Shown piece after piece: positions 1 to 64,000 of a stretch of DNA of 64,000 bases (its first letter is position 1; the number at the start of each line of letters is the position of its first letter). The DNA comes from Bryopsis sp. KO-2023. Lineage: Eukaryota; Chlorophyta; Ulvophyceae; Bryopsidales; Bryopsidaceae. Where the stretch lies: assembly GCA_030272585.1 (NCBI GenBank), contig BSYQ01000004.1, positions 3,038,001-3,102,000 on the forward strand, read 5' to 3'. The position numbers and the translations under genes were made by a program. Under the pieces are notes generated by a model that saw only the letters and a list, made by a program, of their open reading frames with translations, searched no databases and was not told the DNA's origin.

Positions 1-1547
1 ACTTATCATTTGACCAAAGAGGAAATTGAAACACTTGCGCTCATTTTAACCAAAAACGAAATCAAAATACTTGCACTCATTCAACGATACTCAGCAACAA
101 AACAGAGGAAGGGAGTAGCTCCCAGAACACTCCTCAGACAGAGGCGGTGGGTTCCCTTTAAGGATGTGCATGATTTTTGGGTGTTTGTGTTTTGTTTGCA
201 GTAAATTCTAGTTGTTGACAGCGTGGATTCGACAGATGCTTTTCTCCCCAAGGGCTTGGGGTTGTCCTCAGAGAAAAAAGTATCCATCAAATCCAAGTAT
301 ATGCGATCCGGTTATTCGGGGTCTGTTGTTCTAGATGCACCCCATGAATCTGGGTGCCCTTCCCCATTGATGTGTTTTTGTTCTTCCACACTCATCGTCC
401 AGAGATTTTTAAAGAGACGTCAACAACTCCAGCAAGCGTCTGTATGTCCGTCTATTTTGAAATCGAATCGCCGTTCCCAGGATTGGGTAGAACGTTACGC
501 CTGCTTCTCGATGGTTTATGAGAAAACTGGCGAAGAAAACTGAACCAACGAAAACACTCCCGACGGAAAAACACTTGTGTTGCTCGAAAGGGGAATCCCA
601 GGAATTGTTGCACTTGAAGCAGCCGCATAACTTTCCTCAACTCCATCGAGAACGAGAAAGCATCGACTCCATGCTTCAGAGCTTTTCTTTGTACGTGTTG
701 GGGACCTCGACGGCCGACACCCACTCAAACAACAACTGAAAACCCATGCACAGACGAATGGCGAACCAAATATTTCCTTGTTATCATGGGCAAACGCATA
801 TCTTCCGCTGATTCGCAAAAGACAGGGGGTAGGGATCTCTTGCGAATGGAACAACAGCTTGAAAGAAACTCGTTGTGGTCACCCCCCAAAATAACCTCTC
901 GCTCCAGCAATGAGCTATGGGACGGTCAGCGACACACTCATGCCTGGCAAGATCGAAAACGACTTCTGAAAACACCGTCGATTGCTGCAAACGAGCCGGT
1001 TTTGATACGGAAGCGCTGGAACACTGACCGTCGCTTCAGCTACTTCCAATTTAAGTGTCTGACATGCCTTAAGATGGGCATCAATTCTGTACCGTGGTCA
1101 CCCAAGGCCTCGGAACGTCAGTGGGGTGTTCGGTTTGGGACAACCGAGGTGGCCAACAGAGACTTCTGCTGGGCAAGTGCCCCCTTACCCCTTTTGAGGG
1201 TGGATGGATGGAGCCAGACCCCCCCAATAGAGTGGCTTGAGAGATGATCGCCTTAAACGGTCACACAAGGGCTCTTCAGACTCAAGTCCATTTCTGGAGG
1301 AAGCCCCTTCCGCTTGGCAGCCCAAATTGAAATGGAACGAAACTGCGTCATTGCTTTCTTCACCTCAGGCCCACAACATTCACATGCAATCAAATCTTTC
1401 TTAAGCTTGGAACTCTACACACCCCTCAGAAACCAGCAACCCATTTTTTGCGTTTGTTTATTCACCTGCAACCCCCGACATCACATCCATCCAACAAAAA
1501 GGAAAGCTAAAAAAACGTCGCCACAAAACACTACCCCCAGCCTAAAA
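1..1547. other. Region without a resolvable gene, left edge
   Basis: No reading frame here could be assembled into a convincing protein. On the + strand there are short protein-like stretches (for example a frame starting near 450 that reads SVYFEIESPFPGLG, and another near 690-900), but they are broken by stops with no clear GT/AG pair to bridge them. This may be a decayed gene, or exons of a gene whose main body lies left of the window. The opening 100 bases hold two imperfect copies of a roughly 30-base unit (gaaattgaaacacttgcgct and gaaatcaaaatacttgcact). The downstream flank of the ODR4-like gene must also lie here. Confidence 0.3.
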
Positions 1548-4500
1548 TCATTCTCTCGAGTACCATCCAATCAATGCACCAAAGAATCCAACGGCCATCG
1601 CCCCTGCCGAAACTGCCAGAGACACAGGTGTGCAAGTGCTGGCCGCAGAGGGTTCTTTTTGGCTGGCAGTTGAATCCTCAGTGACCTCTTTGCTCGACGG
1701 GTTCCAATCCACTGAACCCCCACCGCTTGATGACTCCGTTTCGTACATCTCTGTGTCGATGATCTGTGGTTCGAAACGCAAATTCTGAGTTACTTTTCGC
1801 CAACGAATCCAATACATGAGGAAGGGGGACCTTTCCTTTAAGTTGCACCAGAAAAGGTGTTACTGCGGACGAAAAGAGGATTCCTCCAATTCCCTTTCAT
1901 GAAACGCAACCAAAAAAAGGAAAGGAAAGGAATGGAGATTTGAGTTTGAATATAATGACTGTTAGAGGAGAGGGGACATCATTTTTGGTGGACAATTTTT
2001 AGGCATCTCTCTTACATCATCCGACGCGATCTGTAGAGAGGAGAGAAGCTCCGCCGCATTTTGAACGGCCGCCTCTGTGCTTTCTCCATGCGTCAAATGA
2101 TCGCACATCGAAATCCCACACTGCAGAAAAAAAAAAAAAACCACCCACGCGTGAGAGGATATCGAGAGGATCGCTCGCGAAGGATGAATCTCCAATTCAA
2201 ACCGATCGATCGGCTAGCTTTTCCAACTGTTCTTTTCTTCTTTTTTTTCTGGCCGCCGACCTGACGTTCCAATGACGTCGAAAGACGATCCAAGATATTT
2301 CTCCTCCACTCGAGCCTTTGTTATTTCGCTGCGACGAACTCGAAAAAAAAAGAAAGCGCTTCGACTCACCTTCCACGGAAACCAAACCCGTCTGGGCAAT
2401 CTAATGGAACTCGTTCGATCCAGATCATCGGCCCCCAGCAAGTCACTCTCCTCCATAATCTTGAAACGGGCTCGCAATGTGCTGAGCAGATCACCCTATC
2501 CACACAAAACACAAGGGAAAAAAAATCACACCAAATGAAGGGACCCAACATGCAACCAAAAAAAAGACAATTTCTTTTTTTTTGAATATTTGTTTGGATG
2601 AAAGGAAACAACAAAAACTTTTTACTTCCAATCCATGCATCCATTCGACACCCACCTTCAACATTCGCACAGCTTGCCCCAGCTGCTCTTTTTCGTGAGT
2701 GTACACTCTGGCTTCCAGCACCCCAGACAGACTGGCTTTTCCATTGACATCCCCTTCTTTGACATCGGCAGCACCGCCGTCCATCGGAACGACCCACGAA
2801 ACCTCCACCACCCCAGAATTCTCTGAGTCAGACTCAGATAATTCGACAGCTTTTCCCATCGGCTGGGTTTCATCCAAAGACTTCATCGAGCCTGCCGACT
2901 CCACACAGAACGCCGACCTGAACACATTCCATTAACAAGAAGCCAGGAAAAAGATTTGGACCAGCACTACCAACCCAAGGTCCCATGTGCATGAATTCCA
3001 TTTGCAAGGACTGTGCTTTGTGGAGCCCCCAAAGCTCCAAAAAAGAATTAAAAAATCGACATCACAGAGAACTTTCCGGTTGACTCACTCCAATCTTTTG
3101 GCCTCCATCTCTACGAGCTCCTTCCAAATTTTCTTTCGAGTGCTGGGAGATCCAACCAAAGGGTACGAAACGCTGACATGATACCTGCAATGCATCCACA
3201 CCACACACACACATCAAAACAAAAAAGTTAGATCCCTGCCCCCGTTCCCCCTAAAAGCAATACTTAAAATAAAATAATAAATAAAAATAGAAGCTAGGGA
3301 CAAAAGATTTCTTTTGAAAAAAACCCACCGGCATTGCAGACTGCACATTGGCTTGATGGAAGAATATTTTGGGTCATAGACGATAAGGTTGGAGGGCGTC
3401 CGGGTGGCATCAGGGGAAACCCGCATGGAGACCTTGCTGTTGATCGAGCTTGCATGCAAAATATGCATGTTATCGCCATCGCACTCTGCGCATCACCGCC
3501 GGCAAAACAGCAGTTCAAATAAAATCCTCACAACTTGTGACAAAAAAAGGGGGGAAAAGTCAAATAAAATAATAAAAATAAAATAAAAATATATCCAAAA
3601 ATGCCCAAACATAGCATGAGGAAATGTACAAAAAATACACCCCCCGTAACGTTAGAGAAGAAACTTGGGTGAATGAAAACAAAACTCAACAGATCGAAGA
3701 TCAATCTGGATCCTTCGCCCGAATTGATCAGTCACCACAAGAAAAAAAGCCTAATTGAATCACGTAAGGTCGTTAAATTTTTGTTTTTGCCACTACCTGG
3801 CCTCGGACACTGTTTTCGTAGCGCCTTGAGCGTTTCGCACAAGATCTGCTGTACTGGTTTGATGCTGGAGTGCGGAGAAAACAAATATACCCCAGTGATC
3901 CAAACACCTGGCAAAAGCAATCTTCCAATCATTCAGAATTTCAACAGCTGAAGCCAAAACAGGAAAAAAAAAACACCAACAGATGAAATTTCATCAGAAA
4001 CAGAAGGATCTGAGGTGGTGGCACCGAGTCATCCTCCCCTCAAGCAAAGGTCAGTTGGCGGCGGCCTTTGTGAATGTCAAGAAATATCATGATGGCAAAA
4101 CAAAAAAAATCAGAAGTTTCTCCTACCTCCTGGTAGCATGTGACATACGAGGGATGCATGATCCACAATCAGGTCAATTTCAAGTTTCAAATCGGGCTCT
4201 TCCTGCTGGGATTTCCCCCCACTTTGCTTCCCACTTCTTCCACCATCCTTGCATGAGGCTGGTGCCCCTGACTCATCCTGGGTTCAGAAAATAAAAATGA
4301 AAAAATATAATCGTACACATAGCAGCCGTACATCTATCAAGGCAGTTCTTGAATCCTCCAGAACAAAAAAAAGCTGCCAGATTTCGGTAGGAGGAAAACG
4401 TACAGAGCAAAAACGCGAGGAGGGCTAATGAAAGGCTTTGAACGATGAACTGTATCATTTGTTTAGTTGTGGAAGCTCCAGTCATGTTTCCTTCTTTTCC

Positions 4501-4771
4501 AATCATGTTGAATTTGCCACCACCTGCCTCGGGGGTCTTCAACAAATCGATCACAACATCTCGACCGCTGGCTGTCCCTACCAGGAGTCCAACCTATTCA
4601 CACACAAATGAACTCCTGAACTCTTTCTGGAGCCCATGGACTCCCATGGACGGAAGTCGCTCCAGAAAAAGATCGCTTTTTTTCAGAACATGCCTCGACG
4701 CCGCCTTGAGAATCGATCCACGATTTCACTCGCTCAGAGATGCTTTCTTCCAACTGGCAAGTTTGACGCAT
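1548..4771 (-). CDS. ODR4: ODR4-like tail-anchored ER protein
   Basis: ODR-4 family membrane protein. In animals ODR-4 helps membrane receptors leave the ER and cooperates with UFSP2; the plant role is little known. Model of ten exons, about 448 aa: 4771-4730, 4593-4524, 4267-4127, 3907-3797, 3485-3329, 3184-3089, 2917-2656, 2495-2370, 2120-2016, 1784-1548. Phases agree throughout. Family landmarks in order are EVGLLVG-like (VGLLVGTASG), CHMLPGGVWITGVY, a middle block ending SLQCRYHVSVSYPL, ASLSGVLEARVYTHEK, RARFKIMEE and LPRRVWFPW (close to plant PRRVFVPW). A single membrane segment (VSLAVSAGAMAVGFFGALIG) sits just before the C-terminus, as expected for the family. The first exon is the weak point: its donor (gtgaaa) and its ATG were chosen by phase and by EESISER resembling plant N-termini. 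It shares its upstream region with the + strand gene at 5159. Confidence 0.82.
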
Positions 4772-5158
4772 CTCGTGTTGTGTCCGAACGAAAACTGGAC
4801 ACCCCCCCCCCAAATAAAAACAAAAAATTGGGCTTCACCTTTTTTCACCGTCAGCAAGGGCTTGGCTGACGTGGAATTCGCCCACTGGGGCTGTATCGAA
4901 AACCGCAAGGCCGGCGTCCTCAGCACTTCCGTTGGTGAACGAAGGTTTACCCGTGGAAAACGAGGTCGAGGAAATCGAAAACCGCCCCCACGAGAACGTC
5001 GCTCGCTTATTCTTTCTCATCCAAGCGGAGGGTGCTATCGCGCGCCCGGCATCTACGCAAGCCTAAGGGGAAAACACGAAGGGACGAAGCTCCCGATAGC
5101 CATCAGCGGGATTTGGGGTTGGAGTATTTTTTTTTTTAAAGGGTGGTAGATTTCGAGG
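4772..5158. promoter_or_regulatory. Bidirectional upstream region, ODR4-like / membrane protein
   Basis: A spacer of 387 bases between two head-to-head genes, so it should hold both promoters. No TATA box at a useful distance was recognised. It holds a run of ten C followed by an A-rich stretch (4802-4820) and a T-rich run at 5127-5137. An open frame on the - strand (5020-4835, beginning MRKNKRATFSW) looks like a basic leader peptide, but no splice route to the ODR4-like exon is convincing. Exact transcription starts cannot be given. Confidence 0.35.
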
Positions 5159-7100
5159 ATGAAGCTCGCCTCCAACGGAAAAGGGGGACTGGGCGTTCCT
5201 CTGGGGAGGAACGACTCCAGCGCGATGCTGTTCGGGTCAACAACTGGGAAATCAGCTTATTTTAACAGGTCTTTTGGAAGGGGAAAATCGGGGAGGTCTC
5301 TCCCGACGCCCGTGAGTTTCGCCGGACCGAATTGGAATGAATCAGACGACGGGCTGCGGAACGTCATTCTTCAAAAGACCAGGCGCTTCGCGCCTTACTT
5401 CCGCGACAGGGTCGAACCGGAAAAACTGGTCGATTTCGTACAAGCGAATAGACTTGGGATTTACTGCGCCTTCCTGGCGACGTTGGGAGTGCGAGTTTCC
5501 ACGACGCTGGGAATGGGCTGGGCTTTGATCGCGGCGTGCATGCTCACGACGGGCTTGGGCTACGTGAAATGCATTCACCAGGCCCTGATGGAAGAGGCCA
5601 GAAAAGGGAAAGCGAACGCTGATGTTGGGGCGGTGGTGATGAGAGCGTACAGGCTGGCTTTCTTGCACTACAGCTTCAAGACAGAGGAGGCCAGGGACAG
5701 GAAAAACAAAAATGCCTTGCTGCTGTCGGCATTATATGAACCCAGTCCGGTGTATCTGCTGTTGAACTGCTGGGGAATGTATGCTGTGGGGCAGTGTGCG
5801 GTGTGTGGATCCTTTGGCGGAGGCCTGGTGAGTGAAAAATGAAAAATAAGAATAAAATAAAACCAATCTGGAATCCCGTTCAAGAAAAAGTTGAAAATGA
5901 AACAATGCACAAAAATAGATTTCAAAAAAAGATAATCATGATGTTATGAGAAAGTGTCTTCGATAGATTTTTCCCTCCCAGTGAGCTAAAAACTCCCATT
6001 CAAGATAAGGTGAATGACTGGTAGATGAAGCAAGCTGTGAAAACTATGGAAAAAAAAACAGAAAGACAACTGTGTTGTGATATGTGTTGGGGTGTCGCTG
6101 TGGAGGGATGGATTTAGACATTGATTAAGGTTGGTAACTCAACTGGTGAGTGAAAACCAAGAGGAGCAGAAATTAGCTCCGTGCATCTTAGAAAAGGGCC
6201 TGCGATGTATCAAAGGAAATTGAAGGATTGGTACTCAAGTGCTTGGATATTCAAATGAATATTTGTTTCAACAGCACAAAAACCACACTACTTTCTGTAA
6301 TGTTTCTGCAATGAACTTGTGGTGCAGCTCCTTCTGGTGAGTTTGGCCTCCTTCGCCGCCGGTCGACTTTTGCAATTTGCCCTGTGGAAAAAACTGGGCC
6401 AACCATCCCAGATGACCTCATCCTCCTCCAGCCCCTCCTTGACCGCGGAGGCCACCATGGAGCCGCCCACCCTCATGCAGCAATTCAGCGAAATTCTGTT
6501 CACGCCGATCGGGACTTGGGGAATCGGACCGATCTTTAACGGGGTGGTGTGGTTTGCTTGCTTGGCGCTGCCCTTCGTCCAGTATCCGGCTTCTCCTGTG
6601 GCGATGGCCCCTCTTTGGACAGCCTTGGGGGTGCCCGTGCTGTTGCTGCTGGAGGATATCTACAGTTTGTTTTCGAAAACAAGGAGGGATGCGGTGAGTC
6701 GATTTCCCTGAAAATTTTGCAGGAAAAAAAAAACGGCGTATGGTTTTCGAGGCACCCGAAATAGCAACGGATGCTGATGGGGTTTGCATTTGTTTTGTTA
6801 TTTTTTGCTTCTTTTTTCTGGTGAGGGGGAAGGAGGAGCATGGAAAAGTGGCTAAATGAAACTGACATGCATGATCTATGTTTGCGATGCAGAAATATGC
6901 CACCAGCATGGGACCAGGCCTGCAAGTTGGATCGTTTCTCGTTGGAATAGCGTTTGCCGCCTTTGCAAGGTAAACCTCGATCTTGCAAATGTTTTGATTT
7001 CTTGATCTGTCCACCTCACGCGCACCCCCCCCCCCCCTCCTTTTCCTCCAACAATAGGATAACCAATAAGGAAATTGAAGCTATGGTTGATCCCTGGTAA
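5159..7100 (+). CDS. Unknown multi-pass membrane protein
   Basis: Not recognised as a member of any named family. Four exons, 5159-5827, 6328-6693, 6893-6969 and 7058-7100, all with GT-AG borders and matching phase, give 384 aa. The first 60 residues are rich in Gly, Ser, Arg and Lys with few acids, as in an organelle-targeting leader (inference). A hydrophilic stretch follows (RRFAPYFRDRVEPEKLVDF), then about five or six hydrophobic segments, including LGIYCAFLATLGVRVSTTLG, VYLLLNCWGMYAVGQCAVCG, LLLVSLASFAAGRLLQFALW, FNGVVWFACLALPFV, LWTALGVPVLLLLEDIYSLF and LQVGSFLVGIAFAAFAR. The tail ends EIEAMVDPW. A plastid or mitochondrial membrane location is possible. The start is the first in-frame ATG; the downstream flank is gene-poor. 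Confidence 0.75.
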
Positions 7101-9835
7101 ACCGATTGGGCCTGTTTCGCACATTTTTCGAGCAGCTGTGCAAACACGAGTATCGACGAAGAGAAGTTTTCCTTCATGGATATTGTGCTTGTGTCGATGG
7201 TTGAATTTAGCAAGATTCAATGTCGAATTTTGTATTATGTATATCAATATATATTTACAAATATAGATAGATATCTTAATTTACATCAGGTAATTTACTT
7301 GCCCAACGCGATATCTATCTATATTTGTACATATATCTATAAATATGTATCTATAAATATAAATTTGTCCGATCGAGTGCTTGACATGTCCATCGCATTT
7401 TTGTCTCTAGGACGGTGATGACATGAAGAACATCAACGTTTCCCCCACTCACAATGATGTTCAATTTTTTTTTCTTTTCTTTTTTCCCTCCTTTTTTGGG
7501 GGTAGGGGAGGGGGGCCAGGGTCGTTCATAACTGACCCCCCGACCGTATAGATTGTGGTATTTTGGGAGTTGAAAGAAACAATATAAAAGACTATAAAAA
7601 AAAATTAACACAGAATTCAAGAATAAACTGGAAAAATTATATATTTCAAGAAAAAAAAAAGAAAAAAACAGAAAGAGATGCCTGGGGCTTTATGGGAAGA
7701 GAAGAGGAAGTTTTGGGGGGACAAAGGGGGGGGGGGGATTTGCAGAGATGAATAGGAAACCCTCAACAAGGGAAATGGTGGTTTTTTGTGTGATTGAGGA
7801 GGGGGGGGGGATAAAAGGGGAAATTTGGAAATGATGGAGGAGATAAAAAACACACCAAAAAAAAGAGCTAAGAATGCCAGTAAAGTTTTGGGGAAATTGA
7901 TTTCATGTATCATAGGATTTTTTCTTTGATAGGTAAAAACGATGCGGAATGGGGAATCTCTCTATTTTGTGCCAGGGACGTATTTTTCTTTTTTTCCTTG
8001 GGAGAGCGATTTCTTTCTGAGCGTCATCATTCTTTTGTGGTAGAGTGATTTGGGACTCTCTTTTTAAAAAGAAGGGAAAAGAAACGACGAAAACAAAGGT
8101 TCTCTTGGAGACTTGGTGGCTGCTCGAAAAACCAAAATTAAAAAAGATTGGTATTTATCTATCATTGCGGTATTTTCTACACACGGAACTAAAAGATATT
8201 ATGTTTTCGTACATTCGACCCCAACTTCCAACCAACGCTTTTTTTGTTTCGGAGCTAATTGTGCAGCTTGTGTGTGTTTCGAACCAATCAAGAAAATCAC
8301 GCATTACTTTTTTTTTTGAAACCTGGCCGCCCCATTCATTCCAGTATTTCTACAAGAAACATCTGCATCTGTACAAAGAGCTGGTCTCTTTTTTTTCAGC
8401 GGTGGGGAAAAGAAATTGTGGAGAGAGAGCACCAAAATTGCTAAGTAGCCTGACTGTTGTTACTGACGATTGCTATCCTCTTTGTTGCTTTTCGACAGGA
8501 ATATGCACATGGTGACTTTCCTTTTCTGGCCATGATAATTGGGGAAAGGGGGGGGGGGGGGCGCTACGGGGCACAGCTCCTCTTCTGGTTTCCTTTTTTT
8601 TTACCCCTAAACAAGGGCGTCTACACCTTATTGCATTTGTCTGTAGGAATATCTACAGGTCATAGAAAATCATATGAAAAAAGAAAAAAAAATCATTAGA
8701 TATTGGGATTTGGGACTCGGCTTAAAGGGGAGAAAAAAACAAAAAGAAGAGGAAGAAAACAAAAAACTTGCCTTATTTAATAGCCTATTTTTATTCATAC
8801 ACTTTTTTTTTCCCCCCAAGCGTTTCATTATTTTTATCTGTGGGGGTTTCTTTTTCCCTCCTATTTTTTCTCGAGGGCAAAAAAAAAAGAAAAAAAAAAC
8901 ATGGGATAGAGAGAAGTGTAAATAGTTGTGGCAATATTGTCAGTCGAGAAGAAACATGGAAGCAAAAATTGTTGGCATTGAGGGGGATGGATTGGGTGGT
9001 TTTCTGTCATGATCAATGTTAGCAACGAACGGTGACATTCATCATTAATTATTGTTGTTGTATGAGCCAATGTAAATTCTTTGCAAGTGGACCAGAAGCG
9101 GAGTGGAGGAGTCCCGTCTGCCCTGTATTGAAAATTTCGGAAACAGGAGTTGCATGTGATGTGTGGTGTTTGTGCTGTTGGATGCTTTCCCATCTGGCAT
9201 CTCTTGGTTTGGCATTGTGCAGAATTTCACAAGGGAAAAACCCATAAAAACAGCTCCTAAGGATTCCCCCGGCCCGAAAAAGAAAATACTCAGAAAGATA
9301 GAGGGACAGATGAACAAAAACTAAAGTGATACTCCATGATCAATGACCAGTGTAAATAAAGTCTCCCCAAAAAATAAAAGTGCTTACTTTTTTCAAACTG
9401 ATAGATCCATTCTCCAAGTCCGGTGAGGAATGGAAGGCTCCGATCGATATCGTGGAAAAGAAATTATTGCAGAGAAAAAAAATGCTTTTCAATTTGCCCA
9501 CTGTATCACTCGACAACAAAGATATCTTTGCAAGTCGTTATTCCTTGCAAAGAGTCGTTCAAACATTGAACGTAAGTGCGAAAAAAAACACCCACTGCAA
9601 TCACAATGCTCGCTGCAATTACAAGGATCATTTCCCAAGATAAAAATCTTTTTCCTTCCAAGTACACATTACTCACCAACACAGCCCTCTTCCCTTAATT
9701 CACTAATTCTAGAAAAAAAACAAAACATCAAGAACAAAATGACACCCTACATGCATTTTTGGCTTTTTTTTTTTAAACTTCAATCTTAAAAATTACACTG
9801 GTTTTGGATTCCCCCATTTTTTTTTTCTTGAAGCC
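7101..9835. other. Gene-poor spacer of 2.7 kb with homopolymer runs
   Basis: Downstream flank of the membrane-protein gene and of tubulin cofactor A. The stretch is A/T-rich with long runs of G (7724-7737, 7800-7810, 8549-8560), T and A. A perfect inverted repeat lies at 7257-7328. Open frames here have biased, repetitive composition and no family signal, apart from one exon-like stretch near 9409-9571. I see no gene that can be supported. Confidence 0.5.
7257..7328. repeat. Perfect 19-bp inverted repeat, A/T-rich
   Basis: The left arm at 7257-7275 (acaaatatagatagatatc) is the exact reverse complement of the right arm at 7310-7328, with a 34-base loop. It lies about 150 bases past the stop codon of the unknown membrane protein and could fold at the end of that transcript. 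The next 40 bases are made of related ATCTATA units, so simple-sequence expansion is an alternative origin. Confidence 0.8.
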
Positions 9836-10794
9836 TCATGCAACTGCAGCTTCGGCATCGGCCAGAATTTCATTTGCTGTTCCCAGCTCCTCTGCTCCAC
9901 TCAACTCTTTCTCCGACTCCTCCTGAACGAAAGTTGAAAAAAAAAAATCAATCGATCAAATGATGCGACCAAGATTTTCTGAAGCAACCAATTCAAAAAG
10001 ATGAGAAAAAACGACAAACAAACAAAGGGATTCATTCATCCGGCAGACAAAGAAGTCGAGGGCAACTGTTGTTGAACCTGGATCATTTTTGCCGTTATCC
10101 GAGTTTTTTTTTTAAATATCGAAACTCGCTAAAATTTCTGCCCATATTTTTTTGTCATTTAAAAAAACAACCGAAGAAATCATTTCATTTCCAAGCAAGG
10201 ATCCAACTGTTACTGCACTCACTCGAGACGAGGATAATAATAATGAAAAGAAAAGAAAAAAAGAAAAAAACATGATTCCTTACCAGGAATTTTTTCAAGT
10301 CGGCGATAGCTGCCTCGAGCCTTTGTTTCGTGTCCGGGATCATTGCTTTGGATTCGGCCAACACCATTTCCTGTCGCCAAAAATAGCACACACAACTAAG
10401 CAAAAAAAAGAAAAAAGGTCCCTACTCCTAAGCATCGTTCGCATTCCAAATCAACCAATTCAATGGAACTCAGCTTCTCATCCATTCTCACCCTTCTTTC
10501 GAGGTGTTTTTTCCCGAATTTTTTTTTTGGGGGGGGGGGAGAGAAAATTGAACATTAAGAAAATTTCACCCAGTGTTAATTGTCTTGGATGTGGATTTGC
10601 TCCCAGTGCTGACTGATTCATTGTTTGGTGCTTACCGCTTGCTGAAGGTTGGGTGGATCCACGCCCTGCGATTTCAGTTTTTCCACTTTTTCGTGTTCTT
10701 CTTGCACTTCTTTCGCGTAGTAATCCATTTCTTTCCTGAGGCGCTTGACGCTCCCCGTTTTGATTTTCAATTGCCTCAGCTCCTGTGCAGACAT
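9836..10794 (-). CDS. TBCA: Tubulin-binding cofactor A
   Basis: Tubulin-folding chaperone that captures beta-tubulin released by the CCT chaperonin and passes it along the cofactor pathway in the cytosol. Three exons, 10794-10636, 10370-10284 and 9922-9836, each in phase 0, give 110 aa, the usual size of the family (about 105-115). The family signature is clear: LRQLKIKTGSVKRLRKEM at the N-terminus, then ESKAMIPDTKQRLEAAI in exon 2, and an acidic C-terminal helix. The whole protein is predicted helical. The start at 10794 was preferred over an in-frame ATG 33 bases upstream because family members begin just before the QLKIKTG motif. The gene is head to head with ARP2, so two cytoskeletal genes share one upstream region. 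Confidence 0.95.
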
Positions 10795-11197
10795 TGCTGT
10801 AAAATCGATCGATTGATCAGGAGGCAAAGCCCAGCCAAATGGAACGACTGAAAACGAGTGGAGTGGGGACTGCCCAAAGCGACGACCCTGAAATCAACCA
10901 AATGATCGCGCGAAAGTCAGCCATGGATTCTCACAAATTGACGCCCACAGTACGACATCAAACCGTCTTCACACTCGATTCCACACTCAAGGACATGGGT
11001 TGAGGTTACAGGTTTCTGGCAGCGCTGCGCGTTGGCGCATTTTTGGTCGCGCACATCAAGGGAGGGAAAATAATGGAGAACACCTGTCGCCACCCCTCGT
11101 TTTATCGAGACGTCGCGGTTTCAGGGCGCTGGGGCATCGAACAGGCGAAAGGGGGAAAGGAAAGCATCTCGACGTTTCCTCTCCAGCCAGTCGAAAC
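10795..11197. promoter_or_regulatory. Bidirectional upstream region, TBCA / ARP2
   Basis: 403 bases between the start codons of tubulin cofactor A (-) and ARP2 (+). It is less A/T-rich than introns nearby and contains GC-rich patches (gcagcgctgcgcgttggcgc near 11020-11040) and two GACGT/ACGTC cores (11108-11113, 11169-11174). No TATA-like box was identified. A common control of two cytoskeleton genes is possible but is only an inference from the arrangement. Confidence 0.4.
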
Positions 11198-14100
11198 ATG
11201 GAGAACAGGATGGAGGCCTCGAGGAAGAGGGTGGTGGTTTGCGACAATGGCACTGGGGTATGTTCATCACACCAAAAAGTTTGTGGAATCGATGGCGCTG
11301 TGACGTCTTTTTGACGACCCTGGACGTCCGAAATCGTCCTGATCCCTGATTTGGAGTTCCTACTTTTAAAAGCGAACACAATATTTTACATGCATGCCCA
11401 AAAACTTGAATCTTTGCCACTTTTTCAATCCATACCCTGCAGCACCAGTTTTTCTCGACCTCCTTTTTTCGATTATTGCTTACTGATGACTGCTTTTTTA
11501 AATCCCTTTTTTTTTGCTACCCAAGTTTCTGAAGTGCGGCTTCGCGGGGGATAACTTCCCTCGTGCTTCCCTGCCCTGCATGGTCGGCCGCCCGATGATC
11601 AGATACGAAGAGAAAATGAGCAGCCGATTTCTCAAGGTGAATTCCATGTTCTGCATCCACAAATCCTGTTTTCTAACATTGAGCCATTTTTTTTTCAGTT
11701 GATCACATATGACCAGCAGTAGGGCACCATCCATGCTCCTCCAAAAATCTCAAACGGTTTCGGAAGCACTGCAAGAGACACTCTTGCCGCCAAACTATAC
11801 CGTCAAAAACAGAGAAACAGTTAAACTGTTAACTGTATTATAGTTGTTAGCACTGTAACTATACTGTGTTAGTTAGTTATACACTGTATATATATATAAC
11901 TGTGTGGTTGAACCCCACCGGGGATCAACTAATCATGCTTTCCCTTAGGATGTGATGGTTGGGGAAGAGTGCGTGGAGCAGAGGCACCAGCTCCAAGTTT
12001 CATACCCCATCAACAACGGGGTGGTCACTAATTGGGAAGACATGCAGCATGTGTGGGAGCATGCCTTCAGCCAACGGCTGCACGTGGATCCGACCGAATG
12101 CAGCGTGATGCTCACCGACCCCCCCTTGAATCCCAGGCAAAATCGGGAGAGGATGTTCGCCACCATGTTCGAATGCTACGGATTTCAATCTGCGTTCATT
12201 CAAGTTCAAGCCGTGCTTACGCTGTATGCACAAGGTGGGGATGGATGAAAAACACCACCGTGTCGATCGATTTCCTTGATTTGTTTTTTTACCGCTGGAC
12301 AGGTTTTTTTTTTAAACGCTAGAACTGAGGTTGATCGTTTGTCCGGCTGGCCCTGTGTTTTTTTGCTTGTTTTTTTTTTTTTTTTACTTAAAATAAATTG
12401 TATGTTTTTTTTGGCCTGTGTGATAAATCAGGTCTTCTAACAGGGATCGTGCTGGATTCAGGCGATGGCGTTTCCCATGTGGTGAGGGAACCCCCCCAAA
12501 AAAACTCAAATTATGTAATAAGAAAAAAAAGCTGTGTTACTGTAATACGCAAATCTTTCGCGCTGCTTTAGGATCGCTCGTCTTTTTTTTCGCCTACCTT
12601 ATTTTCGTCTCCACAGATGGGCACGAAAATAAAGCAGTGCGAAAATAAAGCAAACGCGTGATTGGGTATAATCTGTAGTTACAAACTTGCGTACCTGAAT
12701 AGCCTTGGTTTTTCCGCCTGCTTTATTTTCGTTCCTGCTCTTTTTTCGCCTACCTTATTTTTCGTGCTTTGGTCCGCGCGCGAAAATAAAGCAGCGCGAA
12801 AAGATTTGCGTATTACAGTATTTGATTGGCAACCCTTCCCCTGCTTCCCTCCCCAGTTTCCCAGATGTTGAATTATCTGAAAAAACCCAAAACAACGAGA
12901 AAAACAAGAAAATACAAAAAATAGAAAAAAAGTAGAAAAAAAGTATTTTCTTTTGCATATATTTTTTCCCAACTCATCATTGGGCACACATTATCGATAT
13001 ACTACATGTGCATTTTTTTTTCCAAAATCAGGCTGGGTTTTTTTTGAGTTTATTTATTATTTATCTTTTTTTTTTCTTTCATTTTTTTTATTTTGAGTTT
13101 GTTTTTTCGTTTTTTTTCCCTCGAAGGTACCTGTGGTTGATGGATATGCCTTTCATCATTTGACAAAGCGGCTGGATGTGGCTGGCAGACACGTCACTTC
13201 ACATTTCATAGATCTTTTGACTCGGAGGGGGTATGCCCTCAGTCGGACCGCCGATTTCGACACCGTTCGAGCGATGAAGGAGGATATTTGCTACATTGCT
13301 TATGACTACAAACGGGAGCTCAAAGTGAGCATCCGTTTCGTGCATACGTATACCAATCCAAGAAATCAAGCCAACATTTTTTTTTTTTTAATCTTGAAGT
13401 TCCTTCAGTTATTGTTATATATTATGTGCAGCACGGGAAAGCAAAACAAAGAAAAACATGTATCTCAAAAAAAAAAATGAAAATTAAATGTATGTCTAAA
13501 AATAAGACACTTGAGTCAGACCCAGGGGGGAGAGAGAGTTGCTGATTTTGTTTTTCGTTTGCACAGCTTGCTCGGGAAACTACTTGCTTGATGAAATCTT
13601 ACACTTTGCCGGATGGGAGGGTAATAAAAGTCGGACCTGAGCGTTTCATGGCTCCTGAGGCACTCTTTGCGCCAGAAGTAATGGATATCGAGGCGCCAGG
13701 CATTCCGGAGATGGTGTTCAACTGCATCCAGGTGGGGTCACCTTTCCTTTTCCTTTCCCTTTTTTTTTCCCAATGTACTGACAGTGCCCAATTCGTTTTT
13801 TGTTCATTCTGGAATATCATGGAATGGAGTTGATGCGGATTGGTTATTTTGCCACTTTTTTGGGCTTTTAGAAATTGCTTCTTTGTTTTTGTGTTAAATC
13901 ATGCTTCCGTTTTCCATCAGGAGGCTGATATCGACAATCGAATGGCTTTGTATCAGCATGTGGTTCTCAGTGGAGGGTCGACCATGTATCCTGGAATGCC
14001 CAGCCGCCTTGAGAAGGAAATCAAACAACTCTACTTGAATCGTGTTCTTCGAGTAGGATCTCAAATATCCTATAAAATCATGAGTCAATTACTGATCCAT

Positions 14101-14550
14101 GGTTTTAACCAATTATTCTTATATTAAATCATAAATTAATGATTAATGAATTAATCACTGATCCGTAATTGGTTTCAATCAATTATGAAGACGGGCTGCT
14201 TTTCACAGTCGGAAGAGTGTGTTTCAGGGGTAGAGAAAAAAAATACTTTGGCGTGATTTGTAGGGGGACCAGGAGGGGATGAGAAAACTGAAGTTGAAAG
14301 TGGAGGATCCTCCAAATCGGCTGAACTTGGTGTTTCTCGGGGCAGCCGTGCTGGCGGACATCATGAAGGTGAATTCATGAAAGGTTCCTGCAGCTGACCT
14401 CCCAAATTCTGGCTGGCGCACCCAATTAACCCCAGCGTTTTCTTTTCGTTTTTTTTTTTTTCCAAACAGGACCGTCACGAATTCTGGGTGTCACGAGAAG
14501 AGTTCATGGAAGACCCGTATCGAGCGCTCAAGAAATGCGGACAAGTGTAG
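11198..14550 (+). CDS. ARP2: Actin-related protein 2 (Arp2/3 complex)
   Basis: Subunit of the Arp2/3 complex, which starts branched actin filaments. Nine exons: 11198-11257, 11526-11636, 11949-12234, 12432-12481, 13127-13324, 13567-13731, 13921-14052, 14264-14368, 14470-14550. They give 395 aa, against about 394 in animals. Actin-fold landmarks are all present: VVVCDNGTG (phosphate 1 loop), [47 protein letters not shown] (phosphate 2 loop), [37 protein letters not shown] (adenosine region), and [14 protein letters not shown]. The set fits ARP2 rather than conventional actin or ARP3: the [17 protein letters not shown] block and the C-terminal FWVSREEF match. Intron 4 (12482-13126) holds a small inverted-repeat transposon. 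Function appears intact, with no break in frame. Confidence 0.96.
12538..12820. mobile_element. MITE-like element with 33-34 bp terminal inverted repeats
   Basis: A 283-base non-coding element inside ARP2 intron 4. The left end (12538-12570, starting tactgtaatacgcaaatc) and right end (12787-12820) are reverse complements over about 33 bases, with one extra base in a T/A run as the only difference. Both ends carry TA at the border, as expected for a TA target duplication of the Tc1/mariner/pogo type. There is no transposase frame, so it would be non-autonomous. Inside, the phrase ttcgcctaccttatttt occurs twice (near 12589 and 12745), and cgaaaataaagc-like motifs recur on both strands, so the interior is itself partly repeated. 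Near-identical ends suggest recent insertion. Confidence 0.85.
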
Positions 14551-15601
14551 CAATGAAAAAATCTAACACTTTTTTGGTTCGGTTTGGATTCACCACTTTC
14601 ATCTGTACTATAACCACCTGCCCCCCTCCAAAAAAAAAAAGAAGAGAAAAGAAAAACACCCCAGTATTAACATTTTGGCTTGACGAGGGTTTGAGGATGG
14701 GGGCATTTTTTTATCTCTTCTTATGAGAGGATGAACCATATGTAGAAATCGCATCAAAAGAAAAAAAAAATCATACCATCAGATCAGACAAAGAGAATTT
14801 CTTTTTTTTTCTTCCTTCTTTTTTCCGATTTGCTCAAAAACTCGCTGCCTTTCTAATAAGTCTATCTCCAAGGTTAAAAAAAGAAAAACAAAAGGGAGGG
14901 GATCCTCCCCAAAACAAAAATCTTTCTTCTCTTAGCTTTCTTTTCTGTTCCTCTCCTCCCTCCTACCTTTTTCCTATTATCTATCTATCCACACTAAAAA
15001 AAATATACCTTCTATTCTTTTTCTTTTCTTTTTTTTTCCTTTCTGATCCTCCATGAAAAAGCCAAATCGCCTGTCTATATATGCATCGACCTCCCCCTCC
15101 CATCCTTGTTGCGTTCCATTTTCGTTCGGTGCCTCATGTCTGACATGGGCGCCTGTTGTTGAGGGAAGTTCTCGACTGTTTCCTGACGGGGGTCGTCGTA
15201 CCTTCAAAACAAAATCACACAAATGCTGTATTGGGCCACTGATGGCTTTTTTTCTTTTCTCCCCCCCCTCCCCACAACGAAAATAGTTGCACCCCACTAC
15301 TCAACAACGATTACGATGATTGGACTTGATGTACGTGGAATCAGCTCCTGTCGCCCTGGACAAATTTTCTTATACATTTAACATAATACCCTGGTTTTTT
15401 CCATACAATTAATTTGTTTTTGTTCCGTTTTCATCACTACTCTCATAAAACAAAGGCGCAAGACTACTACACTTTGATCAAACCCCTTTCAACCCCCCTC
15501 GATTCAGTTCTTCACCGATCGAGCAATTCCCTGCACAACTAAAGCTGGATTTCACATATCCCTTCAATGTTGGGATGAAAGAAAACAACACTACTAAACA
15601 C
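14551..15601. other. Spacer between convergent ARP2 and NUP58
   Basis: About 1 kb holding both 3' flanks (the genes converge). It is rich in A and T runs, with C-runs at 15262-15276. No gene, RNA or repeat with support was seen. Polyadenylation sites could not be fixed from sequence alone. Confidence 0.5.
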
Positions 15602-18600
15602 TCATCGCCGTCTGGAACCCCTGGGTTTCCCCGTTCTTGTCGGGGTGGTGAATGCACCCCCATCCCCAAACAACCCCCCAGAAGAAGACTGGCCGAATGC
15701 AGTGTTGCTACTACCAGCCCCAAACGCTCCAGACGAAGCCACACCAAAAGTGGATCCCCCCCCAGTACCAAACCCCCCGCTTGTCGACGATTGCCCAAAC
15801 AGCGAGGTGGAGGTACCACCAAACCCACCGAATCCAGCAGCTGTCGATGAAGCCCCGCCAAACATACTGGCGCCACTGCTGGCTGCCCCAAATCCACCAG
15901 CTCCTGAGGATGGGCCAAACAAGCTGCCTGTGGCGCCGAAAGCCCCTGCTGCTGGAGAGGATTGGCCGAACAGCGATGTACTGGGCCCTGAGGATTGGGC
16001 CCCAAACAGGCTGCCGCCGCCAAAAGCTCCGGTTGTCTGACCACCGAACAAGCCCCCAGTGGAAGCGGCTGTTATACCACCAAACAATCCAGGCTGGGGC
16101 GCTGGAGCAGAAAAAAAAACAACACATGATCAGCTCACACGAAAAGAAACACAAGAAAAGAAAGAAACTCTTGTTCTAGGATTCAACATGCCACTTGATG
16201 GCTTGTCAATGAACAGTGATAGAATGTCCAGCACAGCGAGTTTTTTTTGTTTTGTCTTTTGCTTGTTGAGCCGTGCAAGAAAAATCTTTGATCCAAGCAG
16301 AACACCCCCCTCATATCATTGTCTTTAGCATGTTGAATATACAGACATATAAAATTCGTCCCAAATGACTCTATTCCTTCGTTATTAAATAATATTTACA
16401 AAAATAGAGGTGATGGCATAATCTCTTGAACTGAACCTCTACCATCCAGAGCTACCCACACATGGACATAACTTTTCCGGACCGTTCAAACAGAATGCAT
16501 TTTTCAAAACGAATCGTTTTTTTCATATATATATTGTTCCCCATCGCTCCTTACCTGGAGCTACTGCCTGCTGAATGTTTTGTTGCATGGGCGAGGGGAG
16601 CAGGGGGCTCATTTGTTGCGATCGTAGCTGCGAGGGAGTGGGCTTTTTGTGAATGCTTTCTTTCCTGGCTTCCTCCCGATCGGCCTCTTCGAAAGGATTC
16701 CTGGCGACACCTCGTTGCTCCAGCCCCCTCAAATAAACCTCCTTCGCACGATTAACCTTATGAAAGAAAAACAAACAAACAGAACTTAAACAAGACCAAT
16801 AAAATCTTTGACACCACTTCTTCAGTGTGCAAAAAAAACCTGCTGACAAAGTTTCCCCCATCAAGTCGCAATATTTTAGGACTGCATCCCACGTATCGCC
16901 CATCGACCTGGACACACCTCGGATTGGAGCTTCTCGATATCGGAGCCGACCGACATGAAGAAAGCGTTCATATTGGTCAACATCTCTTCTAAATCCTCCA
17001 CCGTTGCTGAAGCTGAACCGACGCCCTTTCTTTGGCTGGTGTTGAGTGAATTCTCCACGTCCAGCGCCCAACCCGACAACATTTCTGCCCTGTTCTGCAG
17101 TTCTTGGACTGCCTCTCCGAGATGCCGATTGGGTAGCTCCGATAATGAGGAGAGGTCTCGATCAGCATGAGTCAACGAATTCCGCACAAGGAGTTCCTAC
17201 AGTATGAGCCAAAAATACGGATTCACAGAACAGGCCCCTTAAACAACCTCAATCACAGGATACCACAGAGAAACCAAACAGAAACGATGGCTATGATTCC
17301 GCCCCCCCCCCCAAAAAAAAAAAAATAAAAATAAAATTACTAAATTCAGATACGAATAAATAAATAAAAAATTCAACGAAAAAATCTATTTTTAAACGAA
17401 AGTTTCAAAAGCAGAAAAAGAACAAGGCATCTCGTAAATGTTTTGAATATGGTATTGATGTTGCAGAACCACTCCTTCACCCCCCCCCCCAAAAAAAAAA
17501 TAATTAAAATTACTAAATAAAAACAAGAAAAACTGGTTCACACCTGTTTAGCTCTCTTCCATACTTGGCCCCTTTGAGACATTCCTCCTGCTGTTAGAGT
17601 GGCGGAGTGAAGCCACTCATCGACCTGATCAAATCACCACGCCATGTTCATAATGCAGAACTCATTCCTCCTCCCCCTTCCCCCCGAAAACGCTCGACCA
17701 TTCATTCCGAAAAATACTGCTACTCACTGGTTTTAAGGCCTCCAAAGCTTCGCGATCGGATTTCACTGAGGATCTCAATAGAGTGATCATTTGGCGTAGG
17801 CCTGCGACTTTCTTATCGAATTCCTGACGAAAGCGAACACACACATAAAAAAACCCCCATTGAATGTCGAACCAAAAAAAACAAAAAAATTACAAAAACC
17901 ATATCATTTGGAAAATGCCAGTGAAACTGCAACATGTTTGTTTAATTTTTTATTTACAAAAAAATATATATAAATAAATAAACAATAAGAAGAAGAAAAG
18001 AAAAAAAAAGAAGTAAATAAATTAAAAAATAAAAGATGCATCTACATTTTTTTTAATTTAAATAATATAAATATACATATACCCAAGTTGATTTATGATT
18101 TTTCTTTTCCTGGATAAATTTGCATCCACAGAGCCACACCTTCTGGCGCTCTCCTTCATCCTCTAATCTGTCATGCTCCTTCAGTTCCTCACTGAATTTC
18201 TGGCAAGCAATGACTTCTTGCCTAAAACGCAAAATTACAATACATCCCACCATGAAAATAATAAATAAATAAATAAATAAAATAAATAAATCCAGTTTTT
18301 TCACGTGCAAGAAAAAAAAATGTCTCTGCAACTGGACCAGAGGTTCGAACCCCTCTACATCGACTCACTCAATTTTGTGTAAAACATTCTGGCCTCCGTC
18401 TTGTAAGTCTCTGAAGGTGGTGTGAGTGGTCAAGGGCCTGCCATCTTTCCTGACCAGAAGATTTTGAAATTCTTGCTGTTCAGGGGATGTCACGTTGCTT
18501 TGCCATTGTTGTTGTTGCTGTTGTTGCTGCTGTTGTTGTTGTTGTTGCTGCTGTCCAAACGCAGGTTGGCTGCCACCAAACAGCCCCGCTCCAGTCGTGC

Positions 18601-19015
18601 CTCCGAACAAAGACGCCCCACTGCTGGCTCCGAATGGTTTCGATTGAAATGAGCTCCCGAAGGCACCCCCCGACGCCTGACCGAATCCAAAGGTCGAACC
18701 CGACGCCTGCCCGAAACCGCTGCCGAACGCGGGTGTGGAGGATTGCCCGAAAGCTCCGAAGGTGGACCCGGATGCCTGTCCGAAGGCTCCGAACGCCGGA
18801 GTCGACGACTGACCGAAACCGAAACCGGAAGCAGCAGCTTGGCCGAATCCCGGCGCTGATGATTGCGCGAATCCACCGAAACCGCTGCCGGACGCACCGA
18901 ACGCGCCAGTTTGGCTTCCTCCGAAGAGCGACGTAGAAGAACTTCCGAATGGAGAGGTGCCTCCACCTCCGAAAGTAGATGTCGCACCGAAGCCGGGGGC
19001 GGAATTACCGAACAT
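15602..19015 (-). CDS. NUP58: Nucleoporin Nup58/Nup45 (FG nucleoporin)
   Basis: Central-channel nucleoporin that pairs with Nup54 and Nup62. Seven exons: 19015-18369, 18221-18140, 17823-17728, 17624-17544, 17196-16918, 16756-16555 and 16101-15602 give 628 aa (about 600 in animals). Residues 1-150 are FG/GLFG-type repeats with Ser/Gly spacers; a run of 16 Gln follows. A helical core of about 280 residues contains SPEQQEFQNLLV, VIACQKFSEELKEHDRLE, MITLLRSSVKSDREALEAL, VDEWLHSATLTAGGMS and VEDLEEMLTNMNAFFMSVG, ending in NRAKEVYLRGLEQRG. A second FG block closes the protein. FG repeats at both ends around a coiled-coil core is the Nup58 layout and separates it from Nup54 and Nup62. It follows the bZIP gene on the same strand with a 0.9 kb gap. 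Confidence 0.9.
17302..17500. repeat. Twin C-run/A-run tracts within one NUP58 intron
   Basis: In the intron 17197-17543, a run of 11 C then 13 A (from 17302) and a run of about 11 C then 10 A (from 17480) are each followed by a closely similar A/T stretch ending aaattactaaat. The shared sequence beyond the homopolymers suggests a local duplication or two insertions of one element, rather than two independent slips. Confidence 0.6.
18506..18553 (-). repeat. Mixed CAG/CAA tract coding polyglutamine
   Basis: Sixteen consecutive Gln codons (CAA and CAG mixed) in exon 1 of NUP58, at the junction between the N-terminal FG repeats and the helical core. Mixed codons make the tract more stable than a pure repeat. 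Length variation between strains is likely. Confidence 0.9.
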
Positions 19016-19913
19016 TGTGTGGTAGCCAGCTAAAACGTCGACGTGCAGCGAGGAAAAGAAAGGTCCTGTGTGTTGTAAAGCAGGTGGTGTCCAGTGACTG
19101 GTTTCTGTGATTCGTCACCAGTCCGACTATGTGTCTATTTTCAGTTTCTATTTTTAGGATTTTTCGTTCTTTCCCAAAGGAAAAAAAAAGGCTAACAGGC
19201 GACGTAAACGTCGACGTTTTCTTCGCCGCCGCCGCCGACGGTCGTCTGTTTGTTTTTGTTTCCTTGTGTGTTTAAACTTTTTTTTGTTGCGTTGAGAAGA
19301 ATCCAGGGAAACCAACAATTCAATTTGCCGATACAGCATTCTCATTAAATGAACAATGTTACAAAAAAAATACAGCCCCAACCATAACAGGTTCATATTC
19401 AGTTCTGTTCTCAGCCCAGCATAAAATCCACCCCCTCATTGAACTCCCCAGATAATCGGGCACTACCCTCATGCCCCCTCATCTTGCTGCTAACCGAACC
19501 CACCCAAAACTGTTTCGTGTTTGTTTTTTTTTGTTGGAAACCTTGCAAAATAAGAGAAGGTCAAAAGAAAGCATTGCTGTGTTATTTCACCCCAAACCCC
19601 ACAGATCAATGGAAGACATATCGGAACAACAGAAGATACAAAAAAAAGATACAAAAAACCAAACACAGGCAATGGCTCCACCACGACTTGCCCTTCTCGG
19701 TGCAAGACCTCACACACACCATAGATATAAATGTGATTTTTCCCCTCATCCCGCCCTAAAAAGCATATTCTTAAGTCCCAAGCAAATTCAAGCAATGTCA
19801 AAAGACATACAAATGTTTCAATCTAAGCTCCCAACCCTGCCATCCTCCCCACTAATCGAATCATCTTTCCACACCCCGACGGAAACATCCATTTTTTCCA
19901 TCGTACCGAGATG
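19016..19913. promoter_or_regulatory. NUP58 upstream region with ACGT palindromes; bZIP 3' flank
   Basis: 898 bases upstream of NUP58 and downstream of the bZIP gene. Two palindromes share the core acgtcgacgt: 19035-19044 and, extended to a perfect 14-mer aaacgtcgacgttt, 19206-19219. ACGT cores are classical plant bZIP binding sites (established for G-box and C-box elements), and a bZIP gene lies next door. That link is only a suggestion. The rest is unremarkable, with C-rich patches near 19430-19500. Confidence 0.4.
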
Positions 19914-22406
19914 CTAGTGCTCCGGATTCAACCCTAACCTACTCAAAACATTGTGACCTGCTAGTTCGCTTCCACAACTACTGCCTCCAATGAAGCAGGC
20001 GGGTGGGGCATCGCAGCACCCAGAGCTGGGGCCGGATTCCAGAACTGGAAACATACCCCCATCTGGAACACCCAGGTCTTCGCCTCGCTCCATGGCAATC
20101 GAAGATGCGATGGCCAGCAAGTCAGGCTTTACTGGGTATGACTGCACCAATACTTTGGCTATCTGAAGAGGTTTCATAACCTTCAACAAAACACCGCAAA
20201 ATTCAATGCGCTCCAAAACAAAGATATCAACCACTCATGCCAGTCAACACATATTCCAAACTGTGACAAATGATTACTTCAATTGTTCTTTTCTTCCCCC
20301 CCCCCCAAAAAAAAACCAAAAAAAAGGCAATGAAAAGCCTTCTTTTCCGCTCGGTGTGAAAAGCGTAGTATCGAAAGGTTCCTTTTGTGGAGGTTTTTGT
20401 TTTCTGGAAGCTTCAAAAACTCACCTCCTTGACAAATGCAGTCACAAAATCGAGCATCGCTCTGTGCTCGGCCCTCAAAATCTCCTTCAGCCTGACCAGA
20501 GTTTGGTTCGCTTTCAAATATTCGACAGCAATCCTGTGGCCGACCGTGGAGCTGGGCAACGCCGGCTGAATGGTGAGGTTCAGCTTCCCCCTCTCAGCCA
20601 ACAATCGTTGCAGCTTCTGCAACAGCATCTTTCGCAGCTGAATGATCTCGAGCTTTTGCTCGTCCGTCAACTCAAGGGTCGCCTACACAAAACAATGCCA
20701 CCATCGCATCAGGTCCATCTCAAATCAAACTGCAACTCGCCCTTCACACTGAACATCATTTGGACTTTGCATTTTCCACTTGCATGAGTCTTGTCTCTAT
20801 CTTTCTTGTATTTTGTGTTGGGGCCCCTCCTCGATTTTCCCATTTCAGCCGATCCATTCTGCTTACCACAATGCTTTTCCATTGTTTCAGCTCTTCAGCT
20901 TCGGTTTCCTTTGCGTCCCGTACGTGCATTTTCCCAGCGGACACGGGGTTGACCGCATTGAAGCTGAGGCACAACATGCAAATCTCGTTGATCAACAGCT
21001 CGATGCGCTCCATCGCCCCGGTGCCACCGGTGCCAACCTCGACCAGAGCTTCGGAAATCTCGGTCACGTAGGCCTGCAACCGAATTTTTTTTATCAGCCC
21101 TGGTGTGTGCAGATTGAACCATTTTCCGGTGTGGGGTGATTGGGCATATCAAAAACAAGCGAATTCCTGAGTGAAGTAGAACCACCCCTTTGGTATACCA
21201 CGATTTTCACACCTCTAATTCTTCTGTCTAGGAACATAAGGGTCTACCTACTGCAAGAACAGAATCATACACTTGCAAAAGTGTAATTTTTCTCTTTCCT
21301 TCTTTCTTCTTTTTTTTTGGGGGAAAGGGGGGGTGGATCAGTTCTTTTTTCTGCTACACAGATTTTTCTCGACTTTTTTTTTTTCGTTTTTGGCCATGCA
21401 TCCAGGACAATTTTGGTGAACCCATTTGGTCGGTGGTGAGCTGCAGCAGTCAGTACCTGCCAGATCTGCATGACTTGATCTGCAGTCATTTTCTTCAAAT
21501 CAGCGCGACTCAGTTTGACCTCCCTCCCTTTCAGGCCCGACAGAGTGAATCCCTCCGCGCGGTCTTTTTCCGCCTCATCATCGCTCCCCACACCCAAAAT
21601 GCTGTTATCCTCTTGCATTGCCGTGATTTGCTCATCCCGCATCGACAGAACCTTCTCGAGGATGCTGTTCTGGCTGTGCAGCGCGGAATTTTGCATCTGC
21701 AAGGCGCCCACTTGGGCTCTGAGGTCGTCTATCTCGGTGTGCAGGCCACTAACCTTGGCTTTTTGCCGTTCGCGGAAGCGCCGTTGCGCCAGGCGATTCT
21801 TTTCTTGCGTGACCTGTTGTTTCTTTTGGACGATCCCATCGTCGGTATTCGACGAGGTGCGTTTGCGTCCTCTATGTCCGGTGGTCGAACCTGCGCAACG
21901 CCGTTCAGCCCGATCAATTCACCGCTTTGAAACCCCAAACGGAGGTGCGAAACCGTCGACGTAAAACCGCATATTCTAAATATACTTTCTCAACGACCTG
22001 AAGGTACAAAATTCACGGTCGAACTTTGCTCACCGGATTCAGCGGAGCTCTTTCCAGCGCCCGCCTGGAACACGAATCCCGGGTCACCTCCAGTTGTAAC
22101 TACCTGAGCATCCCCGGGGGGGAGTTGAACCCCCGCCTGCGGTTCGCTGGTATTGAAGGGATACGGAAGATCCTGATGTTGAGGCTGAGGCTGGCTACCG
22201 GAAGGATAGCCTCTAACCATTCCCGACCATGAGGGCATCGCGTTGACGTCTTGGAGCATGTAGTCAGGGTTGTCTGAAACTGGCTGGAGGGATTTGAGAT
22301 AGGTGTTCACTGTATCGTCCACGTCCAGGAAAGCGTCGACTAGATCAAGTGACGATAGAGGATTTAGGTTCAGCCGGCTGTCACGGTCACCACCGCTGGC
22401 GTCCAT
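19914..22406 (-). CDS. bZIP transcription factor, green-algal type
   Basis: Sequence-specific DNA-binding regulator expected in the nucleus. Five exons, 22406-22034, 21890-21457, 21073-20867, 20682-20425 and 20180-19914, give 512 aa. The bZIP is textbook: Asn156-x7-Arg164-x9-Leu174, then leucines at 174, 181, 188, 195 and 202 in perfect heptads. The basic region reads EKNRLAQRRFRERQKAK, of the type seen in green algae rather than the common plant A/G/S groups (from memory). Residues 1-120 are acidic to Ser/Pro/Gln-rich and may activate transcription. The 270 residues after the zipper are mostly helical (for example MERIELLINEICMLCLSF and LRKMLLQKLQRLLAERG), with a Gly/Ser/Cys-rich tail. Targets are unknown. 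An ACGTC-containing site (near 21953-21960) lies in its own first intron. Confidence 0.88.
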
Positions 22407-22965
22407 TCTTTCCCTTTTTCCCCGGCTTGAGTAGAGATCCGCTGGCGTAGAAATAAAATCTGCTCGCCGGCGACAACACAGGGGTTCTTTCAGACGGAGT
22501 AAGGCTTTCGTCGATGCGCCCGCGCGACACAGCGCGCAAAGAAAAGTGGGCTGGAGTGGGGTTTCCGGAATGAAACTCGACAAAATATACAACAAGCGGA
22601 CACGAGCAAGAAACTTGGCATCAAGGAAAACGAGAAACAATCAGACGCCCAATATGATTTGTCGGCGCCTCCAGCGCAGCCACACAGGGGAAAAGCGAAG
22701 ACAGCAACCTTTTCGGTCACGAGGGGGGCTGCAAAGGTTTTTGCAAAAAAAACCGGTTTCTTTGAGCTTTACCAGGAATAGACAAGGCGTGCGGAAAGTC
22801 TGGTAATGCGCTCGTAGATCGCAATAGGTCGTTCAACACGGAATCAATGTGTTATGTTTCGCTTTGCGTTTGCCCAAAACAAGCAGCAGTATGCCAGAAA
22901 TGGGCACAACCCGAATAACTTCGCAAGGAAGAATCTGTGAGGGTTAAAAGAGGATTAGCTCATCC
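22407..22965. other. bZIP upstream region / LysM gene 3' flank
   Basis: 559 bases between the bZIP start and the end of the LysM gene, both on the - strand. The bZIP frame stays open upstream to about 22640 but contains no ATG, so the start at 22406 is kept. GC-rich near 22480-22540 (gatgcgcccgcgcgacacag). No RNA gene or repeat was seen. Confidence 0.4.
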
Positions 22966-23846
22966 TCAGCTTGGCTGATGTGTATTTCCCCCCGCCAGAC
23001 TGGAAAGCAGCTTGCTGCTCATCGTTTCATCCCCCAGTCTCATCACGACATCCACCATGTGTTCGAACCTGTTGGGGACACCACCCCCCCAAACAACAGC
23101 CCGTTTCTCCAGCCGCCAAACGCTAACTCAACGCTCATACAAAAGTCCCCTTCACCTGCGACCCCGTCAACAGATATGAGCCAAGGAAATATATGTTGTC
23201 GACGAAAGTTTCTGCCGCAATGCTTGAACACAGAGGATGGATTGCGCAGCGACCCACCTTCGCTTCCCAGAAGGAATGCTGGAAGGCCTGTAATCAGGCA
23301 TAACAATGCATTGTCCAGGGAAAATGCTGTTAGCATCCGTCAAGTCCTGCAACGACGAAGTTGAAAGGGGGAAATCACGACACTGCCGAATCCGCAAAAA
23401 CACAACAGCCAAACCCTTCTTCCTCCGTGTTCCCCACGCCCGAAAATCCTCGCACCGCACGTTATTCAGCGAAAGAACTTCTTCGATATCGCCTCGCGCA
23501 GCGTCCCCCATGTACTCAAACACCAAGGCGCTCTGCATATTCACTCCGCACCATAAGTACAAAAACCCAACTTTCGTGTTCCAGAGTTTTCAGAAAACCC
23601 AGTGGAGCGCCCCTTCACCAGAGTATCCCCGCTTTTCACAGTGACTTCGCTCAGAGGTATCCCCCTGCTCGCCACGTTTCTGCGTTTCTCCTCACAGTTT
23701 TCTCGAACGGTTTCGGACGAAGAACAGAGGAAAACTTCTGCGAACCACAAGGCAAAATACGTCCCGGTCGCTGAAACAAGCGCCCGTCCCGCAAACTTGA
23801 ACAGCTTTTTGAGCGGTCGTTTCTTGTCGTCCTTGTTTCGTGCCAT
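22966..23846 (-). CDS. Small membrane-anchored LysM-domain protein
   Basis: Four exons, 23846-23619, 23532-23461, 23346-23258 and 23068-22966, all GT-AG with matching phase, give 163 aa. An N-terminal basic stretch (DDKKRPLKKLFKF) precedes one hydrophobic segment (ALVSATGTYFALWFAEVFLC), suggesting a signal anchor. The LysM domain is split over three exons: VTVKSGDTL, then DIEEVLSLNN, then LTDANSIFPGQCIVMP. These match the LysM pattern of a V-x-GDTL start, a helix ending LN, and an I-x-PGQ-x-I-x-(I/M)P end. LysM domains bind N-acetylglucosamine-containing glycans such as chitin or peptidoglycan; whether this one does is untested. Residues DMVDVVMRLGDETMSSKLL-like follow. The split would hide the domain from exon-only searches. 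Location (cell surface, plastid or ER) is unknown. Confidence 0.8.
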
Positions 23847-23991
23847 AACATAAACCGCCAGACGTAAGGTTTAGTGCACCTTACAAATTGGGCCCACGAC
23901 GAGCAACAGATTCAGGCTCCGAAACGGCGCAAACCGGTCGAAACAAATATGTGATAATGTGTGAGATTCGGCACCCTTCCGCTAGGGGCAG

Positions 23992-24588
23992 TTACTCCTC
24001 CCTCCTCCCTGAAGATATTTGACGGCGGAGTGCTTCCATTGGTCCAACACACTGCCCCAGCAGCAAGAAGATACTTCGTCCAAGATGGGCGTGGCGTGGT
24101 TCTTGTGGTCCTGTGTCGTATGAACTTCCCATCATGGACGGCGTAGCTTCCACACAAGGGTGCTCGTTCTGAACGTCTTCATCAGCCCATTCCCCCAAAC
24201 CATCAAACCACCCCCTTCCCGCGCCGACAAACCGAAACAGCGAAATTCCAACAGCAAGAAGCATGCACGGAGTCCAAGAGAGCGAGGCCACGCTCATCAT
24301 CAATCGCCACTGAGAAAAAAAAAGAGTGTCGGTGGGGAGCCACATGTCTCTCCGCATACAAGCGCACCTGTTGAGCCGGGAATGGCAGTGTCCCACACAA
24401 CAGAAAGTTCCAAAGCCAAACACGCCAACACGGAGTGCTGCACCGAATTCGAAGTTATGGATATGAACAGTCCGCTGAACCATACACCCTTTGGTACCAA
24501 TCTCGTGTGGGGACTTGTGCGATGAAGCTCCCCCACACCAGCAGGACAGATACCACATGAATCCACGAGCAACTGGCGTATTTCTCAA
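23992..24588 (-). CDS. Possible membrane protein, structure unresolved
   Basis: Low-confidence gene. The - strand here is open for almost 600 bases in one frame and shows membrane-like segments in more than one frame: WFSGLFISITSNSVQHSVLA and, after a good acceptor at 24312 (a run of T then CAG), MLLAVGISLFRFVGAG, followed by a tail LLGQCVGPMEALRRQIS before a stop at 23992. Candidate introns do not give a consistent phase, so no exon model is offered and the limits only mark the open stretch. No family was recognised. It may be a small, fast-evolving gene between the LysM protein and the giant LRR protein, or a chance open frame. Confidence 0.25.
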   Translation of the reverse strand: MRNTPVARGFMWYLSCWCGGASSHKSPHEIGTKGCMVQRTVHIHNFEFGAALRVGVFGFGTFCCVGHCHSRLNRCACMRRDMWLPTDTLFFSQWRLMMSVASLSWTPCMLLAVGISLFRFVGAGRGWFDGLGEWADEDVQNEHPCVEATPSMMGSSYDTGPQEPRHAHLGRSIFLLLGQCVGPMEALRRQISSGRREE

Positions 24589-25298
24589 GAGAAATTCAAT
24601 CGATAAGAATGCAGGTCAAGGAAAGAGCATTGATGAAAAAGATTGAAGCCTCCCCCCAACTTTGGTCGTGCCTGGAGGGTGTCTTTTGAATGTGTCCACC
24701 CTCAGGGCAAATTCTGGGGGTTGGACAGATTTGTTTTGAATAGTCGATCCACCCCTTTGTACAGACATACATGGAACCTTGTGCTCCTCAATTGTTCACA
24801 AAACGCTAAGGGGTTCGCTGCATCAAGCTGTTGGTGTGGTGAATCACCAAAAAAAATCAGAATGGCAAATTTTGGGGCCACAAAAGGGCCACATTCACCC
24901 AAAGTTTGTAAGGCCTGGGCCACATCCAAGAAATTAATCGAGTTTCCACAAAAATCAAAACCAACATTAAGTAAATGCTATAGAAACACCAAGCCTTGTA
25001 ATTTCGGTTTTTGAAGTGGAACCCACGTTCTATTTTTTTCGGACAAATTGGGGCCACAAAAGGGCCACAACTGGATGAAACGGCCAAATTTAGGGCCACT
25101 TTGGGGCCAGTGAAATTGAAAAAAAATACACTGGTGGTGATTGGGTCACAATGGCAATGTGGGAAAGATTGTTTTTTTAATGAACCGAAGCCGTCCTGAC
25201 GAAACAACAGAATGTTGCGTGATGCGCGAATTTGGTATCAATTATTTTTGGTTTTCGTCTCTTTATTACGGTTTTTCTGTCATTCTGCGCCCTGCGGG
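24589..25298. other. Spacer with repeated GGGGCCAC phrases
   Basis: About 700 bases with no supported gene. The phrase ggggccacaaaagggccac occurs at about 24879-24897 and 25052-25070, each preceded by a caaatt-type stretch. More ggccac/gggcca words surround both copies (24917-24932, 25091-25111). This looks like a short duplicated segment or a remnant of a dispersed repeat. The far end must hold the promoter of the giant LRR gene. Confidence 0.45.
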
Positions 25299-28200
25299 AT
25301 GAGTTATGCCAGGGCCTACGCCCAAAGAGCGAAGTCCCCCTCGCAGGTGCGGCAGAAAATGAAAGACGGGCCCCCACGCTTCCTCTCGGCTATATTGCTG
25401 TACTTGCAGACGCGCAATCGAAGCTGCCTATCCAGTTGGTCGCACTCGCTGTAACCGCCCAAACAAGAAAAAAAAGCAAGGAAACCATAAGGCTTCCGCA
25501 GTTTGTCGCAGCGATCTCGCAGGTTGCTTCTTGTGTTGGAGCGTGAAGGCGTCAAGGTGCCTGAAAAACTTGCATAGAATAAACTTGCTGAAGCAATTGT
25601 TTTCTGTTCAAGGGATCCAATAGTGCTTTGGCACCTTCTCTGCCCACTCACCACGAAGTTTTGGGGATTGCAACTCCGCCAGGCGCAGCAACCTGCCCCA
25701 AACCACCTGCGCCAACTGCACAGTCAGCGGTTGGCATTGAGGCTAGAACAGAGTTTCAGACGGAAAAAGCGTCACGTGATCCAGCCTCGGCGCCAGCTGG
25801 AGGAAACACAGGTATGGCGAGCTGCCGTGAGAAGATGGGCTGCACGAAGCCACCGCCTAAGGCGCCGAGCTGGGTGACGAAACCAAGTCTGGGTTCCAGA
25901 CAAAGTGCAAAAAGAACAGGAAAGAAGGAGAGGTAAGGCACACCCTCGACGACAAGATGCATTTGCAACTCTGGTTGCATTTGAAATGCTTTTTAATGAA
26001 GATAGGCCGGACATCTCCAGTATTGATCCATTATGCTTATGCTTCTATCAATTTGCTGCTCCTGGGAATTGCAGCAATTTCGTTTGGGTTCATGCAAGAT
26101 GACCAACACAAGCATGTCCTGCTCAATTCGATCATCAGGGTCAAAACTGTTGGCTTGGCAAAGCTTCTGAGGACGATGCCTCACCTTTTTGAGAAAGAGA
26201 AGATTTCTGTGGTGGATAAGGGTGTCACACACCTCACTCAACTACCAGAAAGGTATCACAAAGTGAAGGTGTGTCTTCTGTGCTATAGAAATGGATGCCT
26301 AGTCCAGCACAAAAGTTGGCAGATGAGCTGACATGGTTTCGCTTTGTTCCGTCAGGTCATGTACATCAGCAAGAACAAGCTCCGCTCGCTGAAGGGAATT
26401 GAACAGTTTCCTGAGTTGCGGATGCTATCCGTGGCATATAATCCACTGGATGATTTGGATGTGTTTGGCTTCCTCAGTGGTGCAACACCCGCTCTAGAAA
26501 ACGCATCCTTTTTTGGTTGCCCTGTGAGTGGACTGACAAACTACCGAGCCCATGCGATCGCAAAAGTGCCCAGCTTGCAGAAACTGGATGGAAAATTGAT
26601 AGATGAGGAAGATCGGGCAGCAGCAACAAAAGTACTGGAGAAGGAGCAGATGACAATGAGCTTGATGGTGCACAATGCCTGTCTAGTTCACAAGCTGGTG
26701 AGACTTTGTTTTTGGCGTTTTTGCCGTTTTTCGAAGAGCTCCTTCACTACCAGGCTGATGCTCCCTTTGAAAATTTTATCTGCGCACCTGCTGTTTACAA
26801 ATATACCCCAACTACCCATAAACTGACTAATTTCCTGGTCAGGGATTTTTGGGTCAATTGATACGAATGCACACAGAGCTGCGAAGGCTGATTTGTCGCC
26901 AACATGGACCTTTCTCACAAATTCCCCCTGCTTCTTCGGTCCATATTCCAAAGTTAATGAAGATGTGGGATTATGAATCCACAGTCGGTGCTCAGGTGCT
27001 CCCGAAATGTTGCAGCAATTTTTTTTTCAGAATTTAACCTCAATCAAAGCACATCATGAGGCAGTGCACATCAGGAATAAGGACAGTTTGCAGTCTTACT
27101 TCAGCATCATAGAAGAAAAAGTTGATGAAGGGTGTTCATTTTGGATTTTGCCAAGTCGTGTCAACGTTGAGCCCATCTCAGGAATCGTAGTTATGCAGGG
27201 CAGGAGGTTGATCAGGAACGCATTGCATAGAGAGGTTGCTCGGATGCAGACACCAGAGTCCAAATCATCCAAAGGGGTTATTTCCTTGGAGAACTTCGAT
27301 CAAGCTGCAGCAAGGGTGAGTACACACCATCGTTGAGAAGCCACACATCCACAGTCATGAACCACCACACTGGATCAATTTTCTTTTCCCCTTGGTGGTG
27401 TTCAGCTGTTGCTTTCCTACACCTGTGAAGGTTATGGCAGCACAACAACAAGCCATTACAAACCTCATCCAGCGCATTCATGAAGCTCAGGAGGATGCCA
27501 AGCTTGTTGCACTAGAAATGGGGTCTGGTCTGATATCCAGTATGAGGAGAAGGCAAGAAGAGAAGGACCAGGAACTTGCACATGACAGGTAGGGGACTGC
27601 CACCTTGGGACTCGAGCACTCATGTTGAAACCACATCTCCTTTTTGGAAAATGCTGGATGTTTCCAAGGTTGGCGTGACCCGCCTGGTTTTTCAGGGAGG
27701 AGTTGATTGCCAGCCTGAGGGACTCCCTCGAGGGATTGAAGGTAACAGTGGCGGAGCGTTCGTTGTCCCCATATTCGGTACGAGAAAATACAAGTTTTGG
27801 CGGCCCAACACAAGTGGAACGTGTCGTTTCCTCTCAGGAAACGACACGTGCATATTCTGAGTTTGCTTGCTTTCATCGCAACAGGACTCTCTTCACCAAG
27901 TGAGGGACGAACACTGCGCCGAGACAGGTCAGCATACTAGTGGCACAAAGCTGCAGTGAAACTGGATCTAGGGTTTCCATGACAGGAAGCTTGTGAGGAA
28001 CCAGTTTCTTCGCCTCCCCGTTTACTAGCTGGATTCTCGACGAAAGATCTCGCACGAGATCTTCAGCTGGCGTGTCTGTGCACGCTTTCGTGGGTCAGCC
28101 GCCCACCGTTTTTATTTTCTGTGAAAATGCCAGTGATGTAAGATCTGTTGTGGTTACTGCCTGACCTATAGGGAGAAAGAAAGAGCACCAGCAGAAGACC

Positions 28201-31200
28201 ACAACTTGCAGCAAACGTTCGGGGGTGCGTAGGGAGCCTCAGAAGAAGAGTTCTGATGGACAGCTCAAAGAAATAGCGGGCGAGACATATCTGCTGCCCC
28301 ACCGCCCTGCAACTGTCGCTACTGCAACGGTCCTCGATCGATCAAGGAACGTGAAGCCAAGACCACACACGTCGGCGGGGGATCGACAGTTGCCGGAAAC
28401 TGTCAAGGGCGTCGCAGGCTATTGCATTAAAGACGTCGCCCAAGCGGCCGCCCTAGGCAGGTTTCGACACGTAGTTGGGGGGAACCAAGTATCGCCTGTG
28501 GGGGCACGGAACAACTGTGACGCGCCAGACATCGTGGTGGAACGCGACAAAATGATGGCGTCAGGGATGACATACCCAGGACAAGGAGCCCAGCCTCCTG
28601 CTCATCCTTTGCCTTCAGAGACAGCAGGAACACTTGATCAGCGAGCAATGCAATACGGCTGTGTCCTCAACGACCAGCATGGCCAATGGGAAATGCACCT
28701 CCAATCGCCAGACAGATCCCCCATGTGGGCAAATGAACATTGCAATGTGCAAGGTGTCCCCCTCCCGGAGTCACCTGGCGTCCTCTTCCCAATACCTCAA
28801 GCCGCTGAGAGAATAATTTACTACAACCAAGGTGACGCAGACGAGGGAACACCGCATATCGAGCCCGTTGCACTTGCTCCTCATGATGTATGGACATCAC
28901 CGACACTTCAACCTCCTCCTAACCCCTCTGGCATAAGGCCAACTGATGCTGCATACCTGAGGACACCCCCCTTCAACGGTGATATACCCCAAACAAGACA
29001 ACATGAAATGAGGGCTTGCACCCACAGGCAAGTGGGCTCCTTTGGTGGGGTTGTTCATCGTGACAACAGGCTTGACTCGATGAATTTACTGGGTGCTGGC
29101 CATAACCCCCAGTATGATACGAGTATGGCCCCTCAGCAAATGCGGCCCGTCCATGGCAACCTCGGGGAACAGGTGTCCTCGGTTCCACCGAGGGATGGAG
29201 TTTGCAACATATATCCCAGTTCACCTCCTGGGCCAGCCCCTCTGCAGCCATTCCATTCATCACACTGTAGACATGCAACATCAACGTCACAAGAGCAGGA
29301 ATGTGCCCATCATGAAAATCCTAGGCATCAGAATATCAAGGAACAGGCGACAAAGAAATATCGTCCACCTCCTAAAGAAGAGTCAGACAATTCAGACTTC
29401 GTTGGCACATGTGGGGAGGAAGTCCCCCCGAGCAAACAATCTCCTCACAGGGATCGAAACATACAGGATGTGCAACAAAAAAGAACACTTCCTGGGAAAC
29501 CAGTAAGACGCTGTGGGCGGCAAGGACGGGCTGACGACTCATATGATGGGGAGGAAACGGCCAGATCATTTCCGGTAGACCTGTATTTCGATAGCCTGCG
29601 CGCCAGGGGCAATCACAGCCCCTACCAAGCAGGGCAACCACAGGTAGGAGTGTTCCTTTGTTTGCCACCGATCGCGCTTCAATGCTGTCATGAACGTAGA
29701 CGCGCGCGCGTCAGAATCGAGGTCAGGGTGTACTCCTTTACAATAGGTCTGGTGTGCTTTGTGATTACACAGCGCACAAGTTCAGTGAATCGACCACCGC
29801 ACGGGTACGATGCAGCCGCAAACGTTGAAAGTCTCGAAGGCAACAAATTGCAAAAGGCTCGGCTCGAAGTCAAGCTTCTGCAGGTAAAAAAGGCATAGAA
29901 ACACACACACCCAAGGATATTACATCCGTAGAAGCCACCTAGTACAGAAACAAGTTGAGCTTGACCTTACCACAAATATAAAAAGCGCCACAATGATGGT
30001 GATAAATCGTAGGAGAGTATGTTGGAGGCGTTGGAAGGCAAGAAAAAGCTTGAAGAACATGCATCCCGCCTCGTTCGAGATGGGACTTCAATGAAGAGAG
30101 CATTAGAGGTGAGATAGATGTTGAAATCTTTGGGTGAAAGGGCTAGGTGCTTGGAGTCATCTTGAGATTTGAAAAACATTCTGTTTTGTATCAACTCTCC
30201 ATTTTAGGATGAGCAAGACAAGGTGCGGCGTCTTGAAGAGAGCCTCAGGTGCAAGGATGACCTGGAACGTCGTGCTATCTCTACATTGGCTGAGCTCCAA
30301 GCTCTATCGGAGGAGAAACAGAGGTTGAATCATCAGGTACTGAATGAACACTGAGTGAATCCTATCAGTTTACGAGAGTGGTGCAAATTATGGGCCAAGA
30401 GGTTCCTTGATATGCCTTAGCTTATATCAGCCTCTCCACTCTTTCACAGGGAGGGGTGATTCCTCATTCTGGCTCTGGTTGTGGGTTGAAATAAGGAGCG
30501 TCAAGCAAATTTACGTTTGAGTAAGAAACATGTGTGTCGCTTGCAGCTGATGAGAGAGCAAGCGGAACGCCAAAACGCAGAGAATACATCGAAACAATAC
30601 AAAGAACAGCTCGAAATACAATCCACCAAGGAAGAAAGAGAAGTGAAGATGTGAGTAACCAGGAGTGAGGAGAACTGAGAGTGTTGTTCGCGTGAAAGCA
30701 TTTTCAGTGTAGAATGTGTCTCGCAGTTTGCGACTGGGAGCGAAGGCTCTGAAAAGGCGCATGTTTTGGGGCCTGTGGACGGCGTGTGAAGTTTCAAAGA
30801 AGAGTAAAGAAAGATACCAACTCGCTGAAGATGTGCGCGAGGGAAAATGTAAACGTCAATCTATGCGACACTGGTGGTTGGTGGTACACAGAACACGGGT
30901 AGGTCAATTTTCTGAAGGCTTCCTCCAGCAAGGCATGTAGGTCGACAAATAACACTTCCTCTTATCCTTGGCAGGTGATGAGGATGATGGCGATCCGTAG
31001 GAATGCGGACCTGCTGTGTGGCGCTTTGGTGAACTGGCGTGTATACATACATACTTTGAGGTTGGTCACGAGAACCCCACCAATTCGGCGGGCTTCAGCA
31101 CTTTTCAGATGGTCGTGCTCTGCCGTTCAATCACCTTAACTCCGTTTGTGAGATTTTCGAGTAAAAACCTATTCTGACTTTGCAGAGACGAAAGAGCAAG

Positions 31201-34192
31201 AAACGCCGAAGCACGAGGCCATTACGAAGGCCTCCTGAAGGATAGAGCTTTTCAGGGATGGTGTTTCTTCGTTGGGGAATGCAGGCTCGATTACATGGAT
31301 GAGGCGGATGCCAATGCACTGGCACAAGAATATCACGAATGCATCATTATCAAAAGGGGCTTCTCTGCTTGGTTGCAATGGTATCATTGCTCGGCTCTTC
31401 CCAAGGTGCACCCTTACTGCAGAGCTCGGCCTCACCCCCTTTCGAATTTCTGATGTTGAGACTGTATGGATAGCTGATGATGATTTTTTTGCACAGCTGG
31501 CGAAGGTCCGCAGAGCTCAAAATCACAGCCAGCGACGGGTGAAATCGAACGCGTTGCAGGCATTTGCCACAGAAGTTCAAAGAAAAAATGAGGAGCGAAA
31601 CGTTATCGCGAAAGCGAAACGGCGGCGGCAGAACTTGATTTTGAGACTTGTCTGGAGAGCATGGCTGGTGAGGAGAGGGTGAAATATTGAAATCCCTGCA
31701 AAAATGAGAACAAGGATACTGTGGTTGTGTTCTTGGTCAATGAAACCTCGCGTGCATGTACTTTCCACAGGATTTCGTCGAACATCGCGCTACAGTTCAG
31801 AGACTACAATCCACCGCCGATCTTCATATCAGCTGGCGAGCCCTTGGGCGATGGCGGAGCAAGCTGAGACAGGTCCAGCAGGCAAAAGAAAACGACGCCA
31901 GGGCTAGGTGTCTACATGAGGTTCTTGTTTGCCGGCGTGTGGTGCGATTGTGGAAAGGTAGAATCGTCAAGCGCCACAGGCGGCGCCTTGCCGACTCGCT
32001 CTCCCGCGAACACAGGACTGGTAAGCACAATCAATTGTTCGCGCGTTCAATGATGTGGGAGAAAAAAGTTGTCAGTGTCTGTTTCAGGTGCCTGCAGTGT
32101 CTCTGTTACTTTGTTTTCCAAACTTTGTGCTGAACTCTGAGCTTGTTTGTATGTTGCAGGGGCCCTGAAGTATCACGCACTTTCCCATTGGCGTGACTAC
32201 ACACAATTCCATGTGGAACAGCGTCATCATGAGCTCGCAAAAAGAAAAAAATTAACCCACCAAGTAGCAGAGAGGTGGCTCAGGCTAATAGAACTGTATT
32301 TCGAGCAGGAGCGAAAAGCTAGAATCGCCTATCGACTTTTTGGGAAACTACAACGAGGTGCTTTAGCACGGTGTTTCTACAACTGGCGAGTGATACTCAC
32401 AAACACTGAAGACAGGCGGTCAATGATACAAGAGGCAATACGTCGAGCGGACGAAGGGAAGATGGCAGAGATACTATGCTGCTGGCGCAGGTACAGGGAT
32501 AAAAACAAGATGTTTCAGGTTTTGATTGTGAGGGCCTGGCAACAGCTTTCTCTTTCCTTGCACCGTTCGATCGCTTCTGCATTGCTTGAACGGTCGTCGA
32601 TTTTTAGTGATTCGTTTTCTTATGAGAGGGGTTGATTTTGTTTTTTCCTTTTGAATGACAATCAGTGTTTGTAGATACGGATCGGTGTAATAGATTGTGA
32701 GGGATGGAAATTGAAATGGTACGAGGTGATTAGGTACATCTGGGAACTCCATCGAGAGAATACTGAGAGGCTCCAGAAGCACAATGATTCTCTCCAGCAG
32801 GCCTCCGACAAGCTGAAGGCTAGAAATGCAATCCTTGAAGCTGAGAATCCATCGATGGAAAAAAAACTTGCTGCAGCTCTCGAAAAGCATAGAAGCATGG
32901 CGGCACAAGCGAATAAGTATCAAGAGGAGCTCTTTCTCATCAAGGACAACTTGCTGCGAACGGAGCAAAACGAGCAGGCGGCTCGGAATCAGGTTGAAGA
33001 GAAGAAACAAGAGATTGAAGAGGCGAAGCTGGACATTCAGGAGCTACAGGTATGTTGGAGCTCTGGACTGTGTGCAATTTTTTAAAAAATGTATTGTGGA
33101 GACAAGAGTTATCAATGTTGTGTGAGCACAACATGCATGAGGAGCTCCCATTGACGATTTCAGGCATGCAAAGCACAGCTTTTACAGAAAGAGGACCAAC
33201 TTCGCGGAGAAATGGAAGAGATGGTTGACAAGGCGAAAATCAGAGAGAAGCACTTGGAGGATGGAATTCAAAGGTCAAACAATAACTCACCAATATCCTG
33301 GGTTTACTTTCTTTTTGGGACCTTCTCAGCAAAGGAGATCAACAGAGGCAAAACAGCGGTAAATAAGTGTAGACAGTTTGACCTTGTTTATGCAGGCTAG
33401 TCATTCAAGCTGATGCCCTCGAGCGAGAAGCGTCCGAAGCGCAAGAGGAAACCAACAGCCTCAAGCAGACTCTTCTTTTCACAAGCTCGAATATTGAGCA
33501 GGCGAAAGAAGAGAGCTCAAAAGAAGTAGAAGAACTCCAAAAAGTCAAGAACAGGTTGCTACCATTTGTGCGTTTGGTTGCCATGCCCAAAGTACATTAC
33601 ACTTTTGCCAGGAAAACTCACCCTGTGAATACTTTTCAGGTGGGCAGCAGCCGCAAAAGAACTTCGTCAACAGCTGGAACATAAAGGGGCTGAAGTAATG
33701 AGGTTGGAGGCGAAGCTCTCGGATGCTATCAAGGCAAAAGAAGAGGCTCTTGCAACCGTCAAAACCCTCACCAGGCGGCTGGTAGCAGTAGAACCTCTTG
33801 TAGAACGGCAACTGAGCATTGTTGAAGAGCAGACTGGGTGCACTCCCCAGGTAGGTAGGCTTAACGGCGAAACACCTTCCAGCGTTGCGTCAGCGAGAGT
33901 AGCTGATCGTTTCTGAGATATCTGTGCCTTGTTGTCTTCTAACAGCAATTTTAACGAACAAAAACCTTTGTTTCCACAGAGTGGAGGGGCTGACGTCCCG
34001 CCAAAAAACAAGTCAATCGACGACGCTACCCAGGGAACAGCACGTCCCAAGATAAACGAGTCGCTGGACATTAAGAAGCGGGAAGGAAATTCCAGTAAGC
34101 AACAGGTCTCATTCGAACTAGATTCAAATAAGAATGCTGAGGATGGGGATGATTCAGCCTTGGAAGCGACCCTAAAGAAGTTGCGAGAATGA
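25299..34192 (+). CDS. Giant LRR / proline-rich / SFI1-repeat / coiled-coil protein
   Basis: Likely centriole or basal-body protein (inference from architecture). Model of 25 exons: 25299-25346, 25613-25932, 26139-26268, 26356-26697, 26843-26995, 27031-27315, 27431-27588, 27696-27777, 27885-27927, 28172-29643, 29773-29883, 30013-30108, 30208-30336, 30547-30650, 30727-30898, 30975-31060, 31186-31405, 31497-31667, 31771-32020, 32160-32518, 32675-33049, 33164-33273, 33396-33554, 33640-33850, 33980-34192. All phases agree, giving 1932 aa. Residues 140-290 are SDS22-type LRRs (ISKNKLRSLKGIEQFPEL) with an LRR cap. One 1.47-kb exon (520-1011) is Pro/Gln/His-rich and disordered. Then coiled coil, an SFI1-like Trp-repeat block (1158-1577; HWRDY, FYNWRVI), and a C-terminal coiled coil to about 1880. 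LRR plus coiled coil recalls LRRCC1/VFL1, but I know of no SFI1 repeats there. Weak points: the first exon (the alternative is ATG 25814), the donor at 27777, and the GTTTTG donor at 32518. Confidence 0.8.
27819..27849. repeat. Perfect 14-bp stem, 3-base loop hairpin
   Basis: Left arm 27819-27832 (acgtgtcgtttcct) and right arm 27836-27849 are exact reverse complements around CTC. It sits in the predicted 107-base intron 27778-27884 of the giant LRR gene. A stem this strong in a short intron could affect splicing, or the stretch could be retained; the reading frame stays open through it. Confidence 0.85.
29699..29712. repeat. Alternating CG palindrome gacgcgcgcgcgtc
   Basis: A 14-base palindrome with five CG steps in the intron 29644-29772. 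Alternating CG can adopt Z-form DNA. No function is claimed. Confidence 0.6.
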
Positions 34193-34967
34193 GCTAGATG
34201 CCGTGGGAAGCTGGAGCTTTGGGGAGCTCGTGAAAATGTCTTCCAGGACACAAAGCATTCGATATTCAGAACTTCATCAGATATCCGATGCAGCCTAGGA
34301 TTGAACGTTGCCTATGGGTTTTTTTTGAAAGCAGGAGTCTAGTTAACGGGGTTCTTGAGGGGAGGCTTAGCTATATATTGTTGTAGACAAGGCCTTGAGA
34401 GGTTTACACTGTTCAGAGTTTCACTGGCGTTGAATAGAACGTAGTTTCATGGAGGTGACTAACAACACACGTTGTAAACTCGATTTTTTCGTTCAAAACA
34501 AACCAACATGCTCACTCCGCACTTGAACAATTAAGGTCCCAGTACGAGGTATTTTGCGGACTGGCAGAGCCATCCCAGTGTAAGTTAGCCTATAATATCG
34601 CGGTCAAAGCTCGACGTTTGAAAGTCTCCTGACTTCCCGTTGACATGTTGACAATTTCGCTGCCAAAGTGACACTCGTTGAAATGCCCTTTTTTATTCTA
34701 CCCAAACTCCTTAGCCCTTTTCAATTACGCAAAAGGGGCCTGATAATATAACGAACGAAAAAAGTGCACACAGCTGTGATATTCAGCTGTATTTATCGGG
34801 GTCCGAAATAGCATTGCTTTTCGAAACGTCAGCCGTCACAACCACTATCATGGCACTTGTCGGCGCAGTGCATGCGAATTGTCTGCCAAACACAACTTTT
34901 ACTGTCCGTGCTTTTGAGTGACAAGTTTATAGTTTGGCGGCTGATTCCGTTCAGAGGACAAGACACC
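34193..34967. other. Spacer between giant LRR gene and cyclic-nucleotide-binding gene
   Basis: 775 bases between two genes in the same direction. Composition is more even than the introns, with few homopolymers. No gene, RNA or repeat was recognised. It must hold the promoter of the downstream gene. Confidence 0.45.
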
Positions 34968-37132
34968 ATGTCGTGGAATGTAATCAGGTCTCTTGCACAC
35001 TTCCAAGTCTTTCCTTTCTTTTTTCCCACCTCGTGCAACGCACACATGAAAAATTTAACTTCAGAAGAAAAAAAAAACTCTTCCAAGGCCATTTGAAAGA
35101 GCGCAGGATGTGTCGCCAGAAAGAACGTACCAAATAACCAAATGGTGTCTGCAGGCAACAGAAGGATTACGCACTGTCCCCCAGGAAAGACACAGAAATG
35201 GATGGCGACATTGAAACCACGGCCACTCCAGATTCTCTGGTTGGGCCGATCGAACGCGTTGCTCTCAGAAAGATTTTGAGCGAACCACCAAAGCATCGTT
35301 CCTCAAAAGAGCTGGCTCCCGTCTATCGTCTCTTGCAGAAGATAGAGTTCGTTGCAGCCCTGGATTTGAAAGTGCAGGAGGAGCTGGCGAAAATACTGAA
35401 TTACGAGTACTATGACCCGTATACCGTCGTCTGCAAACAGGTGTGAATGGCATGAGCTTGCACACTCTTGTGTTGCTCGGATCCCAGAAGCTGTTATCAC
35501 CGACCCTATGTTTGCGTTGCAGGGGGACATAGGAACGGAATTTTACATCATCATCTCTGGAGCGCTGAGCGTTAAAAAATGGACTGGTGAGCTACGCCGC
35601 AACAACGGCATTCTCATTGATTCTAAGCATTTGCAGTTGCACACAAGTCGCTTGATCGTTGGATCGTTCCATCTAACCTGCAGACTCCTTTCTGCAGATG
35701 ATGGGAATCTAGTTACTATTTGTACCCTGAAGGCTGGGCAAAGCTTTGGAGAGCTCGCCTTGGTTGAAAAAGGAGGGAAAAGAGCCGCCACAATCATAAC
35801 AACTTCAGATGTGGAATGCCTCACTGTCGATGGTGAGCAGTATAGAATGCATCTGGGACGCATTCATCGAGAGGAGCTCGAAAAAAAGGTAGCATTCAGG
35901 TTGCAAAGTGTAGCTTGCTGGCTCATGCCCACCTTCAGCGTTACATCTTGAGTCAAGGATTCTGGAACCGTCTGACAAACGAGCTTCACTCAGGTGGACG
36001 TTCTTCGCCACCAGCCCACCTTCCTTGGTTGGGGGCAGAAAGAGCTGGAACATCTGGCATCCATAATGATGGTGAAGAAAGTCCCCTACAATACTGTAAT
36101 CTTCGAGCAAGGGAGCGAGGCCGACGCTTTGTATTTTGTGAAGTCTGGTGAAGTGAGGATCGTGCGGAGGATGCCGCCGTCGCGGGTTGGATGAACAACC
36201 TGGGAGTCTTTGCATTCACATTGGTACCCTTCACATTCAGAGTTCAATAACTGTATCGTTAAGTCTCCAACACATATGTTCCAGCAAGCCAACTCCTTAC
36301 CACGATCGTATGTATATAACGAAACAACATAGAAGAACGGGCCTACTTCTGTGAGACGTATTGAGTGACGAGATGTTATCGTGGTTTCTCCCCTCAGGAC
36401 ATCGTGGAGCGTCTAACGACCGACCCCATGCTCTCTTCGCGCTTTGCCCCAGATGTGAAAATCGACGATAGATTCCAAAACGTGCCGGATCCCTTGGTCA
36501 CCTTCCCTAGATCGGTGCCTTGCACTCCACGGGGCTTCTTCGACACGCCGCCAAAGTCATCACGCGTCAAAAAGAAGCAAGACGCATTGAGAAAACAACT
36601 GTTGGAGGACGAGGTGATCGACGCTTGAATGCGGCTCATAAGACTCATGTTCTCGATTCAAGAATATGAACCATAATACTCGTGCAGGTTTTCGTCGAGA
36701 TAATGACTTTGGGCCCCTACTCGGCGTTCGGTGAAGTCGCCGCCCTGAACGGGGCGAGAAGAGGTGCAAGCGTGATCAGCAATTCGTACACTGAGCTTCT
36801 GATGTTGACGAGGTTAGCATCATTTGCATGCACTGTTCTGTAGAACCTCGACCCAGAAACTGTGGTCTGACAGGGTTGTTTTGTCTTGGTACAGACATGA
36901 TTTACTGAACAAGGTGAATGTTTCTACTCGTCGGAAGTTGGAGAACAGCAGCGATGCTTATCGGGTGGACAGGGATCTGATGATAGATCTTGTGGATGGC
37001 CTCAAGTGGGAGCGATACAAGCATGATTTGGTCCACAGTCTTCTGAGGGAGCAGCAAAAGGAGTTCTACCTGCTGTCGTACACAGACCGCTACAGAGGAC
37101 ACATGAAAAGCGAGAACGGGTGGAAACCATGA
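34968..37132 (+). CDS. Tandem cyclic-nucleotide-binding-domain protein (CNBD2-like)
   Basis: Predicted cAMP/cGMP sensor without kinase or channel parts. Eight exons: 34968-34987, 35155-35440, 35523-35586, 35698-35888, 35994-36185, 36398-36613, 36688-36812, 36895-37132 give 443 aa. If the first exon is wrong, ATG 35198 gives 422 aa. The N-terminal helix LRKILSEPPKHRSSKEL resembles CNBD2-type proteins. Domain 1 reads GDIGTEFYIIISGALSV, then the phosphate-binding cassette FGELALVEKGGKRAATI, with the key Glu and Arg present. Domain 2 reads TVIFEQGSEADALYFVKSGE and, after a separate 72-residue exon, FGEVAALNGARRGASV. That exon (36398-36613, with VPDPLVTFPRS and a Lys/Arg stretch) interrupts the second beta barrel. 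The C-terminus is a charged helical tail (LVHSLLREQQKEFYLLSYTD). It may be flagellar, judging from relatives and neighbours. Confidence 0.85.
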
Positions 37133-37467
37133 TATGGGCCTGCCCAGCCAATATGGCCAGCAGATATATGCCCAGAATGTACATAGAGAGGGGAATTCCC
37201 CTTGGTTGACAAATTTCATATTTTTTGGTAGAAAAAAAGGAAAAAGCACGCCACACCAAGCGAACATTACACAGCAGTCCCAGAATACATACGAAGAGCA
37301 CACATTACACTCATCGAAAGTCAAAACCCCACCCCTGCTTCCCGGGCCACCCGTAATGTTTCAGAATCCAAACAAAACAGTGGGGAAATCTGTCCCACAA
37401 AACGAAGCTTCTCAAGCCAGCAACATTCACAGCCTATCCTAAACAGGAACTCCAACTCAATCTTCAC
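37133..37467. other. Spacer between convergent genes
   Basis: 335 bases between the stop codons of the cyclic-nucleotide-binding gene (+) and the ABCF gene (-). Both 3' flanks must be here. No other feature was seen. Confidence 0.5.
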
Positions 37468-40400
37468 TCAATCTTCATCCAGCTCAGCCTTGATATCAGT
37501 GATCAGCTCATTTCTGTAATCATCGAAATCCCCTGGATACACCTCCACCTCACCATCCTCCACTATCCACACTTCACTGCGGGTTTCATCCTCGCACATT
37601 CTCTCCAGAAGTTGGGCATCGTGACTAATCACCACCACCCCTCCTTCAAACTCCTCGATCGCGTCGCACAAAGCATCGATACTCTGCATGTCGAGATGGT
37701 TGGTGGGCTCATCCAACAGCAAGATGTGCGGGTTCATCAGGGAAATGGCTGTGAACACCACTCGAGACTTCTGGCCCCCGGAGAGCTTGCAGATGGGGGT
37801 GAGATGGTGCTGGCCTGATAAACCGAATCGTCCCAGCATTGCCCTCATGTCTTCCGGTTTCATTCCAGCAGCAGGATATCTGGTGCAGGAACAAGCATGC
37901 AATGACATTTCATCTTTCAACGAAAACCGGAATCAGGATTCAACGCTGTCCGTCTGACAAGCGTTGTCAGACAGACAGCAATGATACTGTAGAGTTTAAC
38001 CACCAAATTCTGATTCTTTGCACCGTTGCCATATTCCACAGATCATTTCATGCAATAGCTGTGCCTTTCAGAGCCGCAGAAACTCACTTGTGCATCAAGT
38101 ACTCGACGGGGGATTCGTCGAACATCAAAGTGTCGACGAAATGCTGAGCGTAGCGACCCACTCGCAGCTTCCTGTTTCGTCGAGATTCCCCAGAAACAGG
38201 GTCGATATCCCCAGCAATCAAATTCATCAGGGTGGATTTCCCAGCCCCATTAGGCCCCACAATCGCAACACGAGACCCCATGTCCACACCGATGTTCAAA
38301 TTCTTCATTCCGAAATCGTCTCTGCCTGGATACTTGAAAAAAGCGTCGATCAACTGCAACATGGGTGGGGGCAGCTCTGGGGGCGACGGAAAGTGGAAAT
38401 TGACGACATAATCGTTCCATTTCCTCGGAACTTTGACTTCGGCCGCCTCCACATCGGCTTCTCGATCGAAACCCTTGGCTTTGTTTTTGGTTTTGCGAGA
38501 TTGCTCCTTGTTTTTGGCAGTCTTTGTGACTTTTTCCTGATTGGATTTGGTCCCGGTGCTCTTCGCTTTTTTCATTTCTTTTTGGTAATGCTCGAACTGC
38601 TTGTTGATGTCCCTGCGCTTGACCTCGTACATCTCCTCGAACATCACAAAATCACCCCTGCCATTTTTTTAAAAGAAAAAGAAAAACGCCCTCAGAATTT
38701 GCTTTTTTCGCAATCAAAAACAATCATGAACAAATTGCCATGAACTGCCAAAAACCCTGTTGATCTTATGCTCAATGGCAATACCGTTTCATGTTACAGC
38801 AGGTGACCTTTTAATGGTCATTATCTTTTCCCGATTCATTTGTTTAACGAGGGAAAAACAAAGTTTCGGCGGAAGTATACAGTGTATCATTCTTTCCCAA
38901 ATCTGTACTGTTATTTGCAGAGGGCAAAGTGAAAACAAGTCCGAACACCACTCACTTGTAGAAATGCAGCCCCAAGTCATGCAAATGAATGACATCCGTC
39001 GTCACATTGTTCAGGAAATCCCGGTCGTGACTGACGACGATCAGCGTTTTTTTCCACCTCTGCAGGTATTCCTCCAACCAAAGCACCGCCCTCAAATCCA
39101 AATGATTCGTGGGTTCGTCCAACAACAGCAAGGTCGGTTTCACGTACAGGGCCCTCGCAAGCGATATTCTCATTCTCCAGCCTCCGCTGAAGGATTTGGT
39201 GGTGCGTTTTTGCATGGTTTTCGTGAAACCCAGACCGTGGAGGATTTTGGATGCTCTGGCTTCGGCAGAGTCAGCTTCGATGAGTTCCAGCTGCTCGTGG
39301 ATTTCGGCCAGTCTATCTGATGCCAGATCGGCATCGAAACTCTCGTCCTGCCAGGCATTGCAATCGGCAGTCAGACCACGGCACCGAAGCCTCTGGAGTG
39401 CATTGCCTTAGAAAGGAGGTAATCATCCAAGGGCACAATAAAGCTATAAAAAGAGGAGGAGCAGGTGGGGTCAGTTGTGGCTGCCAGCGTTTCGTTTCTA
39501 GATTCATGGGTCTGAAATGCTCATTCCGGTTGGCAGGCAACAGGGGTTTTTAAACAAGCAAATTTTTTTGAGAAGAAACATCGTTTGCAGCTTCTGTAAA
39601 AAAAACAAAATAGGTATACGCGCAGCCTTCCCTCAAGTGGGTCTCAAGGCATAATCAAAAGCCCATGTGAGTGATGAGCTTGGGAAAAAAAACACAGCCC
39701 ATTTTTCGACACCTCCGGTCGATTTTTCTACGAACCTGTGTTTCAGGGCTATCCAACTTTTCATTGATTTCCTCCTCCTCTTGTCTGAGCTCCATCAGCT
39801 GTACATCAGCCTCCACCACAGCTTGGAGTGCGAGCCTGTCATCGGCTACCACCTCCTGCTCGACGAGCAAAACATCCATGGTCTCCGGAACCGGAATCTG
39901 CCTCCTTGCCATCATTCGGAGCAGCGTGGATTTTCCCATTCCATTGGGGCCTACCAGACCATATCTTCGCCCATATGCAATAGTCAGTGAGGTGGTATCC
40001 AGCAACATTTTTCCCTTGGCTCGAATCGTGAGCTTTTCCACCTGACCACACCATCACAGCCATTTCAAAACAGGGAAAGAAAAAAAAACAAAACAAAAAG
40101 AACAGCCCTTTTGGCATAAAGAAAGAGGACTGGTTCTTAGTAACCCTGAACGAGCTACTTTTCATTCTTGCGTACGGGGTAATCGCCTCCTTCGACTCTG
40201 TCTATCGTGTTCAACAAAACATTTTTTGACTTGGAAATTTCTGGAAATTGATTTTCGCCTTTTGCGGTGCACATCATGGGTAAGTTGGTGGGGGGTGGAA
40301 ATCAAACATTCAGTACCCTCGATGCCAATCCAAGAAATTTTGAGGAGCTCCACCTTGACGTCGGTGGCACTTGCGGTGGAAGCCGCCCCTTGGCCAGCGA

Positions 40401-41367
40401 AAGATACGTCGAACACATTGTCATCGTCTTTGAGGGCCTCCGCCTTGATTTGCAAGGCCTTTTCTGCAGCCATGCGTTCCTTCTCTGCAAGCTTCTTTTG
40501 CTCCTTCTCGCTGACCTGGGTCGATTTCACAAGAATCCAGTATAATTCCCAAATTCACGGACCAATCTTGTTATAACAATCGATAATACCAATCGCCCAT
40601 ATACAGTTTACAGTTAAAACAAACTACTCATTAGTTAGTTGAAACTAATGATCGGGAGGAACAGATGGGTGCATAATAAAAGCAAACACCTGCTCAACAA
40701 CTTGTGCGTGCCCAAACTTCCCACAGATGAATCACTAGGGTAAGCCGTTGCATCTTTCATATTCTCTGCTTTATTTTGTCACTTCCTCCCCCTTTTTCCA
40801 CTTGAAAATTTGGATCCAGCCACCCAAGAAAACCCCAGCGTCACATTCACACCACATAATATAAAACGTTCCACCATTCCAACAAGCTTTCGAGCTTTTT
40901 CTGGAACCACTCCATCTTTCCACAAACAAGGAAAAAATCAGCCATCGACGGATTCAACCCACCTTAACATCCATGACGGTTTCCTCCCGGACGATTTCAT
41001 CGATTGATTCTTCGTCGCTTTCCGTAGGAGGCAAATCTATCCCATCCAAATAACCCGTCTTTTTTGGTGGAGGGGGTGCTTTCGGCTTTCTCGGTTTCGG
41101 CTGTGATGCTTGGGCACTGCCTGCCGAAGAAGGCCTGGCATCCTTCCCATCCTTCTTGGATTTATCTTTGGACTTTTCCTTAGATTTTGATTTGTCCTTG
41201 TCCTTGTCCTTGGATTTTTTTTCCTTGACCTCTTTGTCTTTGCTCCGTTTTTCGTCCTTGTCTTTGGGAGGCTTGTCCTTCTTATCCTTGGAGGAGGACT
41301 TTTCCTTTTTGGATTTCTCCTCCTTGTCTTTTTTCTTCAAGCTCTTGTCTTTCGTGTCGGACGGCAT
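37468..41367 (-). CDS. ABCF4: ABCF-family ATPase, ABCF4/GCN20 type
   Basis: Soluble twin-cassette ABC ATPase of the ribosome-associated ABCF family. It has no membrane segments; yeast and animal relatives act in translation control. Six exons, 41367-40963, 40515-40354, 40041-39736, 39347-38956, 38657-38088 and 37879-37468, give 748 aa (about 720 in Arabidopsis ABCF4). Cassette 1: Walker [10 protein letters not shown] (residues 220-228), signature [14 protein letters not shown], Walker [13 protein letters not shown]. Cassette 2: [31 protein letters not shown]. The linker between them starts [20 protein letters not shown] and is Lys-rich, as usual. The N-terminal 105 residues are almost only Lys, Asp, Glu and Ser. 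[16 protein letters not shown] matches plant ABCF4. All catalytic motifs are present. The gene is head to head with ALG14. Confidence 0.95.
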
Positions 41368-41766
41368 CTTGGTGGGAGCGGTCGTCAAGAAAAGAAGCAA
41401 AAAAACAAAAAAAATCCGCGAGAAACTCAACGAACTGTGTGCACGCTTCACCAGCGCCGAGAAGGAATCTGACAAGGCCACAACGAGTCGCTCAATACGT
41501 TTCGCAATAAACTGGGGGGCAAACCACCTGCACACATCGTTTGGCTCACCGAGAAGAATCGCTTCTGTGTGAAAGGAAAACAAAAAGAATCTGTGAAAGG
41601 ATTACAAAACTGCTTTGGCCTGTTTTGTTGGGGTTGGCCCAGCTGCTCCCCAGCTTCCCCCATCAGCAGTCCACAGTTTGAGTCATTCATTCAATGATTT
41701 CGAAATCGAATAAATGATTTTTGTCCAGTTACAAGTTTCTGTCCAGGAGACGAGCACCTCACGACG
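41368..41766. promoter_or_regulatory. Bidirectional upstream region, ABCF4 / ALG14
   Basis: 399 bases between two start codons facing away from each other, so both promoters must lie here. No TATA-like box was identified. The ALG14-proximal part is even in composition; the part near ABCF4 has an A-rich run (41394-41415). No repeat or RNA gene was recognised. Confidence 0.4.
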
Positions 41767-43414
41767 ATGTGGGCTGTTTGGGTGGTCGTCGCGGCTGGTT
41801 TAGGATGCGTTGCTCTACTCTTCCTAAGTCGAATGAGCCGAAATATAGACAGGAGAAAAGATGGGCCTATCAAAACCATGATCGTATTGGGGTCAGGTGA
41901 AGGGCGCAGATAAATCCTTTGTTGTTGGGCGCGCGCGCGTTGGGGTTGGGGTTGACTTTCCACGGCGCCGAATCGATCTCCGTTGTGTGTCGTTTTGTGA
42001 CTGAGAACGTTTTGGAATTTTCCGTAGGGGGCCACACGACTGAAATGATGGCCGTGGTGCGTGCAATGGATCTTTCCAAATACACGCCCAGGTGCTACGT
42101 CGTGGCGAACACGGACGCTCTGGGGGCCACAAAGGCGATGGATCTCGAACGAGATAAGGTGTTGCTTAGTTCCGTCGCTCGTCGTTCGAATAGAGCCCTT
42201 CGCTCGACGAAGAAAAACCGCAGAAAAAATGAAAAAGATATTCCACGCACGAAGGACCTTATTTGGCTGGAGGGTTGAGAACAAGCTTCGCAACGCAGGG
42301 AAACCTGGAGTGCTCGACGATCGCCAAGATCCCACGCAGCAGGGAGGTCGGGCAGTCGTTCGTGACGTCCACGTGGACGACTCTTGCCTCTCTGGCGCAC
42401 TGTGCGACATTGGTGTGGCGAGAGAAGCCCAAATTGGTGTGCTGACGTCTTATGACGACTATTCTTCGCCCCCAAGTTGTAACGAACCAAAGTTGTTGGA
42501 AGGGGGGTTCTCTAGAGTTGGGAAGTGTCGGATCTGATGCACAAAGGGGAATCCCATACACATGCACATGCACATGCACATGCACATGCACATGCACATG
42601 CACATGCACATGCACATGCACATGCACATGCACATGCACATGCACATGCACATGCACATGCACATGCACATGTCATGCATGCATGCATGTTGATGATGAC
42701 TGATAGATGTTGGGACATCGTGAATCTCACTCACTGATTTGGCTCCTTTTTGACATGCTGCTTGTCAGGTTTTGGTGAACGGACCAGGAACATGCATCCC
42801 TGTGTGCCTTGCTGCCTATGCTTACAGGTGCGATGCTTTTCTTGTTCGTTCCATCGTTGCAAGCAGATGTTTGAAAAAAATAAAGCCCACGCGAAAGGGG
42901 CAGCGATATGTTTTCTGGAATGCTGATGTGTGCAGCTTTTTTTGCGCTCATCAAGGCTGAAACTGGAGCGCCCAGACGCAGCTAATGCAATGTGGTTTAA
43001 CCCCTTGATGTGTCAAAAAGAGTTCCCCACTCACTGGGGAGGAATCAATCATTTGTCCTTTTTTCTTTCTTTTTTTTTTTGGGGGGGGGTCCTGAATCCT
43101 CCTGTTTGGATGAAAGGGATGTTGGACAAATTTGGATCAATGGTGCCTCATTTTTTGCCTCAGAACAGGTCCCTCTGACTGACAAGCGTACTCCCTGTTG
43201 AATTGAACACATGTTCCTTGGTCTTGAATGTCGCAGAGCGGTCGGCCTCGCTCAATCGAAGATCGTTTACTTCGAGAGCATCGCCAGGGTCAAATCTCTA
43301 TCCTTGTCAGGGAAATTGATGTACCATTCCAGAATGGCCGACTGTTTTATGGTGCAGTGGCCGGAACTCCAATCACAATATCCACGCAGCGAGTACAAGG
43401 GACGCCTTTTCTGA
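41767..43414 (+). CDS. ALG14: UDP-GlcNAc transferase subunit ALG14
   Basis: Membrane anchor of the ALG13/ALG14 enzyme, which adds the second GlcNAc to the dolichol-linked oligosaccharide on the cytosolic face of the ER, an early step of N-glycosylation. Five exons, 41767-41896, 42028-42158, 42299-42436, 42769-42827 and 43237-43414, give 211 aa (216 in humans). An N-terminal membrane segment (WAVWVVVAAGLGCVALLFLS) anchors it. Family motifs are all seen: VLGSGGHTTEMMAVV, YVVANTDALGATKA, IPRSREVGQSF, VLVNGPGTCIPVCLAAY, IVYFESIARVKSLSLSGKLM and FMVQWPELQSQYPRSEYKGRLF at the very end, where the ALG13 contact lies in yeast. Catalysis needs ALG13, which is not in this window. Intron 3 holds a long CACATG repeat. 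Confidence 0.95.
41929..41955 (+). repeat. Alternating GC tract next to GGGGTT units
   Basis: In ALG14 intron 1, a (GC)n tract (41929-41939) is followed directly by ttggggttggggtt. The first can form Z-DNA; the second resembles two ciliate-type telomere units but is too short to mean a telomere scar. Confidence 0.5.
42559..42672. repeat. (CACATG)19 microsatellite in ALG14 intron 3
   Basis: 114 bases made of 19 perfect copies of CACATG, followed by a related catgcatgcatg stretch to 42689. It lies in the intron 42437-42768. Open frames across it (His-Ala, Thr-Cys and similar dipeptide runs) are artefacts of the repeat. The unit contains CATGCA, the RY element of seed-plant promoters, but there is no reason to assign that role here. 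Confidence 0.97.
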
Positions 43415-43753
43415 TGGCCTTCCTTGAATGTGAACGATTGTGGCGGTTGTAAATGTCATTGTTTCTGTTTTCTTTTCAATGCAATACAGGATTCGCAAGT
43501 TAATTGTTCAAAAAAGCATCCCCACAAACAAACAAACAAAGGAAGCGATTTCAATAGGGCGGAATGTCTTGACACGACGAAATCCCTGACGCTCTCTTCT
43601 ATGAAATTTGTTGTTGAGACGACATGCAGGGGAAATACGTCTGCCTATGTAGATTTGCAAACACGCGAACGAACAAAGATGTTTCTTGGCCTCTTCTTCG
43701 ATCTTAGCAACTGACGAGTTCTGCGACACCCCACGACGCCGTGGTCGTGTTCC
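43415..43753. other. Spacer between ALG14 and second SFI1-like gene
   Basis: 339 bases between the ALG14 stop and the start of the next gene on the same strand. No feature beyond ordinary unique sequence was seen; it must contain an ALG14 3' end and a promoter. Confidence 0.4.
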
Positions 43754-46700
43754 ATGGATTCCCGCCTCGCTGGGGTATCCATACCACCGGTGAGTGGCTA
43801 GCAAGCAAAACACCCACACCTTTCCACCAGAAGTGAAAAGAATCAAGTGGGAGCTTCATTTTCTCAAGGCGCGAAAACGCTTTTTTTACATCCATCAATC
43901 ACGATCGACGACTTTCGCCACCAGGATTCGCAGCTCCCGCAAGAAAATCACCATTCTTGAGAACGATTCCCCTCCCATCTCACCCATTTCAGCCCTCCAG
44001 ATGCTTCTCTTTGCTCGGCATCCGTTTTGAATTCATCAATCCCACAGGTGGATGAGGCGCCCAACCGAAACCGGGCCCAACCTCCACCCCGCTTCCTCAC
44101 CAGCCCAGGCAGTCCCCACAGGAAATCGGTGAAATTCAACATTACCCAGTCTAGAGATGTGGATGCCAAAAATTTTCCAGAAGAAAAGGCACAGACGCGT
44201 GTTTCTCCGGACTGGGATGCTGATCTTGAAGCAGGGCTCAACCTCCTGAGGGCAGCTGATGGGTTTGCTGAGCTGGACACCAAACCCCCTTCAGAAGTCA
44301 GCATCGATGATGGGTCGACCATAGAGCCCCTCCCCAAACCATTTCCTGGGGTGAAACCTGTTGATCGTCATGATGTCACCATGAAAAAGGCTTCCATCAA
44401 CGGCCAGGGCCACGAGTTCAGCGATTTGATTGGCATGAAGGAATCCCCGCTTTCTGGGGACCCCTTGGAGAAGGAGAGGGTGTTGATGGCGAAACGATTT
44501 CAGGAGCAATGCTGTGAAATTGACGAACTTGAACAGTTGGAGGGGCTAGCCAGGGCTGTCCGGGGCTTGGACATGCAACAGAGAAAGGGGCCAAGCAACG
44601 AATCAAACAGCGGTGATGGTCAAAAACAGGGCGAAGGAAACCTCGTTGACGTGAATTCTGAACCCACCAATTCTATCAGTGCAGAAAGGAGACAGACTGA
44701 CAAAGGGCTGCCATGCAAAGGTGGCAAAATTTCAGACAGAGAACAGAGGGTGGATAACGGTGCAGGGGAAACAGATGTGGTGGGTGATGGAGAAGACAAT
44801 TCGGCATGTCAGACCTGGAAACCTCTTAGTCAGCCATCGACAACACCAAGCACTGGGGCTCCGGTTCTGAATGACCAATCGAATTTAACGAAATCGGTCC
44901 CAATTCAAGTGAACCGATCCAACAATTATTTTGATGATGTGCATGGTGGCGTCCAGCCGAGAAGTGGAAAGACTGTATTGGTAGGGGGCATTTCATTGTG
45001 CTTTTATGTACAATTCACTTATTGACATTTTCCCTCTCAAAAAAACACGAAATGCCAAACACATTTGGACGCTGATATGGCAAAACTGTGCATTCACATT
45101 CGTAGGCCGATCCAGTCTCATGGAGGGGGAATCAAAGTCTGACCGGCGAAGCCATCGGGCCAACTTCAGTCATTGCCAACCCATCCCAACAAAAGGTTTC
45201 ACCACGTTCTCCCAGGCACCTGCCCTCGAAGGCCGAACTCCAGTCAGACTGTGTTGCTCCACCATACGTCAGACGCGATGATAACCCCCCAGCACTCCAT
45301 CTTGAATCAGCCCTTGCTGGGCAAAGCACTCCACCAGAAAAACCAGGTCCATCGCCTTGCCACCCCTCGATCTCCATCGTCACATGGCCAACAGCCGAAA
45401 GGAAAGCGAGCCAAAAGCCCCCAAGTTTGAGGAAAATTGAAGTGAGGGAGAACGTTGTTGATCCAGACAGACATGACTCATCCCAGGGAAAGTGCGACAA
45501 CGAGGAGGGTCAGAAAGTGTGTGCAGAAGTCAACCTCACGGTGGCGGGTGCCTTTGAATTGCTGGGGATCGATGGGGGCTTGCTGGACCAGCAAGGTTTG
45601 AGTTGCTCGTTCAAAAGGGCAGAAACCTGCAGCATCGATAAGGGTGGCACAACCGATGCAAACTGTGAGGAACAGTACCTTCCCACACGGAGGCAAAGAA
45701 TCAGAGCTATTCAGGTCTGCTTATCACCAAAATTTTGAAAAAATAGGCAAAACGAAGGGTGAACTGGGAATTTTTGCTTCGAATTTTTTTTGTTCCAGAT
45801 TTGGTTGATGAGAAGGATGCTCAGTGGGTTAGCAAATTCTTTCTCCAGGTGATAATGCGTGCCAAAAGCAATTTGCAACGCCACAGAGTAATGGAAGTGA
45901 TGGAGCGGGTGGCCGACATCCAGGAACAGCTCAACGAACAAAGGAGCGGGGTGGAGAGAAATCCCCAGCCACCCCCTCCAAAAAGGCAAAACAAAAATTC
46001 CCAGGAGCAGAAGGCCGCTTGGTTTGGGGCCACCCTTCAATGCGGATCAAGAAACCTGCTGGGTCAGACGCGAGATTCGAAAAAGCCAAAGAGTGGGGTG
46101 ACTGCTCGATGCAACAAGAGGTTGGCGACAGGGGGGGCCACCGAATGGGAGGGGTCGAAATTCAAGATTGCACTTTTGGAGAGCATGCAAGGGAAGCTGA
46201 TGTTGCGATTGGGGATGCTGATTTTGAGGCACAATTGGGAGTGGCGGAGGGATTTGTCGGCCTTGATCGAGACGGTGGAAGAGATTCGGAGGAGGCAAGT
46301 TTTGAGGGGGTGCCTCGGGGGGCTGGTGGCGTTGGTGCACCTTGCCAGAGAGAATCAGGAGAAATGTCGAAGGCAGTTTCTCATGAGGTGAGGGAAAAAT
46401 TCCTTGGAAAGAAGTTAAAAAAAAAAGAAGCAGACACTAACTCGACAATCTTGGGTTTTGAAAAAGTTTGGGGAGAAGGACTTGCGACTGAACGAGTTTT
46501 TTCCCACAAAATTCCTGTGAAAGGCACCCTAATTTCTTCCGACTGGTGAAAAACCTAGGCTGAAGGTCAGGATTCGCTCAGCTTTGCAGTTTTGGAGGGC
46601 CGTCGCCCACCATCGATCCATCATGGAGCAAAAGGTTTCCATCGGGCTGCATGCACACCATCGCCTACTGAAAATATCGGCGATGTCCCACTGGGCGCTG

Positions 46701-49700
46701 ATGATGGCCAGCTCCAAGGAGTCCGAGCTGCAAAAGGCTGTGGCAAAGCAGTGGAAATCGCTCCGAAAGAAAGCGTCTGTGTGGTGTGCATGGAGGAAAG
46801 CCTCCTTCAAATCTGGAATCGTTCGAGCCAAACTTGCTGGTGGGAACTGGGAGGCAGGTGAGCGATTACCCTCGCATGGATATATATTATATATATATTT
46901 ATATCTAAAATTATCCCACTGTGATGCTTGATTGAGTTTTTCTTTTGATGTCGCATGCATGTAATTTGTGTTTTTTTTCAATGGAACGATGTTTTGTTTT
47001 ATTTTATTTTACACCAATAATGCTGAGCTACTGCTGCTAATGGACGCCCACCAGCTGATAATAGACTTAGGAACAGAGGTTGAATACGTTGCATGGTGGC
47101 ATGTTTGCAGATATCAAAACAGCTCCCCCCAAAGAGTTTGTGAGCCTTTGGAGGGGGGTTTGTGCAAGGACAGTGAATAGGGCACCCTTGGTCTCCCTCA
47201 GCTGCAAGAAAAGGCATCTGCTCAGTCATATCAGATTCTCAACGACGAATCGGGATGTTCAGTGGGCGAAGGAAACAGCTGGCATGGATGCTGCGAAATG
47301 TGCCGTTCACAGGGCTTTCGTCGAGGCTCGAGCAGAAGGGGGGATGTGTGGAACCCGACCAGGTATTTGGACAAAAAACAACAACAAAGGAAAACTATCG
47401 ATGTAAAAACTTGGTCCCAAGAACCTTATTAATTTTTCCAGCGAAAAATTTCCATCCATATGATCGAGGCTGCTTGGCTGGCATTTCAGGGGGTGGTGCA
47501 GAATCGCCGTCTCTGTTTCTGGGTCATTGGGAAAACGATTCCAGGCTGGAAAAGCAAGTGTGGAGGCATGAGCAAGCTAAGAGGGACACGGAGGAGGCTT
47601 GGCTGGCACTGGGCCGAGCACAAGATGAAGCTGCTGGAAGGAAAGCCAATTTTGAGCATGCGATTCAACGCAAAGAGGAGCTCGTGAAAACGGCATCAGA
47701 AAAAGTGGCCTCCATTCACGAACAGGAGGAGGAGTTGCTGACAAAATTGCTGACACTGGAGCAGGTGAGTGGCTTCTGACAAATCTTAATACTTAGTAAT
47801 ATTTAATATGTGAAACTAACTTTCTAGACTGGTTTTGAAGGGGGGGGGGGGAAATCAGTCCAGACATCTAAAAAGCCACCGGTTGGCTCCATCTGAGTTG
47901 CTCAATTTTGACCTAGCAGAAACATACAAGCTTTGCATGTGCTTTCAACATTGTTTTTTTTTTGAAAAGTGGGTGTTCGTTTGCAGGAGCAAAGGTCGGC
48001 TCAAGTTGATTTGCATTACTCCAAGACAGACCTGGCATGTGCCAATGAGCGAATCGCTGGGCTGAAGGCTGGACTCCAGGATTCGATGGCTGAGGAGCTC
48101 CTTTCGAAACATGGCATCGAGGAGCTCGAAGAAAAACTGCTGTCTGCACAAGCGACTGAAAATGAAACCACTTTGAAGGTGAAAATGTAATATCACATAT
48201 CACTTTCATCGGAAAATCTCCCCTCTCGAAACGAAAAAATTAGAAAAAAAAAAAGGAAAAGAAAGGGGGGGAAAGAAAGCATTGGTATGAGTCTGATATT
48301 TTTTCTAAAGATGTTGCAAGGTTTCTCTGTGTTCTACAATGAAAATATGAAATTCGATTTTATGTTTATTTATTTTGTAAATTAGTGGGCTGCGTATCTG
48401 TTTTGGGCATTAGGTGAAAGAGCGCAAGAAAAGTGTGATCTTGCATGCAAAAAAGGAAAAAGAACTCCGTGCAAAAATGACGGATGCCGAAACCAGGCAT
48501 CTCCGTGCCAAAGAAAAATATCAGCTCTCCAAGGAACAGGTAAACTTGCACATGACGCTGTACAATGAACGAAAATCAATCTCCACATATCGACACTCCA
48601 TAACAATGGTCTGCTGCTTCTCGATTTTAAACACCACAACAAATTCATCATCCCATTTTTTTTTATCAAGCATGGTTTCAGCCTTTCTTTTACCTTTTTT
48701 TTTAAATGGGAATTTTGTTTTTTTTTTTGGGGGGGGGGAGGGGGAATTTGCCATCTTTCACAAAAAGATATCGTTTGTTGGATTGCAGGTGAAATGTCTT
48801 TCGGAAAATTTGAGTCGAGCAAGACATTTCGATGATAGGAAAAGTGCAACTGCCCTTGCAAAGGCGAGAAACGATATCGTCAGGGCTGAGGAAAGATGCA
48901 CAGCATCCAGAAAGGAGGTGGGAGTTGCTTCAACATACTTCGATATGTGCATCCATCAGGAGAGAAATTATTTCACCATTCTTTTCACCTGTCGTGATTT
49001 GCATGCATCGTCCAAAACATTAGTCATGTATCTACTGAATCGGAATTTTGAGCAGCACTACTGGGGGGGAGGGATAAACATGTTTCCATCTGAAAGACAT
49101 CGCAGATAAATTGATTTTCATTTCGATGGAAAGGAAGACGTGCATTTGTTTTTATTTCCATGTGCTAAATGGTTTGATTTTTTGCATGTGTGGTGGTGGT
49201 TTATGGAACTCTTTTATTGCTTGTTGCAGTATGAAGCCTGGAAGAGCAAGGTGGATGCATTGACTTGTGAAACACGGGAAGCCGAAGCTGTTTTGAAGGC
49301 AGATCTCGATCGAGAATCGTCCCAAAAGCAAAAAGTAGCCGAACTCCAAAAAAGAATCGAAGCAGCGATGAAAGTGAGCATTTCTCTTTTTCTTTTTTTT
49401 TGCCATTAAGATCCAAACCCGTTAATATTCATGTAAGTTTTTTCCTTGCTTACAGGAAAAAAAACCCTTTTTTTCCTGCTTGGGTGGTTAAGAAAAAGTT
49501 CCTGTGGGAAGGACTCTGCTTGGTTGATTTATCGAAGTTTAAAAAAAACAACGTTGTTAAATCTAAAACAACAAAACAAGTGCAAGAATCGATATGCCAT
49601 ATTAGATATGCCATATTGGAAGTATGTATTTTGATGCTGATTTCCATGTTGATTCTGAAAGGTGCTGGTTTTTCGAAAACATCAAATAGTCTGGTGTGTT

Positions 49701-52700
49701 CAGGAGCATTCGGCATTGCTGGAGGAAAAGACGAAAATGAGGTTGGAATTGAAATCTCGGATCGAGGAGAAGACCAGGGTGGAAGACAGAATTCCAAAAA
49801 TCGAATCCGTTGTTGTTGAACTTGGCAGAAGAGTGCAGGGACGGCAGGAAGCGCTGAGCAGCATTCGATCGGCCAAAGAAAAGGCTGTGAAAGACGAGAA
49901 ATATAGCTTGCAAGCATTGGAAAAGGTGTATTAAGGAGCTGTATTAAGACGTGTTGCATTACAATTTTCATGGACGGGGGGGGGGACGATGAACAGGTCT
50001 TGAATCTTCTTTTATGATATTTTCGAGGTTTAAAAACCTTAAAAAGCGTAACAAAACCTGAAGAAATTGTGTTTTGCAGTTTCAGTTTCGGATTCTTTTT
50101 TTCCTTCCCAAAAGTGAAAACTCATACGTATCTCTGATATTGCACCGTGAAAAAAGAAAAGTAGTAGATGAAGGTGGAAAAAAACTGATCAGTTGATCGT
50201 TGTTATTTTTCCAAAGTCTAGAGATGGAGGTATGAAAAAACTGATCACTTAATCTTTAATCTTGTTGTTTTTCCCCTTGTCTCATCGTAGCTCCGTGCAT
50301 CCATGAGCAGCGAAATCGCCAGCTTGGATGCCGAAGTGGAAAGCAGGCTGTTGGATGTGGAAGATTGCACGGCACACACTGCTGCCTCCAAAACACCTCT
50401 ATTTGGAAAGCCTGATTTGCTTATTCGTTCGGCATCGAGCTTGGCTGAGCATCACAGAGCTGAAGCGCACAGCCCGGACATGCAATCTGCATTGCTGGCA
50501 GGGAAAATGGATGTGCTGCTTTCGACGTCTTGCAGCAGTGAGGGGTCTCAGGAGGATTTGGTGCGCCATGCAGATGGGTGCACTCATGTCATACATGCGG
50601 AGTCCTCATCCAGTGAGTTCTGAATTGTGGGGTTTGTGGAATGTATGGGGTTTGCAGGAAATGGAAGCTTTCTTTTTTTTTCTTTTTCTTTTTCAATGAG
50701 TGTGAAAAAAATAGGAACAGAGTGGGGATTGCTGTATGTCTGACATACGTACCTCTACGGGTTTCATGGACTTGCGCCACAAAAGGAGAAAAAAAAAGGG
50801 AAAAAAACTGCCCGCAGAAAATTCTGAAATGTCAGTTCTCCATCGGTACACTTGCTTGTTTTGTTTCATTTCAAAATCATAACAAAATGGAAGTGAAGCC
50901 CTTTCGAAAAATTTGCTTGCAGGCGACGCTGGAGCTTCATCGTTTTGTGGGGTGCATTTGGATTGCATGGTCAGATGCGTGGATGATGCTGCTTTGCTGA
51001 TGCATGCCAGGGTGCTGGCAGTCAAAGCTTTCGAAATTCTGAAAAGCAATGTCGAGGAGGCGAGAAAGCACGCCAGAAAAGCTGACATGATGTATCGGAT
51101 TCCCTTGTTGAGGAGGTACATACTGGACTGGAGAGCAGCTGTGAAATTCGAGATGGAAAGCTGTTATAATATCTGGTGAGTGTTGCTATATATATAAAAA
51201 AGTTGTAAGTCAATATTTTTCCCCAACCTAGATATTGCACAGTGGATTTAATACTCTAATATGATGCCAAGTAAAAACTCACTAAAGGCAAAAGACGTAC
51301 CTTTCCAGAGAATCATTGATGCTATGAGAATCTCGAGTTTTAGAAACCGGGTGAAAGATTCATGCTCCAATATGTAAATCATGCTCTTCTGCTGTGTTCG
51401 GTTGAGATGCTGGGACCTCTGAAAGACACTGGAGTGCTTTTTAGGGCAGTTTCTATGATGAAAAAAGGCTGGAAAGCATGGTGGGGGTGGCATGTGAGAT
51501 TGGTGTGGAAATTCGAAAAGCAAAGGGAGCTGGAGGGTCGGTTGGATTACCTGAGGAGGAAGAACTGCTTTCAAATTTTGAGAAGCCATGCCGAAAAGTG
51601 TAGCTTTCGACGGGCTGCCCTTGATGCTTCTGTCACATTGAAAAAAATGAGGTGTCGATTATGTGATCAATTCAGCAGGGTTTTCCCCCGTAAGCGCTTG
51701 AGTTTTGCCCAGAACACGAAAACTGAACTTTCTGAACTTTATTTTTTAATTTGTGTGCAATATGTCGATTATTGTGTGGAAGGTGAAAATATAAAAAAAG
51801 TAATGAAAATAGTCCTATGTCTAAAAATAACAATGAATTTTATTTTTTTTTTAAGTAGTAAAAAGAATCCTGTCTCTTAAAATAACAATGAAAATAACGA
51901 GCAAAAGGAGCATTCATTTTTGTTTTCTCCCCTGATTGTTGCCGGTGGCTCGTTTTTTGTCAGGAAAAAACAATAATAATAATGACTTACAGTTCATTTT
52001 TTTTCCTGTTTAGGGTCTTCGTCAAATGGCGGGGTTACTCATCACAGCGTGCCCATTTCCAGGCACGGCTGGATATCGCCTTGGAAAAGGTGAAACTGAA
52101 AAATCTCTCCAACAAATTTGCTCACTGGAGGAAACTCGTCCTGGACAAGATGCTCCTGACCCGGGTTTTCTGCAGAGCGGAAAATGCCTGGGATGAAATG
52201 GGGGGTGAAAATCGGCACATCGAAGAGTACCATTTGCTCAGGTTCGATTTTTGAAGCAATTCTTGCTGCTGGTTGAAGTATGATTCCTCCACCCTCCTGC
52301 CCTTGCTTTGTTTCGTTGTTTTCATTTGCTGATTTTCTTGGAGCTCGAACAGCTCCATTTTTGTTTCTTGGCACGCCCATGCTGAGGAAGAAACTTCGCT
52401 GCACCGACTGGCCGAAGCCGAACAGATAGCCCTCACTCACAGCAAAACCAATGCTTTGCTACGAAGCTTTCAAGCATGGCAAAATTTCATTGAGCGACTG
52501 GAGCAGGAACGGTGGGGTAGAATAATCCCCCCCAAAAAAAAAAATTAATAATAATAATAAAATGAAATAAAGAAGGAAGAAACCTTTTCCCCAGATAAAA
52601 AAGAAAAGAAAGAAGAGGCATAAGCCAGCCAGCAACACAGGCTTTTGCTAGTAGTCAGACATACACCGAGCTTAAAAAAAAGAGCGGTATTCCTGCACGT

Positions 52701-54518
52701 AGGTTTGCCATCGATCACCGAAATGTATTGTTCTATCGCTGGAGGCAGCGTGCCAAGGAAGCCACAGGGAATCCAATCAGTTTAGTGTCCATTCGCCAGA
52801 AACTCAAAAGAGCAGGCTTCCCTTCAGAAAGACATGTGCTTCAGAAGAGCTTGCTATGCCGGGCCATGTCTGGCTGGCAAAGGAGCCAAAGAATCGCACA
52901 GCAACACTACAAAAGGTGCACACCTCTGTCAAGCAACTCTGTTGAACTAAGCCCCCGCTTTATTGGATTTGATTTCAAATTAATATTCAAAAATGAACAG
53001 AAAAAGTATTCACTATGGGTGGAAGGGTCACGTTCTGTTGAATTTGGGGGGGCATCGATGTCAGGCAGATGCTTGCAAAGGGTATCGCTGGCATCCGGAG
53101 TGAAATTATGATGGCGGATGCATGCGTGATGCGCTTTTTTCTGGAGTGGAAAGCTCCTCGAGCAAAGAACAAAGCATTTCTTGCATGGAGAGCGGTGACG
53201 AAGGTCCAAACCAGGCGAAGGGACAGTCTGGATCAAGCTTTCAAGCATTACGAGAACTACCTTGTTCGGCGATCAATGAGGGTAAGTTTAAGGCTCGATT
53301 GCATTTATTGCATGGATGCAGATCAAGAAGTGAGGCACCGTCTGATTCTAGAGGATATCTGGTCTGTTCTCGATACAAGGGCTCACTTGATGCAAGAAGA
53401 AAGAGGGAGGGGGAGGGGTTGGGGTAAAACCCTTTGTTTTTATGTGGGTTGAGTAGAGATCTTGTTGCAGGGATGGAAACGAGTGTATTGTATGGGCCAT
53501 GAGAGGAGGTGTCGAATGGAAGCGGCGGTGGTTCATTACGATGATCGACTCATGCAGATGGCGCTGTTCTGTTGGCAGCAGGTGCTCTACCCTCCCCACC
53601 GAAAAGAAAGCATCTGACCATCGACGGCTCCCCGAAAATCCTGATTGTCAAAAAAGTGTCTTTCTGAAGTAGAATTTTTCTACATGGTTTCACATTGACC
53701 TCATTTTTCTGAAATGCTGAACAGTGTGTGCACGCATGCAAAATGGTTAGGCTGTCGAAAGGGCAAGGCTTATCGAGGGGCATCGAGCTGTGACACTGAT
53801 GGGGAAAGGGATGGATGGTTTTCGAACCAATTGCAGGGAGAATGTGGATGGCAGAGTGATGGATTATATCACTAATAGAGAGGGTGGTTCGGTGAAACGA
53901 GTTATGGAAAGCAACAGAAGGTGCACATCGTGGGAAGCACCGATCGATCCGGAGCCTGTCCGAGTGAATCAGTGCCCAGCAAATCCTGTGCTGGATGATC
54001 ACGTGTATGTCCCCTCTTTTCTTACCCTGAGAAAAAGCCCTCAGCAAGATCAACTCCTAACGAAGTCGTTCGGAGCATGGAAACTGGGGAAAAGGTGTGC
54101 GAAGCTTGTTCTCTTTCTCCTTTTCATATTTCGGTTCGATGAAAAAATTGCCTGACCTTTGTTTTGTTTGGAAAGCAGACGGCAGCCAAGAATCCCTCGT
54201 CGGCGCCACCACCCCTTGATCACAATCAGCCAAGACCCACAAATATGCCAATCAGATGCATCTTTCAGGGATGCATCTGCCCAAGTTCCCAACAAAACCG
54301 GAGCAAACTGGCATGAGACGCTTATTCCATCCCGATTCCAACATCTGCGTGAAATGGGATGTGCAGGGGATGAGAAGAACATGGTGGATGGGCAATACTG
54401 GATGGGGCCATACGAGTTCTCTCCCAGAAACTGGCATTTATTGCAGGATGCTGGTGTGGATCCAAGAACGGTGCAATGTCTGACAGACCTCAGGAAGGAG
54501 AGGGACGTGTTCAGATGA
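43754..54518 (+). CDS. Giant SFI1-repeat / coiled-coil protein
   Basis: Likely centrin-binding or basal-body scaffold (inference). Twenty-two exons: 43754-43789, 44048-44980, 45106-45714, 45849-46387, 46559-46857, 47111-47362, 47442-47764, 47987-48178, 48414-48539, 48789-48917, 49230-49373, 49704-49925, 50291-50612, 50923-51175, 51445-51651, 52014-52241, 52344-52511, 52703-52915, 53065-53281, 53471-53581, 53751-54094, 54179-54518. Phases agree throughout, giving 2068 aa. Residues 1-525 are disordered, acidic and Pro/Ser-rich. Residues 630-890 carry Trp repeats (LQFWRAVAH, AMSHWALMM). A long coiled coil follows (920-1270), then a second Trp-repeat block (1400-1860) with ILDWRAAVKF, VKWRGYS, FAHWRKLV, FQAWQNF, FYRWRQRA and FLAWRAV. 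The (L/F)xxW(K/R) helices spaced 25-40 apart match SFI1. The tail is Arg/Pro-rich. Uncertain borders: the start of exon 4 (45849 or 45825), the end of exon 15, and the start of exon 17. Confidence 0.78.
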
Positions 54519-54723
54519 AGTATTGATGTATGTGGGGAACTTACATATGGGGGGAAAGCATTGGATGATAGATATTCTGAAAATATGTATGTATTCATGT
54601 TAAGATGGGTAGGTGCATCATGAAATTTTGTCAGAAAAGGACATAGACCCCACAATTTGCCCATCTCGATCCCAAAACTATGGAGAAAAAAAGAAACCCA
54701 AGCGATCCTGCCGGACGTGTTCC

Positions 54724-57700
54724 TCACACAAAGCTGCCGTTTGCCTCGAAGACGATATGCTTCCCTGAAGTCAAATTGTGGTCGATTCCATCCAACCTCA
54801 CACTGATGCTTCCCCCTGCACCACCACCACAACAATCCACGATTCAATCGCCAGCACACAAGGGGAAAACTGGTCTATTAACCAACACATGGTGGGAAGC
54901 GAGCAACTCACTGGACCATTGCACTGCTCAATTTCTCCTCACACCAAACAGTGAATAACGACGACCCAGACAAGGTGTGCTTTCAGCCTCAATGCAACAT
55001 GTTTGACTAAAGAAAGGGGGACCCGAGTCATTGAGACGTCAAATTTTCACTGATTTCTTTCGTACCAGAGGCATCGACTTCCTCCTTCAACTTGAGTCGA
55101 TCTCTGCTGGCCAAGTACGCCAAGACCCCCTCCACCACAGAATCATCTCCACCACATGCCTGAGCGAACAACAGAACATTGACTGTTACACTTGGTGGGC
55201 TCGATGGGTTGTATTCAAACATGATTTCCCATGCCTTCATGTCTGATTTCACGCAAAGACCAGAAACCATGCAAGGATGGATCCACGCTTTTGTGTGTGG
55301 ATGAAACCGCGGGTTGGATTGTCCAGAAGTGGCCAACACTGACATACAAGAGTGCTGTGAAGTTGGGTCGCTTACATATTTGATCAGATCTGGGGGATTG
55401 CCGATGGGGAAAGCTTTGGACCCCAACACAATTCATCGTTTCCTCGATATTCACCCCACCCCCCCTCCCTCCCTCTTCTTTTTCAAAAGAATAGCGATCC
55501 AGGGAGAGAATCGGGATGGACATTGAACGCTCGAGCAAAAACATGGTTCATAAGCAACTGTTGTTCAACCCCATTTCCTGTCGGTTCTTTCTCTAATTAA
55601 CTTTTTATTTTCTTGCACCCACCTCCTTGATAGCTTTCATGTTCACTTGAATGCTAGGGGTCGTAATGATGGCAATGAAAGTGGCCTTGGACTCGTCCCC
55701 ACCCACAACTTGAGATTCCCTCGCCAGTTCGACGGAGGCCTGGGAAAACTTCTGGTCGATGGCCAACAAGGGCACCCCCATGGCTTCCTTGAAGTATTGA
55801 CCTCTGGATTGAAGCACGTTCAAAAGCATCGGGTCTACAGGGGTTCCATTTTCTGCACCCGGAATTTCGTAGTACAGCTCCACGACATCGGTCACCGTCA
55901 GACCTGCTTTTTTTCGAAGTTTCTGAAACCTGGAAGTGTGAAAAACAGCCATTCGAAATAAGCAAAAAAGAAGATTCTTCTGTTGTAAGTAGTACCCAAG
56001 AAAACCCATGGAAGTGATCAGGATTATTTTTTCTTGAGGAGCTAGCATCAACGAGCGGTCCATTCTGTTCGAAAAAACATCATTTCGTGCAATATATCAG
56101 CAAAATTGGCAAAAGCTGTCGAACTCGCCTGTTCACGATTTCCCTGGCGAGGCCTTGTTCCAGCAGCTCAGTGTCGAGTGATAAATCCATAACCACAAGA
56201 ACATCGCTGTCCCCATTCGCCTCGATGTTCGTTGTGTCCACCCCTTCCGGTGGCTTGAATTCCCTCAAAACCTGAACAATAATAATCGCACACCTCACCA
56301 ACACCCTAAAACAGCATGCAATGGTGGAGCCGGCCGTAGGCATTTATCTAGCTAGATCCATGGCCAGCAAGATGCCATTACGAGCAAAATCAACAAATAA
56401 ACACGAAAAAATGTACCTCAAAACCCATTTTCTATGCAAAAAAAATGACATCTGGCTGCCCGGGCCCCTGCATATTGTCCTGTAAAATAGTTTTTTTTTT
56501 CCCATCATTATCATAGAGCCCTTGCTACCTTGACTTCTTCAGCCATCACTTCTTGTCCACCGAGTTCGATTTTGCCTGACTGCTCCAACTGTGCGATGGC
56601 CTCAGGGCTCATTTCTTTGATGGCTTTTGCGACGGGCCCCATTTTCTTTCCGAGCCTCTGACCCAGCAACTTCCAGTCGGGTTCCGCCTTCAGGGTTGCA
56701 TACTTCTTGGGATCGCTACAAACCTCCAAACCGACGGTGTTGATTTCGTCTATCACGTACTCCTTCAGTTCGCCTTTTTGCCAAAAAAAAATCTCAGACA
56801 ATGTACCCACTTCAAATTGAACAGAAAAATAAAAAAATAGCAGTTTTACTGTACATGCACATGGGATTCAAGGGTCAAAAAAAGTGTGGCAAAAGAAAAA
56901 AAAGAGAGTGTGAAAAGAAAAAACAGAAAAAGAAGAGGAAAAGAGTGTGAAAAAAAAGAGGTTGAGAAAAAGAAATGAAAAAAGAGGGAGGGGAAAAGCA
57001 TTCTTCAAGAACTGTCGATTGTCAGTCATCTTACCGGTGATGTCCGCCAGGAACCCATCGTCCGGATGCACCACCGTGAGGCTCTTGATCGGCATTTTGA
57101 TGGGCTTCTTCTTCTGTTCACGAATGTACCTCGCCAGCTCGATGACCCTCTGCATCCTGTCCACCGATTCCTGCAGTTTTTCGTCCCCGGCCATCTCTGG
57201 CGCCGGTTCGGGGTAATCGCAGAAGTGCACGCTGGGGGGCATGTCTGGGAGGCATTTGATGAGGTTCATGTACATCTTTTCGGTGAAAAACGGAGTGAAG
57301 GGGGACATCACTTTGCAGACTGTAAGCATGACGTGGAACAGACTGGCAAGGGCGTATTGACAGTCTTCGTCGCCACCTTTTCCCTTTGGAAAGCGAGAAA
57401 TAGAAAATTGATATTGATATTAAATGTCAAAAAGAGTTGCAATAATGTATTAACATTTTTGTAAAGTTCAAATCATTTATGTAACCCTCTCACCCACCCC
57501 CGGAAAAAAGAAAAAAAAACAAGAAAAAAACAAAAAAAAAACAAAAAAATCTTATCGAATCATTCGGAGCAAAGATTTTTATTTTTATTTTTTTGCCCGA
57601 ATCAATTCTTGATGCGTGTTTTTTTTTTTTTTTTCAACTGATATTTTTCGATGCCAAAAGTAAACGTAGCAGTTCATTCAACAACGACATTTTCATTTTT

Positions 57701-60700
57701 CTTTCCACAAACAAAAAACACACAGTTTCATTTTGGACAACCTATGGATGAACGAACCTTCAATCGCTTTCGGTTGAACCGGACATAGATGTTGGTCAGG
57801 TTTTCCACGAATTTCACGAGGTAGGGAACGACAGTGTATAGCCGGTAAGCATCCATTTCCTGTCTGACAAAATTAGTCAAAGATCTGGCGGCCGCACCGA
57901 TCCACCTGTCCAACACATTGGTTGCCTTCGACAAATCGACCTACGCACAATTACCGAGAATTTTCCTCACAAAACGGAACACCAGGGGAAAAAAATCAGG
58001 TCATCAAACCAAAACAGAATACAGCTGTCCTCTTTTCATCGAATGCCATCAGGTGATGTTGAAAAATATATACAAATAAATAAAAATAAATAACTTTCCC
58101 TTCGTGCACTTCCAGAATTGACTAACAAGGATTTGAACTGTCGTTTCATAACCACAACACAATGAGAAAGTTCAATTTTCTCCTGTTTTGACCCCCCCCA
58201 CCCCTTATTCTTCTAAAGAAAATTTTGTTCACTCAGTTGTCGATCGAAAATGGGTACCTTGGTAGGATCGAACGATTTTCCAGATTCCATTTCCCATCGG
58301 AGAACGTTTTGGACCAAAAATCGATAGGCGTTGTACCAAGGCAAAAATACATCCTTGACCACTCCAAACACACCATCCTCTTTGAACCGCAGCGTCTCTG
58401 CCCTGACCACAGGGGAGTTGATCAAATACAGTCGGAGCGCGTCCGCTCCATATTGATCGATCAACAACACGGGGTCCTGGGGAACACAAATGAAAAAAAT
58501 CAAATTCAAAATCGAGTTGAATCGATGAAAACAAGAAGAAAAAGAAAGCGATACGCTGCATGTGGTTCTTTCACGTTTTTTTATTTCTTTTTGACGAAGG
58601 ATGGGGGCTTTCCATTGGTGGATAAACATCAGCAATGAAGATTCTCTACGCATTGCTGTGTTTTGTAATAACAATTGTAGAAAAGAAGAATTGCTACATT
58701 GATTTTGCCTTTTCTCCTCATCAAGAAAAAACTTCCTATTTTTTTAATTCAAGTCTTAAAATGAGAAGTTAAATTAATGAAAAATGATACTGAAAACGTC
58801 ACAACTTCGAAAACTGGAGAAGCGTGGGCTTGTCCCCTTTGTTCAGAAAAAAAGAAAAACAAAAAAACACCTCAACCTTCTCTAGTCTGTGCATGGGGGT
58901 GAAACTGGACAAAAACACATTTACGTTTCCGTGCCACTGCCTTTCTTACCGGGTAGTTTTTGAGCCTTTTGCTCATTTTTCGGCCGTCAGAGGCCAAAAC
59001 CAACCCGTTGACGACCACGCTCTTGAATGCTGGTTTGTCAAACAATGCAGTTGACAGCACCATCAAGGTGTAGAACCATCCCCTTGTCTGATCCAGCCTG
59101 ACACACACACACACATTCACATCAAAAAATACAAAAATGAGTCCTCTCTTCCACTTTCAGGGAAAGATTCTTTTATAAAAAAAAAGTTATCCCTGAATAT
59201 ATGTAGCACAACATATATTCAAAGATACCTTTTTTTTCTTCTTCTTCTGCACCTCCAATATCAGGGGTGAATAAAACTGGAAAGAAAACTCGCTCGTTTG
59301 CAAACGTATTTTCTGTGCAAACAAAACTCAGGCCCCTACCCCTCGGCGATGAAATCAGCAGGGAAATTGGCCTCGAACAGCTCCTTGTTCTCGAAGGGAT
59401 AATGCAGTTGAGCGTATGGCATGCTTCCGCTCTCGAACCAACAGTCGAAAACCTCATCCACTCGTTTCAAAACACCCTTTCCCTTTTCCGATGGAATCGT
59501 CAGATCGTCGATGAAATGTCTGTGGAGGTCATCCACCTATACACCAAGAAAAAAAAAAAGATTGTTTAAGGGGGGTGGAAACAACTGCAAGAAGGCCAAT
59601 GCGAAATAGGTCAATGTAATGTTTTCTTTCTTTAAACTTTCCCAGCCCTGAATAATCAGGGAGGTCATTTACAGAATCCCTCTCTTTGAATTTCTTTCGA
59701 CAGAAATCGAATTAGAACAGAATTTTCTACAATCAGTAAAAAAGAAAATCATCCAAATACGTGACAGTGGAAGACTGCTTTGGCTCCATTTTGGCCAGAA
59801 AAAATAAAATAACAAAATGCACTAAATGTGTTTTTGATGAAAAATACAAAAATAAATCATACCAAGTTACAAATTTAATCAATTCATACTAAAATTAAAA
59901 AAAATTGTAGATTCTTTTTTTTTTTGCTTGTTCGTCTTTTTATCAGAGGTGATTGCCGACCTTTTTCCCAGACAACCGCTCCAACTCTTCTTTCGACCCA
60001 ACCACTCGAAATTCTTCACCATCCTCGCTGGCCCAAATCGGCAAGGGCGTCCCCCAAAACCTACTTCTCGAAATGGCCCAGTCCCGGGCATTCTCCAGCC
60101 AATTATGGAATCGCTTTTCTTTGACGTAATTGGGCACCCAATACGTTTCCGCATTGCAGGCGAGCAGTCTTTCCTTGATGGATTCCACTCTAACAAACCA
60201 ACTGGGCACCGCCTGTCATAAAAAAAATGAGGTTTATTTTTTACTCATCTTTCTGCAAAGAGGAAAGTACAGGTGCTTTGATACACGTTTCTGCATATTA
60301 CTTTTTACTTTTTGCTTTTTTCTGGGGGGGACTCCCAAAATGTATATGTATAAACTTTGACAAAGCAAAAATGTACTGCTCCGAGGCCTGGCACGCCCAA
60401 TCTGTCGACTCCAACCTGTGCCTTGCCATAAAAACACATCTAACAAAAAAACACCCCCATTAAGCGGGCAGAATTCACTGGAAGGGGTGGTTGGATGCCC
60501 CACCTCTGCTCAGTGTCTGACCTTGTAAATGAGCGGGGTGTCGGAACGCCAACAGAAAGGATACGAATGCTGCAAAGTTGAGTGTTGCACCAATCGTTCC
60601 GAGCCTTTGATGGCCTTGATGATGTCTTTGTCCGCCTCTTTCACATAGCTGTCAAAAAAAAAGAAACCAAAAATTTTATGCACGCCATCATCTTCAGCCC

Positions 60701-63550
60701 CAAAGACACCCAGCAAAATAAAAACAAATGGATTGACACACACACCACCAGCAAAAACAACTTCTATTTCTTGAAGGGTACAGGTTTTTATTCACACATC
60801 CAAGCTGCACCACAGGGATTAAAAACTGAGAAACAGACGGAAGGGGGGGGAGGGGGGAGGGGGGGGCAATAAACTCACATTCCCGCAAAATCGGTGACCT
60901 CGGGCGTAAATTTTCCAGCATCATCCACTGGACAAGGCACGGTGCCACCCTTCTTAATGATTCCATGGGCCAAACACACACGGTAATCATCTTCCCCAAA
61001 AGCAGGGGCCTGGTGCACAACCCCCGTTCCAGAGTCTGACGTAACGTAGCCATCCGAAACCACTCTGAACGCCCCCTCGGCCTTCATCGATTGGAAATAA
61101 GGGAACAGCGGGGCGTAGCCTTTGCCCACCAATTCTGACCCTTTCATTTTCTGCAAGATCTCGAAACCTGCTGGCTTTGAATCTTTGGAGTCCTTTTTCT
61201 TGGCTTTTTTGGGGACCGCCCCTGGGATTTCGCTCAGCCGAGACTCCGCCACGATGTAGCATTTGTTGGTTTGGGGATCCCTGACCTGGGCAAAGATAAT
61301 TAAATAATACAACCATCAACACTTCTTAAACATAGGCCAAAAGTCACCCCCTATGGACACTCTACGCCCTTGCATCCCATTAGGAGCTCGGAATTTCGAT
61401 CCGATTTTTCACACCCACCAGAAAGGTATCATGTGAAAAGTTTTGGCTAAAGAAAATTGCAGAGACTTAAAAAACTAGTGATGAAATCATTCAAACAGAG
61501 CACAAGAAACGGGATAGCCATGACAAAATTAATTCACCTTGATGTAATCGAAGGCTGGGTTCACGCAAAGGGCCACATTACTGGGCAGAGTCCAAGGGGT
61601 GGTGGTCCATGCAATCAGAGAGGTGCCATCAGGATCATCATCAAGGGGAAATGAAGCCTACAAGTTCAACAACTGGTCAATTCCACGGAGCCATTATCAT
61701 GCTGAGCAAAGACGGGGGCAAAGAAGTTACCAGCACCCAAGGAAATCGGTCGCAAAAAAAAATTCTTCTTCTTTGTTCAAAACCGGGGGGGGGGGACATT
61801 TTTCCTCATCCAAAAAAGAAACACTGGTTGAACATTTGAACCATCCAAAAAATCATTGCATGCACGACATCCAAGAAAAAGTGTTTCGGGCACAAAGCAA
61901 ATCGGCTACCCACCATGATGGATGGATCTTGTACATCCTTGTAGTTCAAACCCGCTTCGAAATTCGACAATGGAGTCCCACAGCCAGTGGAATAAGCCAT
62001 GACCTGCGACAGGGAAAAAAAACAAATGAATATCTTATTCTTCCATCCAAAAAACAAGGATGAAGGCCCCAGATGGTGACAGAGCAAATAAAACTGTTCA
62101 ATTCTATGCGAATCGATATTTACGATAAAATGTAGTTGGAAAAGGTTCGTTGAGAAGATCTGATACCCCAAATAAAACACCCACACACTCACACACACAC
62201 CTTGAATCCTTGATAAACGAGGTCTTTGTCCCAGAGATTCTTGAAAACCCACCACACGCTCTCCATGAACGTGGGATCCAACGTCTTGTAGTCGTTTTCA
62301 AAATCGATCCAGCGGCCCAGCCTCTTCACAGTTTTTTCCCACTCCTTGGAATACCTGGTGATCAACTCAATAAAGTTCTTAAACTGAGTTGAAATATATC
62401 CACACACTCAGCACCAGGTTACGTTATTCTTTCCCCCTTTTTGGGATAATTGAGCAGGACTTCAACCGAGACAAGAATCACCAGGGATTTCATTTTGCCC
62501 TCATGGCATTATCGCAGGGTGATTTTTTAGCGAGAAAAAGAAAACTGGAAAGAAACCAAAAAAATGGGCAAATGAAAATGTGCACAATGAATAAAAATCA
62601 ATGAGTTGACCTCATCACAATTTTTCGGCATTCTTCATTGTAGGTTCCGATCCCCATTTTCAGCACATCCTCTCGAGACTTGATGTCTGACCAGACAAAA
62701 ACAACCCCCCAAAAAATTCAATTCAAAAATACCAATGAGCACAAAACAACTCACGAGAGCAGCTTCCAAAAAAACGAAAAAGGAAAAACAAAAATTCCAA
62801 AGAAAATCGAAACAGTCAAACATCGAAATGCCTTCAGGCGCCGGTCGATCTTTTTTCCCAACAAAAAAATGGCAAATTTCCTTACCGAAAGCTTTGTCGA
62901 TTTCGTATTCCACGGGCAAGCCGTGGCAATCCCACCCAAATCTGCGACTGACGTGATGTCCAGTTGAAGATGCGTATCGTGTTACGATGTCCTGATTTCA
63001 GCATCCCACAAAAAACGTCAAGAATTTGACAAAAAAAAAAGAAAATTGAACTTGGGCACCAACTTCTAACCATTTTGTGAAACCCTGGCGCCTAAAACTC
63101 AGTGTTCGCTCCTTTATCGTTTCTTTTATTTTGTTTTTTATTTTAATTCATTTTATTTTAATCCAATTTTTTTTTTTTTTCACAAATTCTTTATGTACCT
63201 TCTGTTTACTTTCTCAAAGATTCAAGGAGTAGATCCCATCTTTCGTTTTCCTCCAAAAGTTGAAAGTTAAATAAGCCAACCAGACAACCCTTCCCACCCC
63301 CAGAAACCCCCAAAAAAAAACAGAAATCGATCAAGAATCAAGAATGGCAAACCTTGAGCGTCCCAGCCAAAAGATGGCCATAGTGAGGCAAGCCGGTTGC
63401 GAAAGGGGGTCCATCGTAGAAAATGTACTCGGGTTTTGATTGCGTTCGCCTGAGCTGCTCCTGGAAGGCGTCGATCTCGTCCCAGTGCTGCAAGATCTTT
63501 TCCTCTTCCTTGGGAAAAGAGTAATCCTTTCCCTCGATGGCGTCCTCCAT
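54724..63550 (-). CDS. IARS1: Cytosolic isoleucyl-tRNA synthetase
   Basis: Class I synthetase charging tRNA-Ile. Nineteen exons: 63550-63353, 62991-62886, 62686-62611, 62354-62201, 62003-61914, 61657-61538, 61285-60879, 60648-60522, 60212-59961, 59536-59340, 59097-58950, 58476-58258, 57940-57758, 57383-57035, 56773-56529, 56271-56129, 55929-55623, 55159-55066, 54815-54724. They give 1168 aa, normal for the eukaryotic enzyme. The HIGH box is HYGH (56-59) in [17 protein letters not shown]; the KMSKS box is KMSKR (616-620). The CP1 editing domain has [12 protein letters not shown] and [29 protein letters not shown] and [14 protein letters not shown] mark the eukaryotic type. The last two exons encode LLSRD-like [13 protein letters not shown] and a beta-rich end, [14 protein letters not shown]. 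No targeting peptide is visible, so cytosolic. One intron starts with GC instead of GT (after 56129). Confidence 0.96.
60842..60867 (+). repeat. G-run cluster beside a splice donor (G-quadruplex candidate)
   Basis: Runs of eight or more, six, and eight G separated by single A bases lie on the + strand just 11 bases past the 5' splice site of the isoleucyl-tRNA synthetase exon ending at 60879. The transcript is therefore C-rich there, while the DNA template strand could form a G-quadruplex. Confidence 0.6.
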
Positions 63551-64000
63551 GTTTCGAAACAGAACAGCGAGCGTCTATGCGTGTGCAGAAGTGGAGTGGT
63601 GGGGAAGTTTGTTGCTGAATATCCCAGCAGCCAACTCTATGACAGACCAGCGTGAAGCTGCTTGGAATGACAAGAAAAAAGGGGGGCACAATTTCTGAAC
63701 ATGATTTTGAGGAAGGGTGTGGAAGAGAAAGATGGCATCTTTCTCTTCCACACCCAACTCCGCTCAGTCTGACATAGACGCACCACCCCGTCCCCTCAGA
63801 TTATGCACAAGAGGATTTTTCTTTGGGGACTGTGCATTGTTTGGTGGTGATGGGATGGTGAATGCTTGGGAAATCCACTTGCAGAAAATACTGACTTTTT
63901 TGTACAAAGCCCCAGTTTCAACAGAAGGCCTTACCCAAGTTTAGATGGGTGCATTTAATGACAGTCATGGTTACAATTACTAGACAATGTTGGGGCGGGG
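63551..64000. promoter_or_regulatory. Upstream region of isoleucyl-tRNA synthetase
   Basis: 450 bases from the IARS1 start codon to the window edge; the promoter should be here. No TATA-like box was seen. The striking element is a near-perfect palindrome at 63715-63755. The stretch beyond it has even composition, and no gene could be supported before the window ends. Confidence 0.4.
63715..63755. repeat. 20-bp inverted repeat with a single-base spacer
   Basis: Left arm 63715-63734 (gggtgtggaagagaaagatg) and right arm 63736-63755 are exact reverse complements separated by one G. It lies 165 bases upstream of the isoleucyl-tRNA synthetase start codon. Arms this long with almost no loop are unstable in genomes, so either it is young, it is under selection, or it is an assembly fold-back artefact. 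Confidence 0.9.

Follow-up and report, generated by a model that had tools for sequence, protein, structure and literature searches.

The window analyzed here is a stretch of 64,000 nt from the genome of the green alga Bryopsis sp. KO-2023 (contig BSYQ01000004.1, positions 3,038,001 to 3,102,000, forward strand). Positions 25299..34192 of the window carry, on the + strand, what we read as one large gene, curated as 26 exons encoding 1,875 aa; all its parts described below lie on the same strand. Upstream are a predicted gene at 10839-14550 (+ strand), presumably for an actin-related protein (Arp2-like by eye), and, at 19914-22406 on the − strand, a gene for a bZIP protein with a long C-terminal region (Pfam bZIP_2, E 1.2e-5). 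By eye, a unit resembling GGGGCCACAAAAGGGCCACA recurs imperfectly a few times at 24860-25110, just upstream of the gene. Directly downstream lies a predicted gene for a cyclic-nucleotide-binding-domain protein (34968-37119, + strand; PF00027, E 8.1e-31, in four stretches), followed by a tandem CATGCA array at 42555-42672 (19.7 copies, 99% matches), a second large gene with Trp repeats, and a predicted gene of 20 exons and 1,176 aa on the − strand (54724-63550), which we take to encode isoleucyl-tRNA synthetase.

The curated chain runs from the ATG at 25299 to the TGA at 34190-34192, is phase-consistent in a single frame, and has GT-AG borders at all 25 introns. Retention of the weak intron 27121-27198 gives an alternative model with 25 exons and 1,901 aa. 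The original prediction had proposed a phase-consistent model of 25 exons and 1,932 aa; an open, phase-consistent chain was recovered, with counts a little different from those proposed. For training, the gene finder was given the window plus, from the same genome, 20 other stretches of 10 kb and three short loci (locus L001 was left out later). Run unsupervised, it at first over-merged neighboring genes by means of tiny exons and later split the gene at 31682/31740; manual curation of the splice junctions followed. Across six settings the automatic predictor reproduced 11-12 of the 25 introns exactly, along with 18-21 of the donors and 16-17 of the acceptors. Given this low exact agreement, individual exon boundaries are uncertain, chiefly those of exons 1-2, 5-8 and 10; the weak points of the model are exons 1-2, the boundary between exons 6 and 7, and the intron of 35 nt at 26996-27030.

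Coding potential was scored with a model trained on 22 other loci (L002-L023, some of them mutually overlapping) and on those genes of the window that lie outside 24-35 kb. Because the gene calls used in training came from an earlier model exposed to the 24-35 kb region, the independence of the test is incomplete. The modeled frame is the best of the three in 24 of the 26 exons; only exon 2 (25613-25811) and exon 16 (30727-30898) depart from this. In exon 16, the first exon of the Trp region, the modeled frame is the worst (−6.9 versus 1.4 and 2.2), and even the modeled frame is negative in exons 5, 6 and 16. Among the introns, 22 of 25 are negative in all three frames (exceptions: 25812-26074, 27589-27695 and 27742-27884).

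A single gene is the simplest reading of 25299..34192 and, on the frame and splice evidence in the DNA, a likely one, as the original prediction of one protein had it; a single transcript would then be expected. That prediction had also named a possible break at about 28.0-28.2 kb, where the junction is intron 27928-28171. Two separate neighbors on the same strand would encode an LRR-helical protein, whose gene would end at about 27.96 kb, and an Sfi1-like coiled-coil protein with its start in exon 11 or earlier. If exon 10 is read on, a stop is reached at 27957, and the first in-frame ATG of exon 11 is at 28552; the resulting gap of ∼590 bp is near the ∼780 bp that separates the gene from the next one predicted downstream. 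The acceptor of exon 11 is weak as well (its score of 1.2 lies above the 1st and below the 5th percentile of training acceptors), and the predictor did split the gene in one early run and in one of the six later settings. Against two genes, the first 380 nt of exon 11 (28172-28551), which precede that ATG, score +12.1 in the modeled frame versus −2.6 and −12.7 in the others; being coding in frame, they would have to serve as a leader, or the second gene would need a further first exon. Moreover, the breaks placed by the predictor (31682/31740 in the early run, 30789/30831 and 31682/31740 in the one later setting) all fall inside the Trp region and not on the LRR side, and the Trp pattern continues across them. 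None of the six settings broke the gene near 28 kb, which counts for little because five of the six also fused the next downstream gene. A break there is thus unlikely on the coding evidence, while the predictor bears on it weakly, and we consider two genes improbable.

Under the one-gene model, the N-terminal exons (25299..26202, aa 1-125) encode a Pro/Ala-rich and then a pre-LRR segment; this part of the chain is of low confidence, and the frame of exon 2 is ambiguous. The LRR domain, with an LRRcap-like end, occupies aa 126-245 (26203..26649, interrupted by intron 26269-26355). Pfam LRR_9 matches the whole protein with E 2.5e-6 and 27.6 bits, under the cut-off of 30.5, and the excised 227-aa part with 30.8 bits, just over it. 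The repeats end in a cap-like segment, NYRxxxIxxVPxLxxLDG. Among solved structures (best 60 of 71 distinct sequences at E ≤ 1) the first relative is dynein regulatory complex subunit 3 (DRC3; E 3.4e-10), its alignment extending through the LRR cap, followed by LRRC23 (E 1.9e-7), ANP32A and U2A'. Judged by sequence similarity, the domain is a genuine member of the SDS22/U2A' class, the type originally proposed for it. The LRRs are followed by a putative helical region (aa 246-463, 26650..27927), delimited by composition, whose heptad signal is weak (p 0.01). With the LRR query, two further LRR places were detected in the genome and set aside as not being close paralogs; they presumably encode an ODA7/DNAAF1-like and another LRRC-type protein.

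These similarities bring up the question of whether the gene is an ordinary member of a ciliary LRR coiled-coil family, VFL1/LRRCC1 or DRC3, in which the Trp pattern is incidental. The layout of LRRCC1 (PMC8983040) is similar (LRRs, then disordered regions, then a coiled coil), and DRC3 is the best solved match. However, when the LRRs of human LRRCC1 (approximate sequence) were searched against the genome, the best match was at C3:4904645-4904956 (E 5.4e-16), a candidate VFL1/LRRCC1 gene; the gene studied here was absent from the 12 matches listed, none of which fell in the window. Since C3:4904645 matches this approximate query and the window gene is not among the matches listed, the latter is unlikely to be VFL1/LRRCC1, and the LRRCC1/VFL1-like kinship originally suggested gives way to DRC3 as the closest solved LRR. 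With DRC3 and LRRC23, in turn, significant alignment is confined to ∼100 residues of the LRRs, while the PDB chains have 555 and 342 aa, respectively. As the Trp pattern is also far outside that of shuffled sequences (see below), we regard ordinary membership in either family as very unlikely.

Downstream of the helical region, a single exon of 1,472 nt (28172..29643) encodes a predicted disordered linker of 491 aa (aa 464-954) with 55 Pro, 19.3% Pro+Gly and a coding score of +36.2; a periodicity test against shuffles gave no heptad signal there. Two predicted coiled coils flank the Trp repeats: the first, without Pro, at aa 975-1100 (29833..30650) and the second at aa 1546-1800 (32750..33835). 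In both, the 3.5-residue hydrophobic periodicity exceeds that of all 400 shuffles, while the Trp region between them shows no such periodicity (p 0.44 versus shuffles). Both the huge disordered exon and the two coiled coils had been foreseen. A tail of polar composition (aa 1801-1875, with the stop codon, 33836..34192) completes the curated chain.

The Trp region (aa 1101-1545, 30727..32749) has 20 Trp and a single Pro in 445 aa. Thirteen anchors picked by hand are spaced 28-37 aa apart in 11 of 12 cases, with one gap of 67 aa. A Trp period of 32.5 aa was as strong in none of 3,000 shuffles, which were scanned on a coarser grid of periods, and in none of 5,000 on an equal grid; when neighboring Trp were merged and the random sets were held to a minimum gap, the counts rose to 1, 4, 19 and 19 of 5,000. 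The published Sfi1 motif is Ax7LLx3F/Lx2WK/R with a periodicity of 33 aa (PMC5112337; the motif also in PMC8622359), and the centrin triad as L8xxxL4xxW1 (PMC8622359). The score of our region for this consensus is 73.75 versus a shuffle mean of 53.8 (SD 4.2), a value reached by none of 20,000 shuffles.

Individual columns were counted over all 20 Trp of the region, unselected, with p values uncorrected for the eight columns. Ala occurs at −16 of 6 of the 20 Trp (p 0.0096) and Phe/Leu at −3 of 7 (p 0.0096); Lys/Arg follows at +1 in 9 of 20 (p 0.02). Hydrophobic residues are marginally enriched at −8 (9/20, p 0.045) and not at −7 (5/20, p 0.60). Hydrophobics at −3 combined with −7 or −8 are found at 8 of 20 Trp (null mean 1.96, p 0.00025). 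When 34 offsets were scanned, Ala ranked top at −16, Phe/Leu top at −3 and Lys/Arg second at +1. The region thus has the ∼33-aa tandem repeats of Sfi1-repeat (SFR) proteins, and its agreement with the consensus is statistical, single repeats that fit every position being few. AlphaFold, given exon 21 alone, predicted a helical structure with low confidence (mean pLDDT 45.6).

The second Trp-repeat gene, at 44001-53581 of the + strand, carries its Sfi1-motif repeats at about aa 1450-1860 of the model; it begins with a disordered part and includes a long coiled coil. Pfam Alg14 matches the model's first exon (E 4.8e-9), an exon that is part of a different gene. The ranking of the three columns over the 34 offsets is identical in this gene (∼44.0-53.6 kb). 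Its period is not significant (p 0.25; 1,534 of 5,000 as strong), so that it is the motif columns only that support its likeness to Sfi1.

The Pfam Sfi1 profile (PF08457) gave no match to the Trp region at E ≤ 1. Over the whole genome (91.09 Mb, 28 contigs) its one match was at C14:2441684, with E 0.87, and none was at the locus of the gene; the C14 match was set aside as Sfi1, being below the cut-off and in a frame that we assume to be IFT172-like. The original prediction had advised this profile as a check on the product and had named a lack of SFI1 signal in the repeats as refuting; the outcome in the Trp region was thus negative. The profile matched in none of 14 control genomes, so that it has no positive control. 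Among solved structures, no Sfi1 chain appeared in the two rows returned for the Trp region at E ≤ 10, nor in the nine rows returned at the same threshold for a profile of 18 repeats from both Trp-repeat genes. With profile and structure searches negative, it is the motif statistics that carry the Sfi1 assignment, and given the negative PF08457 search the protein is called Sfi1-like here rather than classed as an Sfi1 ortholog. The SFI1-like (L/F)xxW(K/R) repeats first proposed are therefore upheld in their period and in the −3 and +1 columns, and not by the SFI1 profile.

Searches for relatives of the rod returned only the gene itself: all seven genomic matches at E ≤ 1 lie on its own exons, and the viral contigs scanned held no relative. 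Five of the best six matches listed for a repeat profile of the gene were shuffled sequences and the second Trp-repeat gene was not among the six; in the reverse search, likewise, the first gene was not among the best matches listed. Two Pfam rows in the Trp region, ANXE1_4th and Phage_TAC_18, are below cut-off and were taken as chance. The literature matches listed for Sfi1, centrin binding, LRRCC1/VFL1 and domain architecture (titles and starts of abstracts, with few subscription papers covered) contained no LRR-Sfi1 protein.

Basic helices bearing Trp are typical targets of calmodulin. The partner of the repeats may accordingly be calmodulin or a different EF-hand light chain, or the repeats may form a plain helical rod, the protein then having no link to centrin; the lack of an Sfi1 profile match fits this explanation too. 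What speaks against it is that, in two genes, positions −16, −3 and +1 agree with the published Sfi1 repeat; the spacing agrees as well in the gene at 25299..34192 (that in the second gene is not significantly periodic). We consider a protein unconnected with centrin rather unlikely, if less so than a pair of separate genes.

The genome provides a setting for a centrin-binding protein. Two centrin-like genes, at C3:5534047-5534644 and C11:2221595-2222390, contain pieces 71-86% identical to Chlamydomonas centrin (approximate query sequence), and the SAS-6_N domain is over its cut-off at two places; with both present, centrioles are expected. How centrin fibers are anchored at specific sites is, to our knowledge, poorly understood. 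According to PMC6070942, centrin fibers in Chlamydomonas run between the basal bodies and also join these to the nucleus, and Sfi1-centrin fibers are thought to shorten with calcium.

The computed features (the exon chain, the LRR domain, the period and motif of the repeats, the periodicity of the coiled coils, and the centrin-like genes and SAS-6 domains of the genome) incline us, with some reserve, to the view that the product of a single gene is a scaffold that binds centrin and docks by means of an LRR head. The original interpretation is thereby borne out in part: one gene, LRRs of the SDS22/U2A' class, an Sfi1-like rod and two coiled coils are retained, and the kinship with LRRCC1/VFL1 is given up. 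In such a scaffold, the Trp rod (aa 1101-1545) would form a long Pro-poor helix able to hold up to about a dozen centrins, one per repeat of ∼33 residues, and the coiled coils on either side would pair the rods. The centrin-loaded rod would constitute a fiber that calcium may cause to shorten, the behavior supposed for Sfi1-centrin fibers. The disordered linker of 490 residues would give the N-terminal LRR head the reach to dock on a distant partner, probably at a centriole, basal body or flagellar root.

More tentatively, the gene could represent an undescribed class of centrin-fiber organizer, in which an LRR head anchors a coiled-coil-paired contractile fiber of Sfi1 type at a selected site of the basal body or flagellar root; we find this possible and would not call it probable. 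If it is true, one molecule would supply both the address and the calcium-responsive cable, the LRR head and the centrin-binding rod in one protein would make a testable fiber anchor, and Sfi1 repeats would be shown to be a portable module. Should RNA and binding data bear it out, the combination of LRRs with an Sfi1-type rod would be an unusual scaffold for centrioles or flagellar roots; should the two halves prove to be separate genes, the finding would matter less.

Compared with known systems, the gene shares N-terminal LRRs, a disordered stretch and a long coiled coil with VFL1/LRRCC1 (Chlamydomonas Vfl1p and human LRRCC1, as described for LRRCC1 in PMC8983040), and differs from them in having the Trp-repeat rod. 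With DRC3 and LRRC23 it has in common the LRRs and their cap. CEP97 and the LRRIQ proteins combine an LRR head with helices that bind an EF-hand protein, as is proposed here; their helices carry IQ motifs, whereas those of the Bryopsis protein carry Trp repeats with a period of 33 aa. The Sfi1-repeat proteins (yeast Sfi1, the Sfr family of Tetrahymena and the Sfi1-like centrin-binding protein of Paramecium, PMC5483020) have in common with it the Trp period of ∼33 aa, Ala at −16, Phe/Leu at −3, Lys/Arg at +1 and a Pro-poor rod. The rod of the Bryopsis protein, which differs from this group in lacking a PF08457 match, has 13 anchors as against the 21 repeats given for yeast Sfi1 in PMC5112337, and to the Sfi1-repeat plan the gene adds an N-terminal LRR domain, a long disordered exon and two coiled coils.
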